Positions 1-64,000 of a stretch of 64,000 nt of DNA are shown piece after piece. The position numbers were made by a program, and so were the translations under genes. How positions within the stretch are numbered: position 1 is the stretch's first letter; every line of letters starts with the position of its first letter. Source of the DNA: Saprospiraceae bacterium. Its GTDB lineage: Bacteria; Bacteroidota; Bacteroidia; Chitinophagales; Saprospiraceae. The DNA is taken from positions 62,001-126,000 of the forward strand of contig CATQHI010000013.1 of NCBI GenBank assembly GCA_958295895.1. Direction: 5' to 3'. The notes below the pieces were generated by a model. That model made no database searches, was not told the DNA's origin, and was given only the letters and a program-made list of their open reading frames with translations.

Positions 1-2769
1 GAGGGCTACGGACTCGGCGTGAGTGTCTGCGACGTCAACCAGGACGGCTGGCCCGATCTCTACATCACTAACGACTACGTCAGCAACGACCTGCTGTGGA
101 TCAACAACCAGGACGGCACCTTCACCGACCGTGCCGCCGACTACCTCAAGCACACGAGCTACTCGGCCATGGGCAACGACGTGGCCGACCTCAACGGCGA
201 CGGCACCGAGGACCTCTTCAGCGTCGACATGTTCCCCGAAAACAACCTGCGCCGCAAGGCCATGATGCCCCCCAACAACTACAACGCCTACCTCAATAAC
301 GTCCGCTTCGACTACCTACCGCAATTCACCCGCAACATGCTGCAACTAGGCGTACGCGCCAACGACACCACGCTGGTGTACGAGGATGTAGGCATGCTCG
401 CCGGGGTAGCCGCCACCGACTGGAGCTGGAGCCCCCTGGCCGCCGACGTCGACAACGACGGCGACCGCGACCTGCTCATCACCAACGGCTTTCCCCGCGA
501 CGTGACCGACCGCGACTTCATGGACTACAACGTGGTGATGAGCAGACTGGCAAGCCGCGAGACCCGTCTGGCCCAGATCCCCTCCATCAAGATTGCTAAC
601 TACGCTTACGAAAACGACGGGGGCAATATCCCCCTGTTCACTAAGCGCATCGCTGCCTGGGGCCTTGACCTCCCCTCCTTTTCCAATGGGGCCATCTACG
701 CCGACCTCGATAACGACGGCGACCTCGACTACGCGGTCAATAACATCAACGACAGTTGCTTCCTCTTTCGCAACACCCTCATCGACGGGGCCTCCCGGCC
801 GGACTCCACTCACTACCTCTCCCTCACTCTCCGGGGTAGCGGCATGAACACCCAGGCCATCGGAGCCCGCGTCACGGTCGAGACCACCCGTGGCCGGCAG
901 ACTGCCTACAACCAGCCCGTACGCGGCTTCCTCTCCAGCGTGACCGACGTACTGCACTTCGGCTTCGCGGCGGGCGATAGCCTCGTGGCCGTGCACGTCA
1001 CCTGGCCCGATGGCAAAGACCTTATATATAAGGACGTCACTTGGGACCAACGTTTACTGCTTACCCCCGACCGGGGCCGGCCGGCTCCCCCGGCTACCGA
1101 CTCCCCCGTAGCACCGCTGTTGGTGGCTACCGAGCTCATGCAGTCGCTGCCCATGCACCGCGACTGTCTTTTCATCGATTTCAACGTGCAGCCGCTGCTG
1201 CCCCACAAGCTTTCTGAGTACGGCCCCGGCCTGGCCGTAGCCGACGTCAACGGCGACGGGCTCGACGACGTGTACCGTTCCGGCAGCCACTTTTACCCGG
1301 GTAGCCTGCTACTCCAGGAGACAGATGCAGCGGGGCAGCCCACCTTCCGCCTGGCCGATCCGCTTCCGGTAGACAATGGTCCCGAGGAGCTGGGCAGTCT
1401 CTTCTTCGACGCCGACGGCGACGGCGACCAGGATCTTTACCTCGTCAGCGGCGGCAGCGAGTACAGCCTCGACCGCCCCGAGCTCCTCGACCGCCTACTG
1501 CTCAACGACGGGGCGGGTAACTTCATTCTGGCCGAAGATGCGTTGCCTGGGTTGAAGTCCAGCGGCTCCTGCGTGCGGGCCGCCGACTACGACCGCGACG
1601 GCGACCTGGACCTGTTCGTCGGCGGCCGCCTACAACCGGCACGCTTCCCGGAACCGGTCGATAGCTACGTGCTGGAAAACAACGGCCGCGGGAAGTTTGC
1701 ACCTGCGTCCCCGCCCGAATTTGCCGCTCTGGGACTGGTCTGTGACGCGCTGTGGACCGACTACGACAACGACGGCTGGACCGACCTGCTCATCGCCGGA
1801 CAGGGCATGCCCCTACGCCTGTTTGCCAACCGCGACGGCGCACTGACCGAAGCCACCCCCGCCTCCTTCAGCGAGCACATCGGCTGGTGGAACGGCCTCA
1901 CCGGCGCTGACTTCGACCACGACGGCGACGTGGACTACGTGGCTACCAACTTCGGCCGCAACAACCTTTACCAGCAGAGTGGGCAGGACTACGTGGGCCT
2001 CTACGGGGCCGACTTCGACGGCAACGGCGGCTACGACCTGCTGGTGGCCGACTATGCCCTGGCCGAAGACGGTACGTACCAGGAATACCCCCACAACCAG
2101 CGCACGGATACGGAGAAGCAGCTCATCAGCGTCAAAAAACGGTACGAGCGCCACGATGAATTCGGTCGCGCTACCATCGGCGAGATCGTGACCGGCTACC
2201 CCCAGGCCGAGGTGACCGCCCTGCGCGCCAACTACCTCCGGTCCGTCTGGATCGAGAACCTAGGCGACGGCAACTTTACCTTCCATGAGCTACCCCGCGA
2301 GGCCCAGGTAGCCCCCCTCTTCGGCCTCCAGCCCCTCGACGTGAACGGCGACGGCTACGACGACCTGGTGGCCATCGGCAACGACTACGGTGCCGAGACT
2401 GGCATGGGGATGCTCGACGCACTCAACGGGCTGGTGCTGCTGTACGACCCTGTAGGAAGGGAGTTTGTCGCTCAGTCACTACAGGAGTCCGGCATCTTCG
2501 TACCCGGCAATGGCCGCAGCCTGACCGTACTCAACGCCGGCGGTCGTCCCCTGCTCGTAGCCGCAGAAAATCAGGGGCCCACCCGCAGCTACCTCACCGC
2601 GGACGCAGGTGCCACCTACGTGGAATTTCCCCCCGACGCCCGTCGCCTCACCTACACCCTGGTCGGCAAGCCCGTGGTCGTGGAAGCCTACTGGGGCAGC
2701 GGGTATCTGAGTCAGCGGGGGCGGGGGGCGTGGGTGCCGGCGGGGGCAAGTGATTTACAAGTGAATTAG
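1..2769 (+). CDS. FG-GAP/VCBS repeat protein with ASPIC/UnbV domain (5' partial)
   Basis: The reading frame is open to the first base of the window, so the start lies upstream; a GTG at 19 is internal. About eleven calcium-binding-type DxDxDG repeats of the FG-GAP/VCBS kind are spread along the chain (for example DVNQDGWPDL, DLNGDGTEDL, DVNGDGLDDV, DYDRDGDLDL). Between the first four and the rest lies an ASPIC/UnbV domain (about residues 275-345 counted from base 19, with GARVTVET and HVTWPDGK). This is the CRTAC1-like architecture common in Bacteroidota, a probable secreted or surface beta-propeller protein. Ligand and role are unknown. No signal peptide can be seen because the N-terminus is missing, and no obvious type IX sorting domain is present at the C-terminus. 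Confidence 0.85.
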   Translation, partial: EGYGLGVSVCDVNQDGWPDLYITNDYVSNDLLWINNQDGTFTDRAADYLKHTSYSAMGNDVADLNGDGTEDLFSVDMFPENNLRRKAMMPPNNYNAYLNNVRFDYLPQFTRNMLQLGVRANDTTLVYEDVGMLAGVAATDWSWSPLAADVDNDGDRDLLITNGFPRDVTDRDFMDYNVVMSRLASRETRLAQIPSIKIANYAYENDGGNIPLFTKRIAAWGLDLPSFSNGAIYADLDNDGDLDYAVNNINDSCFLFRNTLIDGASRPDSTHYLSLTLRGSGMNTQAIGARVTVETTRGRQTAYNQPVRGFLSSVTDVLHFGFAAGDSLVAVHVTWPDGKDLIYKDVTWDQRLLLTPDRGRPAPPATDSPVAPLLVATELMQSLPMHRDCLFIDFNVQPLLPHKLSEYGPGLAVADVNGDGLDDVYRSGSHFYPGSLLLQETDAAGQPTFRLADPLPVDNGPEELGSLFFDADGDGDQDLYLVSGGSEYSLDRPELLDRLLLNDGAGNFILAEDALPGLKSSGSCVRAADYDRDGDLDLFVGGRLQPARFPEPVDSYVLENNGRGKFAPASPPEFAALGLVCDALWTDYDNDGWTDLLIAGQGMPLRLFANRDGALTEATPASFSEHIGWWNGLTGADFDHDGDVDYVATNFGRNNLYQQSGQDYVGLYGADFDGNGGYDLLVADYALAEDGTYQEYPHNQRTDTEKQLISVKKRYERHDEFGRATIGEIVTGYPQAEVTALRANYLRSVWIENLGDGNFTFHELPREAQVAPLFGLQPLDVNGDGYDDLVAIGNDYGAETGMGMLDALNGLVLLYDPVGREFVAQSLQESGIFVPGNGRSLTVLNAGGRPLLVAAENQGPTRSYLTADAGATYVEFPPDARRLTYTLVGKPVVVEAYWGSGYLSQRGRGAWVPAGASDLQVN

Positions 2770-2798
2770 ACGTCTATCCGCCGAAGGCGGTCTAATTC
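2763..2798. terminator. Palindrome across two convergent stop codons
   Basis: Outer arms of 9 bp (2763-2771 and 2790-2798) are perfect reverse complements, and an inner stem CCGCC/GGCGG (2778-2782, 2786-2790) closes on a GAA loop. The element contains the TAG of the upstream FG-GAP gene and the TAG of the convergent pirin gene. A bidirectional transcription terminator is the likeliest role, but there is no long T run, so the call is tentative. Confidence 0.45.
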
Positions 2799-3511
2799 AT
2801 TGGTACTTCCATAGCGAGGATGCGAGCGCCCTTATCACCGGCCTTCACCGCGAAGGTTTCCGCTGCCGTCACACCTAGTCCATCGCGGCGTCCGAGCTGC
2901 TGCCCGTCGACCTCCGCGCTGCCCTCGAGTACGAAGAGGTAGACGCCGTGGCCGGGCTTGTTGAGGGTATAGTCAATGGCCTCATCAGCGTCGAGGCGGC
3001 CGATACTGAAGTAGGCATCCTGGTGGATCCAGACGGCCCCCTCCACGCCGGCGTCTTTGGGGGTGAGGACCTGGTGCCAGGCGTTGCGCTCCTTGGTCTC
3101 GTCGACGTGGATCTGGTCGTAACGGGGCTCGACGTTCCGCTCGTCGGGGAACACCCAGATCTGAAGAAACTTGACGTCGCGGTCAGTGTGCTTGTTCTTC
3201 TCCGAGTGTACGACACCTGTACCGGCGCTCATCACCTGAATGTCGCCTTCCTTGATCACCGTGGTGTTGCCCATGCTATCCTTATGCTCCAGGTCACCTT
3301 CGAGCGGGATAGAAATGATCTCCATGTTGTCGTGGGGGTGGGAGCCGAAGCCGCGGCCGGCGGCTACCTCGTCGTCGTTGAGTACGCGCAGTACGCCAAA
3401 GTGCGTACGCTCCGGATCGTAGTAGCTGGCAAAGCTGAAGGTGTGGTGGGTGTTGAGCCAGCCGTGGTTGGCGTGGCCGCGGGAATCGGCGGGATGATAG
3501 ATCGTTTTCAT
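2792..3511 (-). CDS. Pirin family protein (YhhW-like cupin)
   Basis: 239 residues, the usual length for bacterial pirins. The N-terminal cupin carries the full metal-binding set His58, His60, His102 and Glu104 (motifs SHPHDNME and GVVHSE). Start motif HGWLNTHHTFSFASYYDP is typical of the family. YhhW-type pirins bind iron and have quercetin 2,3-dioxygenase activity in vitro; the cellular role here is unknown. The C-terminal half is the degenerate second cupin. The gene stands alone, convergent with the FG-GAP gene and divergent from the NdpA-like gene. Confidence 0.9.
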   Translation of the reverse strand: MKTIYHPADSRGHANHGWLNTHHTFSFASYYDPERTHFGVLRVLNDDEVAAGRGFGSHPHDNMEIISIPLEGDLEHKDSMGNTTVIKEGDIQVMSAGTGVVHSEKNKHTDRDVKFLQIWVFPDERNVEPRYDQIHVDETKERNAWHQVLTPKDAGVEGAVWIHQDAYFSIGRLDADEAIDYTLNKPGHGVYLFVLEGSAEVDGQQLGRRDGLGVTAAETFAVKAGDKGARILAMEVPMN

Positions 3512-3563
3512 TGTAGGTACATTTGATGTAGTTGTACAACATGCAGAGCAGTTGAAGGTTGCG

Positions 3564-3676
3564 TAGATCGCTTCGTGTTAGACGCCTGTCGGCTGGTTAG
3601 ACGGCCTAACAGCGCAGCGTCTAACCAGCCGACAGGCATCTACTGAGCGAGGCGATCTAACGAGCGAAGCGATCTA
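3564..3676. repeat. Nested inverted repeats between divergent genes
   Basis: The inner pair is a perfect 20-bp inverted repeat, 3584-3603 against 3618-3637, with a 14-base loop; the arms extend to 3581/3640 with one mismatch. The outer pair is a perfect 12-bp inverted repeat, 3564-3575 against 3665-3676. In addition 3645-3659 and 3662-3676 are 15-bp direct repeats with one mismatch. The outer right arm overlaps the first bases of the -7-like element of the following gene. It may be a REP/MITE-like intergenic element or an operator; no protein coding potential was seen. Confidence 0.7.
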
Positions 3677-3682
3677 CCTTTG
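3675..3682 (+). promoter_or_regulatory. Bacteroidota -7 element (TACCTTTG)
   Basis: An exact match to the Bacteroidota TAnnTTTG -7 consensus ends only four bases before the ATG at 3687. Transcription starting at the usual distance would give a leaderless or almost leaderless mRNA. No clear -33 TTTG was found at the standard spacing. Confidence 0.5.
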
Positions 3683-3686
3683 TCGC

Positions 3687-4706
3687 ATGGATCAACTCAT
3701 CGTGCACCACCTCATCGTCCACGAACTAAAGAAGCAGCCGGAGCTGGCCGAGGCCGACCTATTACTGAGCAGTCAGCCGCTGGCGATCACCGAGCAGGCG
3801 ATCGACCTGATCGGGCGACTGGACCAGACGTTCGAGCGCAAATCCGACCTGTTGCAGGGTTTTCTGGTGGCACCCGACGAAGGGCTCTTTCCCGCCTACT
3901 ACCAGAACTGGCTGGAGGAGGGGCGTAACCGACCGGGCTTCGTGACCTTTAGTCAATCGGCCATGGACGTGCTGAAGGATAATCTGCAGGGGGTGACCGG
4001 CGCCAAGGGGGGCTACCTGCTCTTCGCCGACTATACGATGGAGGAGCAGCGCATGCTTGGCATCTACATGATCCGCAACACGGAGGGCATGGTTTTCGTA
4101 GACGATGAGGAGCAGGACGCGCTACGGCTACAGACGACGGCCTACCTCGACATTCAGAATATGGCGATGGCCGCCCGGCTGCTGGCCGGGAAGGGGCGCA
4201 ACGTGCAGATGATCCGCCACGCCCGTACCCAGAGCAGTATCTCGCAGTACTTCACCGACTGGGTGGGCATCGACCGGGCGGAGACGAGTTCCGAGCTGAC
4301 CTACAACTTTCTGGAGATGGTCGAGGAGCTGCCGGTGCCCAAGGACCGCGAGACGGGCTTTGCGATGAACGACGGCGACTTCGAGAAAGCCCTGGTAAAG
4401 TATGCCGCCAAGGCGCCGCAGCAAACCATCCGCGTGGAGGACTTCGACGCCCACTTCTACGGCAACGATAAGCCACTGCAGGAGATGCTGGTCGAGCAGA
4501 ACAGCCCCATCGACCAGGGCTTCCGGGTGGACCGCAAGGCGCTGCGCAATCAGTTCTACCTGCGGGCCGGTGTGGGGGGCATCAGCATCACCTGTATGAA
4601 GGATCACTTCCGTAACGGGCAGGTCCACATCGACGAGGCGAGTGGCAAGATCACGATTAACAGCGAGGAGCTTGCTTCCCTCCTGCTGGATCAGTACGGG
4701 GAGTAA
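3687..4706 (+). CDS. Nucleoid-associated protein, NdpA/YejK family
   Basis: 339 residues, matching the 37-kDa nucleoid-associated protein family (NA37). Diagnostic stretches are the N-terminal LIVHHLIVHEL, the central GGYLLFADYTMEEQRMLGIY followed by MIRN, and a C-terminal segment with ISITCMKDHF. Family members (E. coli YejK) are found with the nucleoid; the biochemical role is poorly defined. ATG 3687 is chosen because the homologous N-terminus begins there and a TACCTTTG element lies just upstream. The next gene follows after about 80 bases. Confidence 0.85.
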   Translation: MDQLIVHHLIVHELKKQPELAEADLLLSSQPLAITEQAIDLIGRLDQTFERKSDLLQGFLVAPDEGLFPAYYQNWLEEGRNRPGFVTFSQSAMDVLKDNLQGVTGAKGGYLLFADYTMEEQRMLGIYMIRNTEGMVFVDDEEQDALRLQTTAYLDIQNMAMAARLLAGKGRNVQMIRHARTQSSISQYFTDWVGIDRAETSSELTYNFLEMVEELPVPKDRETGFAMNDGDFEKALVKYAAKAPQQTIRVEDFDAHFYGNDKPLQEMLVEQNSPIDQGFRVDRKALRNQFYLRAGVGGISITCMKDHFRNGQVHIDEASGKITINSEELASLLLDQYGE

Positions 4707-4788
4707 GCGGTAAATCGGGGGGCGGGCCGAACATCTGCCCGTGACACCTAGGTTATACAGCTAGTAATCCAAACAAACAACTACTATC

Positions 4789-5381
4789 ATGGCCACCACC
4801 GACCAGAATCCGGAAACCCTGACTAAAACGACCGACAACCCTAACGGAGAGAACCTCCCCGCTACGACCAACGACGCTAACAAAGATGCCCAGGCCGATG
4901 CCATCATCAAGCGCTACGCACTGTTTGGCACCGCTACGGCATTGATCCCCACCTTTGGGCTCGACGTAGCGGCGCTTACCGGTATACAGGTAAAGATGAT
5001 CAAGGATCTGGCTAATGTGTACGAGTACAATGTCGACGACCAGATGATCCGTATGACGATCACGACTGGAGTCACCTCCCTAGCCGGCCGCCTCGTTACC
5101 GGCGTGCTTACCAGCATCACCAGGGCCTTTTCGCCCCTGAAGTTCCTCATCGGTGGCGCTACTCAAGCAGCCCTAAGCGGATTCATGACCGCTGAGGTAG
5201 GTAAGATATACCAGGCCCGGTTGTCGAGTGGCCAGAACCCCCTCGGACATTACCGTGAGCGAGATCGTCAACCACATCGTCTCCCAGGTACAGGAGGGCA
5301 AGTGGAACCCCCACCAAGGTGGCCGGATGGCGCAATAATTTCAGCTACCTGCTGGATAACGGCAATAGCAACAAGGCCTAA
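4789..5381 (+). CDS. DUF697-like membrane-associated protein, two frameshifts
   Basis: The N-terminal 40 residues are hydrophilic and rich in Thr/Asn/Asp. The core contains GTATALIPTFGLDVAAL, TGIQVKMIKDLANVY and a hydrophobic region resembling DUF697/YcjF-type domains, which associate with membranes and GTPases. The frame is broken twice, each time at a run of five C (5238-5242 and 5308-5312). Dropping one C at each site restores a continuous C-terminus containing SDITVSEIVNHIVSQVQEGK and NFSYLLDNGNSNKA and stopping at TAA 5379-5381. Reading straight on instead would give a 390-residue chain overlapping the opposite-strand gene, which is not credible. Function unknown. Confidence 0.7.
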
Positions 5382-5405
5382 GCACTTAGCCTGCTTCAAA
5401 AGTAT

Positions 5406-5441
5406 AAAGCCCCGGTACGTCCAGCGTGCCGGGGGCTTTTT
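5406..5441 (+). terminator. Rho-independent terminator
   Basis: The stem AAGCCCCGGTACG/CGTGCCGGGGGCTT, with one bulged base and a short loop, is followed by a T run (CTTTTTC). It lies 25 bases after the repaired stop of the DUF697-like gene and 17 bases before the stop of the convergent beta-barrel gene. Confidence 0.8.
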
Positions 5442-5457
5442 CGTGGGGTGTATCCAC

Positions 5458-6081
5458 TTAGAAGTTGTAGTTGAAACCCGTACGGAACTCGTACGGCGAA
5501 TCGTTGAGCCGGTCGGGCTGGGTAAGACGGAACATCACCAGGATCTCGAAGCCGGCCGCACCGGGGCCGCCGCCCTGACTCAGACCCGCTCCCAGGAAGG
5601 GTACCGCCCGGGTGGCGCGCAGCTCGTCAAGCTGTCCGTTGGTGACCCCAGTGATGACGACATCGCTCAGGAGGCTGTACTCCGCCTGCACGAAGAAGCC
5701 CCGATAGATCTTAGCCCGTGCGAAGGCGCCTACCGACCAGGTCCAGTTACGGGAACTCAACTTACCTCCCCCCCCGGTATCGAAGCGGTAGGCATTGTAA
5801 ACGATACTGGCCCGGGGGCCTACACTGAGGAAATTGTTGAGCTTATAGCCTACGATGGGATTGATCCCGATCCTAAACTGACTGCTGTAGCTGCCCCCCC
5901 GGTACTGGAGTACGGCGCCAGCCCCGTACCAGATGTCGCCACCCTGCCGCAGGTCCTGTAGCTGCCGGCCGCGGTTGCCGTAGCGGATATCGTCCCTCGC
6001 GGCATCCTCGCGCGTTTGGGCGGTAGCGAGGGCAGACAGGCAGAGGCACAAAAAGAAAAGAATGAAGACACGTAGATTCAT
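5458..6081 (-). CDS. Outer-membrane beta-barrel protein
   Basis: 207 residues with a clear signal peptide (MNLRVFILFFLCLCLSALATAQ, cleavage after ATA-Q). The mature chain has alternating hydrophobic beta-strand patterns (for example FRIGINPIVGYKLNNFLSVG and FVQAEYSLLSDV) and ends in an aromatic residue (FNYNF), as expected for Bam-inserted barrels. It resembles the PorT/OmpW-like small barrels abundant in Bacteroidota, but no specific family can be named. Located in the outer membrane; substrate or structural role unknown. Confidence 0.75.
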   Translation of the reverse strand: MNLRVFILFFLCLCLSALATAQTREDAARDDIRYGNRGRQLQDLRQGGDIWYGAGAVLQYRGGSYSSQFRIGINPIVGYKLNNFLSVGPRASIVYNAYRFDTGGGGKLSSRNWTWSVGAFARAKIYRGFFVQAEYSLLSDVVITGVTNGQLDELRATRAVPFLGAGLSQGGGPGAAGFEILVMFRLTQPDRLNDSPYEFRTGFNYNF

Positions 6082-6171
6082 AGCGAAGGGGGGGACAAGA
6101 TTTCAGCAAAGATAACGGCAGCAGCGGGGCTTTCGGTCCATTTGCCCGGGCGCGTCCTACCTTTCGGTCCT

Positions 6172-6541
6172 ATGACCGACCGTAAGAAGACGGGCAATCG
6201 GGGCGAGGCGTTGGCCCGCCGACACCTCGAGGCACTGGGCTACGCCATCGAAACCACCAACTACCGCTACCGCCGCACCGAGATCGACCTGGTGGCCGCC
6301 TTTGAGAACAAGATCGTGTTTGTCGAGGTCAAGACCCGTAGCTCCCTAGCCTACGGCCACCCCAGCACCTTCTTCAAGCGACCCCAGCAACGCCGCATCA
6401 GCCGGGCCGCCTCGATGTACATGGAGCACACCAACTACGACTGGGAGATCCGCTTCGACCTCATCGCCATTCACCTGCGCTCCGCCGACGATTACACCCT
6501 GCACCACTACGAGGACGTGTTCTTCCCCCGGTCTCCACTAG
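6172..6541 (+). CDS. YraN family (UPF0102) nuclease-like protein, frameshifted near 3' end
   Basis: Start ATG 6172 gives MTDRKKTGNRGEALARRHLE, the standard YraN N-terminus; a TTG 30 bases upstream is less likely. The PD-(D/E)XK-type core is visible: GEALA, RTEIDLVA, VFVEVKTR. The family is restriction-endonuclease-like with no established cellular reaction. At a run of five C (6525-6529) the frame is lost. Removing one C gives the expected ending DVFFPGLH and a TAG at 6539-6541. Without that repair the frame would run about 300 bases through the opposite DUF58 gene. The repaired stop touches the stop of that convergent gene. Confidence 0.8.
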
Positions 6542-7865
6542 ATACCGCCCCGCCCCTTCAGCTCCAGGTACTTGGCGATCACGTTACCGGTGAGCTCCTC
6601 GGGGCGGGTCAGTACGACCTGCACCCCGTTCTGCCGCAGTCGGGCGGCCATCAGTTCCCGCTCCTGTACGTAGCGACGCGCGGTGCTCTTCAGGTATACC
6701 TCCTCGATGTCGGCCCGCCGGGGGCTCCAGCAAGTCGGCGATCTCGGTGTTTTCGAACAGGATCACGACCAGGGAGTGATTGCGACCGATACGGCGCAGG
6801 ATGGGGAGCACTCGGTCCAGGGCGGTATTGCTCTCGAAGTTGGTGAAGAGGATGAGCAGGCTCCGCGCGGGCAGAAAACGCCGGGTGGCATAGTAGAGTA
6901 AGTCGTAGTCGCTCTCCCCCTCCCGCTCCCGCTGCCGGTACAGCGTTTCAGGATGCGGCGGAGCTGATCGGGCTTGCTGTCGGCCGTAAGTACGTCGCCA
7001 AGTTTATCCGAAAAGGTGATGAGCCCGGCCCGGTCGTCGCGGCGCAGGATGACAATTAGACAGCGCAGGGAGGCATTGATGGCGTAGTCGAGCAGGCTCA
7101 GCCCCCCGAAGGGCATCAGCATCACGCGGCCCTTGTCGATCACGGAGTAAATGCGCTGCGCCCGCTCCACGGCGTACTTATTGACCATGAGCTCCCCCCG
7201 CCGCGCCGTCGCCTTCCAGTTCACGCTGCGCAGATCGTCGCCGCGCACGTACTCCTTGATCTGGTCGAACTCGTAGCTCTTTGTCACCGGCCGGGGCCGC
7301 CGCTGCCCACCTACCAGTACAGTCTCGTGGGCGCGCAGGGCAAACTGCTTCATCTGTACGATGCTGGGGTAGACGGCCACGTCCTGCTCGTGATCGACGA
7401 TCAGGCGGCGCTCGGCCAGGGCGTAACGGGTCTGTAGAAAGAGATTTAGGTTACCGAAGGTGTACACGCCCCGGGTGGTCGGGCGTAAACCGTACTCCAG
7501 GGCGAGTTTCTCTCCGGCTGCGATCCGCACCGGGATGCGTTGGTCCCTGATCTGGAGTTGGTCCGGTAGCTCGTCGATCAGGGTGAGGCGCAGGTTTTGA
7601 GCGCTAGCATTGTGCAGTAGCACCTGTACCTGCAATTCATCGCCGAGAGAGAATACCTGCGGCGGCTTGCGTACCGCGCTCACGGACCGGCGGAGCGGTA
7701 GAGCAGGTACGTATCGTATACCGTAAGCAGCAGCAGTATCGCCGACAGGCCTACCCCCAGGTAGAACGCCCCGGCATACCAAAAGCCTACCGCCCCACAC
7801 ACGCCCGCCACCGCCAGCAGTACGAAAAAGCGTGTCCCCAGGTAGAGATTACTTAAGTGAATCAT
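6538..7865 (-). CDS. DUF58 domain protein, three frameshifts
   Basis: The repaired product is about 440 residues. The N-terminus (MIHLSNLYLGTRFF, ATG at 7865) holds two membrane segments. The middle has the DUF58 core, including RPVTKSYEFDQIKEYVRGDD and LRSVNWKATAR, then a von Willebrand-A-like C-terminal part. DUF58 proteins typically sit beside MoxR ATPases; none is visible here. The frame is interrupted near 7687-7692 (base missing), near 6941-6945 (base missing) and at the G run 6720-6724 (base extra). The three repairs give an uninterrupted chain ending LELKGRGGI with TAG at 6538-6540. These are probably consensus errors, since every fragment is otherwise well conserved. Confidence 0.75.
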
Positions 7866-7952
7866 AAAGGCGGGGTAAGGGGCAGGCACGAACGGCCAAA
7901 CTAAACTAAATTCGCCACACCCCGCGTTCCCTTGGTACTAACTACTACACCC

Positions 7953-8564
7953 GTGAAATTACCCGTCTTCCTCCTCCTGCTTGGGCTACTCAGCGGCTGT
8001 AGTTCGTTCCGCTCGGTGGGCTCTACGGTCCGTAATCCCTCCCGCGCCCCGAGCACGCACACGAGAAGCACCGCGGCCACCCCCTCCACTAGAGCTCGCA
8101 CCCAGCGGCCCCGCCCGCCCCGTGCCGCCAGGCCCGTGCCAAGCGATAAAGAAACTGCCAGCGGCCCCACCGCCGTTAGTCCGCAACAGCCTAGTCAGCA
8201 AGGCCGAAGAATACCTCGGCATCCGCTACAAGTACGGTGGTAATACCCCCAAGGAGGGCTTCGACTGCTCCGGTTTCGTGAAGTACCTGTACAACGCCGA
8301 GGGACTGAGCATCCAGCGCGTGAGCCGCGATCAGGCCAGAGAGGGCCGGCCCATCGACCCCGCTACGGCCAAGGCCGGCGACCTGGTGTTCTTCCGCCGG
8401 GGAGCCACCAGCCCGTCTTTCACGTGTCGATGATCGTGGCGGCTGCCCCGGGGGAGCTCTGGGTGATTCACCCTACTAGTAGCCGGGGGGTGATCCGGGA
8501 AAATATAATGGCCTCCTCGTACTGGCGGCCTAAGATCTATACGGTGAAGGATTTGATCCAGTAG
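7953..8564 (+). CDS. NlpC/P60 family lipoprotein peptidase, frameshifted
   Basis: GTG 7953 begins a lipoprotein signal peptide with lipobox LLSGC (Cys16). A low-complexity Pro/Arg/Thr linker follows, then an NlpC/P60 (C40) domain: YLGIRYKYGG, catalytic Cys in GFDCSGFVKYLY, and catalytic His in FHVSMIV. Enzymes of this family cut peptidoglycan stem peptides in the periplasm. Two frame breaks occur: one somewhere in the linker (about 8050-8190, exact place unclear) and one near 8414, where a G seems missing in AGCCCGTC. The repaired C-terminus ends YTVKDLIQ at TAG 8562-8564. Confidence 0.75.
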
Positions 8565-8611
8565 CTCCACGGCAAAGGTTCACCCAGGCAGGTAACACGG
8601 ATAGAAAACTT

Positions 8612-8676
8612 AACGCAGAGGGCCGCAGAGATGGCTTCAGAAGTACCTCTGCGTTACTCTGCGCCCTCCGCGGTTC
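8612..8676. repeat. Intergenic inverted repeat (GCAGAG/CTCTGC type)
   Basis: AACGCAGAGG (8612-8621) is the exact reverse complement of CCTCTGCGTT (8646-8655). Flanking GGCCGCAGAG and CTCTGCGCCCTCCGCGGTT form a second imperfect pair. The sequence resembles a CTCTGCG-type interspersed repeat seen in many bacterial genomes (recollection, not checked). It lies in the 147-base gap between the convergent NlpC/P60 and DUF4174-like genes; no gene was seen in the gap. Confidence 0.6.
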
Positions 8677-8711
8677 ATTAACAGCGCCGCCAGGCGCCCT
8701 ACCCACCATTA

Positions 8712-9197
8712 CTAGTCTCGGTAGGCAGCACGCTCTCCCTCCCCGTTGATCTGGCTCTTCGTATCATACCCCTGCCGGATCTCCCGCTGCCGCATCGGCA
8801 TACTGTCAATAAGCTCGATCAGCACCGAGGCCGGGGTGACGGAGTTACGCGCCCGGAACTTCTCGTGCCCATCTAGCCCCACCAGAATCAGCTCCAGCTG
8901 GTAGGGCTCCACGCTGAAGCGGTCGTAGTAGTAGGTTGAGGCGCTCTCATCGAGAAAAATGCCGGTATTCTCCTGCTCGCCCCCCGGGGGTGATGAGCAG
9001 GATCTTGACCATGCGCTCATCGAGCTGCTCGGAGGCCTCGCGCAGCAGACCGTACTGCTCTACAAACAGCGGATCGTTGATGTCGGAGTGAAGACCAGGA
9101 TGAGCCGGGCCTTCCACTGGTAGTCATTGACGCTCTGGGCCGTAGCGACGAGGGGAAGGAGCATAAGTAGGGTAGCAGAAAGGAGGGAGCGGATCAT
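8712..9197 (-). CDS. DUF4174-like secreted protein, two frameshifts
   Basis: ATG 9197 starts a signal peptide (MIRSLLSATLLMLLPLVATA-Q). The mature protein begins VNDYQWKARLILVFTP and contains the signature LVGLDGHEKFRAR and LIDSMPMRQREIR, which I recognise as the DUF4174 family. Two breaks interrupt it: near 9086 (a C missing on the coding strand, restoring VFTPDINDPLFVEQYG) and in the C6-G5 run 8980-8990 (one base extra, restoring LLITPGGEQENTG). The repaired protein is about 160 residues. Periplasmic or exported; function unknown. Confidence 0.7.
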
Positions 9198-9217
9198 GCC
9201 CATTAAAACGCGGGGCG

Positions 9218-9838
9218 TTAGTCCGTTGTTCCGGCCAGGGCCGCCAGGAGGGCGCGGAAGGACTCCGGCTCGCCGTAGAGGGCGTCCTGGTAGGTGGTGG
9301 CGCGCAGGCGCAGGTTCCAGGGCACGTCATCGCGTAGTTCCAACTCTACGGTAATGTTACCGAACTTCTGGTCCAGGCCACCACGCTCCAGCGGGGCGGT
9401 CTTACGCTGGTGGCGGGTGCGGGGCTTAAGGTAGTGCCGTTCCTGGGTCTCGACCCAGTCGCGGCGGCTGAACACCCGGCGGTCGCTGATCTGGGTGCGG
9501 TAGTTGAGGGCCAGCACCCGCTCCTTGAGGTAGTGGAAGAAGTGGTTGATCTCGTCGCGGCGGTACTGCAGATCGCTGAAGTGCACGACGAAGCCCTTGC
9601 TACTGGCCGTATCCAGGAAGCTTACGGAGTGATCGTTCTGCCGTCCGGCCAGGAACTGGGCGTACTGCTCGGTGATCCAGTCAAAGAGCCGCTGCCGGGC
9701 CGCGGTGCGCTTCCACCGCTCGTAGTCGGCCAGCTCCTCGGCGTCGCGCTCGATCATCTCGTGCACGGCCGGGGCCTGGGGGGTGCTCTGCTCGGCCGCA
9801 TCGAAGAGTGCCGTGATCTTATCCCAGAAACTAGCCAT
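9218..9838 (-). CDS. Conserved hypothetical protein
   Basis: 206 residues, intact, without signal peptide or membrane segment. N-terminus MASFWDKITALFDAAEQ, then a mostly helical charged chain with FFHYLKERVLALNYRTQISD and a C-terminal beta-rich part (FGNITVELELRDDVPWNLRL). It overlaps by eight bases the end of the upstream membrane protein gene, so the two are likely co-transcribed. I do not recognise the family. Confidence 0.6.
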   Translation of the reverse strand: MASFWDKITALFDAAEQSTPQAPAVHEMIERDAEELADYERWKRTAARQRLFDWITEQYAQFLAGRQNDHSVSFLDTASSKGFVVHFSDLQYRRDEINHFFHYLKERVLALNYRTQISDRRVFSRRDWVETQERHYLKPRTRHQRKTAPLERGGLDQKFGNITVELELRDDVPWNLRLRATTYQDALYGEPESFRALLAALAGTTD

Positions 9839-10349
9839 AGGGGGTGCGGTTGTAGCGGGTGACGGTACCGCGGTGGCGCTGTTCGCGCTCCTCGGTGTAA
9901 CCGAATTCGGCGTGGGGCAGCAGCCGGTTGAGTGTCTTGGTGACTAGTAGCAGCTGGTCCGGCCGCAGACTGAAATCATGGGCCTCGCCGCGGTCGTCCA
10001 CTAGGTAAAGCGTCGCGCTACGCATCAGGTTGAGGCCGAAGGGCATCCGCTCGGTGACCATGCCGTATACCCACACGATGCGTTCGGGGTGCTCGCGCAG
10101 CTCTTCGCGCCAGGCCGCCGCCGGTTGCTCGCCCAGCAGCCGCACCAGCCAGTATACGCCCAGCGTAGCGGCCAGGGCCCCCAGGAAGGGAAAGACTGCC
10201 GAGTAGCGCAGCGTGAACAGGCAGGTGGCCAGTCCGATTACTATCAGGGCCACGGCCGTGAGTTGCTTAGCCCGGTGCTCGCGCTCCATACTTTTCCAGA
10301 GGGGCACCAGCCCCGGGTGGCGCAGGATACGATCGTTCGACGGCGGCAT
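9831..10349 (-). CDS. Hypothetical two-helix membrane protein
   Basis: ATG 10349 (MPPSNDRILRHPGLVPLW) is chosen over an upstream ATG at 10424 because the extra 25 residues look non-coding. Two adjacent membrane helices (ALIVIGLATCLFTLRYSAVF and LGALAATLGVYWLVRLL) are followed by a soluble domain of about 100 residues (RIVWVYGMVTERMPFGLNLM and further). The gene is coupled to the following hypothetical gene by an eight-base overlap. Family not recognised. Confidence 0.55.
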   Translation of the reverse strand: MPPSNDRILRHPGLVPLWKSMEREHRAKQLTAVALIVIGLATCLFTLRYSAVFPFLGALAATLGVYWLVRLLGEQPAAAWREELREHPERIVWVYGMVTERMPFGLNLMRSATLYLVDDRGEAHDFSLRPDQLLLVTKTLNRLLPHAEFGYTEEREQRHRGTVTRYNRTPYG

Positions 10350-10451
10350 ACCTGGTATAGGTCCAAAGCCGCGATCTGGTTTATCCCCTACCCCCCTTTT
10401 TGTGTCGCCCGGGCAAACATGCACTTGCCCGACTACGCTTAGGTACTACGT

Positions 10452-12632
10452 ATGCCCGCCGATAATAAAATTCAATCCTACGCCCACGTCGTCGTGCTGG
10501 ATGCCGCTTCCCTGCGCATACGGGCCCTGAGCGATAACGTACAGCAAATCACGGGCGGGGACGCAGGTGCACTACTGGGAGAACCGGCTACCAGTCTGTT
10601 CTCTCAGTCACTGCTCGACGAGCTACCCATCAACCGGGCACGTCGCGTTCCCCTTCCCCAGCGCATTGGTAGCGACGGGCCGATAGACTGGGGGCAGCGC
10701 CAGCTCATCCCCTTTTTTTACGCTGAAACCATTGTACTGGAGATCGAGCCCTACCTCCAGAACGAGCTCGGTAGCCTCGACCGGGAGGTAGCCCTCAACG
10801 ACATCACCGAGGACCTGCTGGAGGCCGTCGACCTCGATGAACTGCTCGACCTGGTGTGCCGCAAGCTGGCCGGCTACCTTAGATTCAACCGCATCATCAC
10901 CTACCAATTCGAGGACGGCGGTACCGGGCTGGTGCGCAACGAATATACCGACGGCAGACTGCCCTCCATGCTGGGGCTGCGGTACCGCCCCTTCGACTTT
11001 TCGGAGGAGGGCTACCGGCTGCACGAGCGGGAAACGGTACTCAACTTCAGCATCTCGGCCATCCCCTTCGTCTCCGTGCGCGGCGATCTGGACGGCGGCG
11101 AGGAGGCCATCAACTACCACCTGGGCTGCCGCACTCCCTCCCCCAGCTTCGAGCGCTTCATGGTGGAATCGAAGTTCAAGACCCTGCTCAGTATCGCCAT
11201 CGTGGTCGACGGCAACCCCTGGGGTATGCTTTTCGGTCACACGATCCCGGAGACCAAACTCGACTACCAGTTGCGCACCTTTGCCCACCTCATCGGTACG
11301 CTCACTGGACAGAACATCGCCTACCGGCTGCTGGAGGAGCTCAGGCAGCGGCTACTGACCTCCGACGTGGTGCGCTCCCGCCTGCGCGAGCGCATCGCCG
11401 GTGCTCCGAGTATGTCGGAGGGGCTACTGGGCGAAGACCCCTCCCTGCTCGACTACCTGCCCGATACCTCCGGGGCGGCCGTCCACATCGAAGACCAGCT
11501 CAGTACCCTGGGTAGTACGCCGTCCGAAGACCACATCCTCGGGATCGTATCCTGGGCACGGACCACCATGGATACCCAGCAGGATTACCTGGCCCTCACT
11601 AATCTCGCAGAGCGCTACCCTGGTGTGGATTTACACGGATTGGCCGCCGGCATTCTTTTCCTGCCGCTCAACGCCAGTCGCAGTGAGTGGGTGATCTGGT
11701 TTCGCCCCGAACGGGTCGAGGAGATCCTCTACGGCAGTTCCGCCGCCGAGCACCCCGCCGGGGGGGCAGCCCGCTACGAACCGGTCAGGGAGTCGCGCCG
11801 CGGCTACGCCACACCCTGGACCGCCGCCCAGCTCCGCGCCGCCACTGAGCTACAGACCTTCGTGCGCGACGTGGTCATGGAACGCTACACCCACCTGCGC
11901 CGCGTCAACGAGCAGCTCAAGACGGCCTACGCCGAGATGGAGGACTTCAGTTACATGGTCAGTCACGACCTGCGGGCGCCGCTGCGTGGCATCGATGGGT
12001 TCGCTGAAATCTTACTCGAGGACTACGGCACCGGTATCGGGGAGGGGGGTAAGGAGCTCATCCATACCATCCAGTACAATGCCGCGCGGATGAACCAGTT
12101 CATCGCCGATATATTGGAGCTGAGCCGCGTGGGCCGCGCCAAGCTCATCGTCAACGAGCTCGACGTGCCCCGGCTGGTGGAGGAAGCCGTGAAGGAGGTC
12201 AATCAGCAGATGGGGCTCAACGCCACGGTACACATCGACCGCCCCCTACCGACGATCCGGGGAGATCGGGAGCAACTAGCCGTAGTGTTCCGCCAACTTA
12301 TCTCCAACGCCATCAAGTACAGCGCCCTGCGGGCCGACCCCCAGATCGACGTAGGCTTCCGGCCCCACCCCCACCGTAGGCAGCAGGGCGAGTTTTACGT
12401 CTCCGATAACGGCATCGGCATTGCCCCCCAGCACCAGCAGCGCGTCTTCGGGATGTTCAACCGCCTGGTAACCCAGGAGGAGTACGCCGGCAACGGGGTA
12501 GGGCTGGCCATCGTGCGCCGCATCGTGAAGCGGCACCACGGGGAGGTACGCATCGAGAGCAGTCCCGGCCGGGGTACCACGATGCTTTTTTATACCGATC
12601 TTCCGGCCCCAACGGTACACCAAACAAACTAA
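10452..12632 (+). CDS. Phytochrome-like sensor histidine kinase, degenerate chromophore pocket
   Basis: 726 residues: PAS-like N-terminus (about 1-110), GAF (about 130-290), PHY (about 310-455), HisKA with phospho-acceptor His505 in YMVSHDLRAPLRGIDGFAEI, and HATPase_c with N, G1 (DNGIGIAP) and G2 (GNGVGLAIV) boxes. The overall plan and the PHY motif WFRPE mark it as a phytochrome relative of the kinase encoded downstream at 13226. However, it starts exactly where the CDxEP cysteine segment should have ended. The pocket His is Phe (SPSFERF instead of SPxHxEY), and PxSDIP is replaced by RPFDFS. Biliverdin attachment therefore looks unlikely. It is followed by a response regulator gene after 66 bases. 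Confidence 0.85.
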   Translation: MPADNKIQSYAHVVVLDAASLRIRALSDNVQQITGGDAGALLGEPATSLFSQSLLDELPINRARRVPLPQRIGSDGPIDWGQRQLIPFFYAETIVLEIEPYLQNELGSLDREVALNDITEDLLEAVDLDELLDLVCRKLAGYLRFNRIITYQFEDGGTGLVRNEYTDGRLPSMLGLRYRPFDFSEEGYRLHERETVLNFSISAIPFVSVRGDLDGGEEAINYHLGCRTPSPSFERFMVESKFKTLLSIAIVVDGNPWGMLFGHTIPETKLDYQLRTFAHLIGTLTGQNIAYRLLEELRQRLLTSDVVRSRLRERIAGAPSMSEGLLGEDPSLLDYLPDTSGAAVHIEDQLSTLGSTPSEDHILGIVSWARTTMDTQQDYLALTNLAERYPGVDLHGLAAGILFLPLNASRSEWVIWFRPERVEEILYGSSAAEHPAGGAARYEPVRESRRGYATPWTAAQLRAATELQTFVRDVVMERYTHLRRVNEQLKTAYAEMEDFSYMVSHDLRAPLRGIDGFAEILLEDYGTGIGEGGKELIHTIQYNAARMNQFIADILELSRVGRAKLIVNELDVPRLVEEAVKEVNQQMGLNATVHIDRPLPTIRGDREQLAVVFRQLISNAIKYSALRADPQIDVGFRPHPHRRQQGEFYVSDNGIGIAPQHQQRVFGMFNRLVTQEEYAGNGVGLAIVRRIVKRHHGEVRIESSPGRGTTMLFYTDLPAPTVHQTN

Positions 12633-12698
12633 CCGATTTTCCACTTCTATGGAGTAGCGTTAGCTGGCCGTTATCACATTCGTTCCCCCGTCACTCTC

Positions 12699-13133
12699 AT
12701 GTACAACAATCAAATCCTTCTCGCCGAAGACGATACGACCGACGCCGATTTTTTCAAGCGCGCCCTCAATCGTCTCGACGCGCCCCCCGACCTTGTCTGG
12801 TGCCGTACCGGTACCGAGGCCTACGAAGGGCTCCAGCGGAGCAGTCACGCCGATACCGCCTCCCTACCCCGCTTAGCTATTCTAGACATCAAGATGCCCG
12901 GCATGAACGGCCTGGAGCTGCTGGAAAAAATCAAGACGGACGACCGGCTGAAAAATATGCCCGTCATCATCATGTCGAGTAGCGACGAGCCGCAGGATAT
13001 CGCCCGTGCCTACGAAAGTGGCGCCAATGGCTACCTGGTAAAGCCTAATCGCTTTCAGGACCTTCGGGAGCTGGTAGGCTCCATCAACTACTTCTGGATC
13101 AAAACCAACCGGCTGCGCCCCCTACCGAGCTAG
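12699..13133 (+). CDS. Single-domain response regulator (Rcp1-like)
   Basis: 144 residues consisting only of a receiver domain. Acidic pair Asp11/Asp12, phosphoacceptor Asp63 (LAILDIKMPGM), switch Ser/Thr in IIMSSSD and Lys115 (YLVKPN) are all present. There is no output domain. Such stand-alone receivers accompany phytochrome kinases in cyanobacteria (Rcp1) and Bacteroidota, passing phosphate to an unknown target. The position right after the degenerate phytochrome kinase makes that kinase the likely partner. Confidence 0.88.
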   Translation: MYNNQILLAEDDTTDADFFKRALNRLDAPPDLVWCRTGTEAYEGLQRSSHADTASLPRLAILDIKMPGMNGLELLEKIKTDDRLKNMPVIIMSSSDEPQDIARAYESGANGYLVKPNRFQDLRELVGSINYFWIKTNRLRPLPS

Positions 13134-13225
13134 CCCACCGCTTTCTTTGGCCTACTTATACAACAAGGTGTTTTGTTTTGCATTAACCTCTAAGCGCGGC
13201 ACGGCAGCGTAGTATAACCCAGCTT

Positions 13226-15538
13226 ATGTCTTTAGCTTCTGATCCGGTCGCGGAGTCCATCCGGGAAGTATACCCTTACCAGGTAGACCTAGAGAACTGT
13301 GACGTGGAGCCCCTGCGCCACATCCAGGTGGTACAGGCCCACGCCTGCCTACTGGCCGTAGAGATCGATTCCCTCACCGTACGCTACGTCAGCGAGAACA
13401 CGGATAGCTTCCTCGGCAGGTCGTGGGAGGAGGTGATCGATACCCACCTGAGCACGGTATTTAAGCCCGAGGTCTTAGGACAAATTCCATTAGGCCTGAG
13501 CCGCTCCGAAGGCTTTGATACCATCAACCCCATTTTGTCCATCCTCGAGGTCGATGGACAGTCCCTACTGCGCAACGTCATCATCCACCGCTCCGGCAAG
13601 CTGCTGATTCTGGAGGTAGAGGCCACCGAGCGCGATACGCGTACTACCGGCTACCAGCAACTCCTGGCCCGCTCCATCTACCGCATCCAGAACACCACCG
13701 ATCCGGTCAAGCTGTTCCCCGAGACGGCCATGATCATCAAGCAGGTGTCGGGCTACGACCGCGTGATGGTCTATCAGTTCGATAAGGACTACAACGGGGA
13801 GGTCATTGCCGAGACCCGCAACGAGGAGTTGGAACCCTATGAGGGGTTGCGCTATCCCCACACCGACATTCCCAAGCAGGCCCGGGAGCTCTACCTGACC
13901 AATCGCGTACGCCTGATCAGCGGTACGTCCGAAAAACCGGCCCGCATCCGCCGCAGTCGGGAAGTGCCGCAGGGCGAGCCCCTCGACCTCACCCATGCGA
14001 CCAGTCGGGGCGTATCTCCGGTGCATCTGGAGTACCTCGGTTATATGGGCGTGGACAATTCGCTTAGCGTAGCCATCGTCTTGCAGGATAAACTCTGGGG
14101 GCTCTTCGCCCTCCACCACTATTCGCCGCGTACCATCGACTACGAGGTGCGCAACGTGCTGCTATTCATCGGTCAGATCTTCAGCGGTCACCTGGCGCTA
14201 CAGGCCGCCAACCGCTACCGCGAGCAGACCCTGACGCGCAACCTGGCCCGCCTGGCCATTGGCGAGCAAATCACTAAGACGCGCGACATCTTTGACGGAC
14301 TCACCTCCGGGAGCTACTCCATTATGAGTATGTTCCCGAATACTAACGGAGCGGCCATCTCCTTCGAGGATCGGCTACAGTGCCACGGCCAATACCCCGC
14401 CTGCGAGCATCTTGAGGAGCTCGTTGCGTGGGTTAAAGATACCCAGGTTGCGGCCCAGGACCTCTACTACGAGAACGACTCTATTGGGACTCACTTTTCC
14501 CTCTTCGAGCAGTACTGCGATACGGCCGCCGGCTTCCTGCTGGTATTTCTCAACCCCGCCCAGACCGACTGGCTCTGCTGGTTTCGCCCCGGACTGGTGC
14601 AGCAGATCACCTGGGGCGGTAAGCCCGAGAAGAATCTCATCGTCACCAATGAGACCCGCCGTATGGGGCCCCGCAAGAGTTTCGCCCGCTACGTCGAGAC
14701 CGTCGAGGGCTGCGCCGCCCCCTGGTCCGACACTGAGATCGATGCCGCCCTGGCCCTGCGCATCACCGTTATCAACAGCCTCCTGCAACGCTACACTGAG
14801 GTCAAGGAGATCAATGAGCGGCTACAGAAAGCCTACGAGGATCTGGAAACCTTCAGTTACACCGTCTCCCACGACCTGCGGGCACCACTACGGGCCATTA
14901 GTGGGTACGCCGAGATCATGGAAGAGGACTACGGACAGGAACTCGATGATGAGGCCAGGGGGCTCCTACAGGGCATCCAGCGGGGTGTGGACCAGATGAA
15001 CAACTTCATCACCGACATTCTGGATCTGAGCCGGGTGGGGAGTAGCGGACTTCAACTCGAACGCACGGCGGTGGCTCCCCTGGTACGCGACGTCCTGCTG
15101 GAGCTCAACCTCATTTACCCCCGTTCCGTGGACATCGCCGTCATTCTCGATGAGAATATGCCTGCCGTGGTAGCCGATCCCCGCCTCCTTCGCCAGCTGT
15201 ACACCAACCTGCTATCCAATAGCCTCAAGTACGCTACCCGCGGTGCGAACGGTAAGCTGGCGATCCGGGTAGGGTCCTACCCTGATCCGAAATCAGGCTT
15301 CCAGGTCTATACGGTGAGCAATACCGGCCCGGCCATTCCCGAGGAGTACCGGCAGACGATCTTCCAGATGTTCTCCCGCATGTCCTCGACCAGTAGTACC
15401 GACGGCACGGGCGTAGGCCTAGCCATCGTGGAGCGCATCGTCGATCGCCACCTCGGTAAGGTGTGGGTGGACGAAGACCAGCTAGGCGTAACCTTCCATT
15501 TTTACCTCAATGCCGAGAACCTCCGTAATGATGGATAA
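13226..15538 (+). CDS. bphP: Bacteriophytochrome sensor histidine kinase
   Basis: 770 residues with canonical PAS-GAF-PHY-HisKA-HATPase_c order. The biliverdin-binding cysteine is Cys25 in NCDVEPL. The GAF pocket has YPHTDIP (Asp214, equivalent of the PASDIP Asp), SPVHLEYLGYMGV (His267) and a FALHHY histidine pair near 297. The PHY tongue has WFRPGLVQQITWGG and PRKSF. The kinase H-box is YTVSHDLRAPL (His549), with G boxes including GTGVGLAIVERI. Bacteriophytochromes are red/far-red photoreceptors using biliverdin from haem oxygenase, encoded here two genes downstream. The stop overlaps the start of the next response regulator, indicating translational coupling. Confidence 0.93.
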   Translation: MSLASDPVAESIREVYPYQVDLENCDVEPLRHIQVVQAHACLLAVEIDSLTVRYVSENTDSFLGRSWEEVIDTHLSTVFKPEVLGQIPLGLSRSEGFDTINPILSILEVDGQSLLRNVIIHRSGKLLILEVEATERDTRTTGYQQLLARSIYRIQNTTDPVKLFPETAMIIKQVSGYDRVMVYQFDKDYNGEVIAETRNEELEPYEGLRYPHTDIPKQARELYLTNRVRLISGTSEKPARIRRSREVPQGEPLDLTHATSRGVSPVHLEYLGYMGVDNSLSVAIVLQDKLWGLFALHHYSPRTIDYEVRNVLLFIGQIFSGHLALQAANRYREQTLTRNLARLAIGEQITKTRDIFDGLTSGSYSIMSMFPNTNGAAISFEDRLQCHGQYPACEHLEELVAWVKDTQVAAQDLYYENDSIGTHFSLFEQYCDTAAGFLLVFLNPAQTDWLCWFRPGLVQQITWGGKPEKNLIVTNETRRMGPRKSFARYVETVEGCAAPWSDTEIDAALALRITVINSLLQRYTEVKEINERLQKAYEDLETFSYTVSHDLRAPLRAISGYAEIMEEDYGQELDDEARGLLQGIQRGVDQMNNFITDILDLSRVGSSGLQLERTAVAPLVRDVLLELNLIYPRSVDIAVILDENMPAVVADPRLLRQLYTNLLSNSLKYATRGANGKLAIRVGSYPDPKSGFQVYTVSNTGPAIPEEYRQTIFQMFSRMSSTSSTDGTGVGLAIVERIVDRHLGKVWVDEDQLGVTFHFYLNAENLRNDG

Positions 15539-15974
15539 GGAAGTGAGCACCGAGGTAGCCCCCTATATTCTTTACGCGGAGGATAACCCCGCCGACTCCC
15601 ACTTCCTACTACGCGCCTTTGGCCGCGACCATCCAGACCAGGAGTTGATCCACCTGGAAAACGGACAACTGGTTAAGGAATACTTACTACGCATAGTAGC
15701 CGAGGGCGCCCCCCTCCCTACCCTAGTTGTGCTGGACATCAAAATGCCGGGCATGAGCGGTCTGGAAGTCCTCGAATTCATCCGCCACCACCCCCGCCTT
15801 TACCGCCTGCCCGTCATCCTACTCAGTGCCTCCGAGGAGGAGCGCGACCTCGACCGCGCCTACCACAGCCGCGTCAACGCCTACCTGGTCAAACCCGGCC
15901 GCTACCGGCAGCTCCGCGAACTGACCAAGACCATCCAGCTACTGTGGGTCCGCTACAATCGGGTAGCCCTATGA
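15528..15974 (+). CDS. Single-domain response regulator (Rcp1-like)
   Basis: 148 residues from ATG 15528 (a second ATG follows directly). It contains only a receiver domain: acidic pocket YAEDNPAD, phosphoacceptor Asp70 (VVLDIKMPGM), LLSASEEE and the conserved Lys in YLVKPGR. The start lies inside the end of the bacteriophytochrome gene (ATGATGGATAA), and its own TGA overlaps the haem oxygenase ATG. All three are therefore translated as a unit, and the phytochrome is the obvious phosphodonor. The C-terminal LLWVRYNRVAL parallels the first regulator's FWIKTNRL. Confidence 0.9.
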   Translation: MMDKEVSTEVAPYILYAEDNPADSHFLLRAFGRDHPDQELIHLENGQLVKEYLLRIVAEGAPLPTLVVLDIKMPGMSGLEVLEFIRHHPRLYRLPVILLSASEEERDLDRAYHSRVNAYLVKPGRYRQLRELTKTIQLLWVRYNRVAL

Positions 15975-16501
15975 GCAGCACCAGCCCCCTGCTCCGGGCC
16001 CTCCGCGACGGCACCCGGGCCGCGCACCAGCAACTGGAGGACGTCACGCTGGGCGATAAAATCATGGACGGCAGCCTCTCCCCCACCGAGTACCGCCACA
16101 TCCTGACCTGGCAGCGGGCCGTACACGAGATCCTGGAACCAGGTGTGGTAGGCTTTGCCCTGGGAGCGTACCGCTACCGCCCTCGCTTCGTAGCGGATAC
16201 CGCTGAGGACGTCCCCGCGCCGCCACCAGTCGATGCTATCGGTCGGGTGTACGTCCTGGAGGGGGCCAGCCTCGGCGGCAGCATGATCTACCGCAAACTG
16301 CAGACTAATCTTAGCCTGACGGACGAGGCCCCCTTTACCTTCTACCGCGACCAGGCGGATTGGGGGCTCGCACAGTGGCGCAACTTTGTGGCGGCCATCA
16401 GCGCACATCCCTTTACCGAAGCGGAGATTCGGACGGCGGTCAAAAGCGCCCGGGACACCTTCGCCACCTTCGCCCGGCAGTGGGCGGCCACGGCCGGCTA
16501 G
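15971..16501 (+). CDS. bphO: Biliverdin-producing haem oxygenase
   Basis: 176 residues. The proximal haem ligand is His19 in GTRAAHQQLED, and the distal-helix signature is GRVYVLEGASLGGSMIYRKL. These fit the bacterial BphO/HO family, which opens haem to biliverdin, CO and iron. The ATGA overlap with the preceding regulator and immediate linkage to a phytochrome indicate that the product is the chromophore. It is short compared with HmuO-type enzymes but normal for BphO. Confidence 0.88.
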   Translation: MSSTSPLLRALRDGTRAAHQQLEDVTLGDKIMDGSLSPTEYRHILTWQRAVHEILEPGVVGFALGAYRYRPRFVADTAEDVPAPPPVDAIGRVYVLEGASLGGSMIYRKLQTNLSLTDEAPFTFYRDQADWGLAQWRNFVAAISAHPFTEAEIRTAVKSARDTFATFARQWAATAG

Positions 16502-16502
16502 T

Positions 16503-16510
16503 TACCTTCG
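16503..16510 (+). promoter_or_regulatory. Possible -7 element upstream of hemF
   Basis: TACCTTCG lies four bases before the hemF ATG at 16515, one mismatch from TAnnTTTG. It could give a leaderless hemF transcript separate from the phytochrome operon. There is no -33 motif at good spacing, so this is weak. Confidence 0.3.
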
Positions 16511-16514
16511 CCGC

Positions 16515-17423
16515 ATGCCCACCGCCGAACCCGACCGCGACGAGATCACGGCCTATTTCCGTAGCCTGCAGGACGACATCTGCGGCCAGCTCTCCGCAGC
16601 CGATGATGACATCCCCTTCACCGAGGATGAGTGGGAACGCCCCGGCGGCGGCGGCGGCCGGGCCCGGGTATTACTGGGCCACCACATCGAAAAGGGCGGC
16701 GTCAACTTCAGTGCCGTACACGGGGAGCTACCCCCGGCTGCGGCGGCAAGTTTACACACCGAGGCCGGCGAGACTAGTTTCTATGCTACTGGCGTGAGCA
16801 TTGTGCTGCACCCCCGCAACGTGCACGTGCCCATTATCCACATGAACGTGCGCTACTTCGAGCTCGACGGGGGGCGCTACTGGTTTGGTGGGGGCATCGA
16901 TCTGACGCCGCACTATGTCGTGGCCGAGGATGCTCAGTTCTTCCACGAGCAACTAAGGCAGACCTGTGACCGCTTCGACACCAGCTACTACCCCCGCTTC
17001 AAGAAGTGGGCCGACGATTACTTCTACATCCCCCACCGCCAGGAGACCCGGGGCGTGGGCGGCATTTTCTTCGACCGGCTACAGCCCGCGGCGGAGCAAA
17101 AGACCAAGCGGGAGCTCTTCGACTTTACGGCCGCCGTGGGGGAGACGTTTGTGCCCGCCTACCTACCCTTGCACCTGCGTTCGCGGCAAAAGGAGGTCAC
17201 GCCGGAGCAGCACCGCTGGCAGGAACTCCGCCGGGGCCGGTACGTGGAGTTCAACCTGGTGTGGGACCGCGGCACCAAGTTCGGCCTGACCACCAACGGC
17301 CGCACCGAAAGTATACTGATGAGCCTGCCCCCCCTGGCGGGCTGGACCTACGACTACCAGGCCGCCCCGGGTAGCCCGGAGGCCGAAACCCTGGCTCTAC
17401 TACGCAAGGGGGTCAACTGGTGA
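16515..17423 (+). CDS. hemF: Oxygen-dependent coproporphyrinogen III oxidase
   Basis: 302 residues, the normal HemF length. Typical motifs are GVNFSAVHG, NVRYFELDGGRYWFGGGIDL, KKWADDYFYIPHR, RGVGGIFFDRL and the C-terminal RGTKFGLTTNGRTESILMSL. It converts coproporphyrinogen III to protoporphyrinogen IX with O2 in the cytoplasm. ATG 16515 is chosen because homology begins at MPTAEPDRDE; the frame is open further upstream inside the haem oxygenase gene. Placed directly after bphO, it may supply haem for chromophore synthesis. Confidence 0.93.
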   Translation: MPTAEPDRDEITAYFRSLQDDICGQLSAADDDIPFTEDEWERPGGGGGRARVLLGHHIEKGGVNFSAVHGELPPAAAASLHTEAGETSFYATGVSIVLHPRNVHVPIIHMNVRYFELDGGRYWFGGGIDLTPHYVVAEDAQFFHEQLRQTCDRFDTSYYPRFKKWADDYFYIPHRQETRGVGGIFFDRLQPAAEQKTKRELFDFTAAVGETFVPAYLPLHLRSRQKEVTPEQHRWQELRRGRYVEFNLVWDRGTKFGLTTNGRTESILMSLPPLAGWTYDYQAAPGSPEAETLALLRKGVNW

Positions 17424-17456
17424 GCCGATTGCCTACCTCATGCGTTCACCTACCGT

Positions 17457-18053
17457 ATGCCACGCGAAACCGCCTTTGACGAGACTACCATCCTGGAACG
17501 GGCCCGCGACCTGTTCTGGGAGAAGGGCTATACCGCTACCTCGATCCAGGACCTGGAGCAGGCGCTGGGTATCCGGCGCAGTAGCATCTACAATACCTTC
17601 GGCGGCAAGCGGCAGCTTTACGACCGTACGCTAGTACAGTACCAGGAAGAGAACCTGGGCCGGTTGCGCGAGATGCTACAGGCCACCCCCGATCTACGGC
17701 AGGCATTAGTGCAGCTCTTTACCCAGGCGGCTACCGTGGTGCACCCCGAGTGTCTTACCTCCGCCCGCGGCTGCTACATCGTCAACGCCACCACCGAGAT
17801 GGCCAATTCGTGTGCCGCCGCCCTGACCTTCGTGAGTCGCAACCGCGAGCAGTTTACCGGCATTTTGCAAGATGCCCTGGCGGGGGCGCAGGTGCAGGGT
17901 CAGTTGCACGAGCAGGCCGACCCGGCGGAGCTAGCCGATTTTCTCTTCCTCTGCTATAACGGCCTCCAGGTCATCATCCAGACCAAGATCGAACGGACGG
18001 CCCTGCAACGCTCCGTCGAACGTTGCATTGCCAGTCTGCCGTGGATAGCGTAG
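17457..18053 (+). CDS. TetR/AcrR family transcriptional regulator
   Basis: 198 residues. The N-terminal helix-turn-helix is clear: ARDLFWEKGYTATSIQDLEQ, then ALGIRRSSIYNTFGGKRQLY. The C-terminal ligand domain is of the TetR_C type with several cysteines. Ligand and targets cannot be read from sequence. It follows hemF after 33 bases and overlaps the next gene, so it may be read from the same transcript and could be autoregulatory. Confidence 0.88.
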   Translation: MPRETAFDETTILERARDLFWEKGYTATSIQDLEQALGIRRSSIYNTFGGKRQLYDRTLVQYQEENLGRLREMLQATPDLRQALVQLFTQAATVVHPECLTSARGCYIVNATTEMANSCAAALTFVSRNREQFTGILQDALAGAQVQGQLHEQADPAELADFLFLCYNGLQVIIQTKIERTALQRSVERCIASLPWIA

Positions 18054-18964
18054 ATCCCGTACCCTTTCAGAATCGCCTGCGCAAGATGGCGCGCCACCAC
18101 GGCAAGTGGGCCCGGCGGCAGGGATTGGAGGCATACCGCATTTACGATACCGACCTCGACGAATTCCCGGTAACGGTGGACCGCTACGGGGACCGGCTCT
18201 ACGTGGCAGTGTACGCCAAAGGGGATACGACGGAGGCCGATACGGAGCTCTACCGAAACTGGATTGCAGGGGCCCTGGATGTGGTACCCGACCGGATTCA
18301 CTTCAAGCTGCGGCAGCGGCAGTCCGGCACCCAGCAGTACGAGCGCCTAGCCGAGCAGGAGCAGGAATTCGCGGTGCGGGAGTACGGTAGGCAGTTCCTG
18401 GTCAACCTGACGGACTACCTCGATACGGGGCTCTTCCTGGACCACCGGCTGACGCGTAAACTGGTGGGTGAGCGGGCGGCCGGTAAGTTGGTGCTGAATC
18501 TATTTGCCTACACCTGCTCCTTCGGGGTGTACGCCGCCACCGCCGGGGCCACCCGCGTCGATAACCTCGACCTAAGCAATACCTACCTCGACTGGGGGCA
18601 GCGCAACTTTCGCCTCAACACTATTAACCCCAAGCAGCACGGCTTTATCAAGGCCGATGCGCTACAGTGGCTAGCCGGCCCCGTGCGCGACCACTACGAC
18701 CTGATCGTACTCGACCCGCCTACCTTCTCCAATAGCAAGATGATGACTGACGTGCTGGACACCCAGCGCGATCACGTGACGCTGATCAATGACTGTCTGC
18801 AGCGGCTTACACCGGACGGCACGCTGTACTTCAGTACGAACTACCGGCGGTTTAAACTGGAGGCGGGAGCGCTGGCGGGAACGGCGCGGGAGATTACGGG
18901 GCAGACTCTGCCGCCTGACTTTCGACGGCGGGGGCTGCATCGCTGCTGGGTGGTTAGTAATTAG
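18041..18964 (+). CDS. Class I SAM-dependent methyltransferase, RlmK-like
   Basis: GTG 18041 overlaps the tetR end by 13 bases; a TTG at 18023 is possible. The chain of about 307 residues matches the C-terminal half of RlmKL and related RlmI-type 23S rRNA methyltransferases: FQNRLRKMARH, YRIYDTDLDEFPVTVDRY, then the SAM fold NLFAYTCSFGVYAA, catalytic motif LDPPTFSN and YFSTNYRRFKL. RlmK makes m7G2069 in E. coli; the precise target here is inferred. The stop overlaps the end of the convergent PorW/SprE-like gene. Confidence 0.8.
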   Translation: MDSVDPVPFQNRLRKMARHHGKWARRQGLEAYRIYDTDLDEFPVTVDRYGDRLYVAVYAKGDTTEADTELYRNWIAGALDVVPDRIHFKLRQRQSGTQQYERLAEQEQEFAVREYGRQFLVNLTDYLDTGLFLDHRLTRKLVGERAAGKLVLNLFAYTCSFGVYAATAGATRVDNLDLSNTYLDWGQRNFRLNTINPKQHGFIKADALQWLAGPVRDHYDLIVLDPPTFSNSKMMTDVLDTQRDHVTLINDCLQRLTPDGTLYFSTNYRRFKLEAGALAGTAREITGQTLPPDFRRRGLHRCWVVSN

Positions 18965-21900
18965 CGCGGAAGAACTCGTCGTAGCCGGCGAAGGAGCGGG
19001 CCTTGAGGATCTCGCGGTAGTTGGTCTGGGAGACGGGATAGACTGTGAAGCGCAGGCCACTATCCTGGAGAAACTCGTCCTGATGTTTCTGGCTGTTAAG
19101 GTAGTAGGCCTGGGCATCCTGACCGGCCTTGAAGCGGCGGAGCACTAGCACGGGGGTCTCGTTGTCCTGGCCGATGAAGATGGGCGTGGAGCGGAGGCGG
19201 TCGAGCTTGTGGTACTTTTCGTTGTAGGCTTCGAGGCCGCCCTTGAGCTCGTTGAGTGGGGCCTCGCGGTCATCGAAGACAACCAGTACGTAGTGGATCT
19301 CATCCATGCTCGCCTGGAACTGCCCTCCCGCCCCGCTACTGCTGGCACGGCCGGGCAGGCGGGCACCGTCATCACCGAGGAGGCGAAGAATCTCGCGGGC
19401 GCGGATCTGCTCGGGGCTGTTGTCGTACTGGGCCACGAGCTGCTGGAGGGAGCTGATGTAGGCGGCGCGACCCTCGAGCTTGCCGGTCACCATGGCCTGT
19501 AGAAGCGCGTAACGGGGGCGTAGGGGATCGCCCTCGGGCAGCTCGGGGAGGGCTCCGTTGACAAGTTGGTTAGCCTGGGCGTAGCTGCCCTGCTCGAAGG
19601 TGCGGTAGGCCAGCTCGTAGCGGCGGGTGCGCTCGCCGGCCTCGCCCACGAGCTGCTGGGCGTAGTTGGGGTCATTGGCCAATTTGGCGAACTTGCTGTC
19701 GGGGTACTTATCGGCCAGGCGGGTGGCGAAGCGCTGGGCGTCGCCCGTGTTGTTTTCGGCCTGGTGGAGTAGGTAGAGGTAGTACCAGCTTTCGGCCTCG
19801 TACTCGGAGCCGGGGAACTGCTCGTCGAGCGTCTCAAAGGCCTCGATGGCGCGGACATTATTTTCTACGCGGTCGCGGTACTCGCGGCCCAGGGTGAAGT
19901 AGGCATCGGCCAGTTGGCCGCGCATGACGTCCTGGGTTTGCGGATCGGTGGGGATATCGGCCAGGATGGCGTTGACCTCGTCCTCGGTCACCAGGGCAAG
20001 CTCGGCGTTGGAGGGGGCACCGGGGGCGAGGTTGTCGTCGGCGTCGGTGAAGAGGTTGGCGTCGGTGCGGTTGCTGCGGCGCCAGTTGTCCTCCAGGGAG
20101 CGGTCGCCCCAGACGCGGCTGAAGTCGCGGCTGCCCCGGCGGATGGCCTGGTTGTCGTAGCCCCAGAAGCTGCTACCGTTGAGGTTGGAGGCGGTGGCGG
20201 CGGGGTTATTGACGTTGATACTGCCCTGGGTGGCGGGGGTGCTGAAGTTGGCGGCGGAATTGGTGGCCCGCCGCAGTTCGAAGACCTCTTCGGCCCAGCG
20301 GCGGCGGTCGGCCTCGGGCAGGGTGCCGATGCGTAGGAGACTGTCCTTGAGGGTGATGTCTTCCAGGCTGCTAGCTACGCCGGTGAGGCGGTCGCGGCGG
20401 TCGTTGGTGTTGAGGTAGCGGCCGTCGGTATCGGCCATAACCTGGAGGGTGCTGTCGTAGTAGCGCTTAGCGGGTAGGTAGTCTTCCTCGCCATAGGCCA
20501 GGTCACCCAGGAGCTGGTAGGACTCGATGCGGGTGGCATCACCGCCGTAGGGGCTGGCGAGGGCGCGGCGGAGGTAGTCGGCCCCGGCCCTATCGTCGCC
20601 GCTACGCATGGCGATACCGGCCATGGCGTAGAGCAGCTGGCTTTCGTACTCGAGGTTTTTTTCCTCCTTGGTCATGCGCTCGAGGACACGGATGGCATCG
20701 TCGGCGCTGCCGCTACCGGCCAGGTAGGCGTTCTGGGCGATGTTGATGCGGGCGCCGAGCTCGAAGTCGTAGGCGGGTCTGGCGGCTACCACCTGCTCGA
20801 AGGCATTGAGGGCGGGACCGGGCTGATTGAGCTCCTGGTACAACTGACCGGCGATGTAGTAGTAGCGGGCACGTTCGTTGCGCTCCTCGGCGACCTCGGC
20901 GGCGGCCTCCAGGTAGGGGATAGCCTCCTCGGGGCGCTGCTGCTGGAGGTAGTAGTAGGCCTGTACGGCGATGGCCAGCCGGCGCACCCGGGCGAAGGTG
21001 CCGCGGTCGTTGCGCAGGTCGTTCAGGATGATCTGGGCGCGGTCGAAGTTATCGCGCTTGATGAGCGTCCAGGCCAGCCAGAGGCGGATCTCCTGGTGGG
21101 CGGGGCGGTGCTTGAGGATATAGCTGCCGGACTTCTTCCCGTACTCCCCGCCATCGGCATCCTCTGCGTTGCGACCGCCGAAGATGGAGATCATGCCTAC
21201 GGGGCCCTCCTCGGCTTCGGCGAAGAGGTCCTCCTCGGCGGATTCGGGCTCATTTTCGAGGCCTTCGAGCTGGGTGGAATCGGCGGGGGTAACCTTGGTG
21301 GGGGTGCGGATGCCGCGTTTGCGGTTGCGAATTTTTTCCTTGCGCTCGCGTTCGCGCTCGCGCTGGGCTTCCCTGCGTTCCTTATCGCGCTGCTTGATGG
21401 TACGCTGGCGTTCGCGCTGGGCGTCGCGGCGAGCCTTTAGGCGATCGCGCTGGCTCTGGGCCTCATTGCTTTCTACCTCGCGGCGGCTTTCGAACTCCTC
21501 CTCGGTCTCGTCCTCCTTCTGTCCCTTCTTGAGTTTTTTCCGTTCGGGGCGGGGGCGGAACTCGGTAGCGGCGAAGTTGAGGGTACGCTCGGCGCTCTCG
21601 TAGTCCTGCTTGATGAGTTGGGCCTGTCCGACGAGCAGGTAGCTATCGTCGGTCCAGTTGCTGTAGGGGTGCTTTTTGACCACGATGGCCACCTTTTCGA
21701 TGGCGCGGTCGAGCTCCTCGGCTACCCCGGCGGTGTTGTCGACGGCCAGGAAGGGGAACATCTCCAGGCGCTGGTTGTAGTTGTCGACGTGCTGCTCGTC
21801 GAACACGAGCAGGGTCTCGTCAATGATCTCGCGGGCGTTGAAGTAGCCGTTGAAGTGGGCGTTGGTATTGTGCCAGAGCTTGGCGATCACACCCTGCTCC

Positions 21901-21983
21901 TCCCGGCTCTTGGTGGACGAACAGCCGACGAGGAGCAGTTGGAGGGCCAATAGAAGGAATACCGAACGCGTTAGCTTTTTCAA
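18954..21983 (-). CDS. porW: Type IX secretion lipoprotein PorW/SprE, TPR protein
   Basis: 1009 residues. Lipobox LLLVGC (Cys21). The N-terminal signature HNTNAHFNGYFNARE is characteristic of the PorW/SprE lipoproteins needed for type IX secretion and gliding in Bacteroidota. Tetratricopeptide repeats occupy most of the chain (for example ALNAFEQVVAARPAYDFELG). A strongly charged Arg/Glu/Lys segment at about 170-240 interrupts them, and an Asn-rich linker lies near 560-680. It is periplasmic, anchored in the outer membrane. No other type IX genes are in the window, which is usual for porW. Family recognition rests on the N-terminal motif and architecture. Confidence 0.8.
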   Translation of the reverse strand: MKKLTRSVFLLLALQLLLVGCSSTKSREEQGVIAKLWHNTNAHFNGYFNAREIIDETLLVFDEQHVDNYNQRLEMFPFLAVDNTAGVAEELDRAIEKVAIVVKKHPYSNWTDDSYLLVGQAQLIKQDYESAERTLNFAATEFRPRPERKKLKKGQKEDETEEEFESRREVESNEAQSQRDRLKARRDAQRERQRTIKQRDKERREAQRERERERKEKIRNRKRGIRTPTKVTPADSTQLEGLENEPESAEEDLFAEAEEGPVGMISIFGGRNAEDADGGEYGKKSGSYILKHRPAHQEIRLWLAWTLIKRDNFDRAQIILNDLRNDRGTFARVRRLAIAVQAYYYLQQQRPEEAIPYLEAAAEVAEERNERARYYYIAGQLYQELNQPGPALNAFEQVVAARPAYDFELGARINIAQNAYLAGSGSADDAIRVLERMTKEEKNLEYESQLLYAMAGIAMRSGDDRAGADYLRRALASPYGGDATRIESYQLLGDLAYGEEDYLPAKRYYDSTLQVMADTDGRYLNTNDRRDRLTGVASSLEDITLKDSLLRIGTLPEADRRRWAEEVFELRRATNSAANFSTPATQGSINVNNPAATASNLNGSSFWGYDNQAIRRGSRDFSRVWGDRSLEDNWRRSNRTDANLFTDADDNLAPGAPSNAELALVTEDEVNAILADIPTDPQTQDVMRGQLADAYFTLGREYRDRVENNVRAIEAFETLDEQFPGSEYEAESWYYLYLLHQAENNTGDAQRFATRLADKYPDSKFAKLANDPNYAQQLVGEAGERTRRYELAYRTFEQGSYAQANQLVNGALPELPEGDPLRPRYALLQAMVTGKLEGRAAYISSLQQLVAQYDNSPEQIRAREILRLLGDDGARLPGRASSSGAGGQFQASMDEIHYVLVVFDDREAPLNELKGGLEAYNEKYHKLDRLRSTPIFIGQDNETPVLVLRRFKAGQDAQAYYLNSQKHQDEFLQDSGLRFTVYPVSQTNYREILKARSFAGYDEFFRANY

Positions 21984-22021
21984 ATCTTGGTAGTCTTAAG
22001 TGTCTGCCTTCCCCCCAACCG

Positions 22022-22029
22022 TATCTTTG
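22022..22029 (+). promoter_or_regulatory. Possible -7 element (TATCTTTG)
   Basis: It matches TAnnTTTG in the 112-base gap between the divergent porW-like and M23 peptidase genes, about 65 bases upstream of the peptidase start. No convincing -33 TTTG was found. Confidence 0.4.
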
Positions 22030-22095
22030 CCCCCTGAGGGCAAACGTAGACAAAGGGCCAAAAAGTACCCGGCGGCGGGGCTTTAACATGACTTG

Positions 22096-22935
22096 ATGAT
22101 GGACGACACTGCCAAGGAAAACCGCTGGAACCGCCTGAAGCAAAGAAGCCGCGCGGAGTATCAGCCGTTCGTGAATGCGTACGCCCTGGTCTCCGTTGTG
22201 TTTCTGGTGGTGGTTTTGCTCCTGTTAGTGACCCCGCTACGCCGCTACCTGCCCGGTTACAGCAACGTAGTCGAACAGCAAGAACTGACCGAACTAGAAC
22301 AAAGCCTAACGGAGCTGAGCGGACTGGTCGAAAGCCAGCAGCTCTACATCGAGAACCTGAAACGGACCGTGCTGGGGAAGGCCATCACCGCCGACAGCCT
22401 GGAGGAGCCGGCCGAGGTCGTCCCCAGCCAAACCGTCACCGCCCTACCCCCCTCGGAGGCCGAGATCAAGCTACGGCGCGAGATGGAGGAGCGGCGGCAG
22501 GGACAAAGCGGCGCGGGGCCCACGACGGCCCTCCCCACGGCGGGTGGTGAGGTGGTCTCGCTGGCGCAGGTGTACCTCGTAGCCCCGGTCAACGGGGAGA
22601 TCAGCGCCCCCTTCGACCTAACCGCGGAGCACGCGGGGGTGGACATCCTGGCCCCCCAGCACACGGCCATCAAGTCGGTGCGGGCCGGCGTGGTCTTTAT
22701 GGCGGAGTTCACCAGCGCCAACGGCAACGTGATTGGCATCCAGCACGACCACAACCTGATCAGCTTCTATAAGCACAACGAGCAGCTACTCAAGGAGGTG
22801 GGTGACCGGGTGCTACAGGGGGAGGCCATTGCTATCATCGGGAATACCGGTACCCAGAGTACGGGGCCGCACTTGCACTTCGAGCTGTGGTACGATGGGC
22901 GGGCGGTGGACCCGCGGCAGTACATTAGTTTCTAG
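22096..22935 (+). CDS. M23 family metallopeptidase, membrane-anchored
   Basis: 279 residues from ATG 22096 (adjacent ATG at 22099; a TTG at 22093 is unlikely). One transmembrane helix near residues 28-46 is followed by a coiled-coil stretch (VEQQELTELEQSLTELSGLV) and a C-terminal LytM/M23 domain. The zinc ligands are complete: HAGVD and HLHFE (GPHLHFELWYDG). It probably cuts, or activates cutting of, peptidoglycan cross-bridges in the periplasm. Its stop is directly followed by the ATG of the acyltransferase gene. Confidence 0.88.
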   Translation: MMDDTAKENRWNRLKQRSRAEYQPFVNAYALVSVVFLVVVLLLLVTPLRRYLPGYSNVVEQQELTELEQSLTELSGLVESQQLYIENLKRTVLGKAITADSLEEPAEVVPSQTVTALPPSEAEIKLRREMEERRQGQSGAGPTTALPTAGGEVVSLAQVYLVAPVNGEISAPFDLTAEHAGVDILAPQHTAIKSVRAGVVFMAEFTSANGNVIGIQHDHNLISFYKHNEQLLKEVGDRVLQGEAIAIIGNTGTQSTGPHLHFELWYDGRAVDPRQYISF

Positions 22936-24387
22936 ATGCTATTTAACTCACTAGATTTTTGCATCTTCCTGCCGCTGGTGTTCCTGCTACACTGGTACCT
23001 GACGCGACACAGCCTGCGGGGCCAGAACGCGCTGATCGTAGGGGCCAGTTACGTGTTTTACGGCTGGTGGGACTGGCGCTTCCTGGGGCTCATTCTAGCC
23101 AGCACCGTGGTCGACTACTGGGTAGCGCAGCGGATCACGGCCAGCACCGGGACCCGCCGGCGGCAAAAAGTATACCTCGCGCTCAGCATCGTGGTGAATC
23201 TAGGCGTACTGGGCTACTTTAAGTACGCCGATTTCTTCGTGGCCTCCTTTGCCGATGCCTTTACGCTGCTGGGTCGTCCCTTCGCCTACGCGACGCTGGG
23301 GATCGTGCTACCGGTGGGCATCAGTTTTTACACCTTTCAGACCCTAAGCTACTCCATCGACGTATACCGCGGTAAGCTGACTGCAAGCCGCGACTTTGTG
23401 GCCTTTGCCGCCTACGTCAGTTTTTTTCCGCAACTGGTGGCCGGCCCCATCGAGCGGGCTACGCGCCTGCTGCCGCAGTTCGGTCGGCTACGGGTCTTCT
23501 CCTACGAGCAGGCCGTGTACGGGGGAAAACAGATACTGTGGGGGCTATTTAAAAAAATGGTCGTGGCGGACAACTGCGCCGTGGTGGTCAACGACATATT
23601 TGCCGACCCGGGGGCCTATCCCGGCAGCACCCTCCTGCTGGCGGCGGTACTGTTCGCATTTCAGATCTACGGCGACTTTTCGGGCTATTCGGACATTGCC
23701 ATTGGTACGGCGCGGCTCTTCGGAGTGGAACTGATGCGCAATTTTGCCTACCCCTACTTTGCGCGCGACGTAGCGGAATTTTGGCGGCGGTGGCACATCT
23801 CGCTATCGACCTGGTTTCGGGACTACCTCTACATTCCTCTGGGGGGTAGCCGGGGAACGCGGGTGCAAGCGGTCAGGAATACCGCCATTATCTTCCTGGT
23901 GAGCGGGCTGTGGCACGGGGCGAACTGGACCTTTGTGGTATGGGGAGCCCTGCACGCCCTGTACTTTCTACCTCTGCTGCTGACGGGACGCAACCGGCGC
24001 TATACGGAGATCGTAGCCGCCGGCGGAGGCCTACCCACCTGGCGGGAGCTGTGGGGCATGGTTGCTACTTTTTCCCTGGTGACGGTGGCCTGGGTATTTT
24101 TCCGGGCGGATAGCGTAGGGGAAGCCTGGCAGTACCTGCAGCGAATGTTTTCGACCTCCCTCTTTTCCGAACCGGTATTCTCCGGGCGGCTCGACGCCCT
24201 GGTGACGGTAGGCTTCGTGCTGCTGATGGTGGCGGTGGAATACTGGGGGCGGCGGCTGGAGGTGCCCCTGGCAAGGGTAGAGGAGCTATTGCCGCAGTGG
24301 AGTCAGGTGGTGTTCTACTACGGTTTTGCCATTTTCGTATTGCTCGGGGCGGGGCGGGAGCAGGCCTTTATCTACTTTCAATTTTAA
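22936..24387 (+). CDS. MBOAT family O-acyltransferase (AlgI-like)
   Basis: 483 residues with about ten membrane segments. The family markers are RFLGLILASTVVDYWVAQRI near the start, FFPQLVAGPIERA, the FWRRWHISLSTWFRDYLYIP motif and the catalytic His327 in SGLWHGANW. Enzymes of the AlgI/PatA/DltB class move acyl groups across the membrane to extracellular polysaccharides. It begins on the base after the M23 stop and is followed nine bases later by a probable partner. Confidence 0.9.
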   Translation: MLFNSLDFCIFLPLVFLLHWYLTRHSLRGQNALIVGASYVFYGWWDWRFLGLILASTVVDYWVAQRITASTGTRRRQKVYLALSIVVNLGVLGYFKYADFFVASFADAFTLLGRPFAYATLGIVLPVGISFYTFQTLSYSIDVYRGKLTASRDFVAFAAYVSFFPQLVAGPIERATRLLPQFGRLRVFSYEQAVYGGKQILWGLFKKMVVADNCAVVVNDIFADPGAYPGSTLLLAAVLFAFQIYGDFSGYSDIAIGTARLFGVELMRNFAYPYFARDVAEFWRRWHISLSTWFRDYLYIPLGGSRGTRVQAVRNTAIIFLVSGLWHGANWTFVVWGALHALYFLPLLLTGRNRRYTEIVAAGGGLPTWRELWGMVATFSLVTVAWVFFRADSVGEAWQYLQRMFSTSLFSEPVFSGRLDALVTVGFVLLMVAVEYWGRRLEVPLARVEELLPQWSQVVFYYGFAIFVLLGAGREQAFIYFQF

Positions 24388-24396
24388 GTCGGCGAC

Positions 24397-25338
24397 ATGA
24401 GTTCACTTTCGCGCTTCCTACTGCTCTGGGCGGGACTAGCGGTCGTCACGGCGGCGGCGCTGTACGCAGTGTTTCTGCAGGCCGATGGGTACGCCGATCC
24501 CTACTACCTGCGGTTCACCACGCCCCCCCAGCGGTCGTTGATCCTGGGTACCTCGCGGGCGGCGCAGGGGATACAGCCGGCGGTACTTGGCGAGGTGCTC
24601 GGGCGGAACGATCTGTACAACTTCGCCTTCACCATTGGCACCTCTCCTTACGGACCAGCCTATAACGAGCTCATTCGGCGCAAGCTAGCGGACGGGGCAG
24701 ACAGCAATGCCGTGTTCGTCCTGGCCGTCGATCCGTGGAGTCTGTCGGTTTCCTGCCCTACCGGACCGGATAGCCTGTGCCTGGAAGAAAGCGACCGCTT
24801 CACCGGTCAGCTCAGGACCGTGTCGCGTAAGCCCAACTTCGACTACCTACTAAATTATTACGGCTCACCCTACTACCGACTTCTGTTACCTACTTCCCGC
24901 GAGATCGAGCTACAGGATGACGGCTGGTTGCAGGTAAATGTACAGATCAGCCCGACAAAATTTGTGGCCAACCGCGAGGAAAAATTGATCCCTTACCGGC
25001 GATACGCTAAGCGGTGGCGGGTGTCTGACTATCGGTTGCGGTACCTCAAGCGGTTAATCGCGCAATTGCGGCAGCGGGGGCGGGTGTACCTGGTACGCCT
25101 GCCGGTCGATCCAGAGATGTTTGCCCTGGAAGAGGAGTACGCGCCCGGCTTTAGCGACTTGGCGCGGCGGTGGGCGGTGGAAACGGCTGCGCCGTTCTTA
25201 GACCTTACGGGAGACAACGCAACTTACCAAACGCTGGACGGACAGCACCTGGAGCAGGCCTCGGGGCGGGGGGTCAGTCGCGTCATCGGGGAGTGGATGC
25301 TCGAGGAGAGCGACCGGAGGCTCAAAGGTCCTAGCTGA
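24397..25338 (+). CDS. Membrane-anchored SGNH-like partner of the MBOAT protein
   Basis: 313 residues: one N-terminal membrane helix (LLLWAGLAVVTAAALYAVFL) and an extracytoplasmic domain with ILGTSRAAQGIQP, resembling the Ser block of AlgJ/AlgX/DltD-type SGNH proteins, and DGQHLEQASG near the end, which could supply Asp and His. Directly downstream of an MBOAT gene, it is probably the protein that completes O-acyl transfer to a surface polymer. The family assignment is inferred from these short motifs and context. Confidence 0.6.
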   Translation: MSSLSRFLLLWAGLAVVTAAALYAVFLQADGYADPYYLRFTTPPQRSLILGTSRAAQGIQPAVLGEVLGRNDLYNFAFTIGTSPYGPAYNELIRRKLADGADSNAVFVLAVDPWSLSVSCPTGPDSLCLEESDRFTGQLRTVSRKPNFDYLLNYYGSPYYRLLLPTSREIELQDDGWLQVNVQISPTKFVANREEKLIPYRRYAKRWRVSDYRLRYLKRLIAQLRQRGRVYLVRLPVDPEMFALEEEYAPGFSDLARRWAVETAAPFLDLTGDNATYQTLDGQHLEQASGRGVSRVIGEWMLEESDRRLKGPS

Positions 25339-25342
25339 AAGA

Positions 25343-26974
25343 TTAGTTGAGGAGGTTGTAGAGAAGCTGCACCGCCAGGATTTTACCGATCAGCACCACC
25401 GGCAGCATCCGCGTATAGCCGATGGCCGGGTACTTGTTACCAGCCTGCTCGATGGCAAACTCGAGCACGGCGGGCTGGGAGCCGACCATACCGCCCAGAA
25501 AACTGAAGGGAATACGCAGGATGCGGTAGCCGATCACGATGGTGGCTGCCGTAGTGATAAGCGCGATGACGCCCCCGGCCAGAAAGAGTTTGAGGCCGAG
25601 ATCGGTCTGCAGGGTTTGGTAAAAGGTCTGGCCGGAGCGGATACCGATACCCGCCAGGAGGAAGATGAGGCCGAGCTGGCGCAGCGTGAGGTTGGCCCCG
25701 TAGGGCAGCGTCCAGACGATGGGGCCGGTGCGGCGGAGCTGACCGAGCAGCAGGGCCACGATGAGGGGGCCACCGGCAAACCCCAGGCTGAAGGAATAGC
25801 CCCCGGGCAGGGCAAAGGTGACCATGCCGAGCAGCAGCCCCAGGGTGATGCCGAGCCCGAAGGAGAAGAGGTTTATCCGCGAGAGGGCCTCGTAGCTGTT
25901 GCCGAATACGCGGAAGACCTCCGGCAGATCGTCGCGGTGGGCTACCAGTAGGATGCGATCACCGAGCTCCAGGACAGTATCGCCGCTGGCCAGCAGGTCC
26001 ATATCGCCGCGCTGTACGCGGGTGATGAGCACGTTGAATTTTTCCTGGAGGTTGAGGGAGGCGATGGATTTACCGGCAATGTCGTCGTTGGAGACAAAAA
26101 TGCGGCGCACGTCGAAGACCGAGCGGTCATGGTTCAATTGCCCCTTGGCGGGAGGGCCCACGTAGGTGGCTGCCTCCCGGATGGCCTCCTCGGAGCCAAC
26201 GAGCACGATGAGGTCGCCGCGGGCCGGGCGGGTGTCCCAGGTAGTGAGGGTCGTACGGCCCTCGTGGGAGCTACGTCCGAAGGCAATACCCACCGGATGC
26301 TGCTGCCGCCAGGCACGAATTGTATGGTCCACCAGGTCGGGATGCTCCACGCGAAAGGTGCGGCTGATGAGCTCCTCGCCCATGGGGTAGTCCTTCTGCA
26401 GCTGGCGAAACTCCTGCCCGTAATCGATTTTGTACAGCCGCTGCAGCACGAAAAGACCGAGCATGACGCCCAGCACCCCGAGGGGGTAGGCCAGGGAGTA
26501 GCCTACGACAGCCTGTTGGCTCACCGCATCCTGCGTCCCCGCCCCCACACTTTTCTGGATGGCGTCTAGCAGGCCGGCCAGGGCGGGGGTATTGGTACTA
26601 GCACCGGCGTACAGTCCGCCCGTAGTAGCTGCGTCGAAATCGAGCCACACACCGATCCCGTAGGCCAGCGCCGCCGAGAGCAGGATGGTACCCAGAGCGA
26701 AATAAATATCGCGAAAGCCGTTGCGCCGAAAACTGGCGAAGAAGGCCGGGGCGGAGCTCAGTCCTACGGTGTAGACGAAGATCGCCAGTCCCAAAAACAC
26801 AATGAGCTGTGGCACCTCTAGCCGCGGATCGAGCGCTCCGAAGCCTAGCCCCACGAAGAGTACGGCGGCCACCCCGAGTTTGAAGCCCCGGATCTTGATC
26901 TCCCCGAGGCCGTAGCCGAGGGCCATGACGGCGAAGAGAAGGAGGAGGGGGGATTGAATAAGTGTATCAATCAT
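25343..26974 (-). CDS. AspT/YidE/YbjL-type transporter
   Basis: 543 residues with a duplicated membrane architecture: about five helices (1-180), two RCK_C/TrkA-C cytoplasmic domains (about 190-280 and 285-365, including IFVSNDDIAGKSIASLNL and GDRILLVAHRDDLP), then about six helices (375-543). Both halves carry the family turns (YAGASTNTPALAGLLDAI; GMVGSQPAVLEFA). The aspartate:alanine exchanger family includes amino-acid and dicarboxylate exchangers; the substrate is unknown here. It is convergent with the MBOAT partner gene. Confidence 0.87.
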   Translation of the reverse strand: MIDTLIQSPLLLLFAVMALGYGLGEIKIRGFKLGVAAVLFVGLGFGALDPRLEVPQLIVFLGLAIFVYTVGLSSAPAFFASFRRNGFRDIYFALGTILLSAALAYGIGVWLDFDAATTGGLYAGASTNTPALAGLLDAIQKSVGAGTQDAVSQQAVVGYSLAYPLGVLGVMLGLFVLQRLYKIDYGQEFRQLQKDYPMGEELISRTFRVEHPDLVDHTIRAWRQQHPVGIAFGRSSHEGRTTLTTWDTRPARGDLIVLVGSEEAIREAATYVGPPAKGQLNHDRSVFDVRRIFVSNDDIAGKSIASLNLQEKFNVLITRVQRGDMDLLASGDTVLELGDRILLVAHRDDLPEVFRVFGNSYEALSRINLFSFGLGITLGLLLGMVTFALPGGYSFSLGFAGGPLIVALLLGQLRRTGPIVWTLPYGANLTLRQLGLIFLLAGIGIRSGQTFYQTLQTDLGLKLFLAGGVIALITTAATIVIGYRILRIPFSFLGGMVGSQPAVLEFAIEQAGNKYPAIGYTRMLPVVLIGKILAVQLLYNLLN

Positions 26975-27006
26975 AGTGTAAGCCCGGTAGAAAAGGACCC
27001 TAGTAC

Positions 27007-27882
27007 TTAGGGTGATCGCTGGGAAAGGCCCCGAAAGTAACCGGCCGCCTTAGCGATGCGGTAGCGGTGTCCGGGATCGGTAGGCTGTAGCGGCAGCAAT
27101 AGGGCGCTATAGGTTAACTTGGTCAGCATAGCCAAGGTATGCAGTACACTCGGGTGTTGCTCCCCCCGGTAAATACTGGCGTGAAAGATGCGATCGGCGG
27201 CGTACTCCGCGGTAACCATGGCGGCACTCACGTGATGATCTACACCCGCACGTTTGACGAACACCGGCACGGCGCCGCACTGTAGCAGGCGCTGTTGGGC
27301 ATCTGTCTCCTGACCGCGCGCGCCCGTACTGGCACCGGGCCCAAATGCCGCCCTAAAATTGCCGGCGGCCCGGAGGTCACTGGCAAAACAGGCCCAACAG
27401 GCCCCCATAAAATAGGTGAAGTCATCGACAATGCGGAGCTCCTCCCCGCGAGAGTGATCGATGAGACGGGCGGATGGCGGCAGATAGGGCACTACTTCGC
27501 CAGTGGGCGGTACCTCGTAGGCGGGGTACAGCACACCTCCGAAGAAGTGACCGGGTCCCAGTTGCAGGGCAGCGCGCTGGAACGCGGCTACCGACCCGGG
27601 ACGGACGGCAACGTCATCATCCAGAAAGATGAAAAGAGCATTACGGGGAAGTAAATCAATAACGTGATTGAGTGCCAGACTTTTATTGCCACGCGCTAGG
27701 TGGGTGTAGCGGATGGGCAGCGTGGTGTACCCCCTTACGACTTGTTCGACTTCCTGCGACCCGTTTTCTATCACCTCTACGGTACAGGCGTGTAGCTCTT
27801 CGTCCATCGTGGCGAGACTATCGAGGCAGCGGCGCAGTAGATCATTGCGACGATGCGTGGGGATAAGCAGGTGAGTGGTCAG
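27007..27882 (-). CDS. Glycosyltransferase family 2, probable CTG start
   Basis: The GT-A core is clear: HLLIPTHRRNDLLRRCLDSL, metal-binding FIFLDDDVAV, and a C-terminal helix region. The first ATG (27807) would remove the essential N-terminal nucleotide-binding strand. The conserved sequence starts at a CTG (27882-27880) reading (M)TTHLLIPTHRR, placed one base after the stop of the flippase gene. A CTG start or a miscalled ATG is inferred. It would add a sugar to the glycan made by the neighbouring pseudaminic acid genes. Sugar specificity unknown. Confidence 0.7.
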   Translation of the reverse strand: MTTHLLIPTHRRNDLLRRCLDSLATMDEELHACTVEVIENGSQEVEQVVRGYTTLPIRYTHLARGNKSLALNHVIDLLPRNALFIFLDDDVAVRPGSVAAFQRAALQLGPGHFFGGVLYPAYEVPPTGEVVPYLPPSARLIDHSRGEELRIVDDFTYFMGACWACFASDLRAAGNFRAAFGPGASTGARGQETDAQQRLLQCGAVPVFVKRAGVDHHVSAAMVTAEYAADRIFHASIYRGEQHPSVLHTLAMLTKLTYSALLLPLQPTDPGHRYRIAKAAGYFRGLSQRSP

Positions 27883-27883
27883 C

Positions 27884-29302
27884 TTAGGTGATTTTACTGC
27901 TTGTAAGGTGGGAGCGAAGGTAATAAGTACCCAATCCGGTACCTATCAGCAGACCGGTCAGGGACCAGAGTCGCAGATACAGAGGCCAGAAACTGATGGT
28001 GTAGGCAAGCACCCCTACCCCGACGGTCGCGAGTAGCCAACGGGTTGGGTAGTAGCGCCGCTGGGCCAGTCTGGCATACGTTGGGGAGTAGTAGCGAGAG
28101 TACGCCAGGTACTGGTAGCTGATGAAGGTAGTGACCGCGGCCGCCTCAATTCCATACCGGGGGATGAGCAGAAAATTGAGTAGTACATTAAGCCCACCGG
28201 CGATGACGGAATGCAGGCCGATTGTCCTGGTTTTCTCGTAATAAAACAGCCGGTTGTTGGCCCCCATGTACATGGGCGTGCTCACTAGCGCGGTGCAGAT
28301 CATCACCGATAGGGGATACACCCCGTTCAAATCTGCATTACGGAAGAGAAAGGCAAACAATTCCTTAGCAATACAGGCATAGCAGAGCAGCGCCACGAAA
28401 AACAGAGCCTGGCTTACAAACAGGATATTTCGCAGCAGGTCTTCCTTCCGCGAGCTGATCAACTGAAGAATGTGCGGTGCCAGGGCGCGGCTGTAGGCTA
28501 GCGAGAGCGTAGAAAAAATGGTCGCTCCGGTATAAGCGACGTTATATGCTCCGATACGGTCGGTAGTCACGCCGGTCACATCCATGACTACCCGGTCCGA
28601 TTGATCGAGTAAGTACTGCGCGTTTTGGTGGGGCACAACCGGCAAACCAATGCCGAGAGCCTGACGGATGGTACGCCACTTGAAGTTGAAGATGGGGGTG
28701 ATCTTTTCCCGGCGGTTAAGCGGGATCCACCAGGAGATATTAGTCAGTAGTTGTGTAATGAACAAGGCCCAGAACCAACCCATGTAGCCCATACGCAGGT
28801 AACCAATGGTAATCAGGGTAATGACTACGTTGAGCACGCCGAATACGGCGCTACGTATGCCGATCTGTAGCGGCTTTTGGCGGAGTTGGTAGTATAGGGT
28901 GGCAATTTTTTCTGTGGGGCCGAAGACTACCATCGGCGCTACGTTCAGCACGACGATGAGCAGCCGATCATCCGCCGCCGCCTCCGGAATGGCCCAGTAC
29001 AACACCAGGGCGACTACTACCGCGAAGATGACATTCCAGAGTGAGAGAAAGCCATAGACCTGCCGCCAGAGCCACTTGTACTGCTGCCTGGATTTGAAGA
29101 AAGAGTTAGAAAGGGTAACGAGCACACCGAGCGTATAGAAAACGCCGAAGAAGCCCGTGTAAGCGGTCACAATGCCGAAGAGGCCATAGTCTTCCCGGGT
29201 CAGGAAGGGGGTGATGAGGGGCAACACCGCAATGCCCGCGATTTTGGGGATGAAGGGGGCAATGCCGTAGATGCCGAAGTCGCCTAGCAGTTTTTTCAGC
29301 AT
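27884..29302 (-). CDS. Polysaccharide flippase (Wzx-like, MOP superfamily)
   Basis: 472 residues with about 12-14 predicted helices. The start FGIYGIAPFIPKIAGIAVLP and LITPFLTREDYGLFGIVTAY are typical of oligosaccharide flippases. It would move an undecaprenyl-linked repeat unit across the inner membrane. It overlaps the end of the upstream GT-B-like gene by seven bases and is followed one base later by the GT2 gene. It is one of two flippases in the window and, by position, likely serves the pseudaminic-acid-containing glycan. Confidence 0.87.
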   Translation of the reverse strand: MLKKLLGDFGIYGIAPFIPKIAGIAVLPLITPFLTREDYGLFGIVTAYTGFFGVFYTLGVLVTLSNSFFKSRQQYKWLWRQVYGFLSLWNVIFAVVVALVLYWAIPEAAADDRLLIVVLNVAPMVVFGPTEKIATLYYQLRQKPLQIGIRSAVFGVLNVVITLITIGYLRMGYMGWFWALFITQLLTNISWWIPLNRREKITPIFNFKWRTIRQALGIGLPVVPHQNAQYLLDQSDRVVMDVTGVTTDRIGAYNVAYTGATIFSTLSLAYSRALAPHILQLISSRKEDLLRNILFVSQALFFVALLCYACIAKELFAFLFRNADLNGVYPLSVMICTALVSTPMYMGANNRLFYYEKTRTIGLHSVIAGGLNVLLNFLLIPRYGIEAAAVTTFISYQYLAYSRYYSPTYARLAQRRYYPTRWLLATVGVGVLAYTISFWPLYLRLWSLTGLLIGTGLGTYYLRSHLTSSKIT

Positions 29303-30621
29303 GTAGCCGGAGTCTCTTCACCTTCTGGCTCCGCCAGAAGAGAAGCAATAACTTTCCGCGATAGTTCTGCTGAATGTCCATCATACGGCGTACCCAGGGG
29401 CGCATAGTAGTATTTAGCCCGGTGTCGGACTGTTTCCTTTTTGATTTGGTTATGCTGAATGTAGTGGACGACCTCAGAGTAGGTGTCTGCTCTGTCTACT
29501 AGACCGTTTGCTACATACGCGTACAGATCGTCTATCTCACTGTGGGTGAAGTAGAGCGAGACGACGTTGAGTAATACAGCCTCTAGGTGAATGGACGAGC
29601 TTCCATTGATGATCATATCCACCGAACCGAGGTAATCGAAGGCTGATTCGACGACAGGATCGGAGAGCTCCACGGTGTTATTAGTGGTTGGTAACTCACC
29701 TAGGTTGACGGTGCGCGGGTCAGCCGGATGCTTACGTACCCTGATGTGAAGTCCGCTACAGTGCGTCATTATGTACGATGTTAACCTAGCGATGTCGTCG
29801 AGGCTATCATCCGGTCCAAAGGGGATACCAAGTACTTCTACCCGCTCCTTGTTATTAATGCGCGAGAAGAAGTGATCTAATTTTGGCATCCCCACTAGGT
29901 GAAACTTCGTTTGAGTTTCCGGGTCGATTAGCATAAACTTATCCAACGTATCCTGCCCCTCTACGCAAGCGTGGGCGAACCGCATGGGGGGAAAGTCACT
30001 CATCACCGAGGCATGCTGGAAAAAAATTGTGGGAATACCGGCTTGGTTTCCGGCGTGCATCATGGCCCGGCAGTGGACTGAGTGGTCGTTGCCTATGATA
30101 ACTGCACGTGGCTGATACCGTGCAAGAAACTGCGAGAACACTTCAAACTGACCTATGCCCCGAACGAAATAATGAAACATCCTGGCGAAGTGCCTAGGTT
30201 GTCTAAATAGCGTGCGCCACATAATGGGTACATAATTCAGTACGTAGCGTAGTGGAACCGCAGCGTAGTAAGGGAGGATAACTGTCTGACCGGAAGCATC
30301 CCACTGCGCTGCGCGTGGTTCATGCGATACGAAAACAATGTCGTGCAACCCGGTCTGTAGAAAACTGAGGCTGTCAAACTGATTTTTTGTATTGTACAGC
30401 ACCCAAGTCCGGTGACGTAAATACTCTTCTACTGCAGGAGTAGAGTCAGTGAAAAAAGTGTTCAACTGTACGAACACTTCCTTGGCGGCCGCGCGAAGAC
30501 GCAGAAGCACATTGGGTTCGTAGACTACGTGAGCGTGCCTACGGCGATTAAGGTAAGCTTTCCTACTTAGGTAAAGCGCGAAGATGTCCTCTCGAAGTTC
30601 CTGGTCCGTTAGTCTTCTCAT
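29296..30621 (-). CDS. GT-B-like capsule/teichoic-type transferase, unassigned
   Basis: 441 residues from ATG 30621 (a TTG one codon earlier is possible). It has no membrane segment. Features resemble CDP-glycerol/capsule GT-B enzymes: RAVIIGNDHSVHCRAMMHAG, GIPTIFFQHASVM, LHIRVRKHPADPR and DMIINGSSSIHLEA. This pattern is also found in surface-glycan nonulosonate transferases, so transfer of pseudaminic acid is possible given the pse genes nearby, but this is inference. It is divergent from the methylase gene across 224 bases. Confidence 0.55.
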   Translation of the reverse strand: MRRLTDQELREDIFALYLSRKAYLNRRRHAHVVYEPNVLLRLRAAAKEVFVQLNTFFTDSTPAVEEYLRHRTWVLYNTKNQFDSLSFLQTGLHDIVFVSHEPRAAQWDASGQTVILPYYAAVPLRYVLNYVPIMWRTLFRQPRHFARMFHYFVRGIGQFEVFSQFLARYQPRAVIIGNDHSVHCRAMMHAGNQAGIPTIFFQHASVMSDFPPMRFAHACVEGQDTLDKFMLIDPETQTKFHLVGMPKLDHFFSRINNKERVEVLGIPFGPDDSLDDIARLTSYIMTHCSGLHIRVRKHPADPRTVNLGELPTTNNTVELSDPVVESAFDYLGSVDMIINGSSSIHLEAVLLNVVSLYFTHSEIDDLYAYVANGLVDRADTYSEVVHYIQHNQIKKETVRHRAKYYYAPLGTPYDGHSAELSRKVIASLLAEPEGEETPATC

Positions 30622-30790
30622 CAATTAGCACGGGCAAGGTAAGTACTTGAGACTGAAACGTCACACTCTAGTATTGACACCTTTCAGAATCAATAGCTGC
30701 GATTCGAGTACCTACCAGCGCAGGTTTTTTAAGAAGTTTGGTCGGTAAAGTCTCCCTTTACTACCGGCGGTAGGTGTGCGTCGGAACCAC

Positions 30791-30798
30791 TACCTTTG
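30791..30798 (+). promoter_or_regulatory. Bacteroidota -7 element (TACCTTTG)
   Basis: An exact TAnnTTTG match 47 bases before the methylase ATG, in the 224-base divergent gap 30622-30845. No strong -33 was seen at standard spacing. Nothing else was recognised in the gap. Confidence 0.45.
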
Positions 30799-30845
30799 GC
30801 TGCGTAGCGGTCAAATACGTAGCACAAAAAATAGTTACTCAACTA

Positions 30846-31466
30846 ATGGCATACAAGACATCACAGGAGCAATTTTGGGCCGGCTCGTTCGGCGATGAGT
30901 ATATTAGCCGGAACCGAGGTGAATCCCTACTAGCCTCCAATTTGAATTTTTTCTCCAAAGCCCTAGAGCGGACGGATAAACCCGGCAAAATAATAGAGTT
31001 TGGGGCGAATATAGGAATGAACCTTAGGGCGCTACAACTTTTATTCCCTGAAGCCGAACTGGCTGCAGTCGAGATTAATGAGGCTGCGGCCTCCCAGCTC
31101 GCGCAACTAATCGGCGACCAGAACACTCATAATATTTCTATATTAGACTTCAAGGCATCAGAGCAGTACGACTTGGCCTTTATAAAAGGAGTCTTGATCC
31201 ACATTGATCCTGCCATTCTACCCGAAGTTTATGAGAAGATCTACCTGAGCAGCAGTAAGTACATCCTCCTGGGTGAATACTACAACCCCTCCCCGGTAAG
31301 CATTCCCTACCGCGGGCATACGGATCGGCTGTTCAAGCGCGATTTTGCGGGTGAACTGCTCGACCTTTATAGCGATTTACATTTAGTGGATTATGGGTTT
31401 GCCTACAGGCGGGATCCATCATTTCCTCAGGATGACATCAACTGGTTTTTGCTCGAAAAGAAATGA
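30846..31466 (+). CDS. Pseudaminic acid biosynthesis-associated methylase
   Basis: 206 residues from ATG 30846 (MAYKTSQEQFWAGSFGDEYI). The N-terminus EQFWAGSFGDEYISRN and the SAM motif IIEFGANIGMNLRAL match the small methyltransferase family consistently linked to pseudaminic acid clusters (TIGR03587-type). HIDPAILPEVYEKIYLSSSK and YYNPSPVSIPYRGHTDRLFK follow. It presumably methylates pseudaminic acid or its precursor. It is the only + strand gene within the 36-kb locus and lies convergent to pseI. Confidence 0.85.
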   Translation: MAYKTSQEQFWAGSFGDEYISRNRGESLLASNLNFFSKALERTDKPGKIIEFGANIGMNLRALQLLFPEAELAAVEINEAAASQLAQLIGDQNTHNISILDFKASEQYDLAFIKGVLIHIDPAILPEVYEKIYLSSSKYILLGEYYNPSPVSIPYRGHTDRLFKRDFAGELLDLYSDLHLVDYGFAYRRDPSFPQDDINWFLLEKK

Positions 31467-31499
31467 GAGCTTCCAGCCCGGTGGTCTTCTGCCAATCAA

Positions 31500-32540
31500 T
31501 CAGCCTCTGTAGGGATCGCCTCTTTGCCAATCGCGGTCGGATCGTCGACCTAGCACCTCCTCATAAAATTTGGGGGCAAGTCCATCGCCTGGACGAATGA
31601 TCCGTAGGTTCTCCCGGGTAAGTACCTCACCGGCGGCAATATCCTTCACGACGTAGACGGACCGCTTAAACTGCCGGCTCTTCTCCTCCGCCTTCTGAGT
31701 ATCCAGTTGCACCCCTCCCAATCCCTGCCAGGCCCGCTCGGTTTCGGTAACCAGGGCGGCGAGCTCCGCGGGTTCCAGGCTAAAGGCGCTGTCCACTCCC
31801 CCGTCGGCGCGCCGGAGCGTGAAGTGCTTTTCGATCACTGTGGCCCCCAGGGCCACCGCTGCTACGGAAACGCCAATACCCATCGTATGGTCCGATAGCC
31901 CCACCGCACAGTCCGGAAACACGGACTGGAAAACCGGGATGGTGCGCAGGTTAGTGTTTTCGGGGGTAGCGGGGTAAGTGCTAGTGCACTTAAGCACGCA
32001 GATTTGTTGGGCACCGGCCTCGCGCAACACCCGTACTGACTCATAGATTTCATCCAGACGGGAGGCCCCGGAACTGATGATGATAGGCTTACCAGTGGCA
32101 GCTACCTTACGGAGCAGGGGATGATGGTTGGACTCAAAGGAGGCAATTTTGTAGGCCGGTACGTCGAGCTCTTCTAGAAAGTCGACCGCCGTCTCATCGA
32201 ATGGCGAGGAAAACGCGACCATACCGAGCTCTTTTGCCCGGTCGAAGATGGGCCTGTGCCACTCCCAGGGGGTGTGTGCTTCGGAGTAAAGCTCGTAGAG
32301 ATTCTGGCCCGCCCAGAGGCTGTTCTTGTCGTTAATATCAAAGAGCCCGCCGCGGTGGTCGATCGTGATGGTGTCCGCCGTGTAGGTTTGCAGTTTCAGG
32401 GCATGGGCACCGGCGGCGGCGGCGGCGTCCACCAATTCCAGCGCCCGGTCAAGCGATTGGTTATGGTTACCCGACATCTCGGCAATGATAAAGGGCGGCT
32501 GGTCCGCGCCAATTTCGAAGTGGCCAATGTTATAGGTCAT
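31500..32540 (-). CDS. pseI: Pseudaminic acid synthase
   Basis: 346 residues: NeuB-type TIM barrel (IIAEMSGNHNQSLDRALELV, ALKLQTYTADTITID, AFSSPFDETAVDFLEEL, CTSTYPATPENTNLR) and a C-terminal SAF antifreeze-like domain (FKRSVYVVKDIAAGEVLT). The enzyme condenses 2,4-diacetamido-2,4,6-trideoxy-altropyranose with phosphoenolpyruvate to give pseudaminic acid. EMSGNHNQ distinguishes PseI from sialic and legionaminic synthases. It overlaps the end of the upstream pseG-pseH fusion by 11 bases. Confidence 0.92.
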   Translation of the reverse strand: MTYNIGHFEIGADQPPFIIAEMSGNHNQSLDRALELVDAAAAAGAHALKLQTYTADTITIDHRGGLFDINDKNSLWAGQNLYELYSEAHTPWEWHRPIFDRAKELGMVAFSSPFDETAVDFLEELDVPAYKIASFESNHHPLLRKVAATGKPIIISSGASRLDEIYESVRVLREAGAQQICVLKCTSTYPATPENTNLRTIPVFQSVFPDCAVGLSDHTMGIGVSVAAVALGATVIEKHFTLRRADGGVDSAFSLEPAELAALVTETERAWQGLGGVQLDTQKAEEKSRQFKRSVYVVKDIAAGEVLTRENLRIIRPGDGLAPKFYEEVLGRRSDRDWQRGDPYRG

Positions 32541-33987
32541 AGAGCGTAAACTTTACGGCGTCTGAATAGTCGTCGGTGTCCGCCTCGCGGTAGCCCAGGC
32601 GGCGGAAGGTGATCAAAGAGGGTGTGTTGCTACGCTTGACGTAGCCCACAATGCGGTTTACCTCACTACGCTGACGCTGTAGGTGATTCTGAGCGAAGTG
32701 TAGCATAGCCAGACCATAGCCGGCACCCCGCGCCGACTCGGCGACCGAGTAACCGATCACGGCTTCCTGCTTCGCAATCTGTAGGCGCACCTGCCCGACT
32801 GCTCGTTCACCCTCATTAAATAGGAGTAGATGGGTGTGCGGGTCCTGCAGCCTACGGATAAACCAAGCTTCGTGGGCCACTGAGTCAATCACTTCCGAAT
32901 TGAAAGATTGCGCACGCACGAGCGGGTCGTTGGCCCAGGTGAGATAGGTCAGACTATCCGCTTTTGTAGCCTGACGGTAGCTCAGCCCCAGTCCCCGGAA
33001 TAACTTGCGGAAGCGAACGTCCTGCTGTCCGTCCAATAACCCCTGACTTTCGGAAGTATTTTTTGCTCTTGCTTCAGCGTCAGTACGCTGTAGGTCGGTT
33101 ACGTCCTGGGCAAGTCCCTGCTTTAGCAGCGCCTGGTAGATCTCCGTTTGGTTATCCGCAATCTGCCTTAGGTAAAGGCGCCCACCCGCACTGAGGTATT
33201 CCAGGCAGACGGTGCTAGGGCTGGTGATCCCGTAGGCGGACGCTTGCATCAGACGAGCCATCTGGAGGGCGGAGAGTTGGCGGTGTAACCGCACCTGTAG
33301 GGGCGTATGCTCCAGAAACTCGGCCAGGGGTGCCTCGTGCTGGTACGCCGATCCAATCACGACATCTACGGGGGCGGAGATGGATGCACTGGCCAACTGC
33401 CGGAGTACGTCGAGCGTGGCATTATCCGGGTCGGCTCCACCTAGACAGACGAACACTCCATGGCGCGTACTGCTCCCTCTGACCAGTCTGTCCCGGGCGG
33501 CCTCCCGAAATGGGGCCCGCAGAAGGGCAAAGCGTAGACCGAATGCGAAGTGCGTACCGGGGGCGGTGTGGTAATCCTCAATACGAGCCGCTGGCGCATG
33601 ATTGATCACGAGGTGAGCGACAAATTCGGTGTGGTGAATATCGTCAATACACACTAGATGGTGACCGGCAGCAGTGATTTGCTCTTGGTACGCCGTTTCA
33701 AAATGATATCCATCGAGCACTACAATACTGCGTTGTGCCTCGCTGTGACCAGTAGCGTAGTCAACCAAGAACTGTGCATCATTTACAGGACTATCGGTAG
33801 CAGCTACCTGAGCGGTCGCACGAAAAACGGTCCAATCCGCAAGTAGACTTTCCGGGCAGTCGCGGTAGACCAGGTAGCAATCGAAATCCGGTGTCAGCAT
33901 CTCGGCCAGCGCAGCCGAGCGCACCAAGTGCCCCAGCCCTATCTGGGCGTGGCCGTCCGCACGAAAAAAGACAGCGGGCTTAGCCAT
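32530..33987 (-). CDS. PseG-PseH fusion: UDP-sugar hydrolase plus N-acetyltransferase
   Basis: 485 residues from ATG 33987 (an upstream start at 34020 would intrude into pseF). Residues 1 to about 310 form the PseG GT-B-like hydrolase (FFRADGHAQIGLGHLVRSAA, CIDDIHHTEF, VFVCLGGADPDN, ASAYGITSPSTVCLEYL), which removes UDP. Residues from about 325 to the end form a GNAT domain of the PseH type (LTYLTWANDPLVRAQSFN, IGYSVAESARGAGYGLAML), which N-acetylates the 4-amino sugar. Separate pseG and pseH genes are usual; no other pseH is seen in the window. The start overlaps pseF by eight bases. Confidence 0.88.
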   Translation of the reverse strand: MAKPAVFFRADGHAQIGLGHLVRSAALAEMLTPDFDCYLVYRDCPESLLADWTVFRATAQVAATDSPVNDAQFLVDYATGHSEAQRSIVVLDGYHFETAYQEQITAAGHHLVCIDDIHHTEFVAHLVINHAPAARIEDYHTAPGTHFAFGLRFALLRAPFREAARDRLVRGSSTRHGVFVCLGGADPDNATLDVLRQLASASISAPVDVVIGSAYQHEAPLAEFLEHTPLQVRLHRQLSALQMARLMQASAYGITSPSTVCLEYLSAGGRLYLRQIADNQTEIYQALLKQGLAQDVTDLQRTDAEARAKNTSESQGLLDGQQDVRFRKLFRGLGLSYRQATKADSLTYLTWANDPLVRAQSFNSEVIDSVAHEAWFIRRLQDPHTHLLLFNEGERAVGQVRLQIAKQEAVIGYSVAESARGAGYGLAMLHFAQNHLQRQRSEVNRIVGYVKRSNTPSLITFRRLGYREADTDDYSDAVKFTLYDL

Positions 33988-34675
33988 GCTGCTGAAGGTA
34001 CCGGTACTTAAACTCGGCAAGCTGCCAGTCGGCCAGGGTGTCGATGTCCTGGGCCTGCAGCTCGCTCACTTCCAGACAGCCCGAGTTGTTCGTCCACAGT
34101 TTACGTGCGGCTAGCACCGGATCGGGAAGAAACCAGTAAAACATCCCCGCATCATGGTAGCTCGGCTCGAGGTCCTGGGAACGGGTCGATACATACTCAG
34201 GATAGCGTAGCTGCATCCGGCCATCCGCGCCTAAAATTAGGGAGCGCTGGATGGGGGAACCGTAGCGAAGAACGGGGAACACGCAGTCGAACTGCTTCGC
34301 TTGAAGTAGCTGATGTCCCGACTGCAGTAGCTCGGATGTTACAAACGGACTGGCGGGATAGATGCAACACACCTCCGTAAACCGGCGATCCTGTTTCTCG
34401 TACTGCGCAAGCACCTCGGCAAGGGCGTCCAGAGTAGTTGCAGTATCGTTACTCGCCGCGGCGCTCCGGTAGAACGGCACCTTGGCACCATGCTCGCGAG
34501 CGATCTGCCCAATCTCCGCATCATCCGTAGAAACCATAACCTCATCGAATAAGCCGCTGGATAAAGCAGCCCCGATGGAGTAGGCGATGATCGGTCTGCC
34601 GAGAAAGGGTTTTATATTCTTGCGCGGTATCCGCTTGCTGCCCCCCCGGGCCGGGATGATAGCTAACCTAGCCAC
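33980..34675 (-). CDS. pseF: Pseudaminic acid cytidylyltransferase
   Basis: 231 residues from GTG 34675 (MARLAIIPARGGSKRIPRKN); a TTG two codons upstream is possible. The CMP-sugar synthetase signature IPARGGSKRIPRKNI, VMVSTDDAEI and IYPASPFVT are present. It activates pseudaminic acid to CMP-Pse. The ending HDAGMFYWFLPD is the PseF-type variant. It overlaps the stop of pseC and the start of the fusion gene, indicating tight coupling. Confidence 0.92.
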   Translation of the reverse strand: MARLAIIPARGGSKRIPRKNIKPFLGRPIIAYSIGAALSSGLFDEVMVSTDDAEIGQIAREHGAKVPFYRSAAASNDTATTLDALAEVLAQYEKQDRRFTEVCCIYPASPFVTSELLQSGHQLLQAKQFDCVFPVLRYGSPIQRSLILGADGRMQLRYPEYVSTRSQDLEPSYHDAGMFYWFLPDPVLAARKLWTNNSGCLEVSELQAQDIDTLADWQLAEFKYRYLQQHG

Positions 34676-35858
34676 GCACAAAGGTTTTTACCTTGTCGAT
34701 CACAAAATCCTGCTCTTCGTCGGTCAGCGTAGGGTACATGGGCAGGCTAAGCCCCCCGGCGTAGTAAGCCTCAGACTTGCTGAGGTCGGCCTCTTCGTAG
34801 CCGATGTCCTGGTAATAGGGCATGGTGTGCACGGGTACGTAGTGTACCTGCGCGTAGATGCCGTACTCCCGTAGGTAGTCGTACAGTCCCCGCCGGTCAC
34901 TAACCTCGATCACGTAGAGGTGAAAGGCGTGGCGACGATCATCGGGGGGCACCCCGTGATGTTTTATTGCACCTGCGTCCCCGCCCGAAAAGGCCTCGTC
35001 GTACCGCCGGGCGATCTCCTGACGGCGGGCCATGCCCTCCTCCGCGCGGGAAAGCTGGCTGATACCCAGCGCGCAGAGGATATCGGGGATGCGGTAGTTG
35101 TAGCCCAGCTGCTGCATCTCCATGTACCAGCCGCCCTGGTCGGGGTAGCGCAGGTTACCGCGGTCGCGGGTGATGCCGTGGGTACGTAGCACTTTGAGGC
35201 GTTCGTAGAGCGCCTCGTCGTTGGTGGTGATCATGCCGCCCTCACCGCTGGCGATGTGCTTGACGGGGTGGAAACTGAAAATAGCCAGGTCGGCGTAGTT
35301 ACCGTTGCCACACCACTGCTCGGTGCCCTGACTGTCAGTAAACCAGCCGCCGGGGGCGTGGCAGGCATCCTCGATGATCCACAGATCGTGCTCGTCGGCC
35401 AGGGCGCGGTAGGCCTCCAGGTCGACGGGGTAGCCGGCGAAGTCGACGGGTACGATGCCGTGGAAGTAGCCCCGGGAGCGGCTTTCGATCAGGGCGCGCA
35501 CCTTGTCGATGTCCAGCGTGAGGGTCTCGGGGTCGATATCGGCGAACCATACCTCACCGCCGCAGTAGCGCACGCAGTTGGCACTAGCCGCAAAGGTGAT
35601 CGGCGTGGTAATCACACGGGTGCCCTCCTGCACGTCCAGGGCTAGGGCACAGAGGTGGAGGGCGGCGGTACCGTTGGCGACAGCGACGGCGTACTTCGAT
35701 CCGATATACTCGGCGAACTTTTCCTCGAACTCATCGACCCGGGGGCCGGTGGTGAGGTAGTCGGCCTTTAGTGCTTCGGTGACGGCGGCGATATCAGCCT
35801 CCGTGATGTTCTGCCGTCCGTAGGGGATGGCGTGGGTGACGGTGGTGGGGGTGATCAT
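34668..35858 (-). CDS. pseC: UDP-4-amino-4,6-dideoxy-N-acetyl-beta-L-altrosamine transaminase
   Basis: 396 residues from ATG 35858. DegT/DnrJ/EryC1 aminotransferase fold: IPYGRQNITEADI, NGTAALHLCALAL, IIEDACHAPGG and the PLP lysine Lys200 in FHPVKHIASGEGG. It transfers an amino group from glutamate to the 4-keto sugar made by PseB. Its ATG overlaps the pseB TGA (ATGA). Further upstream ATG/GTG codons in frame fall inside pseB and were rejected. Confidence 0.93.
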   Translation of the reverse strand: MITPTTVTHAIPYGRQNITEADIAAVTEALKADYLTTGPRVDEFEEKFAEYIGSKYAVAVANGTAALHLCALALDVQEGTRVITTPITFAASANCVRYCGGEVWFADIDPETLTLDIDKVRALIESRSRGYFHGIVPVDFAGYPVDLEAYRALADEHDLWIIEDACHAPGGWFTDSQGTEQWCGNGNYADLAIFSFHPVKHIASGEGGMITTNDEALYERLKVLRTHGITRDRGNLRYPDQGGWYMEMQQLGYNYRIPDILCALGISQLSRAEEGMARRQEIARRYDEAFSGGDAGAIKHHGVPPDDRRHAFHLYVIEVSDRRGLYDYLREYGIYAQVHYVPVHTMPYYQDIGYEEADLSKSEAYYAGGLSLPMYPTLTDEEQDFVIDKVKTFVRG

Positions 35859-36880
35859 GCGACGGCGAAGCTTGGGTCTACGTGGGTGGTGATGAAGCTG
35901 CGCAGCTCCCCGACCGTGACCCACTCGGTGTTGGTGCCGGAGTTGTAGCTAAAGCCGTTGTCGACGAGCTCGGCACCAAATTCCTCCTTAAACGCTTCCA
36001 GGTCCCAATTGGGTACGGAGGGCAGGATGGCGTAGTACTTGCCCATGTCGTAGGTGTAGAAGGAATCCGAGGGGGTGATCATCTCCTCGTGGATCTTCTC
36101 GCCGGGGCGGATACCGATCACGCGCTGCTCCACCTCGGGAGCGATGGCCTCGGCTACGTCCGTGATGCGGTAACTGGGAATTTTGGGAATGAAAATCTCG
36201 CCACCCCAGGCATTAGCCAGGGCATGAAAGACCATATCGACCCCACCGTCGAGGCTGATGTTGAAGCGCGTCATGCGCGGATCGGTGATGGGCAGGTAGG
36301 CCTCTTCCCGCTTTTTGAGGAAGAAGGGGATGACCGAGCCATTAGAGCCCATGACGTTACCGTAGCGAACCACGGAGAAGCGAATGGGATTTTTGCCCTT
36401 GATGTTGTTGGCCGCGATGAAGAGCTTATCGCTGGTCAGTTTCGTGGCTCCGTACAGATTGATGGGTGCGCAGGCCTTATCGGTGCTGAGCGCTACGACG
36501 CGCTGTACGCCCGCTTCCAGGGAGGCGTAGATGACGTTTTCCGCCCCACCGACGTTGGTCTTGATGCACTCCGAAGGATTATACTCGGCCAGGTGTACAT
36601 GCTTCATCGCCGCGGCGTGGATCACGTAGTCGATACTCTGCATAGCGCGTACCAGCCGCTCGCGGTCGCGTACATCACCAATAAAGAAGCGGATGGCGGG
36701 GTACTGCTTGGTGGGGTACTCCTGGGCCATGACGAATTGCTTCTGTTCGTCGCGGCTGAAGATGACTAGGCGGCGGACGCCGGGCCACTCGGCGAAGATG
36801 CGGCGGGTGAGGGCCTTGCCTAGTGAGCCGGTGCCACCGGTGATGAAGACGGATTTTCCGTTGAGATCTAGCTTTTCCAC
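35855..36880 (-). CDS. pseB: UDP-N-acetylglucosamine 4,6-dehydratase (inverting)
   Basis: 341 residues starting with GTG 36880 (MEKLDLNGKSVFITGG). SDR fold: GGTGSLGKALTRRIF, RDEQKQFVMAQ, AAAMKHVHLAEYNP, STDKACAPINLYGATK with the catalytic lysine pair. The inverting 4,6-dehydratase/5-epimerase makes the first intermediate of pseudaminic acid. It heads the pse operon and is preceded eight bases upstream by an exact TACCTTTG -7 element, so its transcript is probably leaderless or nearly so. Confidence 0.93.
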   Translation of the reverse strand: MEKLDLNGKSVFITGGTGSLGKALTRRIFAEWPGVRRLVIFSRDEQKQFVMAQEYPTKQYPAIRFFIGDVRDRERLVRAMQSIDYVIHAAAMKHVHLAEYNPSECIKTNVGGAENVIYASLEAGVQRVVALSTDKACAPINLYGATKLTSDKLFIAANNIKGKNPIRFSVVRYGNVMGSNGSVIPFFLKKREEAYLPITDPRMTRFNISLDGGVDMVFHALANAWGGEIFIPKIPSYRITDVAEAIAPEVEQRVIGIRPGEKIHEEMITPSDSFYTYDMGKYYAILPSVPNWDLEAFKEEFGAELVDNGFSYNSGTNTEWVTVGELRSFITTHVDPSFAVA

Positions 36881-36888
36881 AGAGTGGA

Positions 36889-36920
36889 CAAAGGTACGTG
36901 CAATTACGGCATGGGAAAAA
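36889..36920 (-). promoter_or_regulatory. Promoter of the pse operon
   Basis: On the minus strand TACCTTTG (36896-36889) is an exact -7 match. A T-rich stretch (36916-36920), resembling the -33 TTTG, lies at about 19 bases spacing. The GTG of pseB begins eight bases after the -7 element. It sits in the 104-base gap separating pseB from the upstream glycosyltransferase, in which nothing else was seen. Confidence 0.6.
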
Positions 36921-36984
36921 CCTTCCCCTACTGCTTCACAAAACGCTGTAGTCCATAGCGATCGCCCCGGTAGGCTCGGGGTTA

Positions 36985-38241
36985 CTACCCCTCCGCCCCG
37001 TGCCGGTTTATACTTCCCACGGACTGACTCTCTAGATACTGAGCTATCTCCCTTAGGTCAGCCGACCAGGGTAGCTTACCGTTACCCTCCCGCCAACTCT
37101 GATAGCAGCCTAGCAGCCACTCGGGGCTCATCCCGTCGGCGTACACCCGGCCGGACCGAGTGCCCTCCACGATCTGGCGAAGCTCGGGGTCGTCGGGCCC
37201 GTTGACCAGTGCCAGAATGGGGCGGCCGGCGGAGAGATAGTCGTATAGCTTGGCGGTTAGTACGCCGTAGTAGCCGGGGGCGGACCAATTAAGCAGTAAC
37301 AGCATCTGCGCCTCCATCTGAAGTTTCTGCGCGGTCGCAGGTGCAACGTACGCTCGGGTGTTGCAATGAATTTCGGGATGCAGCCCGGTGAGCCACTCCG
37401 CCCAGAGTCCGGCATCTTTACCGCGGTAGACAAGCTCGATATCAGTAGGCCGCATGTGGCCCCTACCCACCAGGGTATTGAGGGTGGTGACCAGGGGGCG
37501 GATGCTCTGCAGGCGTTCGTAGAGGCTACCGGTGTAGACGATGGTGAAGCGTTCGGTCTGCGGGGCGGTGGTGGCGGGGGGCAGGCTGAACAGTCGGTTG
37601 CGGCGCACGGCGGCCTTCTTGTTGAGCTGTCGCAGGTAAGCGACCTGCCCCTCCGAGACCCCCCACACCTCATCTGCCGTAGCGATCACGCGCCGGGCCC
37701 ACCACCGCTGTAGGGCGGGCCACCAGACATCGCGCCGTACGGGGTCGGCATGCAGGTCGCGGAAATCGGCAATCCAGTGCAGACGCGGGTAGCGTCGCTT
37801 GAGCCGGCGGGCCACCAGATGATCCGACCAGGGGCGGAAGGAAGAAAAAATGGTAGTGATCCCCTGCGTCTCGATGAGTCGGACGGCCTCGCGGTAGGCC
37901 TGCCAGCGGTAGACGGGCCCGCCGTCGTCCGTCAGGTAAAGGAAAGGAAAGGACTGTCGGATACGCAGTAGTGGAGCGCTCACCCGCCGGCGGTAGCTAT
38001 TGTGGGGCAGGGTGTGGGCCGGGCCGGGGCCGCCGACCAGGGCGCGCAGGTCGCGGGCGGGCAGGGCTATAACCTCTAAGCCCGGTAGATCGGTACCGTC
38101 GAAGTTGCGATCGTTGCGAATGACGTACACCCGATCATAGTGTTGTCGGGCCCAGAAAGCAAGGTGACCAAGCCGCCGTCCGGCAACGGCGGGGCGCGGC
38201 GGAAAGTAGTTCGCAAGGAAAAGGATGTTATCCGGCGGCAA
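36985..38241 (-). CDS. Glycosyltransferase, GT-B (GT4-like)
   Basis: 418 residues. The N-terminal ILFLANYFPPRPAVAGRRLG is a typical GT4 acceptor-site loop; the nucleotide-binding half contains FTIVYTGSLYERLQSIRPL and KLYDYLSAGRPILALVNGPD. A DFRDLHADP motif resembles transferases that begin with a surface-polysaccharide lipid carrier. Sugar and acceptor unknown. It is the last gene before the pse operon promoter. Confidence 0.8.
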   Translation of the reverse strand: MPPDNILFLANYFPPRPAVAGRRLGHLAFWARQHYDRVYVIRNDRNFDGTDLPGLEVIALPARDLRALVGGPGPAHTLPHNSYRRRVSAPLLRIRQSFPFLYLTDDGGPVYRWQAYREAVRLIETQGITTIFSSFRPWSDHLVARRLKRRYPRLHWIADFRDLHADPVRRDVWWPALQRWWARRVIATADEVWGVSEGQVAYLRQLNKKAAVRRNRLFSLPPATTAPQTERFTIVYTGSLYERLQSIRPLVTTLNTLVGRGHMRPTDIELVYRGKDAGLWAEWLTGLHPEIHCNTRAYVAPATAQKLQMEAQMLLLLNWSAPGYYGVLTAKLYDYLSAGRPILALVNGPDDPELRQIVEGTRSGRVYADGMSPEWLLGCYQSWREGNGKLPWSADLREIAQYLESQSVGSINRHGAEG

Positions 38242-38256
38242 CGTTAGAGCTTTATA

Positions 38257-39660
38257 CTAGTCCGAATGCTGAGATACGACAGTCACCCCACTACGGTTCC
38301 CGAGGGAGCCGAACCACCTATCCCCCTCCGTCCCGATACGTCGATCGTAGGAGGCGTCGTAAAGGTAGTTATCGGTTTGCGCGTTGAGCGGGCTCACGCG
38401 GCACACACTCTGGCCGCAGCGATCGATCTGCCAGTACTGCCGCTGCACGGACTCGCTATACGCCGCACTCTGACCGCTCAACAACTGCTGCCACGCCCTA
38501 CCCGGTGGAGCCGTCAGAACGATGCGTTCCCAGGAGCTTCTAACCGCCCCATCGCGGCGTCGGTCGATACTCGTACGGCCCAGTGTACTGACCAGGGCAA
38601 AGAGTAGTACGAGAAGAGCCGATTGCCAAACGGATAGTGCGTAGCGCGGTCGGCTGGCTACGAGTACCGCGAGTAGAAGAGCCACCGGTATGATCTGCCA
38701 GTCCGCAATTCCCTTTGGGAAGCTCTCCCCCCGCGTCGCTAGTAGTACCGGAGCAAAACTTACGAAGGGTAGTAATAGAGTGCCCGATCCTAAAATAAAG
38801 AAGTTCCTTTGGCTGAGCGTCACCCGCGGCAGGGCACTGCTTCCCAACAGCACGAGGGGTAACAGGGCCGTGGAGGACAACCAACTTAGCCAGGTGAATA
38901 GCCCGGTCGCTAGTACAAGCGCTAAGCTTTCGGGCAGTGAGTGTGTGGAGGTCTGATAGAGTTCCGCCCGTACCCAATTTCCCGGAGCAGCTAGGGCTAC
39001 ACTCGCTGCGATAAGTGCCGCTACCCATAGAATACGACTATCCGAGCGTAGCAGAAACTTCGGACGGTAGGCTACTAATCCAATCAGTAAACCTCCACAC
39101 TGCACCAGGCTGATCTCATTAGTTCCTACAGCAAATACGACAGCTACCGCCGCCCATCCTATCCTGCCCCTACACAGTAACCCGGCAAGTAGCAGGGTAG
39201 CCACCAGACCGGTCTGGTAGATTAGCAGGCCCGTAAGTCGGTACAGACTATCGTAAGGATTACTTAGGTTGCTTACGTACAGCGCCAGTACGGCCAGCGT
39301 AATTACTACATGCGTACGGACCCCGGTACGAAATGCCCCACTCACGCAGTAGTAAATAGCGCCGCCAAGCAGCAGGTGCAAGGCGGCAAATAGACAGCGG
39401 GCCACCGGTAGGCTATACCAGTAGTGTGTCGTACTCAGCAGAGCGGTACTCGTGTACCTTCCCATGGTGGTACGGTACCAGTCTAGCTGCTGCCCCCAGT
39501 AACTAAATCCCTCGTATCGCCCACCCCAGTTGCTGATCCAGTCTACGGCGTGGGTACCTACGGGGTGCCAGTACGCGCACAGCAACAGAAAGGGCAGCAC
39601 GGCAACTAGCGAAGCGATAGCCAGCGCCCATCCCAGTACAGAGAAGTTAGGTAGCCGCAC
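38257..39660 (-). CDS. Polytopic membrane protein, probable GT-C glycosyltransferase
   Basis: 467 residues from GTG 39660 (MRLPNFSVLGWALAIASLVA), overlapping the DUF2304 stop by 14 bases; earlier in-frame starts would lie deep in that gene. It has about ten membrane helices and a C-terminal extracytoplasmic tail of about 110 residues with a CGQSVC cysteine pair. Loop GRYEGFSYWGQQLDWYRTTM and GRYTSTALLS recall DUF6056/GT-C-like proteins. Following GT2 and DUF2304 genes, it is likely the lipid-sugar-dependent transferase of a Gtr-like triad. Assignment by context. Confidence 0.55.
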   Translation of the reverse strand: MRLPNFSVLGWALAIASLVAVLPFLLLCAYWHPVGTHAVDWISNWGGRYEGFSYWGQQLDWYRTTMGRYTSTALLSTTHYWYSLPVARCLFAALHLLLGGAIYYCVSGAFRTGVRTHVVITLAVLALYVSNLSNPYDSLYRLTGLLIYQTGLVATLLLAGLLCRGRIGWAAVAVVFAVGTNEISLVQCGGLLIGLVAYRPKFLLRSDSRILWVAALIAASVALAAPGNWVRAELYQTSTHSLPESLALVLATGLFTWLSWLSSTALLPLVLLGSSALPRVTLSQRNFFILGSGTLLLPFVSFAPVLLATRGESFPKGIADWQIIPVALLLAVLVASRPRYALSVWQSALLVLLFALVSTLGRTSIDRRRDGAVRSSWERIVLTAPPGRAWQQLLSGQSAAYSESVQRQYWQIDRCGQSVCRVSPLNAQTDNYLYDASYDRRIGTEGDRWFGSLGNRSGVTVVSQHSD

Positions 39661-39988
39661 CGCCCCGCCGTACCTGCTCCTGTAATAGACTGATCTCCCG
39701 AAATAATACGGTGTGTTCCTCCTCGATCTTGCGGAACCGTCCGTAGACCACCGCAAAAATGCCGCAGAGGAATATAACCGTAGTGTACAGGAGCAAATCC
39801 GTACCCCGTTCCACCCCAAGCCGATTAGCAACCAGCGTAGTAAGGTCCGGAGCGTACACCGCAATGCAACCAGTTAGTAGCACGAGCCCCAGTAAGACCA
39901 CAGCCCCGAGTTGGTACCGGACCAGTTTAAGGTAGATCAAAGCAATGGCCCCCAGGGCAGCAAATAGCAGGAGTTGAATTGGTGTCAT
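39647..39988 (-). CDS. DUF2304 domain membrane protein
   Basis: 113 residues with three membrane helices, then a short cytoplasmic coiled coil (YGRFRKIEEEHTVLFREISL). Size, topology and position after a DPM1-like GT2 gene fit the DUF2304 family, which may act with that enzyme in flipping or presenting polyprenyl-phosphate sugar. Four bases separate it from the GT2 gene. Confidence 0.75.
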   Translation of the reverse strand: MTPIQLLLFAALGAIALIYLKLVRYQLGAVVLLGLVLLTGCIAVYAPDLTTLVANRLGVERGTDLLLYTTVIFLCGIFAVVYGRFRKIEEEHTVLFREISLLQEQVRRGGAAT

Positions 39989-39992
39989 GACG

Positions 39993-40676
39993 CTAGCGGT
40001 AGATCAAGCGAAGCAGTATATCAGTGGCGATGCGTAGTGCATTCCACGATGACTGCCCCTTACGGCGGGAGTATGCGGTGTAAACTACGGCTACCGGTAT
40101 TTCTTTCCAGCTCAGCCCGTGGTGCCTCAGTTGCCAGAGCAGCTCGGTGGCGTAGGCCATACGGTTCTCCCGTAGGTTGATGCATTGTATCGCCCGCCGG
40201 TTCATGGCACGTAGGCCAATGTGGGCATCCGTCATCCACACCCCCGTTGATAGTCCGTTAAACACCTTACCTAAGATGAGTATCCCCCGGCGAAAAGAGG
40301 GAATGAGCGCCCGATTGTCCGCCCTTATGAACCGACTTCCGAATACCACGTCCGCTTCCCCCCGTTGCATTTCGTCAAGCAACGCATCCACCGCCTCCGG
40401 CGGGTGCTGACCGTCGGCATCAAAGTGGACCGCAAAGCGGTAGCCCTCCCGCCGGGCATATTCCATACCGGTTTGCAGCGCAGCTCCCTGCCCTAGGTTC
40501 AACGTATGCCGTACCACGGTGGTCGCCAGGTCACTGACCAGCTCGGGGACTGGATCGGAGGACCCATCATCTACGAGTAGGATGTCGTGGTTCAGCGGTC
40601 GAAGCCCCTCCAGCGTCGATCGTAGTACGCTAGCGGCTTCGTTATAGACCGGTACGATCACCAGCACCTCAGACAC
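39993..40676 (-). CDS. Polyprenyl-phosphate sugar transferase (GT2, DPM1-like)
   Basis: 227 residues from GTG 40676 (MSEVLVIVPVYNEAASVL). GT-A signature: ILLVDDGSSDP, NLGQGAALQTGMEYA, HFDADGQHPPE and FGSRFI. No C-terminal membrane helices, as in DPM1-like enzymes that charge a polyprenyl phosphate with one sugar. The start overlaps the previous GT4 stop by eight bases. Confidence 0.88.
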   Translation of the reverse strand: MSEVLVIVPVYNEAASVLRSTLEGLRPLNHDILLVDDGSSDPVPELVSDLATTVVRHTLNLGQGAALQTGMEYARREGYRFAVHFDADGQHPPEAVDALLDEMQRGEADVVFGSRFIRADNRALIPSFRRGILILGKVFNGLSTGVWMTDAHIGLRAMNRRAIQCINLRENRMAYATELLWQLRHHGLSWKEIPVAVVYTAYSRRKGQSSWNALRIATDILLRLIYR

Positions 40677-41805
40677 GCCGTAGATTCATCTGGTGAATAA
40701 GCTGAAGGTAGTGGTCCACGATGACGGGCTCGGCGAAGCGGGTGACGGCCATTTGTCGACCTGCCTTCCCCATCTGCGCGCGTGCCTCCGGACTGCTACG
40801 AATAATCTTTTCAATACCGGCGGCTAGACTCTCCGCATCCTGAACAGCAATTAGGTAGCCGTTGACACCATCATCTATAGTATCCCGGCAGCCGGGCACG
40901 TCAGAGGCCACCAGCGGTTTACCCATCGCCATCCCCTCCAGCATTACGCGGGGCAGCCCCTCCCGGTAGGAGGGCAGCACGACGGCGGTAGCCCGCGCGA
41001 TGTAGGGGCGAGTGTCGGATACCTGGCCGTGGTATACAATGTCCCCACTCTCCTCCCACAACTTGACCATCGAAGAAGGCACGCCGGAGGGGTTGCCGTC
41101 ATCCAACCCACCCACGATATGGAAGGTCACCTCGGGATGGCGGCGGCGGATGCTACGTGCCGCCTCGTGAAATTCCATGACCCCCTTGTCGTAGAGCAGC
41201 CGGCCGATGAACAGAAAGCTCAGGGGGGCGGCCTCCGCAGCGCCATCAGGCGCAAACTTATCCGTGTCGATGCCCGAACCGGGGATGACCCCCGAGCGAT
41301 CCGACGGGACAAGACCGCTATCCAGGAACAGCCGACGATCGTCCGCATTCTGAAAGTAGGTCCAGTGGGCGGAGCGTAGGGCCCGCCGGTAGAGCTGCTT
41401 GACTACGCGATTGACCAACCCCGGTGTGATGAAAACGTATCCCAGTCCGGTCAGGGTGCTGATGTTCTTTACCCCGACCAGCTTGGCGGCCAGAGAGCCG
41501 TAGATGACCGGCTTGATCGTGTAGTGGAGCACTACGTCTACCCGGGACTTACGGTAGATACGTGCTAACTCCAGCAACAGGGCAGCATCCTGGGCGGGAT
41601 TGGTACCCTTCCGGCTCAGTCTATTTACCGGTACGTAGGTGGCGCCGAATTCCGATTCCAGTCGGTCGGAGTATTCATCGGGCGGGGCAATGGCAATGAC
41701 CCGCGCCCCCTGCTGCACCATTGCACGCACAAGCCCCCCCCGAAAATTATAGATATTCCAGCTTGTGTTGACTACGATAGCAACGGTGATACCCCGCAGT
41801 TTCAT
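40669..41805 (-). CDS. Glycosyltransferase family 4
   Basis: 378 residues from ATG 41805 (MKLRGITVAIVVNTSWNIYN); a longer frame from 41970 would overlap the deacetylase gene by 169 bases and was rejected. N-terminal domain with FRGGLVRAMV and NISTLTGLGYVF, typical of GT4 enzymes such as PglA/CapM. Nucleotide half: LSFLFIGRLLYDKGVMEF and the E-x7-E motif REGLPRVMLEGMAMGKP. Its start overlaps the deacetylase stop by four bases. Confidence 0.88.
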   Translation of the reverse strand: MKLRGITVAIVVNTSWNIYNFRGGLVRAMVQQGARVIAIAPPDEYSDRLESEFGATYVPVNRLSRKGTNPAQDAALLLELARIYRKSRVDVVLHYTIKPVIYGSLAAKLVGVKNISTLTGLGYVFITPGLVNRVVKQLYRRALRSAHWTYFQNADDRRLFLDSGLVPSDRSGVIPGSGIDTDKFAPDGAAEAAPLSFLFIGRLLYDKGVMEFHEAARSIRRRHPEVTFHIVGGLDDGNPSGVPSSMVKLWEESGDIVYHGQVSDTRPYIARATAVVLPSYREGLPRVMLEGMAMGKPLVASDVPGCRDTIDDGVNGYLIAVQDAESLAAGIEKIIRSSPEARAQMGKAGRQMAVTRFAEPVIVDHYLQLIHQMNLRRV

Positions 41806-42812
41806 CGGGGCACCAGCCTCTGTGGGGGAGTGATCTTTTGTATAAACGATTCCATGGAGTGGCTCTCCCATTCGTAACGCTGGTTTAACTGGTGGTACTG
41901 GTTTAGTATTCGGACGAGACCGGCCAAATTCCGGGCGGGGTCGGTCGCTAAATTGTGGGGATGCCACCACAGGTGATAGTGCCGCTGGTTGCGCGCTGCC
42001 TGCTGCATCTCCCGTAGAATACGGCGGATTTTGAATTCCTGCCCGCCGTAGCCGTCGATGCGCTTCACGTAAGGACGCAGGAACCGACTAGCCGGCACCT
42101 CGTACAACTGATCCACTGAGTTGATGCCGGCGAAGGAGGTGCTGCTGCTGCTGAGCGGCAGGTAGTTATCGACGAGTCGTACCGTCCGTTGGGTAAGGGA
42201 AGTATCCCTGCCCGACCGTGTACGCCAAAACCAACTCCCGGGATTAGTCCTGTACGTAGTAAACCCCTGACCGGAAAGGGCGGCCAGGTAATCACTTCGG
42301 TACTGGTTGCGGGGGAAGACCAGGCTGTGCATCTCGGTAAAGCCCCGCCGCCGGGCTAGGCCCTGAGCTGCCGCCAAATCATCGACAAAACTACCGAGTT
42401 GTTGCCCCTCCTCCAGACAGTAGTAGTGCCCAAAGGTGTGGCTACCGATGGACTGCCCCGCCGTGGCGGCGATGCGGTCGATCAGGCTCGGGGCGTAATG
42501 GTAGGGATCTTCTTCCTCATTAGTCCCCAGGCTGGGCAGCAGCCGGTAAGGATTCAGACGGGGATCCGTGTAGGCGGGCCGGCTGGGGGGCAAATGAGCC
42601 ATCAACTCCTCCCGATCGCGGGCAAAGAGCATCCCCACCGTAGCCCAGGTGGCGCGGATGCCGTATTCGGTAAAGAGGTCTAGCGTGGTGGGGATGAGGA
42701 CACGCGCACGGTCGAAATAAGCGCGGCTTCGATCGGTAAGCTCCGTATGGTCGAACACCCCCCAGTGCAGCTCGAAGTCGAGCGAGATGATGAAGGCACC
42801 GGGCTTACTCAC
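41802..42812 (-). CDS. Polysaccharide deacetylase family protein (NodB-like)
   Basis: 336 residues. Start ISLDFELHWGVFDH supplies the catalytic Asp and metal Asp; SIGSHTFGHYYC gives the metal-binding His pair; HYHLWWHPHNLATDP provides the C-terminal His. It has no signal peptide, so action on a cytoplasmic lipid-linked intermediate is possible. It overlaps the Wzy-like gene by eight bases. Confidence 0.85.
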   Translation of the reverse strand: MSKPGAFIISLDFELHWGVFDHTELTDRSRAYFDRARVLIPTTLDLFTEYGIRATWATVGMLFARDREELMAHLPPSRPAYTDPRLNPYRLLPSLGTNEEEDPYHYAPSLIDRIAATAGQSIGSHTFGHYYCLEEGQQLGSFVDDLAAAQGLARRRGFTEMHSLVFPRNQYRSDYLAALSGQGFTTYRTNPGSWFWRTRSGRDTSLTQRTVRLVDNYLPLSSSSTSFAGINSVDQLYEVPASRFLRPYVKRIDGYGGQEFKIRRILREMQQAARNQRHYHLWWHPHNLATDPARNLAGLVRILNQYHQLNQRYEWESHSMESFIQKITPPQRLVPR

Positions 42813-43965
42813 CGATGACGATTTTACGTTCCGTGCGGTAGGCGTAGTCGGCGTAGGCTAGGAGTACAAGTACGAATAGGTAAGTGACCTGCGACTTTTG
42901 GCGGATGGCAATGCCCATGTTGGAGCTGATCTGGGCCAGGGCAATACTGACTACAAAGAAGGTGGTCAGAGCCATCTTTACCATCCAGGGGGCCTGCACG
43001 ATGAACTTAAGGAAGCGAGGACTGAAGCAACGTAAGAACAGAATTAGGTAGATCAGATTTTCGACCGACACGATCAGTCCCAGCGCGTTGGGCGAATCGA
43101 CAAACAGCGGTCGGAACAGGAAGGTGAACAGCTTCATGGGCTGGGAGTAGTTGTCGATGTCTACGGCGGAATTAGCCTTTTTAAGGTCGGAGGTGCGCTT
43201 TTCGGACCACTCCGTGATGGCATCGGCGTCCGAGGCGTCTACCCCTACGTAGGCGAATGTCTGCTGGAACAGGGGCCCCAGGGCAGCCAGGGCCACCGCT
43301 ACGATGACTACCTTTTGCCAGTTTTTGATGCCCTTATTGCTAAATAGGGCAGCGAGTACAGCAGCACCACAGATGGCCGCCATAATGTGGGCCCGTACAT
43401 GAAGCACGATAATGGCCCCAATGGCCACCCAGATCAAGCGACGGTCAAACCGATTGAGGCCGTAGAAAAGCATCCCCATACCAGCAAGAATTACTGACCC
43501 CTTACCCAGTGAAGCACTGTAGAAATGCGCGATGGGCAAGAAAAAAAGCAGTAGGATAGCATCGACCCCGAAGAGCTTATGACGGAAGGTAGTACGTTCG
43601 GCTACGAGAAGATAGAGAAAAAAGAAACCTACGAAGCCGAAAAAGCCAAACATAAACATGGACGCCACGTAACTGAACCCTAACCCATTGATGAAGGGAT
43701 AGGCCAAAAACTCGACGAAGGGTGTACCGAAGGCGTAGAAATCCCACCACGTCTCGCCCCGAAAATAGTTGAACGTGTTACGGTAGTAGGCCTTGGAGTC
43801 AGAAGCGTTGGAGAGGGCCCATACGTAATAGACTAGGGAGAAAAATGTATGGTAGGCAAACAGACCCCAGATGGCCCCCTTGCCGTGGCGAATTTGGTCG
43901 GCATGCCCGTTGATGAGCAAACCGGCCGCAAGAACGATCAGGAAGAGCGATACGACGAGGGTCAT
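42805..43965 (-). CDS. Polytopic membrane protein, candidate Wzy/EpsG-like polymerase
   Basis: 386 residues and about ten helices with a large periplasmic loop near residues 230-275 (VDASDADAITEWSEKRTSD and following). Such topology within a Wzx-containing locus suggests the repeat-unit polymerase. Sequence conservation of Wzy is poor, so the call rests on topology and context. It ends overlapping the deacetylase start and begins on the last base of the GNAT gene. Confidence 0.6.
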   Translation of the reverse strand: MTLVVSLFLIVLAAGLLINGHADQIRHGKGAIWGLFAYHTFFSLVYYVWALSNASDSKAYYRNTFNYFRGETWWDFYAFGTPFVEFLAYPFINGLGFSYVASMFMFGFFGFVGFFFLYLLVAERTTFRHKLFGVDAILLLFFLPIAHFYSASLGKGSVILAGMGMLFYGLNRFDRRLIWVAIGAIIVLHVRAHIMAAICGAAVLAALFSNKGIKNWQKVVIVAVALAALGPLFQQTFAYVGVDASDADAITEWSEKRTSDLKKANSAVDIDNYSQPMKLFTFLFRPLFVDSPNALGLIVSVENLIYLILFLRCFSPRFLKFIVQAPWMVKMALTTFFVVSIALAQISSNMGIAIRQKSQVTYLFVLVLLAYADYAYRTERKIVIGE

Positions 43966-44897
43966 CAGAAAAGTTCTAGATCACCAAGCGTATAGTGCCA
44001 TGACGGCAATGCCACAGGATCAGCGAGGTTAAGACTACGAAACGTCAGGTTGAGGCCCAGCGGGAGCGCGGGGGTGAAATACCAGGGTAGCCAGGCAGCA
44101 GGTGCCGCAGTGACCACAGCGGGTTTAACGCGACGTAGTAGCCGACTGAGTGCCGCCCGCGCTAGCCCCTCGCTACCCGGTCTTACCAGGTCATGTACGA
44201 TGCGTAGCTCCTGGCCCATGCGCTGTTCTCGTAGGTAGTATACGATACAAAACTCAGTGGGTAAGGTAAGGGCAGCGTAATTCCGCACCGGGCAGTCAGC
44301 ATACCGCCACCGTAGGATAGCCGGAGTGACTGGTGTGCGCCACGTCCCGACCTCAGTTGTCGGCTTGGGTAGGCTTGCAAAATCATCCTTACTTGCCAGC
44401 CTGATTTGTAGTGGTGGTCTGTAGGGTCGCGAGAGTAAGAGGTGCCCGAGCATGTTGATCGGTGAATAGGGGGCTAGGCACAGGGGCACCTTTCCGAGCT
44501 CACGCCAGCCCATCTTGAGGTAGCCAGGCCTGCTCTGCTCGTTCGGAGTGTTGAAAATGAAGTCGTCACCCGCCGCCTCGCACTGCTCGATCAGCCGTAG
44601 GGTCAACTTCTTAAAAACACCCTGGCCACGATAGTCCGGGTGCGTAGCGGTGTCTACCGCGCGGAGCGCCCGGTAGGTGCGGCTCCCTTCCACCCACTGC
44701 CACCGCATAAATGCACGCACTCCAACTACTCGGTCCCGGTCAACGGCTAAAAGTACCGGAGAGGGCCCGAAGGGGTTATGCACGTGTTTCCACCGCCAGA
44801 ACTCGATGCTCTTTTGTGTACTCTCGTTGCCCAAGCTTTGTTGGAGTAGATCGATGATCTGTGCCTCATCCGCTACCGTCGCCTCCCGAAACATCAT
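43965..44897 (-). CDS. GNAT family N-acetyltransferase
   Basis: 310 residues. The N-terminal half is a GNAT domain (MMFREATVADEAQIIDLLQQ, VVGVRAFMRWQWV, and acetyl-CoA motif THPDYRGQGVFKKLTLRLI). The C-terminal half resembles a second, degenerate acetyltransferase fold. Probably acetylates an amino sugar of the polymer. It overlaps the upstream GT4 stop by four bases (ATGATG start). Confidence 0.8.
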   Translation of the reverse strand: MMFREATVADEAQIIDLLQQSLGNESTQKSIEFWRWKHVHNPFGPSPVLLAVDRDRVVGVRAFMRWQWVEGSRTYRALRAVDTATHPDYRGQGVFKKLTLRLIEQCEAAGDDFIFNTPNEQSRPGYLKMGWRELGKVPLCLAPYSPINMLGHLLLSRPYRPPLQIRLASKDDFASLPKPTTEVGTWRTPVTPAILRWRYADCPVRNYAALTLPTEFCIVYYLREQRMGQELRIVHDLVRPGSEGLARAALSRLLRRVKPAVVTAAPAAWLPWYFTPALPLGLNLTFRSLNLADPVALPSWHYTLGDLELF

Positions 44898-46006
44898 GGC
44901 AACACCACTTGATCATAGATGAGTTCTAGCTCACGCGTCATACGCTCAATGCTGAAATTACGTTGCACCCGCGTCCGCGCCTTGTGGCCTACCCGCCCAC
45001 GTAAAGCAGCATCGGTGATTAAAGTTTGTAGCGGCTGTTCGAGTGATTCCCAATCGCTTACCTCCGCCAAGAAGCCCGTCTCCTGATCGGTAACCGCCTC
45101 GCCGATACCGCCGGCCCGCGTTGCTACCACGGGTAGTTCCATACTCATAGCCTCCAACATCGCCACCGGTAGGCCCTCAAACTCGCTCGTCATCAAATAG
45201 ATATCCATCGCCGCAAGCCAAGGACGTACTTCGCTTATCCTTCCCGTAAAGGTAATCACATTCTGCATTCCAGCTTCCAGGACCTGAGCCCTAAGTCGGT
45301 CCTCCTCCGGCCCATCACCTACCATGACGAAGTGTAGATCCGGGTGACGCCGGTAAAGCCGTTCGGCTAACGTGAGCCAATGGTGTAGACGCTTCTGCGT
45401 ACGGAACACGCAAACGGTACCGATGATGAGCTTATCGGCGGGTAATTGCAATTGGGCGCGGACGCGGGTGCGGTCAAATTGATTAAGTGCGAAACGCTCG
45501 GTATTCACACCATTCTGCAGGCTTTGCACACGTTTGGGTCCGATTTGTAGATGGTGGTGAATACTACCCAGTACGTCATCGGAGCAGGCAATGATTCTGC
45601 GGTTCCAGGCTAAGGTAGCTAGGTTAAGCCTCCGGGTGAGGGTATGGTAGCGTTCCTGCTTATTGTGCTCGGTATACACAACTGGCACACCAGTGAGCTT
45701 ACTCACTATACGCCCCGTAACGCCGGCAATGGGCAAATGACAGTGGATAACGTCGATACGGTGCTTACGCACGTATCTCATAAGGGCGAATGACTGGGCC
45801 AAGATTCCCACCGTGGAAGTGGCTGCGAATAGATCGACTTCGGCCCCCAGTTGCCGCAGGTCTTCGGCCACCTGCCCTTTGTGCGGTAAAAAATACGCGT
45901 ACCGAAAGTGATAGCGGACACGATTGTGCACCCGGAGGGTCTCAGGCAGCAGCATTTCGGCTCCCCCCCGCCCCAACGATTTGATAAGGTGTAAAACGCG
46001 GATCAC
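44894..46006 (-). CDS. Glycosyltransferase family 4
   Basis: 370 residues. The start LHLIKSLGRGGAEMLLPETL is the classical GT4 acceptor loop. Other motifs: VPVVYTEHNKQERY, IIGTVCVFRTQKRLHHWLTL, and SEFEGLPVAMLEAMSMELP with the E-x7-E pair. Retaining transferase acting on the cytoplasmic face; donor unknown. Four-base overlaps on both sides place it in one transcriptional unit with the flanking GT4 and GNAT genes. Confidence 0.9.
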   Translation of the reverse strand: MIRVLHLIKSLGRGGAEMLLPETLRVHNRVRYHFRYAYFLPHKGQVAEDLRQLGAEVDLFAATSTVGILAQSFALMRYVRKHRIDVIHCHLPIAGVTGRIVSKLTGVPVVYTEHNKQERYHTLTRRLNLATLAWNRRIIACSDDVLGSIHHHLQIGPKRVQSLQNGVNTERFALNQFDRTRVRAQLQLPADKLIIGTVCVFRTQKRLHHWLTLAERLYRRHPDLHFVMVGDGPEEDRLRAQVLEAGMQNVITFTGRISEVRPWLAAMDIYLMTSEFEGLPVAMLEAMSMELPVVATRAGGIGEAVTDQETGFLAEVSDWESLEQPLQTLITDAALRGRVGHKARTRVQRNFSIERMTRELELIYDQVVLP

Positions 46007-47118
46007 TGGCGGCCGATTGATTCGTAGAAGGTGTGGAAATCATGCGCGATGACTTCAATTCTTTTCTGCTCGTGCACTAACAGAAGGGCTTGCTCAGCAA
46101 TGCGCTGCCGCTGCTCAGGGTGGCTTAGCAGCTCGTGCACCTGACTGATAAAGGCAGTCTCGTCGGAGGGCGGCAGTACGTATCCGGTCACATTCTGGTG
46201 CAAAATTTCCGCGATGCCGCCAACGTCCGCGGCCACTACCGGTACGTTACGAGCCATGGCTTCCAGGATCACACCTGGCATCCCCTCTACTAGGCTAGGC
46301 ATCACCATGAGGTCCGCGTGGAAGAGTAGCTCTCCTACATCACTCCGGTAACCGGCCAGGCGGACACAATCATCAATACCGAGTGTCCGAACCGACTCTT
46401 CAATCTGCGGGCGCAGCCGCCCGTCACCAATCAGCAACAGTTTGCCAACACTACCTCGCTGCCTCAGACCAGCAAATATGCGGAGCAGGCCAAGATGATT
46501 TTTCTCGGGCACGAAACTTCCCACGTTGATCAGGAGTGGACCCGGCGTGCGGAAACCGAATTCCGCCAGGACATCCTCTCGCTCACGGCTTGCTTGCATA
46601 CCTACAGGAGTACCGATGGTGATCGTACGGGTCGGTGGTGCAAGGGTAGGAAAAAGACCCAGTAAATCCTGACGGCAGTTTTCGCTCACCGATACGACCG
46701 AATCAACGCGGTCCAGCAAAAAGCCAAGGTAACGGCGCTGCGGGGCTGAGCGTACGAAGGAGCTTATATTATTTGCATTACGGAACACCAGGTGACCGGG
46801 CCAACCGTAAAGCAAACGGGACAAAACGGCGTACTTGAGGGTGTCTCCGGCATTAGCCTGCACGATATCCGGCCGGAATTCGCGAATCCGATGTGCTAGT
46901 TTGCGCCATCCTCCGATATCGAAAAAACGGAATTTTTCATTGAGCGATAAGTTCTCCAGCTGGGGGCCGTTTAGCCGTAATTTCAAGCCTGAGCGTTGGT
47001 CGAACAGCGCCAGGAAAAGTACCTCGTCACCGCCCTGGTGGTGTACGGCTCCAATTTGGGAGGCGAAAGTTTCCGCACCGCGCAGTTGGGGCCGTTGGAT
47101 GAGGTGAATGATTCTCAC
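46003..47118 (-). CDS. Glycosyltransferase family 4
   Basis: 371 residues: IHLIQRPQLRGAETFASQIG, VVSVSENCRQDLLGLFPTLA, PLLINVGSFVPEKNHLGLLR and VEGMPGVILEAMARNVPVVA. Clearly a GT-B GT4 enzyme and a paralogue of the two flanking genes, probably adding a different sugar of the same repeat unit. It starts two bases before the stop of the preceding GT4 gene and overlaps the following one. Confidence 0.9.
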   Translation of the reverse strand: MRIIHLIQRPQLRGAETFASQIGAVHHQGGDEVLFLALFDQRSGLKLRLNGPQLENLSLNEKFRFFDIGGWRKLAHRIREFRPDIVQANAGDTLKYAVLSRLLYGWPGHLVFRNANNISSFVRSAPQRRYLGFLLDRVDSVVSVSENCRQDLLGLFPTLAPPTRTITIGTPVGMQASREREDVLAEFGFRTPGPLLINVGSFVPEKNHLGLLRIFAGLRQRGSVGKLLLIGDGRLRPQIEESVRTLGIDDCVRLAGYRSDVGELLFHADLMVMPSLVEGMPGVILEAMARNVPVVAADVGGIAEILHQNVTGYVLPPSDETAFISQVHELLSHPEQRQRIAEQALLLVHEQKRIEVIAHDFHTFYESIGRQ

Positions 47119-47120
47119 TG

Positions 47121-48233
47121 CTACTTGTTTTGAATCACACGTTGGTAGAGCGACAGCGTAGCGCGCGCTACCTGCCGGATATCATACCGCTCGGTAGCGA
47201 CTGAATGGGCCTGGTGGATCATATCGGCATAGTCCGGTAGATCCTTCAGTTGACTGAGCCGGTCCAGTAAATCCTTTTCGTCCGTGACCCGAAAAAAAAG
47301 AGCGTTACCACCGGTGACCTCCCGGAAAACAGGGATGTCCGAGGCGACGATAGGTAGCTTAGCTAGCATAGCTTCGATGAGAGCTCCCCCCAACCCCTCG
47401 TAGTGGGAGGGCATTATAAAATAATCGGCTTGGGGATACAGTGTAGCGACGTCGGCGACCTCGCCCAAAAATTGAAACCGTTCGCTATTAGGTAACTGCA
47501 TAGCGTAGTTGCGTATCCCTTCTGCGTCCACTCCATCGCCCGCGATGAGGTAGGTGACACGTCGATCGCTGGGCAAATGGGCGATGGCGTAGAGTGATTC
47601 CCGGTATCCTTTACGCCAGATGAGCCGCGATGTAGTAAGAAAGGTCAGCCCATCACTGGCGGGCTCGTCACCAGCCCGGGCGGTGTGACTGTTGATGGAT
47701 CTACCGCGGTAGATGACCGTTACTTTCCCGTCGGGTACACCCAGATCCCGGATATTTTGCTGTTTGGTAGAGTGAGTAATGGCGGTGAAGTGATCTACCA
47801 TACCTTTAGTTAAAAAGTCAATACCCTGAATACCCCGAAGCTTCAGCTTGCCGATTACCGAAGATTTTAGTCCAAAGTGGTACCGAGAATAGCTGTCGTT
47901 AACGAACGAATTGACGAGGGGTATTTTACTGCCCCAAAGAGCAAGGCGGGCAATAATCTCGGAGCGAAACAGTGCGGCGTGGACGACGTCCGGCGCACTG
48001 GCCTGTATTAAGCGCCGCAAGTACCTTCTACCCCTGAAGAAGCCGTATTTCTCGTTGAGGTTATGCACAATCACCTTAGCTCCAGTGGCAGTAAATTTTT
48101 CCTCTAACCCACCGGCACCGTACAGCGTGGCAACGGTGATATCATGGCTGGGCACCAGCTCGCGCACGATTGCCAACGTGCTGGTCTCGGCACCCCCTAC
48201 GGCCAGCGTATCGAGCAACAATAAAATCTTCAC
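47121..48233 (-). CDS. Glycosyltransferase family 4
   Basis: 370 residues: MKILLLLDTLAVGGAETSTL, FLTTSRLIWRKGYRESLYAI and YEGLGGALIEAMLAKLPIVA. It is the first of three consecutive GT4 genes, so divergence after tandem duplication is plausible. It is separated from the sulfotransferase gene by 50 bases without a recognisable promoter. Confidence 0.9.
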   Translation of the reverse strand: MKILLLLDTLAVGGAETSTLAIVRELVPSHDITVATLYGAGGLEEKFTATGAKVIVHNLNEKYGFFRGRRYLRRLIQASAPDVVHAALFRSEIIARLALWGSKIPLVNSFVNDSYSRYHFGLKSSVIGKLKLRGIQGIDFLTKGMVDHFTAITHSTKQQNIRDLGVPDGKVTVIYRGRSINSHTARAGDEPASDGLTFLTTSRLIWRKGYRESLYAIAHLPSDRRVTYLIAGDGVDAEGIRNYAMQLPNSERFQFLGEVADVATLYPQADYFIMPSHYEGLGGALIEAMLAKLPIVASDIPVFREVTGGNALFFRVTDEKDLLDRLSQLKDLPDYADMIHQAHSVATERYDIRQVARATLSLYQRVIQNK

Positions 48234-48283
48234 TAAAGTGTGAGCTTAAGCAGGTCGCTATGGTGAATCACAGTGCGATGGGA

Positions 48284-49132
48284 TTATAGGTAGCTGAAAG
48301 CCGCCAGGCCCTCTCCGGCCTCCGCCACAATAGTGGCGCGAACGTCTTCGGATAGAGCCCGGTTCTGCGTAGCATTAACATTTGGCCGGATGATCTCCTT
48401 GATCGTAGTTTGGTCAAACCAGTAGTGCTCGTCTTCCTTTCCGTAGCCTACCGAATGAGTGCCGTCGTGGGCCAGCACCTTCTTAACCTTGAGGCGGATG
48501 TTGGTCAGGGGCACGTCAGACAGTTCGCAAAATTGGTGAAGCTCTTTGGCTACCGTAAAGGGATCTTCAAGCACGTCCTCAAAGCGGATAATCTTGTGCC
48601 TCACTCCACTCTTATCGAGAGCCAGAATATCGTGGCAGAACCTGTTGTAAAGGCGAGCAGCTTGCTGGGGGTCCGTGCCCCGCCTGATCCAGCCTTCACA
48701 CACCGAAAATCCATCCCGAATAAGACTAACGAAAATCGTTTCGTGGGAGATCCGTTGGATAAGGTCATTGTCATCTAGGCTCCAGAATTTGGGGGAGCAA
48801 ACTCCCTTAAAACACACTACACTCGACTCGAGTTGAGCGCGTGTGTAAAGTTCTCCCGGTCGTGTGCCGATTACGTTATTCCTGCCGGAGGGATTTGAAA
48901 CATTGAGTTTGAACTTGCTCTCAAAGTAGTATTCTCCTAGGGTAGCAAGCGTAGCCGAATCAGCCATTTTTCTGAATGCCTGGTCGATGAATCGTAACCG
49001 CCCGTAGCCGCCCGTCATCTGATTGACCTCGTGGGTGGGTGCGGCCACCTCCGGGTGTGATTGAATGAGATTCCAGACGATGTTTGTGCCGCCCCGTGCG
49101 AGGCCGTTAAGGACTATTGATTTGTTGATCAT
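48284..49132 (-). CDS. Sulfotransferase family protein
   Basis: 282 residues. The 5'-PAPS binding loop is near the N-terminus (VLNGLARGGTNIVWNLIQSH), and the 3'-phosphate region IFVSLIRDGFSVCEGWIRRG contains the RDG motif. IIRFEDVLEDPFTVAKEL is also typical. It would transfer sulfate from PAPS to a sugar hydroxyl. No PAPS synthesis genes are in the window. Sulfated polysaccharides are common in marine bacteria, which would suit a Lewinella-like host. Confidence 0.8.
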   Translation of the reverse strand: MINKSIVLNGLARGGTNIVWNLIQSHPEVAAPTHEVNQMTGGYGRLRFIDQAFRKMADSATLATLGEYYFESKFKLNVSNPSGRNNVIGTRPGELYTRAQLESSVVCFKGVCSPKFWSLDDNDLIQRISHETIFVSLIRDGFSVCEGWIRRGTDPQQAARLYNRFCHDILALDKSGVRHKIIRFEDVLEDPFTVAKELHQFCELSDVPLTNIRLKVKKVLAHDGTHSVGYGKEDEHYWFDQTTIKEIIRPNVNATQNRALSEDVRATIVAEAGEGLAAFSYL

Positions 49133-49195
49133 GGTACTGTATTGTTCAGCGCTCGGCGCTGGGTCCGCTACGGTAGCTTTAGTAACCAGCGGAGT

Positions 49196-50110
49196 CTAGG
49201 CAGGTCGGTCGGTCAGTTTATGCAGGACGCTAAGTAGTACAGACCGCAGTAGGCGCGCACTACCCATCGGGTTGAAGGGTTTAAGCTTCCAGGCCTCCCA
49301 AAACATCCTGGAAGCAACCACCGGTTTATTCACCCTTAACGCACGGGCACCCGCCGCGGTGAGATAGTGATGGAGAAGCTTAAGATCGCCGACCTCGCGC
49401 AAATAAGCGCCATGCTTTTCCGCACAACGCCGCATGCCCATATATACCGATAGGTGATTCTTACGAATGCTTTTACCTCCGCGATCGATGATGTTCACCA
49501 GCTTTTTCCTCACGGGTACGGCCCCTAAGTTCTTACGTTTCATGGCGGCACAGTAGCGGATTGCCAGTTCGTTGTGCTGACCGGCTCGTAGGGCATCATC
49601 ATAACCTCCGGCTGCTTGCAGTACATCTTTACGGAGCATGAAACACCCCCCAATGAACAATACCCGATAATCAAAATACGCCTTTGACTGCAGTTTGGGG
49701 AATTTTTGCACTAGGCCCCGGTGAGCATCGACCATTTCTACACCACAGCTTACTATGCCTACCGTGGGCCCGTCGATACCCGCCACCAAAGCGGCCAGCC
49801 AGTTAGGATCCACGGTATCATCACTGTCCAAAAAAGTTAGCCATTGGTGGCGACTATGCTGTACTCCTACATTGCGGGCCGTGGCAGCCCCTGAGTTACT
49901 AATGGGTACCACAGTGATATTGGGATGATCGCGGTAGGTAGCACGCAACATGTCTACCGTACCGTCAGTAGAACCATCGTCAACTACGATTATCTCCCAG
50001 TGATGGTGTGTTTGGGCAGTCACCGAGTCGATTGATTCCGCCACTACTGCTTTGCGATTGTAGGTAGGAATGATCACGGAAACCCCGGTAGCACTATTCG
50101 TTTCTTCCAA
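49196..50110 (-). CDS. Glycosyltransferase family 2
   Basis: 304 residues: GVSVIIPTYNRKAVVAESID, IIVVDDGSTDGTVDML, ATARNVGVQHSRHQWLTFLD with the DSDD metal motif. A C-terminal helical segment lacks membrane spans. Cytoplasmic inverting GT-A enzyme. It is separated from the next GT2 gene by 80 bases. Confidence 0.9.
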   Translation of the reverse strand: MEETNSATGVSVIIPTYNRKAVVAESIDSVTAQTHHHWEIIVVDDGSTDGTVDMLRATYRDHPNITVVPISNSGAATARNVGVQHSRHQWLTFLDSDDTVDPNWLAALVAGIDGPTVGIVSCGVEMVDAHRGLVQKFPKLQSKAYFDYRVLFIGGCFMLRKDVLQAAGGYDDALRAGQHNELAIRYCAAMKRKNLGAVPVRKKLVNIIDRGGKSIRKNHLSVYMGMRRCAEKHGAYLREVGDLKLLHHYLTAAGARALRVNKPVVASRMFWEAWKLKPFNPMGSARLLRSVLLSVLHKLTDRPA

Positions 50111-50190
50111 CGTATTGAGACTTGTAACTCCTGTATCTATCCCGCAAATATACTGGTGTAGTGCCTTATGTACGCGCCTTACGGGCTCAA

Positions 50191-51108
50191 CTAAGGTAAT
50201 CGCCGAACGAGTCGATTTACGGCACGGAAGCGGATGCTACGGGGTGAGTGTGTTTTTGCCTCGAATACCATCCTCCAGAGAAATCCACTGACCGTGTTCC
50301 GGGGGTAGTACTTTTGTAGTATCGTACGGGCATCTTCCACATCCTGATTTTTATACTTCATAAAGAGGTATTTATTCAGAAAGCCCCGGTGTACGGTGGG
50401 CTTTTTAGTGATGAGTGAATAATACTTGCGGTAAATGATGTCATATGCCGCGCTGGCCCCTTTGTTTGTAAACATCCGCTCCCCCGAATGGTGGTTCATT
50501 TTGACCAGTGGCTTGGCTACGTGATCAAAGCCGTAGCGAATACAGATTTGGATGAGAAAATCAAAATCGACCACTGAGGGAAGACCAAGACTCCAGCTTA
50601 CCCCAGAATCTAATACCTCCCGCTTTACCATTAGAAAGGAGGTGGTAGCCCCAATGGTGTATCGCTTGCGGAGTAACTCATCAAGAATGTTGCCCCGCAG
50701 AAATGGAAGCCAGGTAGATTGATACTTGCCATCCCGGTAGTCGCGCTTGCCACAAGTTACCACTCCGAGGTTCTCTATCGTAGAATGCTGGAAAACATCC
50801 ACCTGAGCCTGAATTTTTTCCGGCATGTATTCATCGTCGGAGTCTAAGTACGTGATGTAGTCGCCCGTCGATATTTCAAACCCCCGGTTGCGCGCGTTGC
50901 ACTGGCCCGAGTTTTCGATACGCAGGTACTTGATACGGTCATCTTTGGCCATATACGCATCGATCACTGTCTTTGTATCGTCGGTGCTTCCGTCATCGAC
51001 TACAATGAGCTCCCAATCGGTAAGTGTCTGTGCTAGGACGCTCTCAACTGCCCGACCAATCAGGTGCTCCCTATCGTAGGTAGGAGTAATAATTGTAACT
51101 AAAGGCAT
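50191..51108 (-). CDS. Glycosyltransferase family 2
   Basis: 305 residues: VTIITPTYDREHLIGRAVES, LIVVDDGSTDDTKTVI, NARNRGFEISTGDYITYLDS, then DDEYMPEKIQ. Close in type to the enzyme encoded at 49196. Base composition is lower in GC than the pse genes. The 147 bases upstream (51109-51255) hold no gene or clear promoter. Confidence 0.9.
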   Translation of the reverse strand: MPLVTIITPTYDREHLIGRAVESVLAQTLTDWELIVVDDGSTDDTKTVIDAYMAKDDRIKYLRIENSGQCNARNRGFEISTGDYITYLDSDDEYMPEKIQAQVDVFQHSTIENLGVVTCGKRDYRDGKYQSTWLPFLRGNILDELLRKRYTIGATTSFLMVKREVLDSGVSWSLGLPSVVDFDFLIQICIRYGFDHVAKPLVKMNHHSGERMFTNKGASAAYDIIYRKYYSLITKKPTVHRGFLNKYLFMKYKNQDVEDARTILQKYYPRNTVSGFLWRMVFEAKTHSPRSIRFRAVNRLVRRLP

Positions 51109-51255
51109 TGTACTGGGGGATTAACACGTTTATAACTGGTCTAGCCTACAAGCAGCTCCAAAAAGGGAACTATAACACTAAGTCCTAACGTAGGTAAGAG
51201 GGGTAAATTGCTTTTCCTATAAGTTGTCTTTTGCTGAGGAGATTGGTGAGTGTAG

Positions 51256-52176
51256 CTACTGCTTCCGGGAGGAGAATAGAGGGATGAAGGGCATGTCGCC
51301 CCCTACTTGCTCCTTGATTGCCGTTGTCCCCCAGTAGAACAGATCCAAAAGCTTACGTTTTGACCGCTTGCGCGTGGGGTGGTAGGACAGGTATAGTCTG
51401 GCGAGGTAGCGATAATCTTTGCTACGCAGCGGTTTGTCCCTAAAGAACTCGTACAGTTTAATCCGAAAGAGTTGCTTAGACTTAAAGTTGCTGTGCGTAA
51501 TTCTATTATTATCGTGAACCCTCCGCACGGCTACGGCTTCGTCAAACTTGCCGGGTACCAGGGTGCCAAAATACGCCATTCTGATCCATAGGTCGGTATC
51601 CTGGTGCAACCGGAGCTCAGCATTGAACAGCCCAGTCCTGTCCAGCAATGATCTACGGAATACGATGCCATCGGTGCAAAAATGCCCCGGGTCGCCCGGC
51701 CGGATGATAATGCTGAAGAGATCTTTGGGCGCAACGGCGTACTTAATGGTTGTCAACTGCTTGAATTGCCGGTCTACAGTGGCAGTAGCAATAAGCTCGG
51801 TACCTACCGCTTCCCATACTCCATCTACTTCCGGACGATCCCGTAGAATAGGGTAAGACACGGCAAAACGGTTGGGAAGAAAATAATCATCTGCATCTAG
51901 AAATGCGATTAACTCGTATTTGGCTTCCATCAAGCCTAGGTTGCGACTGGCTCCCGCCCCCCGGTTTGCTCCGTTTAGATGCTGGAGCAAGCGCACTTTC
52001 GGCTCGCGCTCAGCCAACTGTCGGCAGGTAGCGAGCGAGCGATCGGTCGACCCATCTTCAATTAGCAGTACCTCCCCCACTTCCACTTGGTCTACCGCCG
52101 ACCTCACGGACGACTCAAGGAATGCTTCGGCGTTATACACGGGAATGATGACGGTGATGGGGGCGGGGGTATTCAT
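51256..52176 (-). CDS. Glycosyltransferase family 2
   Basis: 306 residues from ATG 52176 (MNTPAPITVIIPVYNAEAFL); an alternative ATG at 52251 would overlap the flippase stop and add 25 residues without similarity. Motifs: VLLIEDGSTDRSLATCRQLA, RGAGASRNLGLMEAKYELIA, FLDADDYFLPNRF. Inverting GT-A enzyme of the same polysaccharide unit. Confidence 0.88.
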   Translation of the reverse strand: MNTPAPITVIIPVYNAEAFLESSVRSAVDQVEVGEVLLIEDGSTDRSLATCRQLAEREPKVRLLQHLNGANRGAGASRNLGLMEAKYELIAFLDADDYFLPNRFAVSYPILRDRPEVDGVWEAVGTELIATATVDRQFKQLTTIKYAVAPKDLFSIIIRPGDPGHFCTDGIVFRRSLLDRTGLFNAELRLHQDTDLWIRMAYFGTLVPGKFDEAVAVRRVHDNNRITHSNFKSKQLFRIKLYEFFRDKPLRSKDYRYLARLYLSYHPTRKRSKRKLLDLFYWGTTAIKEQVGGDMPFIPLFSSRKQ

Positions 52177-52240
52177 GTCTAGCTCAGAAACTGCCAAATG
52201 ATTAGACTTATTAGCTCGCTGGGTAACCCGGAGCGGCTGA

Positions 52241-53731
52241 TCAGGATGCATTGCTTGGCGAACGCCCGAATTTACCTAATTTCTTTCCGGTGCGGGCACG
52301 GATCTGTTGTATAATGCTTTTCAACTCATCGAGCATGGTTAGATAAATTACTGCGGCGTATATGGCTAACATGATCAAAATATTAGCGACGAAGTGAGCA
52401 CCTAAATTATTTAGAAGGTATCCTGCAGCCAGACTCAGCATGGTAGCTACAATAGGAGGGAAAAGTTCTCGCAAAATATCGACTGCTTTAAGATCAATCA
52501 ACCTATGCAATATGTAGTACGCTATTGGAACAGCAAATAATTTATTTACCATCACTGCCATAGCGGCTCCTTCAATAGAAAAATAAACTATACCTAAATA
52601 AACAGATGGTGCAAATATTAGAAAACCCTTAACAAGTTGCAACCTCAATTCTAATTTGGCTTTGCCCATCCCCCTTATAAGGGATGTATTACTGTTCACT
52701 AACATGTGAAAAAAAACCGAAACAGTCAGGATTTTAATCACTAGGACCGAATCAATCCATTTATTCCCAAAAAATGTTGTTATCAGACTTCGAGTATTTA
52801 CCAGTAGCACTGCCATTAGCGGATATATTACCACCGCGTTGTACTTTACAACTTTGAGGTATACCTTTGCCAATTTTTTTTTATCATGCTGAATAGCACT
52901 GTATGCCGGGAACATAACACTGTTAAGTACGGCCATTAACTGCTTCCGGACCAAATCGGTAATTACAAAAGCAAACGTATAAACGCCAAGCGCATGTTTC
53001 GATACAAGTTTGCCCACCAGCAGATAGTCGAGCTGACTGATGAACGTGTTGGCCAAACTGGTAGCCATAGTCGTGATGCCAAAGCCGAAAACATCCTGAA
53101 ATGCATCTCTGGAAAACTCAAATTTCGGGTAATACTTTGTGACGGAGAAGTACATAGGAAACGCCACCAATGTGGGCACTACGCTGTATATCACTAGAGC
53201 CCACACACCAAGTCCCAAAAATGCGGCGATGAGCGCTACAACTCCACCAACTATACTGCTGCTGTTGGAGATATACGTAAGCCGTTTAAAGTTAAACTTA
53301 CGGGTCAGTTGGGCCTTGTGCACCGTATTAAGGGGCCCCACTAGTACGCTGATACTCAATGCGGCCACTATAGCCGTCAACTTCGGCTCATTGTAGAAAC
53401 TGGCGGCAAAAGGGCCCACTACCAACGAAAGCACGGCAAACACAGCACAGGCCCAGACTAAACTAGCCCAAAAGGTCGTGTGTAAATGTATTGTTTTGAG
53501 CTTAGAGGCCTGTGCCTGCACCAGGGCCGAACCGATGCCCACCTCGCTAATGATCGCGGCGAAACTCGTGAAGACCACCGCCATACCAATCAAGCCATAA
53601 TCACTGGGAAATAGGAGTCGGGCTAATAATAACTTGATTACCGTACCGAAAGCACGGTTCACGATGAGCCCAATAATGTTCCAGACTACACCTCCGGCAA
53701 TTTTTTGATTTAGCCCTACTTTCTTGCTCAC
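52241..53731 (-). CDS. Lipopolysaccharide flippase, WzxC-like (MOP superfamily)
   Basis: 496 residues with about 14 helices. The N-terminus KIAGGVVWNIIGLIVNRAFG, LLARLLFPSDYGLIGMAVVF and ISEVGIGSALVQAQ are typical of the WzxC/AmsL/SpsJ family. It exports the lipid-linked repeat unit. The gene is notably AT-rich compared with the pse and dehydrogenase genes. It is the second flippase in the window, 23 kb from the first. Confidence 0.9.
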   Translation of the reverse strand: MSKKVGLNQKIAGGVVWNIIGLIVNRAFGTVIKLLLARLLFPSDYGLIGMAVVFTSFAAIISEVGIGSALVQAQASKLKTIHLHTTFWASLVWACAVFAVLSLVVGPFAASFYNEPKLTAIVAALSISVLVGPLNTVHKAQLTRKFNFKRLTYISNSSSIVGGVVALIAAFLGLGVWALVIYSVVPTLVAFPMYFSVTKYYPKFEFSRDAFQDVFGFGITTMATSLANTFISQLDYLLVGKLVSKHALGVYTFAFVITDLVRKQLMAVLNSVMFPAYSAIQHDKKKLAKVYLKVVKYNAVVIYPLMAVLLVNTRSLITTFFGNKWIDSVLVIKILTVSVFFHMLVNSNTSLIRGMGKAKLELRLQLVKGFLIFAPSVYLGIVYFSIEGAAMAVMVNKLFAVPIAYYILHRLIDLKAVDILRELFPPIVATMLSLAAGYLLNNLGAHFVANILIMLAIYAAVIYLTMLDELKSIIQQIRARTGKKLGKFGRSPSNAS

Positions 53732-54108
53732 TCTATTCAGTTGGAAATAAAAAACGTGTTGATTATCTATATTGAATCAGTTCTTAAACGTCTCCGTCGT
53801 CAAGTCACGGTATGCTGGCGAAAGTAATTTGTTTTGTTCGCTCAGTTGTGCCAGGCTATTTTTATTGTATTCCCGTACACACTTGATCAAGCACGGACTC
53901 CGCGACGCGGGCCTTGGCAAAGTATTTGTTTATATTAGCAGGCTAAGTGAGAAAATTTACACGACCATTAATTTAAAATGAATGATTCATATAAGTATTG
54001 TATAACTAAGTACCCATACTAAACTTACTTGTCAGGATCAGTAGTCAGATCGCTAGCGTTTTGGTGGTTCGCGCACTCAAAGTTAGCAAGCAAGAATCGA
54101 TGGACTAC
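53732..54108. other. AT-rich intergenic region, no gene recognised
   Basis: 377 bases between the flippase and the pyruvyl transferase, strongly AT-rich. Short open frames exist on the + strand (for example 53772-53981), but they resemble no family. One TAACTTTG (-7-like, minus strand, about 54083-54076) lacks a -33 partner. It may carry a promoter or a decayed gene remnant; nothing firm can be called. Confidence 0.5.
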
Positions 54109-55257
54109 TTAATTATTAACTTCAAGTGTACTCATGACGAGATTCCACATCTCCTCAGTTTTGCGTTTCTCGGCGCGTGCTGCAGTCATAACGTTAAGAG
54201 AGATATTCTCTCTTTCACCTACATTTATAACTTTATCAAGAAGGTTCTTAGTTACAGATGTTTCATCGTCGGAAAATACATCTACAAGGAACATGCTCAT
54301 TCCATAATCTTCTAAAAGCATCCGATACTTGTGGCTCCAGGATGTGGATATAGCAGGTATCCCTTGTGATAAAGCTGATACTAATCCATGAAACCGAGAC
54401 ACAACAATGAATTTAGCAGATTTAATACGATGCTTAATCAAAATCGGATCGTGGTCTTGTACTATTGGCAATTCTACTGCTAGCTGAAGATTGACCTTCA
54501 TTGCGATCTCACGATCAAGGTTACCTTCGTGAATTAGCCAGTAAGGTTTCATTCCGTTGGAAATTAAATATTGACATACACCCTCCAACCAATTAAAGTA
54601 TTTTGTCTCTTGGCCTAATTTGTTCTTTAGCATCTTGTAATTAGGAATGATACATACATCTCCCTCATCATACTCCCGAGCAGTTGAAGTATCCAACAGA
54701 TTGGTGAAATCAGGAAATAATTTGTATCTATCACTCTGGCCGTATGTACCAGTAAGATGATTATAGGACACTTTATCTCTCGCAATAATTAAATCGGCGC
54801 TATTTGCAATTGAAGCAAAGTTTTCAGCTACTTCCGGATTTGTGAATGGGCCTAAAGCCTGTGGAAGTAAAATTACCTTTCCCCCCCTCTTCTTAACACT
54901 AGCGATATGCTTCAGATACGCTTTGCTTGGTCTACTTTTGCCCCAGAAATCACCATAGGCGAACCCTGAAGAATCGAGAAGATGATCAACTTCTGAGTTC
55001 AACACGATACCAAGCTCTCTCCTAACCTTTTGGGGGCTCAACTTGAGAATACTGTTTAGCGGCAACCGCTGCTTACCGCCCTTTGGTATTTGATATATCT
55101 TGTTCGCTCCCAAAGAAAAATACGTACGTCCAAAACCGATGTTGGCACAATACTCTACTGGGCGTTTGCATCGCTTTGCAAATATTTGTTGGATTGATTT
55201 TAACATTAGATACGCCCCTTTGTTAAGGGTGCCCACGTTAACTAATTCAATAATCAT
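54109..55257 (-). CDS. Polysaccharide pyruvyl transferase family protein
   Basis: 382 residues. Family features: IELVNVGTLNKGAYLMLKSI at the start, GGKVILLPQALGPFTNPEVA, ADLIIARDKVSY, and KFIVVSRFHGLVSALSQGIP with the conserved SRFHG motif. It would add a pyruvate ketal from phosphoenolpyruvate to a sugar of the repeat unit, making it acidic. The gene is AT-rich. 39 bases separate it from the nitroreductase gene. Confidence 0.87.
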   Translation of the reverse strand: MIIELVNVGTLNKGAYLMLKSIQQIFAKRCKRPVEYCANIGFGRTYFSLGANKIYQIPKGGKQRLPLNSILKLSPQKVRRELGIVLNSEVDHLLDSSGFAYGDFWGKSRPSKAYLKHIASVKKRGGKVILLPQALGPFTNPEVAENFASIANSADLIIARDKVSYNHLTGTYGQSDRYKLFPDFTNLLDTSTAREYDEGDVCIIPNYKMLKNKLGQETKYFNWLEGVCQYLISNGMKPYWLIHEGNLDREIAMKVNLQLAVELPIVQDHDPILIKHRIKSAKFIVVSRFHGLVSALSQGIPAISTSWSHKYRMLLEDYGMSMFLVDVFSDDETSVTKNLLDKVINVGERENISLNVMTAARAEKRKTEEMWNLVMSTLEVNN

Positions 55258-55296
55258 GACAATACTGTTTTATATGAAAAAATTAAATAGAGGCTA

Positions 55297-56331
55297 CTAT
55301 TTATAAACACGAATCGCCCCTAAGGGTTTCTTGTCGCTATAGGCTACTAATTCATCAAGGTCTGGATAGCCAATACCAATACACATGATTGGGCGTTCAA
55401 ATTTGGCTAGGCCCAAGAACTTCTCCATTTTTTCTTCCCTGTCCTCAATATCCGGCCAATTGATTGGTACACTGCTTAAACCTAACGTTTCTAAAGCGAA
55501 CATCAGTGCCATATTGGCTAATGATCCATCAATATATATAAGGTGACGATCACGTTCGTCAAAATAGGCCGCTAGGTTACCCACGCAAACGATCAATGCG
55601 GTAATAGAATGACTATATCCAGCAGTGCCCATTGGAAGTTTAACGGCATAAGCCAGTTTCGTAGGATCATCGATTATGACATAGCGAAATGGTTGCCGGT
55701 TGCAGGCACTAGGAGATTGATTGGCAGCCTCTATCGCTTTGTCAATAAGCCCTCGGTCCACGGGTTGATCAGTAAACCATCGTACCGAGCGTCTTCGCTT
55801 GCACAAACGATAGAAATCTTCGAAGGTGATGGGTTGTTTATTTGTACGTCTATAAGGAACCTTCTTCTCTATAGAGGCTTGCTTACTGGATGACAAGATA
55901 GCGTACTGTTCCCGCGAACGCACAATTGTAGGATCCTGTGATTCTTCAGTAGCCTCAAAGTAAGCCGTTAGGACATCTTGATAATACGACAGTTGCCCAC
56001 TACCAGGGTGCGATGCCAAAGTTTTCTTGAGGGCGTGTACGGTCTCACCGATAAATTTTGTGGCAAAGGTTTGTCTGCGAGGCTTCATTAATAAGCCTTT
56101 CTCAATTCGATGAATATTTCGCGTTAGTAACACTACATTCGCTTCTTCGCTATTGCCCAGATTAAAATACGCTGCTTTACCGGAAAGCACCGCTTGAAAT
56201 TCCCTGTCAAAAGCGGAAGAAAAAAAAGTGTAATATACTTTGGAAAAAAATGTCGACTTATGCATTCGCCTAGGAAGCTTATAGTGAACAAATTTTTTAT
56301 AACGCCTAATCATTGATTTGATGATGTTCAA
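55297..56331 (-). CDS. Nitroreductase family protein with N-terminal extension
   Basis: 344 residues. The C-terminal 190 residues are a nitroreductase fold (RRSVRWFTDQPVDRGLIDKA, QSPSACNRQPFRYVIID for FMN binding, YIDGSLANMALMFALETLGL). The first 150 residues are a basic extension (MNIIKSMIRRYKKFVHYKLP) followed by an Arg/Lys-rich region with HRIEKGLLM. Similar proteins occur beside pyruvyl transferases in polysaccharide loci; their reaction is unknown, so an FMN-dependent step on the glycan is only inference. AT-rich. Confidence 0.8.
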   Translation of the reverse strand: MNIIKSMIRRYKKFVHYKLPRRMHKSTFFSKVYYTFFSSAFDREFQAVLSGKAAYFNLGNSEEANVVLLTRNIHRIEKGLLMKPRRQTFATKFIGETVHALKKTLASHPGSGQLSYYQDVLTAYFEATEESQDPTIVRSREQYAILSSSKQASIEKKVPYRRTNKQPITFEDFYRLCKRRRSVRWFTDQPVDRGLIDKAIEAANQSPSACNRQPFRYVIIDDPTKLAYAVKLPMGTAGYSHSITALIVCVGNLAAYFDERDRHLIYIDGSLANMALMFALETLGLSSVPINWPDIEDREEKMEKFLGLAKFERPIMCIGIGYPDLDELVAYSDKKPLGAIRVYK

Positions 56332-56385
56332 CTTGTACTGTATTGACTGTTAGAAATCCAACTCTACCCGCGCGGACACTTTATA

Positions 56386-58782
56386 TTATTCAGATTGATA
56401 ATAGCCGTAGCCATACCCGTAACCATATCCGTAACCATAGCCATAGCCATAGCCATAGCCCCTACCCGACTTTACCCCATTCAGCACGATTGACAAATTA
56501 GGCAGCTTGCCACTTCGGTATATCTCATCGACTATCTTAATTTGTCCCAGTTTTGTTTCACCGAACCGGGTAACATAGATAGCAGCGTCTACGCGATCGC
56601 TCATCAGCAGCGCGTCAGTGACGAGGCCCACCGGGGGCATATCAATTACGACATAATCATATTCCAATCGTAACTGGTTGATCAATTCGTCTATCTGAGG
56701 AAGCATCAACAACTCTGCCGGGTTTGGTGGAATCGCACCGCTGGTGATGTAGTGAAGGTTCGGTTGAAGTTCGGACTCTCTTATCACATCCTGTAGAGCC
56801 ACGTTTCCGGTCAGGTAATTCGTGACGCCTTCGTGAACGAAGCGATCGTCACCGACGAGGTAGCGCCCTAGTTTTGGTTTGCGCAGGTCCAGGCCCAGCA
56901 TGATAACCTTTTTTCCCGAAATAGCGAGGCTCATTCCGAGGTTCATACAGACGAACGTCTTACCCTCTCCCCCCATACTTGAAGTGACCAAGATAGTCTG
57001 CAGACCCTTACCGGCTCCCATAAACTGCAGGTTGGTACGTACCATGCGGAACATCTCCGCTATGGGCGACCGGCTACCTTGGGTCACCACGATTTTATCT
57101 TCGCGGGGTTCGTACGCAATCGCACCCAGGAAGGGCGTACCGGTAACCGATTTAATCTGCTCGGGGCTCATGATAGTATCGTTGAGCACTTCCTGGCCCA
57201 CTATGATCGCAGCGGGCAGGAGTAGGCCTAAGAAAAGCGCGATACCGTATACTGGCAGAGAACCCGGGGAAGTACTGCCCCGGCGCATGGGAGCCTCGAA
57301 TATGCGCACGTTAGAAATTGCCGCCGCCGTAGAAAGGGCCGTTTCTTCCCGCCGCTGCAGTAAAAACAGATATAACTGCTCCCGAATGTTTTGCTGCCGC
57401 TCGATGGCCAGAAGCCCGCGTTGTTTACCCGGTATTGTACGAATCTGGCGATAGATTTCGTCAGAGCGCCGGTCAAGTTCTTGTACGCGCTGCCGTAAAT
57501 TTTGGCGCGCTTCACTGAGGGCGTTACGAATAATTTGGTTTACGTCCTGGAGTTGTCGGCTCACCGGAATGAGCGCAGGATTTTCGGCCCCTGCAGACAG
57601 AAGCAAGTTTTCTCGCTCGGCAAGTAAGGTATTGTATTGGGAGATTAACGGGCTAAGGTTTAGGTTTTCAAGGGAAAGGCTGTAGGGCAGGTAGCTGAGT
57701 GAGTCGCTGGTTCCCGTCTGCAGTACCCGTTCTATCCGATTGAGGGCATCCTGCTTGATGTCGATGTCAATGCGCTGCCGCTCGTTGTCCCCCAATTCTA
57801 CAAAGGCTTCCTGCAACTCCCGCTCCGTGCCGCCGACGATGTCATTGGCGATTACGTAGTCTTCGGCGGCTACTTCAACTTCATTAAGTTCTTGGCTTAA
57901 GTAATCGAGGCGTTCGTTCACGAACTGAGTGGTGCGCGAAGCGACCTCATTCTTTTCTAAAATGGTGAGGCGGTTATATTCAAGAATGACACCGTTAATA
58001 ATGTCGATCGCCCGCTCGGGTACCTCGTCAGTCAGACTGAGTTCGAGCAGTTCGGAACTACGCACTGTGCTTACCTTGAGGCGAGAACCGTACATACGCG
58101 CCAGGCGGACTGGGTCATTGATGACAATTGAGGAAGCATTTCTTACCCCCTTCGACCGGGGGTTCGGGACTAGAAGCAACTGACCGTAAGGAAAAGTGAT
58201 GGGTTGGCCCAAGATGCCGTTAGTGGTCCTTTCCTCTCCGTAGCTGAGCGTAAAAGTATTGTCTTCTCTTATCGTCACAAATAAGGGTCGGTTGAATAAC
58301 CGGCCCCGATCATCATCATAAGAGGCTAAGAGGAAAGGGCGATCTTCGACTTCGTAAAAATTCGTATTCTTTACCCTTCCCTCAGCGAAATACTCTACGT
58401 CGAGCCCTAGCGTATCTACCACAGCCCGCAGCACCGAGAAAGACCCGAGAATCTCGATCTGATTTGTAAGGCTAATATTGCTTTCGCCCAGCACGGAGCC
58501 ACCTACTCCGCCTACCGCCTGAGCTATCGCCCGGTCTTCGGCACTTTCCTTGATCAGGATGGTTCCCCTAACCTCAAATTCCGGTACTTCGTACCGAAGG
58601 TATAGGTAGGCCAACGCTCCGGTCAAAAGAGGAAACAGCAAGAACAGGTACCACTGTCGGATAGCCCTACCAAGGATAGCCCGAAAGTCCAGCCCCCCGA
58701 CTGACTTCCCATTAGGCTCGTTCTGGCTGCTGTTGCCAGAGAGGGTTGCTGCTTGTGTGGATGTCGGATTGAGTAATTCCAA
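56386..58782 (-). CDS. Polysaccharide co-polymerase/tyrosine autokinase (Wzc-like)
   Basis: 798 residues with a TTG start (58782; no ATG upstream in frame). Wzz-type N-terminal domain with a first membrane helix (WYLFLLFPLLTGALAYLYLR), a long periplasmic coiled-coil region (270-490), a second helix near 510, then a BY-kinase domain: Walker A SSMGGEGKT (Lys608), Walker A' VIMLGLDLRKPK, Walker B VVIDMPP. The tail has ten Gly-Tyr repeats plus one more Tyr before QSE, the autophosphorylation cluster. It controls chain length and export together with the Wza-like protein encoded just upstream. Confidence 0.93.
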   Translation of the reverse strand: MELLNPTSTQAATLSGNSSQNEPNGKSVGGLDFRAILGRAIRQWYLFLLFPLLTGALAYLYLRYEVPEFEVRGTILIKESAEDRAIAQAVGGVGGSVLGESNISLTNQIEILGSFSVLRAVVDTLGLDVEYFAEGRVKNTNFYEVEDRPFLLASYDDDRGRLFNRPLFVTIREDNTFTLSYGEERTTNGILGQPITFPYGQLLLVPNPRSKGVRNASSIVINDPVRLARMYGSRLKVSTVRSSELLELSLTDEVPERAIDIINGVILEYNRLTILEKNEVASRTTQFVNERLDYLSQELNEVEVAAEDYVIANDIVGGTERELQEAFVELGDNERQRIDIDIKQDALNRIERVLQTGTSDSLSYLPYSLSLENLNLSPLISQYNTLLAERENLLLSAGAENPALIPVSRQLQDVNQIIRNALSEARQNLRQRVQELDRRSDEIYRQIRTIPGKQRGLLAIERQQNIREQLYLFLLQRREETALSTAAAISNVRIFEAPMRRGSTSPGSLPVYGIALFLGLLLPAAIIVGQEVLNDTIMSPEQIKSVTGTPFLGAIAYEPREDKIVVTQGSRSPIAEMFRMVRTNLQFMGAGKGLQTILVTSSMGGEGKTFVCMNLGMSLAISGKKVIMLGLDLRKPKLGRYLVGDDRFVHEGVTNYLTGNVALQDVIRESELQPNLHYITSGAIPPNPAELLMLPQIDELINQLRLEYDYVVIDMPPVGLVTDALLMSDRVDAAIYVTRFGETKLGQIKIVDEIYRSGKLPNLSIVLNGVKSGRGYGYGYGYGYGYGYGYGYGYYQSE
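56402..56460. repeat. Hexanucleotide tandem repeat encoding Gly-Tyr tail
   Basis: About ten near-identical hexamers (GCCATA, with GTA, CCC and AAC variants) encode the (Gly-Tyr) repeats at the Wzc C-terminus. Four consecutive copies are identical (about 56437-56460). Length change by slippage would add or remove phosphorylatable tyrosines without a frameshift. Confidence 0.75.
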
Positions 58783-58811
58783 GGGGACAAAGTATCTTTA
58801 GTCGAGATGGC

Positions 58812-59603
58812 CTAACGCGTGGCAAGAGCTACGACGATCGAAATTAGGGAGAGGCTAGCCGAAACGTAGCGGACGATACGTTGTACCGGGTCAGCTACCG
58901 TGACAGCGCGAGCCTGTATCGGTTCTACGTAGATAACATCGTTCTGCTCCAGATAATAGAAGGGAGAGGAGAAGATGTCATCGTTCTGTAGGTCCAGCCG
59001 CGCGAAGGTACGCTCCCCCTCGGCTTCCCGCATCACTAGAATGTTCGTTCTATTAGCGTACACTGTAAGGTCCCCGGCGATACCAAGTGCCTCTAGAACA
59101 GTAACCCGCTTATTAGATAACCTGATCAAACCTGGAGCATTAACCTCTCCAAGTACAGTAACCTTGAAGTTTAGAAAACGGATATTAACCACTGGATTCT
59201 TTAGATAGCCGTTCGCAAGGCGATTAACAATCTCGCGCTTGACCTCCTCCAGGGTTAGTCCCCGAACGAATATTGGCCCTAACACAGGAAAATCCAGGTA
59301 ACCATCCACGTCGACGAAGTAACCGGTCGTGAGCTCCAGTGCCAGGGTGCCGTCCTGCCCGCCACTGCTCTGTACGCGCTGATTGTCTTCCCGTATCTCG
59401 TTAAAGGGGGCAGCAGCTTCGGGGTTTAAGCTACTGACGGTGATGCGTAGTAGATCCTCCGACTGCACGGTGAGTTCCTCCCGGTCTACCATTTCTTGTG
59501 GGCTGAACGCTACCGGGTCACGGGGTTGAAAATTGACCAAATCCCGGTTGGAGACACAGGAGGAAATGCTGAGGCCGGCGAGTAGCAAGAAGAGAAGCTT
59601 CAT
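58812..59603 (-). CDS. Polysaccharide export lipoprotein (Wza/BexD-like)
   Basis: 263 residues from ATG 59603; an earlier in-frame start lacks a signal peptide context. Lipobox LSISSC (Cys16). A Poly_export domain follows (LLRITVSSLNPEAAAPFNEI, FVDVDGYLDFPVLGPIFVRG), then an SLBB domain (VNIRFLNFKVTVLGEVNAPG, VLEALGIAGDLTVYANR) and a C-terminal helix (VSASLSLISIVVALATR). It forms the outer-membrane export channel partnered with the Wzc-like kinase encoded 29 bases downstream. Confidence 0.92.
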   Translation of the reverse strand: MKLLFLLLAGLSISSCVSNRDLVNFQPRDPVAFSPQEMVDREELTVQSEDLLRITVSSLNPEAAAPFNEIREDNQRVQSSGGQDGTLALELTTGYFVDVDGYLDFPVLGPIFVRGLTLEEVKREIVNRLANGYLKNPVVNIRFLNFKVTVLGEVNAPGLIRLSNKRVTVLEALGIAGDLTVYANRTNILVMREAEGERTFARLDLQNDDIFSSPFYYLEQNDVIYVEPIQARAVTVADPVQRIVRYVSASLSLISIVVALATR

Positions 59604-59631
59604 AAAAGTGGAGAGTGTTTCGAAAAGGGAT

Positions 59632-60372
59632 CTAGCGGAACAGCATTCCGTTGTCCCACTTATGCTTCGCAATCGGACCGCTAAACTTACCATTTCCTAC
59701 GAGCTTCCTGAGCTCCTCCAGATGTCCTGGGTGGTGTGCATCCGTACCCAGAATACTCACCAGTCCTTGCTCAATAAGCTGGAGGGCTACCTGCTTTACC
59801 GACTGCCCGTAGTAGCCGGTGAGGGAAAGAAGGTTTACCTGAAGCTTTACACCCCGCTCCACCAACCTGCGGTAAGCGGCAAAATCGTCATGGTAGTAGC
59901 GGTACCGCTCCGGATGCGCGAGGATGGGTACATAGCCGGCGGACTGCAGTTTGAAAAATACCCCCTCACTGCTGGGTGGGGCAGAAACGAAGGAGTACTC
60001 GACCAGAACGTGATTGCCGGGTAGGGTAAGTAGATCCTTGCGTTCGACCTTGGCTTCGAACCCCTCGTCAATCAGGTATTCGGCGGCCGCATCGAGGTCA
60101 ACGGTAATGCCCGCCGCAGCAACCGCCTGCCGAGTAATAGCAAGTCGTTCCCGGATATCGGCGGAGGAGTTGCGGTACAGATCCGCCATCACATGGGGGG
60201 TGGCGATTAATTTTTGATAGCCGAGTGCCGTGAGTTCCCGAATCAGTAATAGGCTATCTTCCACTGTGGGCGCTCCGTCATCTAGCCCCGGCAGCCAGTG
60301 GGCGTGCATGTCGGTACCCAGTACTGATAGCGTGCCGATACCAGGCTTGCGACGGCGGAGGAATTCAAACAT
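59632..60372 (-). CDS. CpsB/YwqE-type protein-tyrosine phosphatase (PHP domain)
   Basis: 246 residues. The PHP-fold metal motif is DMHAHWLPGLDDG (Asp21, His23, His25); further ligands are IATPHVM, VEYSF, ILAHPERYRYY and LGTDAHHPG. CpsB/YwqE enzymes remove phosphate from Wzc-type kinases, so this is the likely counterpart of the neighbouring autokinase. It is located between the epimerase and wza genes, and its start touches the epimerase stop. Confidence 0.88.
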   Translation of the reverse strand: MFEFLRRRKPGIGTLSVLGTDMHAHWLPGLDDGAPTVEDSLLLIRELTALGYQKLIATPHVMADLYRNSSADIRERLAITRQAVAAAGITVDLDAAAEYLIDEGFEAKVERKDLLTLPGNHVLVEYSFVSAPPSSEGVFFKLQSAGYVPILAHPERYRYYHDDFAAYRRLVERGVKLQVNLLSLTGYYGQSVKQVALQLIEQGLVSILGTDAHHPGHLEELRKLVGNGKFSGPIAKHKWDNGMLFR

Positions 60373-61466
60373 TATCGCGCTTGCGTCACCGCTTTGGCAC
60401 CTGCGACCCCGCCAAGTTGATAACCGTAGTACGCACGGTACCAGTCCAGGAACAAACGAATACCATCACGGATATCCGTCTCGGGCTTGTAACCTAGATC
60501 ATCCATCAAGTCCTGCACGTTGGCGTAGGTAGCGGGTACGTCGCCGGGCTGGAGGTCCATCATGATTTTTTCGGCGGGCTGGCCCAGTTCCTCCTCGATC
60601 GCCTCGATGAATTCCATCAGCTTGACGGGGTTGTTGTTGCCGATGTTATAGACCTTATAGGGGGCCTTAGAGGTAGAGGGATCGGGGGTCTGGCCGGTCC
60701 ATGCCTTGTTGCCGGTGGGCGGGTGCCCGATGACGCGCGAGATGCCCTCCACGATGTCGTCTACGTAGGTGAAGTCGCGTACCATGTTGCCGTGGTTGAA
60801 GACCTTAATGGGCTTCCCCTTCAGGATGGCTTCGGTGAAGAGAAACAGCGCCATATCGGGCCGTCCCCAGGGACCGTAAACCGTGAAGAAACGTAGCCCC
60901 GTCGTAGCCAGTCCGAAGAGGTGGCTGTAGGTGTGCGCCATGAGCTCGTTGCTCTTCTTGCTGGCCGCATAGAGGGAGATGGGATGGTCTACGTTATCGC
61001 TGGTAGAAAGTGGCATGCGCTCATTCAACCCGTACACACTAGAGCTAGAGGCATAAGCCAGGTGCTTCACGCCGTGGTGGCGGCAGGCCTCAAGGATGTT
61101 GGTGAAGCCAATAATATTGCTATCGATGTAGGCCTGGGGGTTGATGAGGCTATAGCGGACCCCGGCCTGGGCAGCCAGATTGACTACCGTGGTGAAGTTC
61201 TCGGCGGCAAAGAGTTCGTTGAGCCCTTCCCGGTCCGTGAGGTCGAGTTTGACGAAGCGGTAGTTGGGTTTCGTACTACTCTGTATCAACTGTCCGTACT
61301 CGATCCGATCCTTGTCAATCCCGGCCTCGGCCAGGCGACTGTACTTCACGTTGACATCATAGTAGTCGTTGATAATATCCAGGCCGACTACTTGCTCGCC
61401 GTCGGCCGTGAGGCGTTGGGCAAGATGAAATCCGATAAAGCCGGCGGTACCGGTGATGAGAATCAT
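60372..61466 (-). CDS. UDP-glucuronate 4-epimerase-like NAD-dependent epimerase
   Basis: 364 residues. SDR fold: [36 protein letters not shown] (characteristic of the CapI/LspL group), [27 protein letters not shown] and the catalytic Tyr/Lys in [11 protein letters not shown]. It interconverts UDP-glucuronate and UDP-galacturonate, supplying a uronic acid to the polymer. 27 bases separate it from the dehydrogenase gene. Confidence 0.88.
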
Positions 61467-61493
61467 AATATGATGGGTTGTGCCGGGATTGTA

Positions 61494-62831
61494 CTAGAGC
61501 CGCCAGATGACCTCCCCTTCGCGTAGTTGCTCACGATCGTAGAGGCCCTTCAAATCGAAGAGCAGGAGGTTGCCTTTGCTGAGCTCGCGAAAGGTGTCTA
61601 ACGTAAAGGACGTAAATTTCTTGTGCCCTACGGCTACTACAATGGCATCGTACTCCTTACCGATCTCCTCGATCATGCTGAGCTTGTACTCGTGGGCGAT
61701 CTCATTGGGACTAGCGTAGGGATCGTGGAGTTGGACGTTCACGCCGAAGTCCATCAATTCGCGGACTACGTCGACTACCTTGGAGTTGCGGATATCAGCC
61801 ACGTTCTCTTTGAAGGTGACCCCGAGCACCAGTACCTTACTCTGCTTAGGGTTCCTATCGGCTTTGAGTAGGGCCTGTACTAGTTCTTTGGCGATGAAGG
61901 CCGGCATTCGGTCGTTGATGCGCCGGCCGCTGGCGATGACCAGGGGATCGTAACCCATCTTTACGCTCTTGTGCAACAGGTAGTACGGATCGACGCTGAT
62001 GCAATGTCCGCCCACCAGTCCGGGCCGGAAGGGTAAGAAGTTCCACTTCGTGCCGGCCGCCTCCAGGACGTCCTGAGTATCGATGCCCATCTGCCGGAAG
62101 ATGATACTTAGCTCGTTGACGAAGCTGATGTTAACGTCGCGCTGACTGTTCTCAATCACCTTAGCGGCCTCGGCCACCTTGATGCTAGCGGCCTCGTAGA
62201 TACCCGCGGTGATGATGTCACCGTAGATGCCGCTTACCACCTTCAGGGTTTCGGCATCGCTACCGCTGACGATCTTGAGGATCTTGTCGACCGTGTGCTC
62301 CTTATCCCCCGGATTGATGCGCTCGGGGGAGTAGCCTACGGTGAAATCTTCCAGGTAGGTGAGGCCGCTCTCCTGTTCCAGGATAGGCACGCAGTCCTCC
62401 TCGGTACAGCCCGGATAGACGGTAGACTCGAACACTACGATGTCGCCTGCCTTGAGCACCTTGCCTACGGAATGGGAGGCACCCAGTAGCGGTTTGAGGT
62501 TGGGGGTACGACTCTCGTCCACGGGTGTGGGAACGGCCACGATGTGGAAAGAAGCCTGCGCTAAATCGGTGCCACTGGCAGAAAACGTGATATCCTTGTT
62601 TTCGAAGGCAGAAGCCTCGAGTTCCTCGCTGGGGTCCTGGCCGTTGCGCATCATCTCTACGCGGGGTGCGCTGATGTCGAAGCCGATGACGCGAAACTTT
62701 TTAGCCAGTTCGAGTGCTAGGGGGAGGCCGACGTAGCCGAGGCCGATGACGCTGATCGCCTTCTCCTTATTCCGGTAGGCGGCCAGTTCGGCCTGAGCGT
62801 TCAATTTAGTGAGGGTTCCGTTTATATTCAT
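61494..62831 (-). CDS. UDP-sugar (UDP-N-acetylhexosamine-type) 6-dehydrogenase
   Basis: 445 residues. NAD-binding ISVIGLGYVGLPLALELAKK, VFESTVYPGCTEEDCVPILE, GYSPERINPGDKEHT and the catalytic Cys277 in GGHCISVDPYYL. The GDKEHTVDKI stretch and overall pattern match the WbpA/TviB group, which oxidises UDP-GlcNAc or UDP-GalNAc to the uronate, rather than Ugd; specificity is inferred. It provides an acidic amino sugar or the substrate of the adjacent epimerase. Confidence 0.88.
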   Translation of the reverse strand: MNINGTLTKLNAQAELAAYRNKEKAISVIGLGYVGLPLALELAKKFRVIGFDISAPRVEMMRNGQDPSEELEASAFENKDITFSASGTDLAQASFHIVAVPTPVDESRTPNLKPLLGASHSVGKVLKAGDIVVFESTVYPGCTEEDCVPILEQESGLTYLEDFTVGYSPERINPGDKEHTVDKILKIVSGSDAETLKVVSGIYGDIITAGIYEAASIKVAEAAKVIENSQRDVNISFVNELSIIFRQMGIDTQDVLEAAGTKWNFLPFRPGLVGGHCISVDPYYLLHKSVKMGYDPLVIASGRRINDRMPAFIAKELVQALLKADRNPKQSKVLVLGVTFKENVADIRNSKVVDVVRELMDFGVNVQLHDPYASPNEIAHEYKLSMIEEIGKEYDAIVVAVGHKKFTSFTLDTFRELSKGNLLLFDLKGLYDREQLREGEVIWRL

Positions 62832-62854
62832 GGAGAACTAGTTCAGAAGGGGGG

Positions 62855-64000
62855 TTAAAGAGTTTGCAGATCGACCATATTACGGAAGCTGTAGGAGCGT
62901 TGGTGAAGTGATGTGTAGCTACCTATTTCGTACCCTCCACCGGGCTTGAGAAAGATAAGCTTATCGGCTCTGCGCACGGTGGATAGCCGGTGGGCGATCA
63001 CCACCATCGTAAGGCTACCGGCCAGGGTGTCGATGTTTTCCTGAATCAGGTGTTCGCTGCGGGAGTCAAGTGCGGAGGTCGCCTCATCAAGGATAAGTAG
63101 ATCAACCTTGCGAAATAGTTCCCGGGCAATGCTCAGCCGCTGGCGTTGCCCGCCACTCAGGGTGATGCCGTTTATTCCCACCACCGTGTCTAGACCCCGG
63201 GGGAGGTCACGCACAAATCGTTCGGCGTGTGCCATCCGAAGGGCCTCCCAGATTGACTCGTCCGAATGCTGTGCACTGCTCCAGCAGGTGACGTTATTAC
63301 GGATGCTATCGCTAAATACCTGGGGCTCCTGCGTAACGTACCCGATACAGTCGCGGTAGGTAGCCTTATCGAGCTGATTGATGCCCGTCCCGTCGACAAG
63401 TATAGTCCCGTCTTGCGGACTTAATAGCCCGCACAATAGATTTACGAGAGTAGTTTTCCCACTCCCACTCTCACCCACTACACCGATTGTCTGATACTTG
63501 TCAATACGGAAAGATAAATCTTGGATGACCTGGTTCGCATCGTAAGCGTAGTGTAGATCGTTGATCTCTATACCACGCTGCAATCCAGAAAAGGGGATGC
63601 CCCCCATTACCTCCTGCACTTGTCCCATTTCTTGCGTGAAGGAGGTCACGTTGTCGATGGACCCTGAAACCCCGAGAAAACTATTGTAGCAATTCTGCAC
63701 GGCAATCACGGAGGTCAGCGCACGGTACAGAAACAACAGACTCACGATGATTAAGCCCAGGCCTTGATCGAATACTATCGTTTGTACCAGGATTGCTGCT
63801 ACCACGACCAGGACCACGAGGGGCTCCCGCACCGAGGTTGTTAGCGCATTAAGTACACCTATCTGGCGCTGCTGCCGTTCCGTTGCGAGTATGTTGTGCT
63901 CGATCTTGTCTCTGTAGCGGGCTATTAGGTTGGTCGCTTTAAGAAATTTGAAAGATGCTACGCTTTCGATCAGATAACCCTGGTATTGATTCATGCCCTG
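62855..64000 (-). CDS. ABC transporter, fused permease and ATPase (5' partial)
   Basis: The coding frame runs through the right edge of the window, so the N-terminus is missing. The visible part has the last membrane helices of an ABC exporter (VLVVVAAILVQTIVFDQGLG) and a complete ATPase: Walker A VGESGSGKTTLV, Q-loop VTQEPQVF, signature LSGGQRQRLS, Walker B LLILDEATSALD and switch AHRLSTV. It is MsbA/lipid-exporter-like. In this locus it may move a lipid-linked glycan or another cell-surface lipid; the substrate is unknown. Confidence 0.85.
   Translation of the reverse strand, partial: QGMNQYQGYLIESVASFKFLKATNLIARYRDKIEHNILATERQQRQIGVLNALTTSVREPLVVLVVVAAILVQTIVFDQGLGLIIVSLLFLYRALTSVIAVQNCYNSFLGVSGSIDNVTSFTQEMGQVQEVMGGIPFSGLQRGIEINDLHYAYDANQVIQDLSFRIDKYQTIGVVGESGSGKTTLVNLLCGLLSPQDGTILVDGTGINQLDKATYRDCIGYVTQEPQVFSDSIRNNVTCWSSAQHSDESIWEALRMAHAERFVRDLPRGLDTVVGINGITLSGGQRQRLSIARELFRKVDLLILDEATSALDSRSEHLIQENIDTLAGSLTMVVIAHRLSTVRRADKLIFLKPGGGYEIGSYTSLHQRSYSFRNMVDLQTL

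Follow-up and report, generated by a model that had tools for sequence, protein, structure and literature searches.

A Neolewinella locus pairing a predicted light-sensing phytochrome kinase with a predicted blind paralogue

Introduction

Bacteriophytochromes acting with a receiver are known from the DrBphP/DrRR and Agp1/AtRR1 systems, of which DrBphP is described as a light-activated phosphatase with no detectable kinase activity (PMC8292422), and RtBphP1 shares its operon with a CheY-like regulator as well as a haem oxygenase (PMC6848086). According to PMC12329595, the vast majority of analysed bacteriophytochromes are homodimers, and heterodimers occur in individual organisms; the same source cites in vitro heterodimers of RpBphP2 and RpBphP3 from Rhodopseudomonas palustris, and reports engineered DrBphP heterodimers, with interface salt bridges swapped, that regain light-controlled output. 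In Aspergillus fumigatus the photoactive phytochrome kinase FphA heterodimerises with the photoinactive FphB, a hybrid kinase (PMC12607886). Among other kinases, the paralogues HrrS and ChrS of Corynebacterium glutamicum are described as forming a heterodimer in which one member is catalytically inactive, with cross-phosphorylation of the other's receiver (PMC9491836).

Here we analyse a locus in a 64,000-nucleotide stretch of Saprospiraceae DNA (the window) in which two phytochrome-family kinases, K1 and K2, lie in tandem with two receivers, RR1 and RR2, and a haem oxygenase; a third paralogue, K3, lies elsewhere in the genomes that carry the locus. The tandem recalls RpBphP2 and RpBphP3, which reportedly both bind biliverdin, but K1 has lost pocket residues. 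RpBphP4 of Rhodopseudomonas palustris, said to be a chromophore-less bacteriophytochrome turned redox sensor, resembles K1 and K3 as a phytochrome kinase that has lost light sensing; unlike RpBphP4, the predicted blind paralogues described here are two, one beside a sighted kinase and one behind uvrA, in nine genomes of one clade. K2 shares with DrBphP, Agp1 and RtBphP1, as described in the sources above, a photosensory module joined to a HisKA-type kinase, a biliverdin Cys and a cognate receiver, and differs from them in its G1-box Asn and in its tandem position with a paralogue predicted to be blind, which has its own receiver alongside. The FphA/FphB pair is fungal, and the tandem locus, separate receivers and neighbouring haem oxygenase found for K1 and K2 are not mentioned in the parts of PMC12607886 consulted. 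HrrS/ChrS, as presented in PMC9491836, differs in being haem-responsive, non-phytochrome and the product of a frameshift in laboratory evolution, and the mixed dimers of PMC12329595 derive from one protein, whereas K1 and K2 are natural paralogues for which we propose a heterodimer. Literature searches returned no paper linking Lewinella or Neolewinella with phytochrome, and none that matched combined terms for blind or chromophore-less phytochromes.

Results and discussion

Organisation of the locus

A preliminary description of this DNA had placed a kinase, a receiver, a second kinase, a second receiver and a haem oxygenase between positions 10452 and 16501, and we confirmed these open reading frames with their order, strand and extent. 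On the forward strand lie K1 (10452-12632; 726 aa), a phytochrome-family histidine kinase predicted not to bind bilin; the stand-alone receiver RR1 (12699-13133; 144 aa); K2 (13226-15538), a phytochrome kinase with the residues of the biliverdin pocket; the stand-alone receiver RR2 (15528-15974; 148 aa from the ATG at 15528, with other starts at 15510 and 15531); and a BphO-type haem oxygenase (15971-16501; 176 aa) that Pfam assigns to the Heme_oxygenase family PF01126 (1e-15). K1 and RR1 are separated by 66 bases, and RR1 and K2 by 92. The overlapping stop and start codons described from K2 onward are real at both junctions: all three candidate ATGs of RR2 precede the K2 stop (15536-15538), and the RR2 stop and haem oxygenase start overlap as ATGA at 15971-15974. 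Both small proteins matched Response_reg alone in Pfam, in agreement with the described lack of output domains, and the acceptor motifs LDIKMPG and YLxKP were present in 9/9 RR1 and 7/7 RR2 sequences; we take both to be of the Rcp-like stand-alone phytochrome receiver type, with acceptor Asp and Lys and no output domain.

Thirteen bases past the haem oxygenase lies a forward-strand gene for coproporphyrinogen III oxidase (HemF; 16515-17423), which flanks the module in all nine loci, at a distance of about 340-380 bases in the eight relatives. The left flank, also conserved in 9/9 loci, is formed by two small divergent genes on the minus strand (9218-9838 and 9831-10424, together 9218-10424), in which a Pfam scan found no family.

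The order K1, RR1, K2, haem oxygenase was found in 9 of 21 genomes of the genus, seven of which have all five genes, and these nine form one clade in a tree that also holds 6 of the 12 other genus genomes. The module was not found outside that Neolewinella clade in the searches made. A sighted kinase and a probably blind one in this order are thus shared by relatives rather than confined to the window, which bears out the earlier view of a distinct module. In genome contigs, K1-like proteins reached 45-71% identity in eight Lewinella/Neolewinella records and then 29% (best 80 of 547), and in a class search of 395 drawn genomes K1 scored about 1200 bits and K3 630, the best match outside the genus scoring 438; neither search yielded a K1-like protein of comparable score beyond the genus.

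The predicted sighted kinase K2

K2 carries PAS_2, GAF, PHY, HisKA and HATPase_c domains, all above the Pfam cut-off. The pocket had been called complete on the basis of Cys25, Asp214 and His267, and all three do align with known positions: Cys25 with the N-terminal Cys of single phytochromes (20/20, a set covering 20 of the 42 other genomes in which PHY was matched), and Asp214 and His267 with Asp207 and His260 of DrBphP. The pocket Cys, Asp and His and the PRxSF tongue are present in all nine K2 proteins, from which we infer that K2 is a biliverdin-binding light receptor.

In its kinase half, K2 retains the H-box His (the phospho-acceptor, His549 in the window) with its H+1 Asp, both Asn of the N box, and the F-box and G2-box residues. 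The Asp of the G1 box (D-x-G-x-G) is replaced by Asn in 9/9 (Asn699 in the window) and the second Gly is retained in 2/9; the comparison set has Asp at that position in 141 of 141 sequences. This altered G1 box suggests a weaker autokinase. CusS-type kinases with Asn in G1 are functional, and L084, a HisKA protein from the window's own genome, likewise has Asn there. The ATP-binding (CA) domain of K2 equals that of K1 in conservation (58% identity each) and is thus not visibly decaying.

The predicted blind kinase K1

As claimed, K1 has lost the Cys-bearing N-terminus, the His and the majority of the pocket positions compared. The loss is not complete: equivalents of Asp207 (Asp182 in the window) and Arg254 are retained in 9/9 K1 proteins, and that of His290 in 7/9. 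Since the K1 start in the window lies nine bases downstream of an in-frame TAG, there is no Cys-bearing extension. The position of the chromophore His (DrBphP His260) is occupied by Phe, Leu, Ala or Ile in the nine K1 proteins (Phe in the window). Among 94 sensor rows from the 80 nearest loci, this His is lacking in eight K1, present in 81 others (eight of them K2) and a gap in five. Arg222 and Ser272 equivalents and the PRxSF tongue are missing in 9/9, the Ser257 equivalent is gone in 8/9 (the window's K1 still has it), and Phe replaces Tyr263 in 9/9 and stands at the Ala288 position in 7/9. Pfam found PAS_2, PHY, HisKA and HATPase_c in K1, and GAF in K2 only. The K1 model has a phytochrome fold (mean pLDDT 85.3) matching whole phytochrome photosensory modules, and all 50 Foldseek matches listed are phytochromes or phytochrome constructs. 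Taken together, the residue losses indicate that K1 is probably blind to light.

The reading frame is open and the phospho-acceptor His (His505 in the window) present in all nine K1, and the G1 Asp (Asp652) is intact in the window. The first N-box position, equivalent to Agp1 Asn637 and DrBphP His648, holds His in six K1 and Gln in three (Gln615 in the window); in the comparison set (n = 141) it holds Asn in 132, Gln in six and Glu in one, with two gaps. With the K2 G1 box altered in 9/9 and the K1 N box in 9/9, neither tandem kinase is canonical by itself. One alignment held eight of the nine K1, L055 being omitted for its unsure start; a second held nine K1, 7/9 K3, 4/9 K2 and 6/20 single phytochromes.

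Comparison of the paralogues and their receivers

The kinase halves of K1, K2 and K3 cluster together in a tree (97/93), a grouping in which long branches may be meeting. Across genomes, identity in the GAF domain is 73% for K2 and 40% for K1, and in the dimerisation-phosphoacceptor (DHp) domain 77% and 73%. The PAS (39%), GAF and PHY (47%) identities of K1 are the lowest of the three paralogues, and among its own five domains conservation is poorest in PAS and GAF. K1 is closer to K3 in PAS, GAF, PHY and CA; in DHp its mean identity is 53% to K2 and 49% to K3, and it is nearer K2 in only 7/9 genomes, the exceptions being the window's genome (56 vs 51% in favour of K3) and N. maritima (52 vs 51%). 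Gene conversion between the K1 and K2 DHp domains left no sign, identity being 52.2% within and 52.9% between genomes. The GAF dimer helix is acidic in 9/9 K1 and basic in 9/9 K2; this complementarity was set aside as evidence for a K1-K2 pair, as 6/7 of the single phytochromes scoring highest against K2 are also basic.

RR1 is conserved at a mean identity of 80% (nine genomes) and RR2 at 51% (seven genomes). RR2 is missing from the sister species N. aquimaris and Lewinella sp. JB7, both of which retain K2. Relocation was rejected: the best matches in the two genomes lie at RR1 (104.8 and 103.7 bits), the next score 55 bits or less, and neither yielded another close RR2 relative. The idea of each kinase having its own receiver does not hold as a functional rule, since strict pairing fails in 2/9 genomes, and in those two species K2 must signal elsewhere, the nearest candidate being RR1.

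Proposed joint action of K1 and K2, and alternatives

We tentatively favour, at a little short of an even chance, a reading in which the K2 light receptor acts with blind K1 chiefly on RR1, most likely as a heterodimer, following duplication within the clade. An ancestral bacteriophytochrome kinase would have given rise to K2, K1 and K3 in one Neolewinella clade. K2 would bind biliverdin from the adjacent haem oxygenase and sense red/far-red light, and K1 and K3 would have lost bilin binding while retaining their DHp and CA domains. K2 and K1 would share phosphate flow, mainly towards RR1, with K2 supplying the light-driven movement in a putative K1-K2 heterodimer and RR2 serving as an optional second acceptor or sink. 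Heterodimerisation or cross-phosphorylation between K1 and K2 is plausible, and RpBphP2/RpBphP3 and FphA/FphB offer precedents for mixed dimers. The changes in the active sites point to a division of light sensing and phosphate transfer among the paralogues. Because the altered residues of both kinases lie in their CA domains, a heterodimer would not simply repair one with the other; rescue of a dead K2 by an intact K1 was accordingly discarded, the K1 N box being changed too, the K2 CA domain being as conserved as that of K1, and L084 sharing the Asn.

A possible but rather less likely reading is that two independent pathways share the locus, K2-RR2 sensing light and K1-RR1 another cue, such as redox state or a ligand of the old pocket, in the manner of RpBphP4. 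A receiver follows each kinase in 7/9 loci, RR1 beside K1 is strongly conserved, and the Asp, Arg and His290 equivalents retained in K1 mean that a modified pocket may bind something. This reading sits poorly with the retention of K2 without RR2 in two species and with the closeness of the K1 and K2 DHp domains in 7/9 genomes, and a new specific ligand site would not lead one to expect the poorest conservation of K1 in its PAS and GAF domains.

We consider it doubtful that K2 is instead a light-controlled phosphatase or sink draining RR1~P formed by K1 or K3, so that light opposes phosphorylation. The altered G1 box with its suggested weaker autokinase and the precedent of DrBphP as described in PMC8292422 fit such a role, but K2 has lost neither of its N-box Asn residues nor the Asp at H+1. 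Moreover, the fourth residue after the phospho-acceptor His, which the same source links to phosphatase activity when Thr, Asn or Glu and gives as Ala in the kinase Agp1, is Ala in 27/27 K1, K2 and K3 proteins (in 20 single phytochromes: nine Ala, six Glu, three Thr, two Ser).

That K1 is a second, spectrally shifted photoreceptor holding bilin non-covalently is very improbable: its phytochrome fold and retained Asp207, Arg254 and His290 equivalents would allow for it, but the aligned Cys, the His260, Arg222 and Ser272 equivalents and the PRxSF tongue are missing in 9/9, and Phe stands at the Ala288 position in 7/9. Least credible of all is a functionless, decaying K1, which its low sensory-domain identities might suggest but which is already contradicted by conservation across nine genomes of an open frame, a phospho-acceptor His, a 73% identical DHp domain and a linked, 80%-conserved RR1.

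Each of the nine genomes combines a predicted sighted kinase whose ATP site is altered with two paralogues predicted to be blind, and signal exchange between natural phytochrome kinase subunits becomes directly testable. K1, K2 and K3 would also be natural parts for heterodimeric red-light switches like those engineered in PMC12329595.

K3 and uvrA

K3 lies immediately behind uvrA in 9/9 module genomes. The aligned Cys and His are missing from K1 and K3 alike (18/18), and K3, like K1, is predicted to have lost bilin binding. Of the three paralogues only K3 retains all catalytic residues examined, so that the pocket, in K2, and a fully canonical site lie in different proteins. We hold it to be unlikely, though worth stating, that this is a natural split phytochrome, in which a red-light signal would get to an ordinary active site only by passing between paralogues, K2 working with K1 at the tandem and with K3 from the uvrA gene pair. 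A single eye would then serve a pair of blind kinases, of which one would be linked to DNA repair. In light, survival of mitomycin C is reported to depend on DrBphP (PMC8363230), and the K3-uvrA linkage is a candidate coupling of the phytochrome family to DNA repair. The K3 paralogue and the altered catalytic motifs of K1 and K2 are new here: K3 behind uvrA lay outside the view of the preliminary description, from which the motif changes were also absent.

Organisation and distribution of the locus

The two tandem phytochrome-family histidine kinases of the window, K1 and K2, are encoded at 10452-12632 and 13226-15538, and each is followed by a small receiver protein, RR1 (12699-13133) and RR2 (possible starts at 15510, 15528 or 15531; end at 15974) respectively. 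A haem oxygenase gene (15971-16501) lies downstream of RR2. Rechecking of the open reading frames confirmed the coordinates and overlaps of these five genes in the preliminary description. Pfam analysis assigned PAS_2, GAF, PHY, HisKA and HATPase_c domains to K2 and the same set to K1 with GAF undetected, while RR1 and RR2 gave receiver domains alone, in agreement with the earlier view that neither has an output domain. HemF (16515-17423) starts 13 bases past the haem oxygenase gene versus about 340-380 bases in eight relatives (the gap in locus L060 being taken from the match position), so that close coupling of haem synthesis and breakdown looks species-specific. Elsewhere in the window, a cell-surface polysaccharide cluster occupies about 42805-58782 on the minus strand; its 10 scanned genes include those for five glycosyltransferases, one polysaccharide-synthesis protein, which from its family name we take to be flippase-like, and one P-loop protein that, also by family name, presumably resembles a Wzc-type kinase.

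A PHY match was found in 51 of 396 genomes drawn from the order, and exactly three in nine of them, all from one genus: the window species, N. maritima, N. aquimaris, N. litorea, N. marina, N. xylanilytica, and Lewinella sp. JB7, IMCC34183 and IMCC34191. A search of relatives for the same five-gene order had been proposed; K1, RR1, K2 and haem oxygenase keep their order and flanking genes in all nine, but RR2 is present in only seven. Among the matches listed for 21 genomes of the genus, K1 and the third paralogue K3, located elsewhere in the genome, each occur in nine, a single canonical phytochrome in five and no full-length match in seven, four of which also lacked any PHY match in the order-wide search. 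In a tree of two flanking proteins, comprising the nine carriers and six of the other 12 genus genomes, the carriers formed one clade (100/100). Within this clade N. aquimaris and JB7 paired up, with the window species and N. maritima as their sister group (90/94), a topology on which a single loss of RR2 is the simplest account.

Two PHY proteins occur together in at least 10 of the 80 loci nearest K1, namely eight of the carrier clade and two of Pedobacter (L140 and L144), and loci with cut ends may hide further pairs. The Pedobacter loci are the only others of this kind among the 80, and in L144 one PHY protein is cut by the locus end. In eight of 20 single-phytochrome loci (L034, L035, L036, L037, L038, L040, L041 and L045), a longer receiver (177-189 aa, extended at its C-terminus) accompanies the phytochrome, next to a short receiver or in place of it.

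Biliverdin pocket

Mapped on the reference bacteriophytochrome DrBphP, K2 shows in all nine genomes the pocket residues Cys25, Asp214, His267, Arg229, Tyr270 and Ser279 as well as the PRxSF tongue; the first three are those on which the pocket had initially been called complete. The companion claim, that K1 has lost its pocket, stands for the Cys segment and the chromophore His but not for the equivalents of Asp207 and Arg254 (DrBphP numbering), which are retained in 9/9 K1. K1 of the window starts nine bases past an in-frame stop and the Cys-bearing segment is absent, and the His position is occupied by Phe, Leu, Ala or Ile in the nine K1. Equivalents of Arg222 and Ser272 are missing from all nine and that of Ser257 from eight, the window's K1 retaining it; Phe replaces Tyr263 in 9/9 and Ala288 in 7/9, and the His290 equivalent persists in seven. 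An AlphaFold model of K1 (mean pLDDT 85.3, pTM 0.60), built from an alignment (A2) of nine K1, seven K3, four K2 and six single phytochromes, had phytochromes as its best PDB matches. Fold and descent thus mark K1 as a phytochrome, one predicted to lack covalent bilin binding. K3, a 723-aa protein encoded at a separate locus of the window's genome (L062), has no Cys at the aligned position, no chromophore His and no PRxSF tongue in any of the nine genomes, and the bilin pocket is thus present in K2 alone among the three.

Catalytic residues and conservation

The G1-box Asp of the ATP-binding (CA) domain is Asn in 9/9 K2, of which just two retain the second G1 Gly. This Asp is present in all K1 and K3 (9/9 each), in 20/20 single phytochromes of the order and in 141/141 CA domains from 72 other loci, a set gathered with a phytochrome-kinase profile and hence biased toward similar domains. 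Another HisKA kinase of the window's genome, L084, also carries Asn in its G1 box; a partial, stop-containing near-copy of it (L088) is found on another contig of this genome (contigs C6 and C27). The first N-box Asn position is His in six K1 and Gln in three, compared with Asn in 132, Gln in six, Glu in one and a gap in two of the 141-domain set. At this position DrBphP has His648, which PMC8292422 discusses together with the His at H+1 as a reason for the absence of detectable DrBphP kinase activity. K1, however, has Asp at H+1. Asp at H+1 and Ala at H+4 are found in 27/27 K1, K2 and K3, the pattern of the kinase Agp1 and not of the phosphatase DrBphP. Given the G1 change of K2 and the N-box change of K1, K3 is the sole paralogue with every examined catalytic residue. 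The changed residues of K1 and K2 are non-standard and are no proof of dead enzymes.

Mean identities over 36 genome pairs for the PAS, GAF, PHY, dimerisation-phosphoacceptor (DHp) and CA domains were 39, 40, 47, 73 and 58% in K1, 56, 73, 59, 77 and 58% in K2, and 41, 49, 49, 66 and 61% in K3. RR1 averaged 80% (nine genomes), RR2 51% (seven) and haem oxygenase 54% (nine), making the K2 GAF domain and RR1 the most constrained parts besides the DHp domains. K1 is nearer K3 than K2 in PAS, GAF, PHY and CA, whereas its DHp domain is nearer K2 (53% mean identity, against 49% to K3); this DHp pattern holds in seven of nine genomes, the exceptions, where K1 is nearer K3, being N. maritima and the window's own genome. 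Such likeness fits retention of a common partner by K1 and K2, either each other or RR1.

Ancestry and genomic context of K3

In a kinase-half tree of 47 rows, for which the program warned of long branches, K1, K2 and K3 formed one group (97/93) separate from the 20 single phytochromes. The sensor tree placed K1 and K3 as sisters (100/100) on a long branch; the K1-K2-K3 grouping was weak there (61/41), neither shown nor rejected. The simplest reading of these unrooted trees is a duplication inside the clade followed by pocket loss in the ancestor of K1 and K3. K3 lies directly behind uvrA and in the same orientation in 9/9 genomes (L062:4516-9625; L063-L070), the distance to the K3 ORF start being within 60 bases in eight (one overlapping) and 212 in one. 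This adjacency possibly links the phytochrome family to nucleotide excision repair.

Proposed mechanism

A simple division of labour between the tandem kinases is disfavoured, as the CA domains of both are altered. In the mechanism with the best support, haem oxygenase would supply biliverdin, K2 would bind it and change shape in red light, and the signal would enter a phosphate flow that K2 shares with K1 and that is aimed mainly at RR1; K1 and K2 may meet as a heterodimer or at RR1 only. K2 is kept without RR2 in two species, N. aquimaris and JB7, and a search of their genomes gave no further close relative of RR2.

Precedents exist for phytochromes in tandem, for photoinactive phytochromes, for groups of phytochrome, haem oxygenase and receiver (PMC6848086), and for mixed dimers, which are described for R. 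palustris (cited in PMC12329595) and A. fumigatus (PMC12607886). In an open-licence library, searches that did not target uvrA turned up no case in which a sighted kinase whose ATP site is altered is joined by a blind kinase in tandem and by another blind paralogue placed after uvrA.
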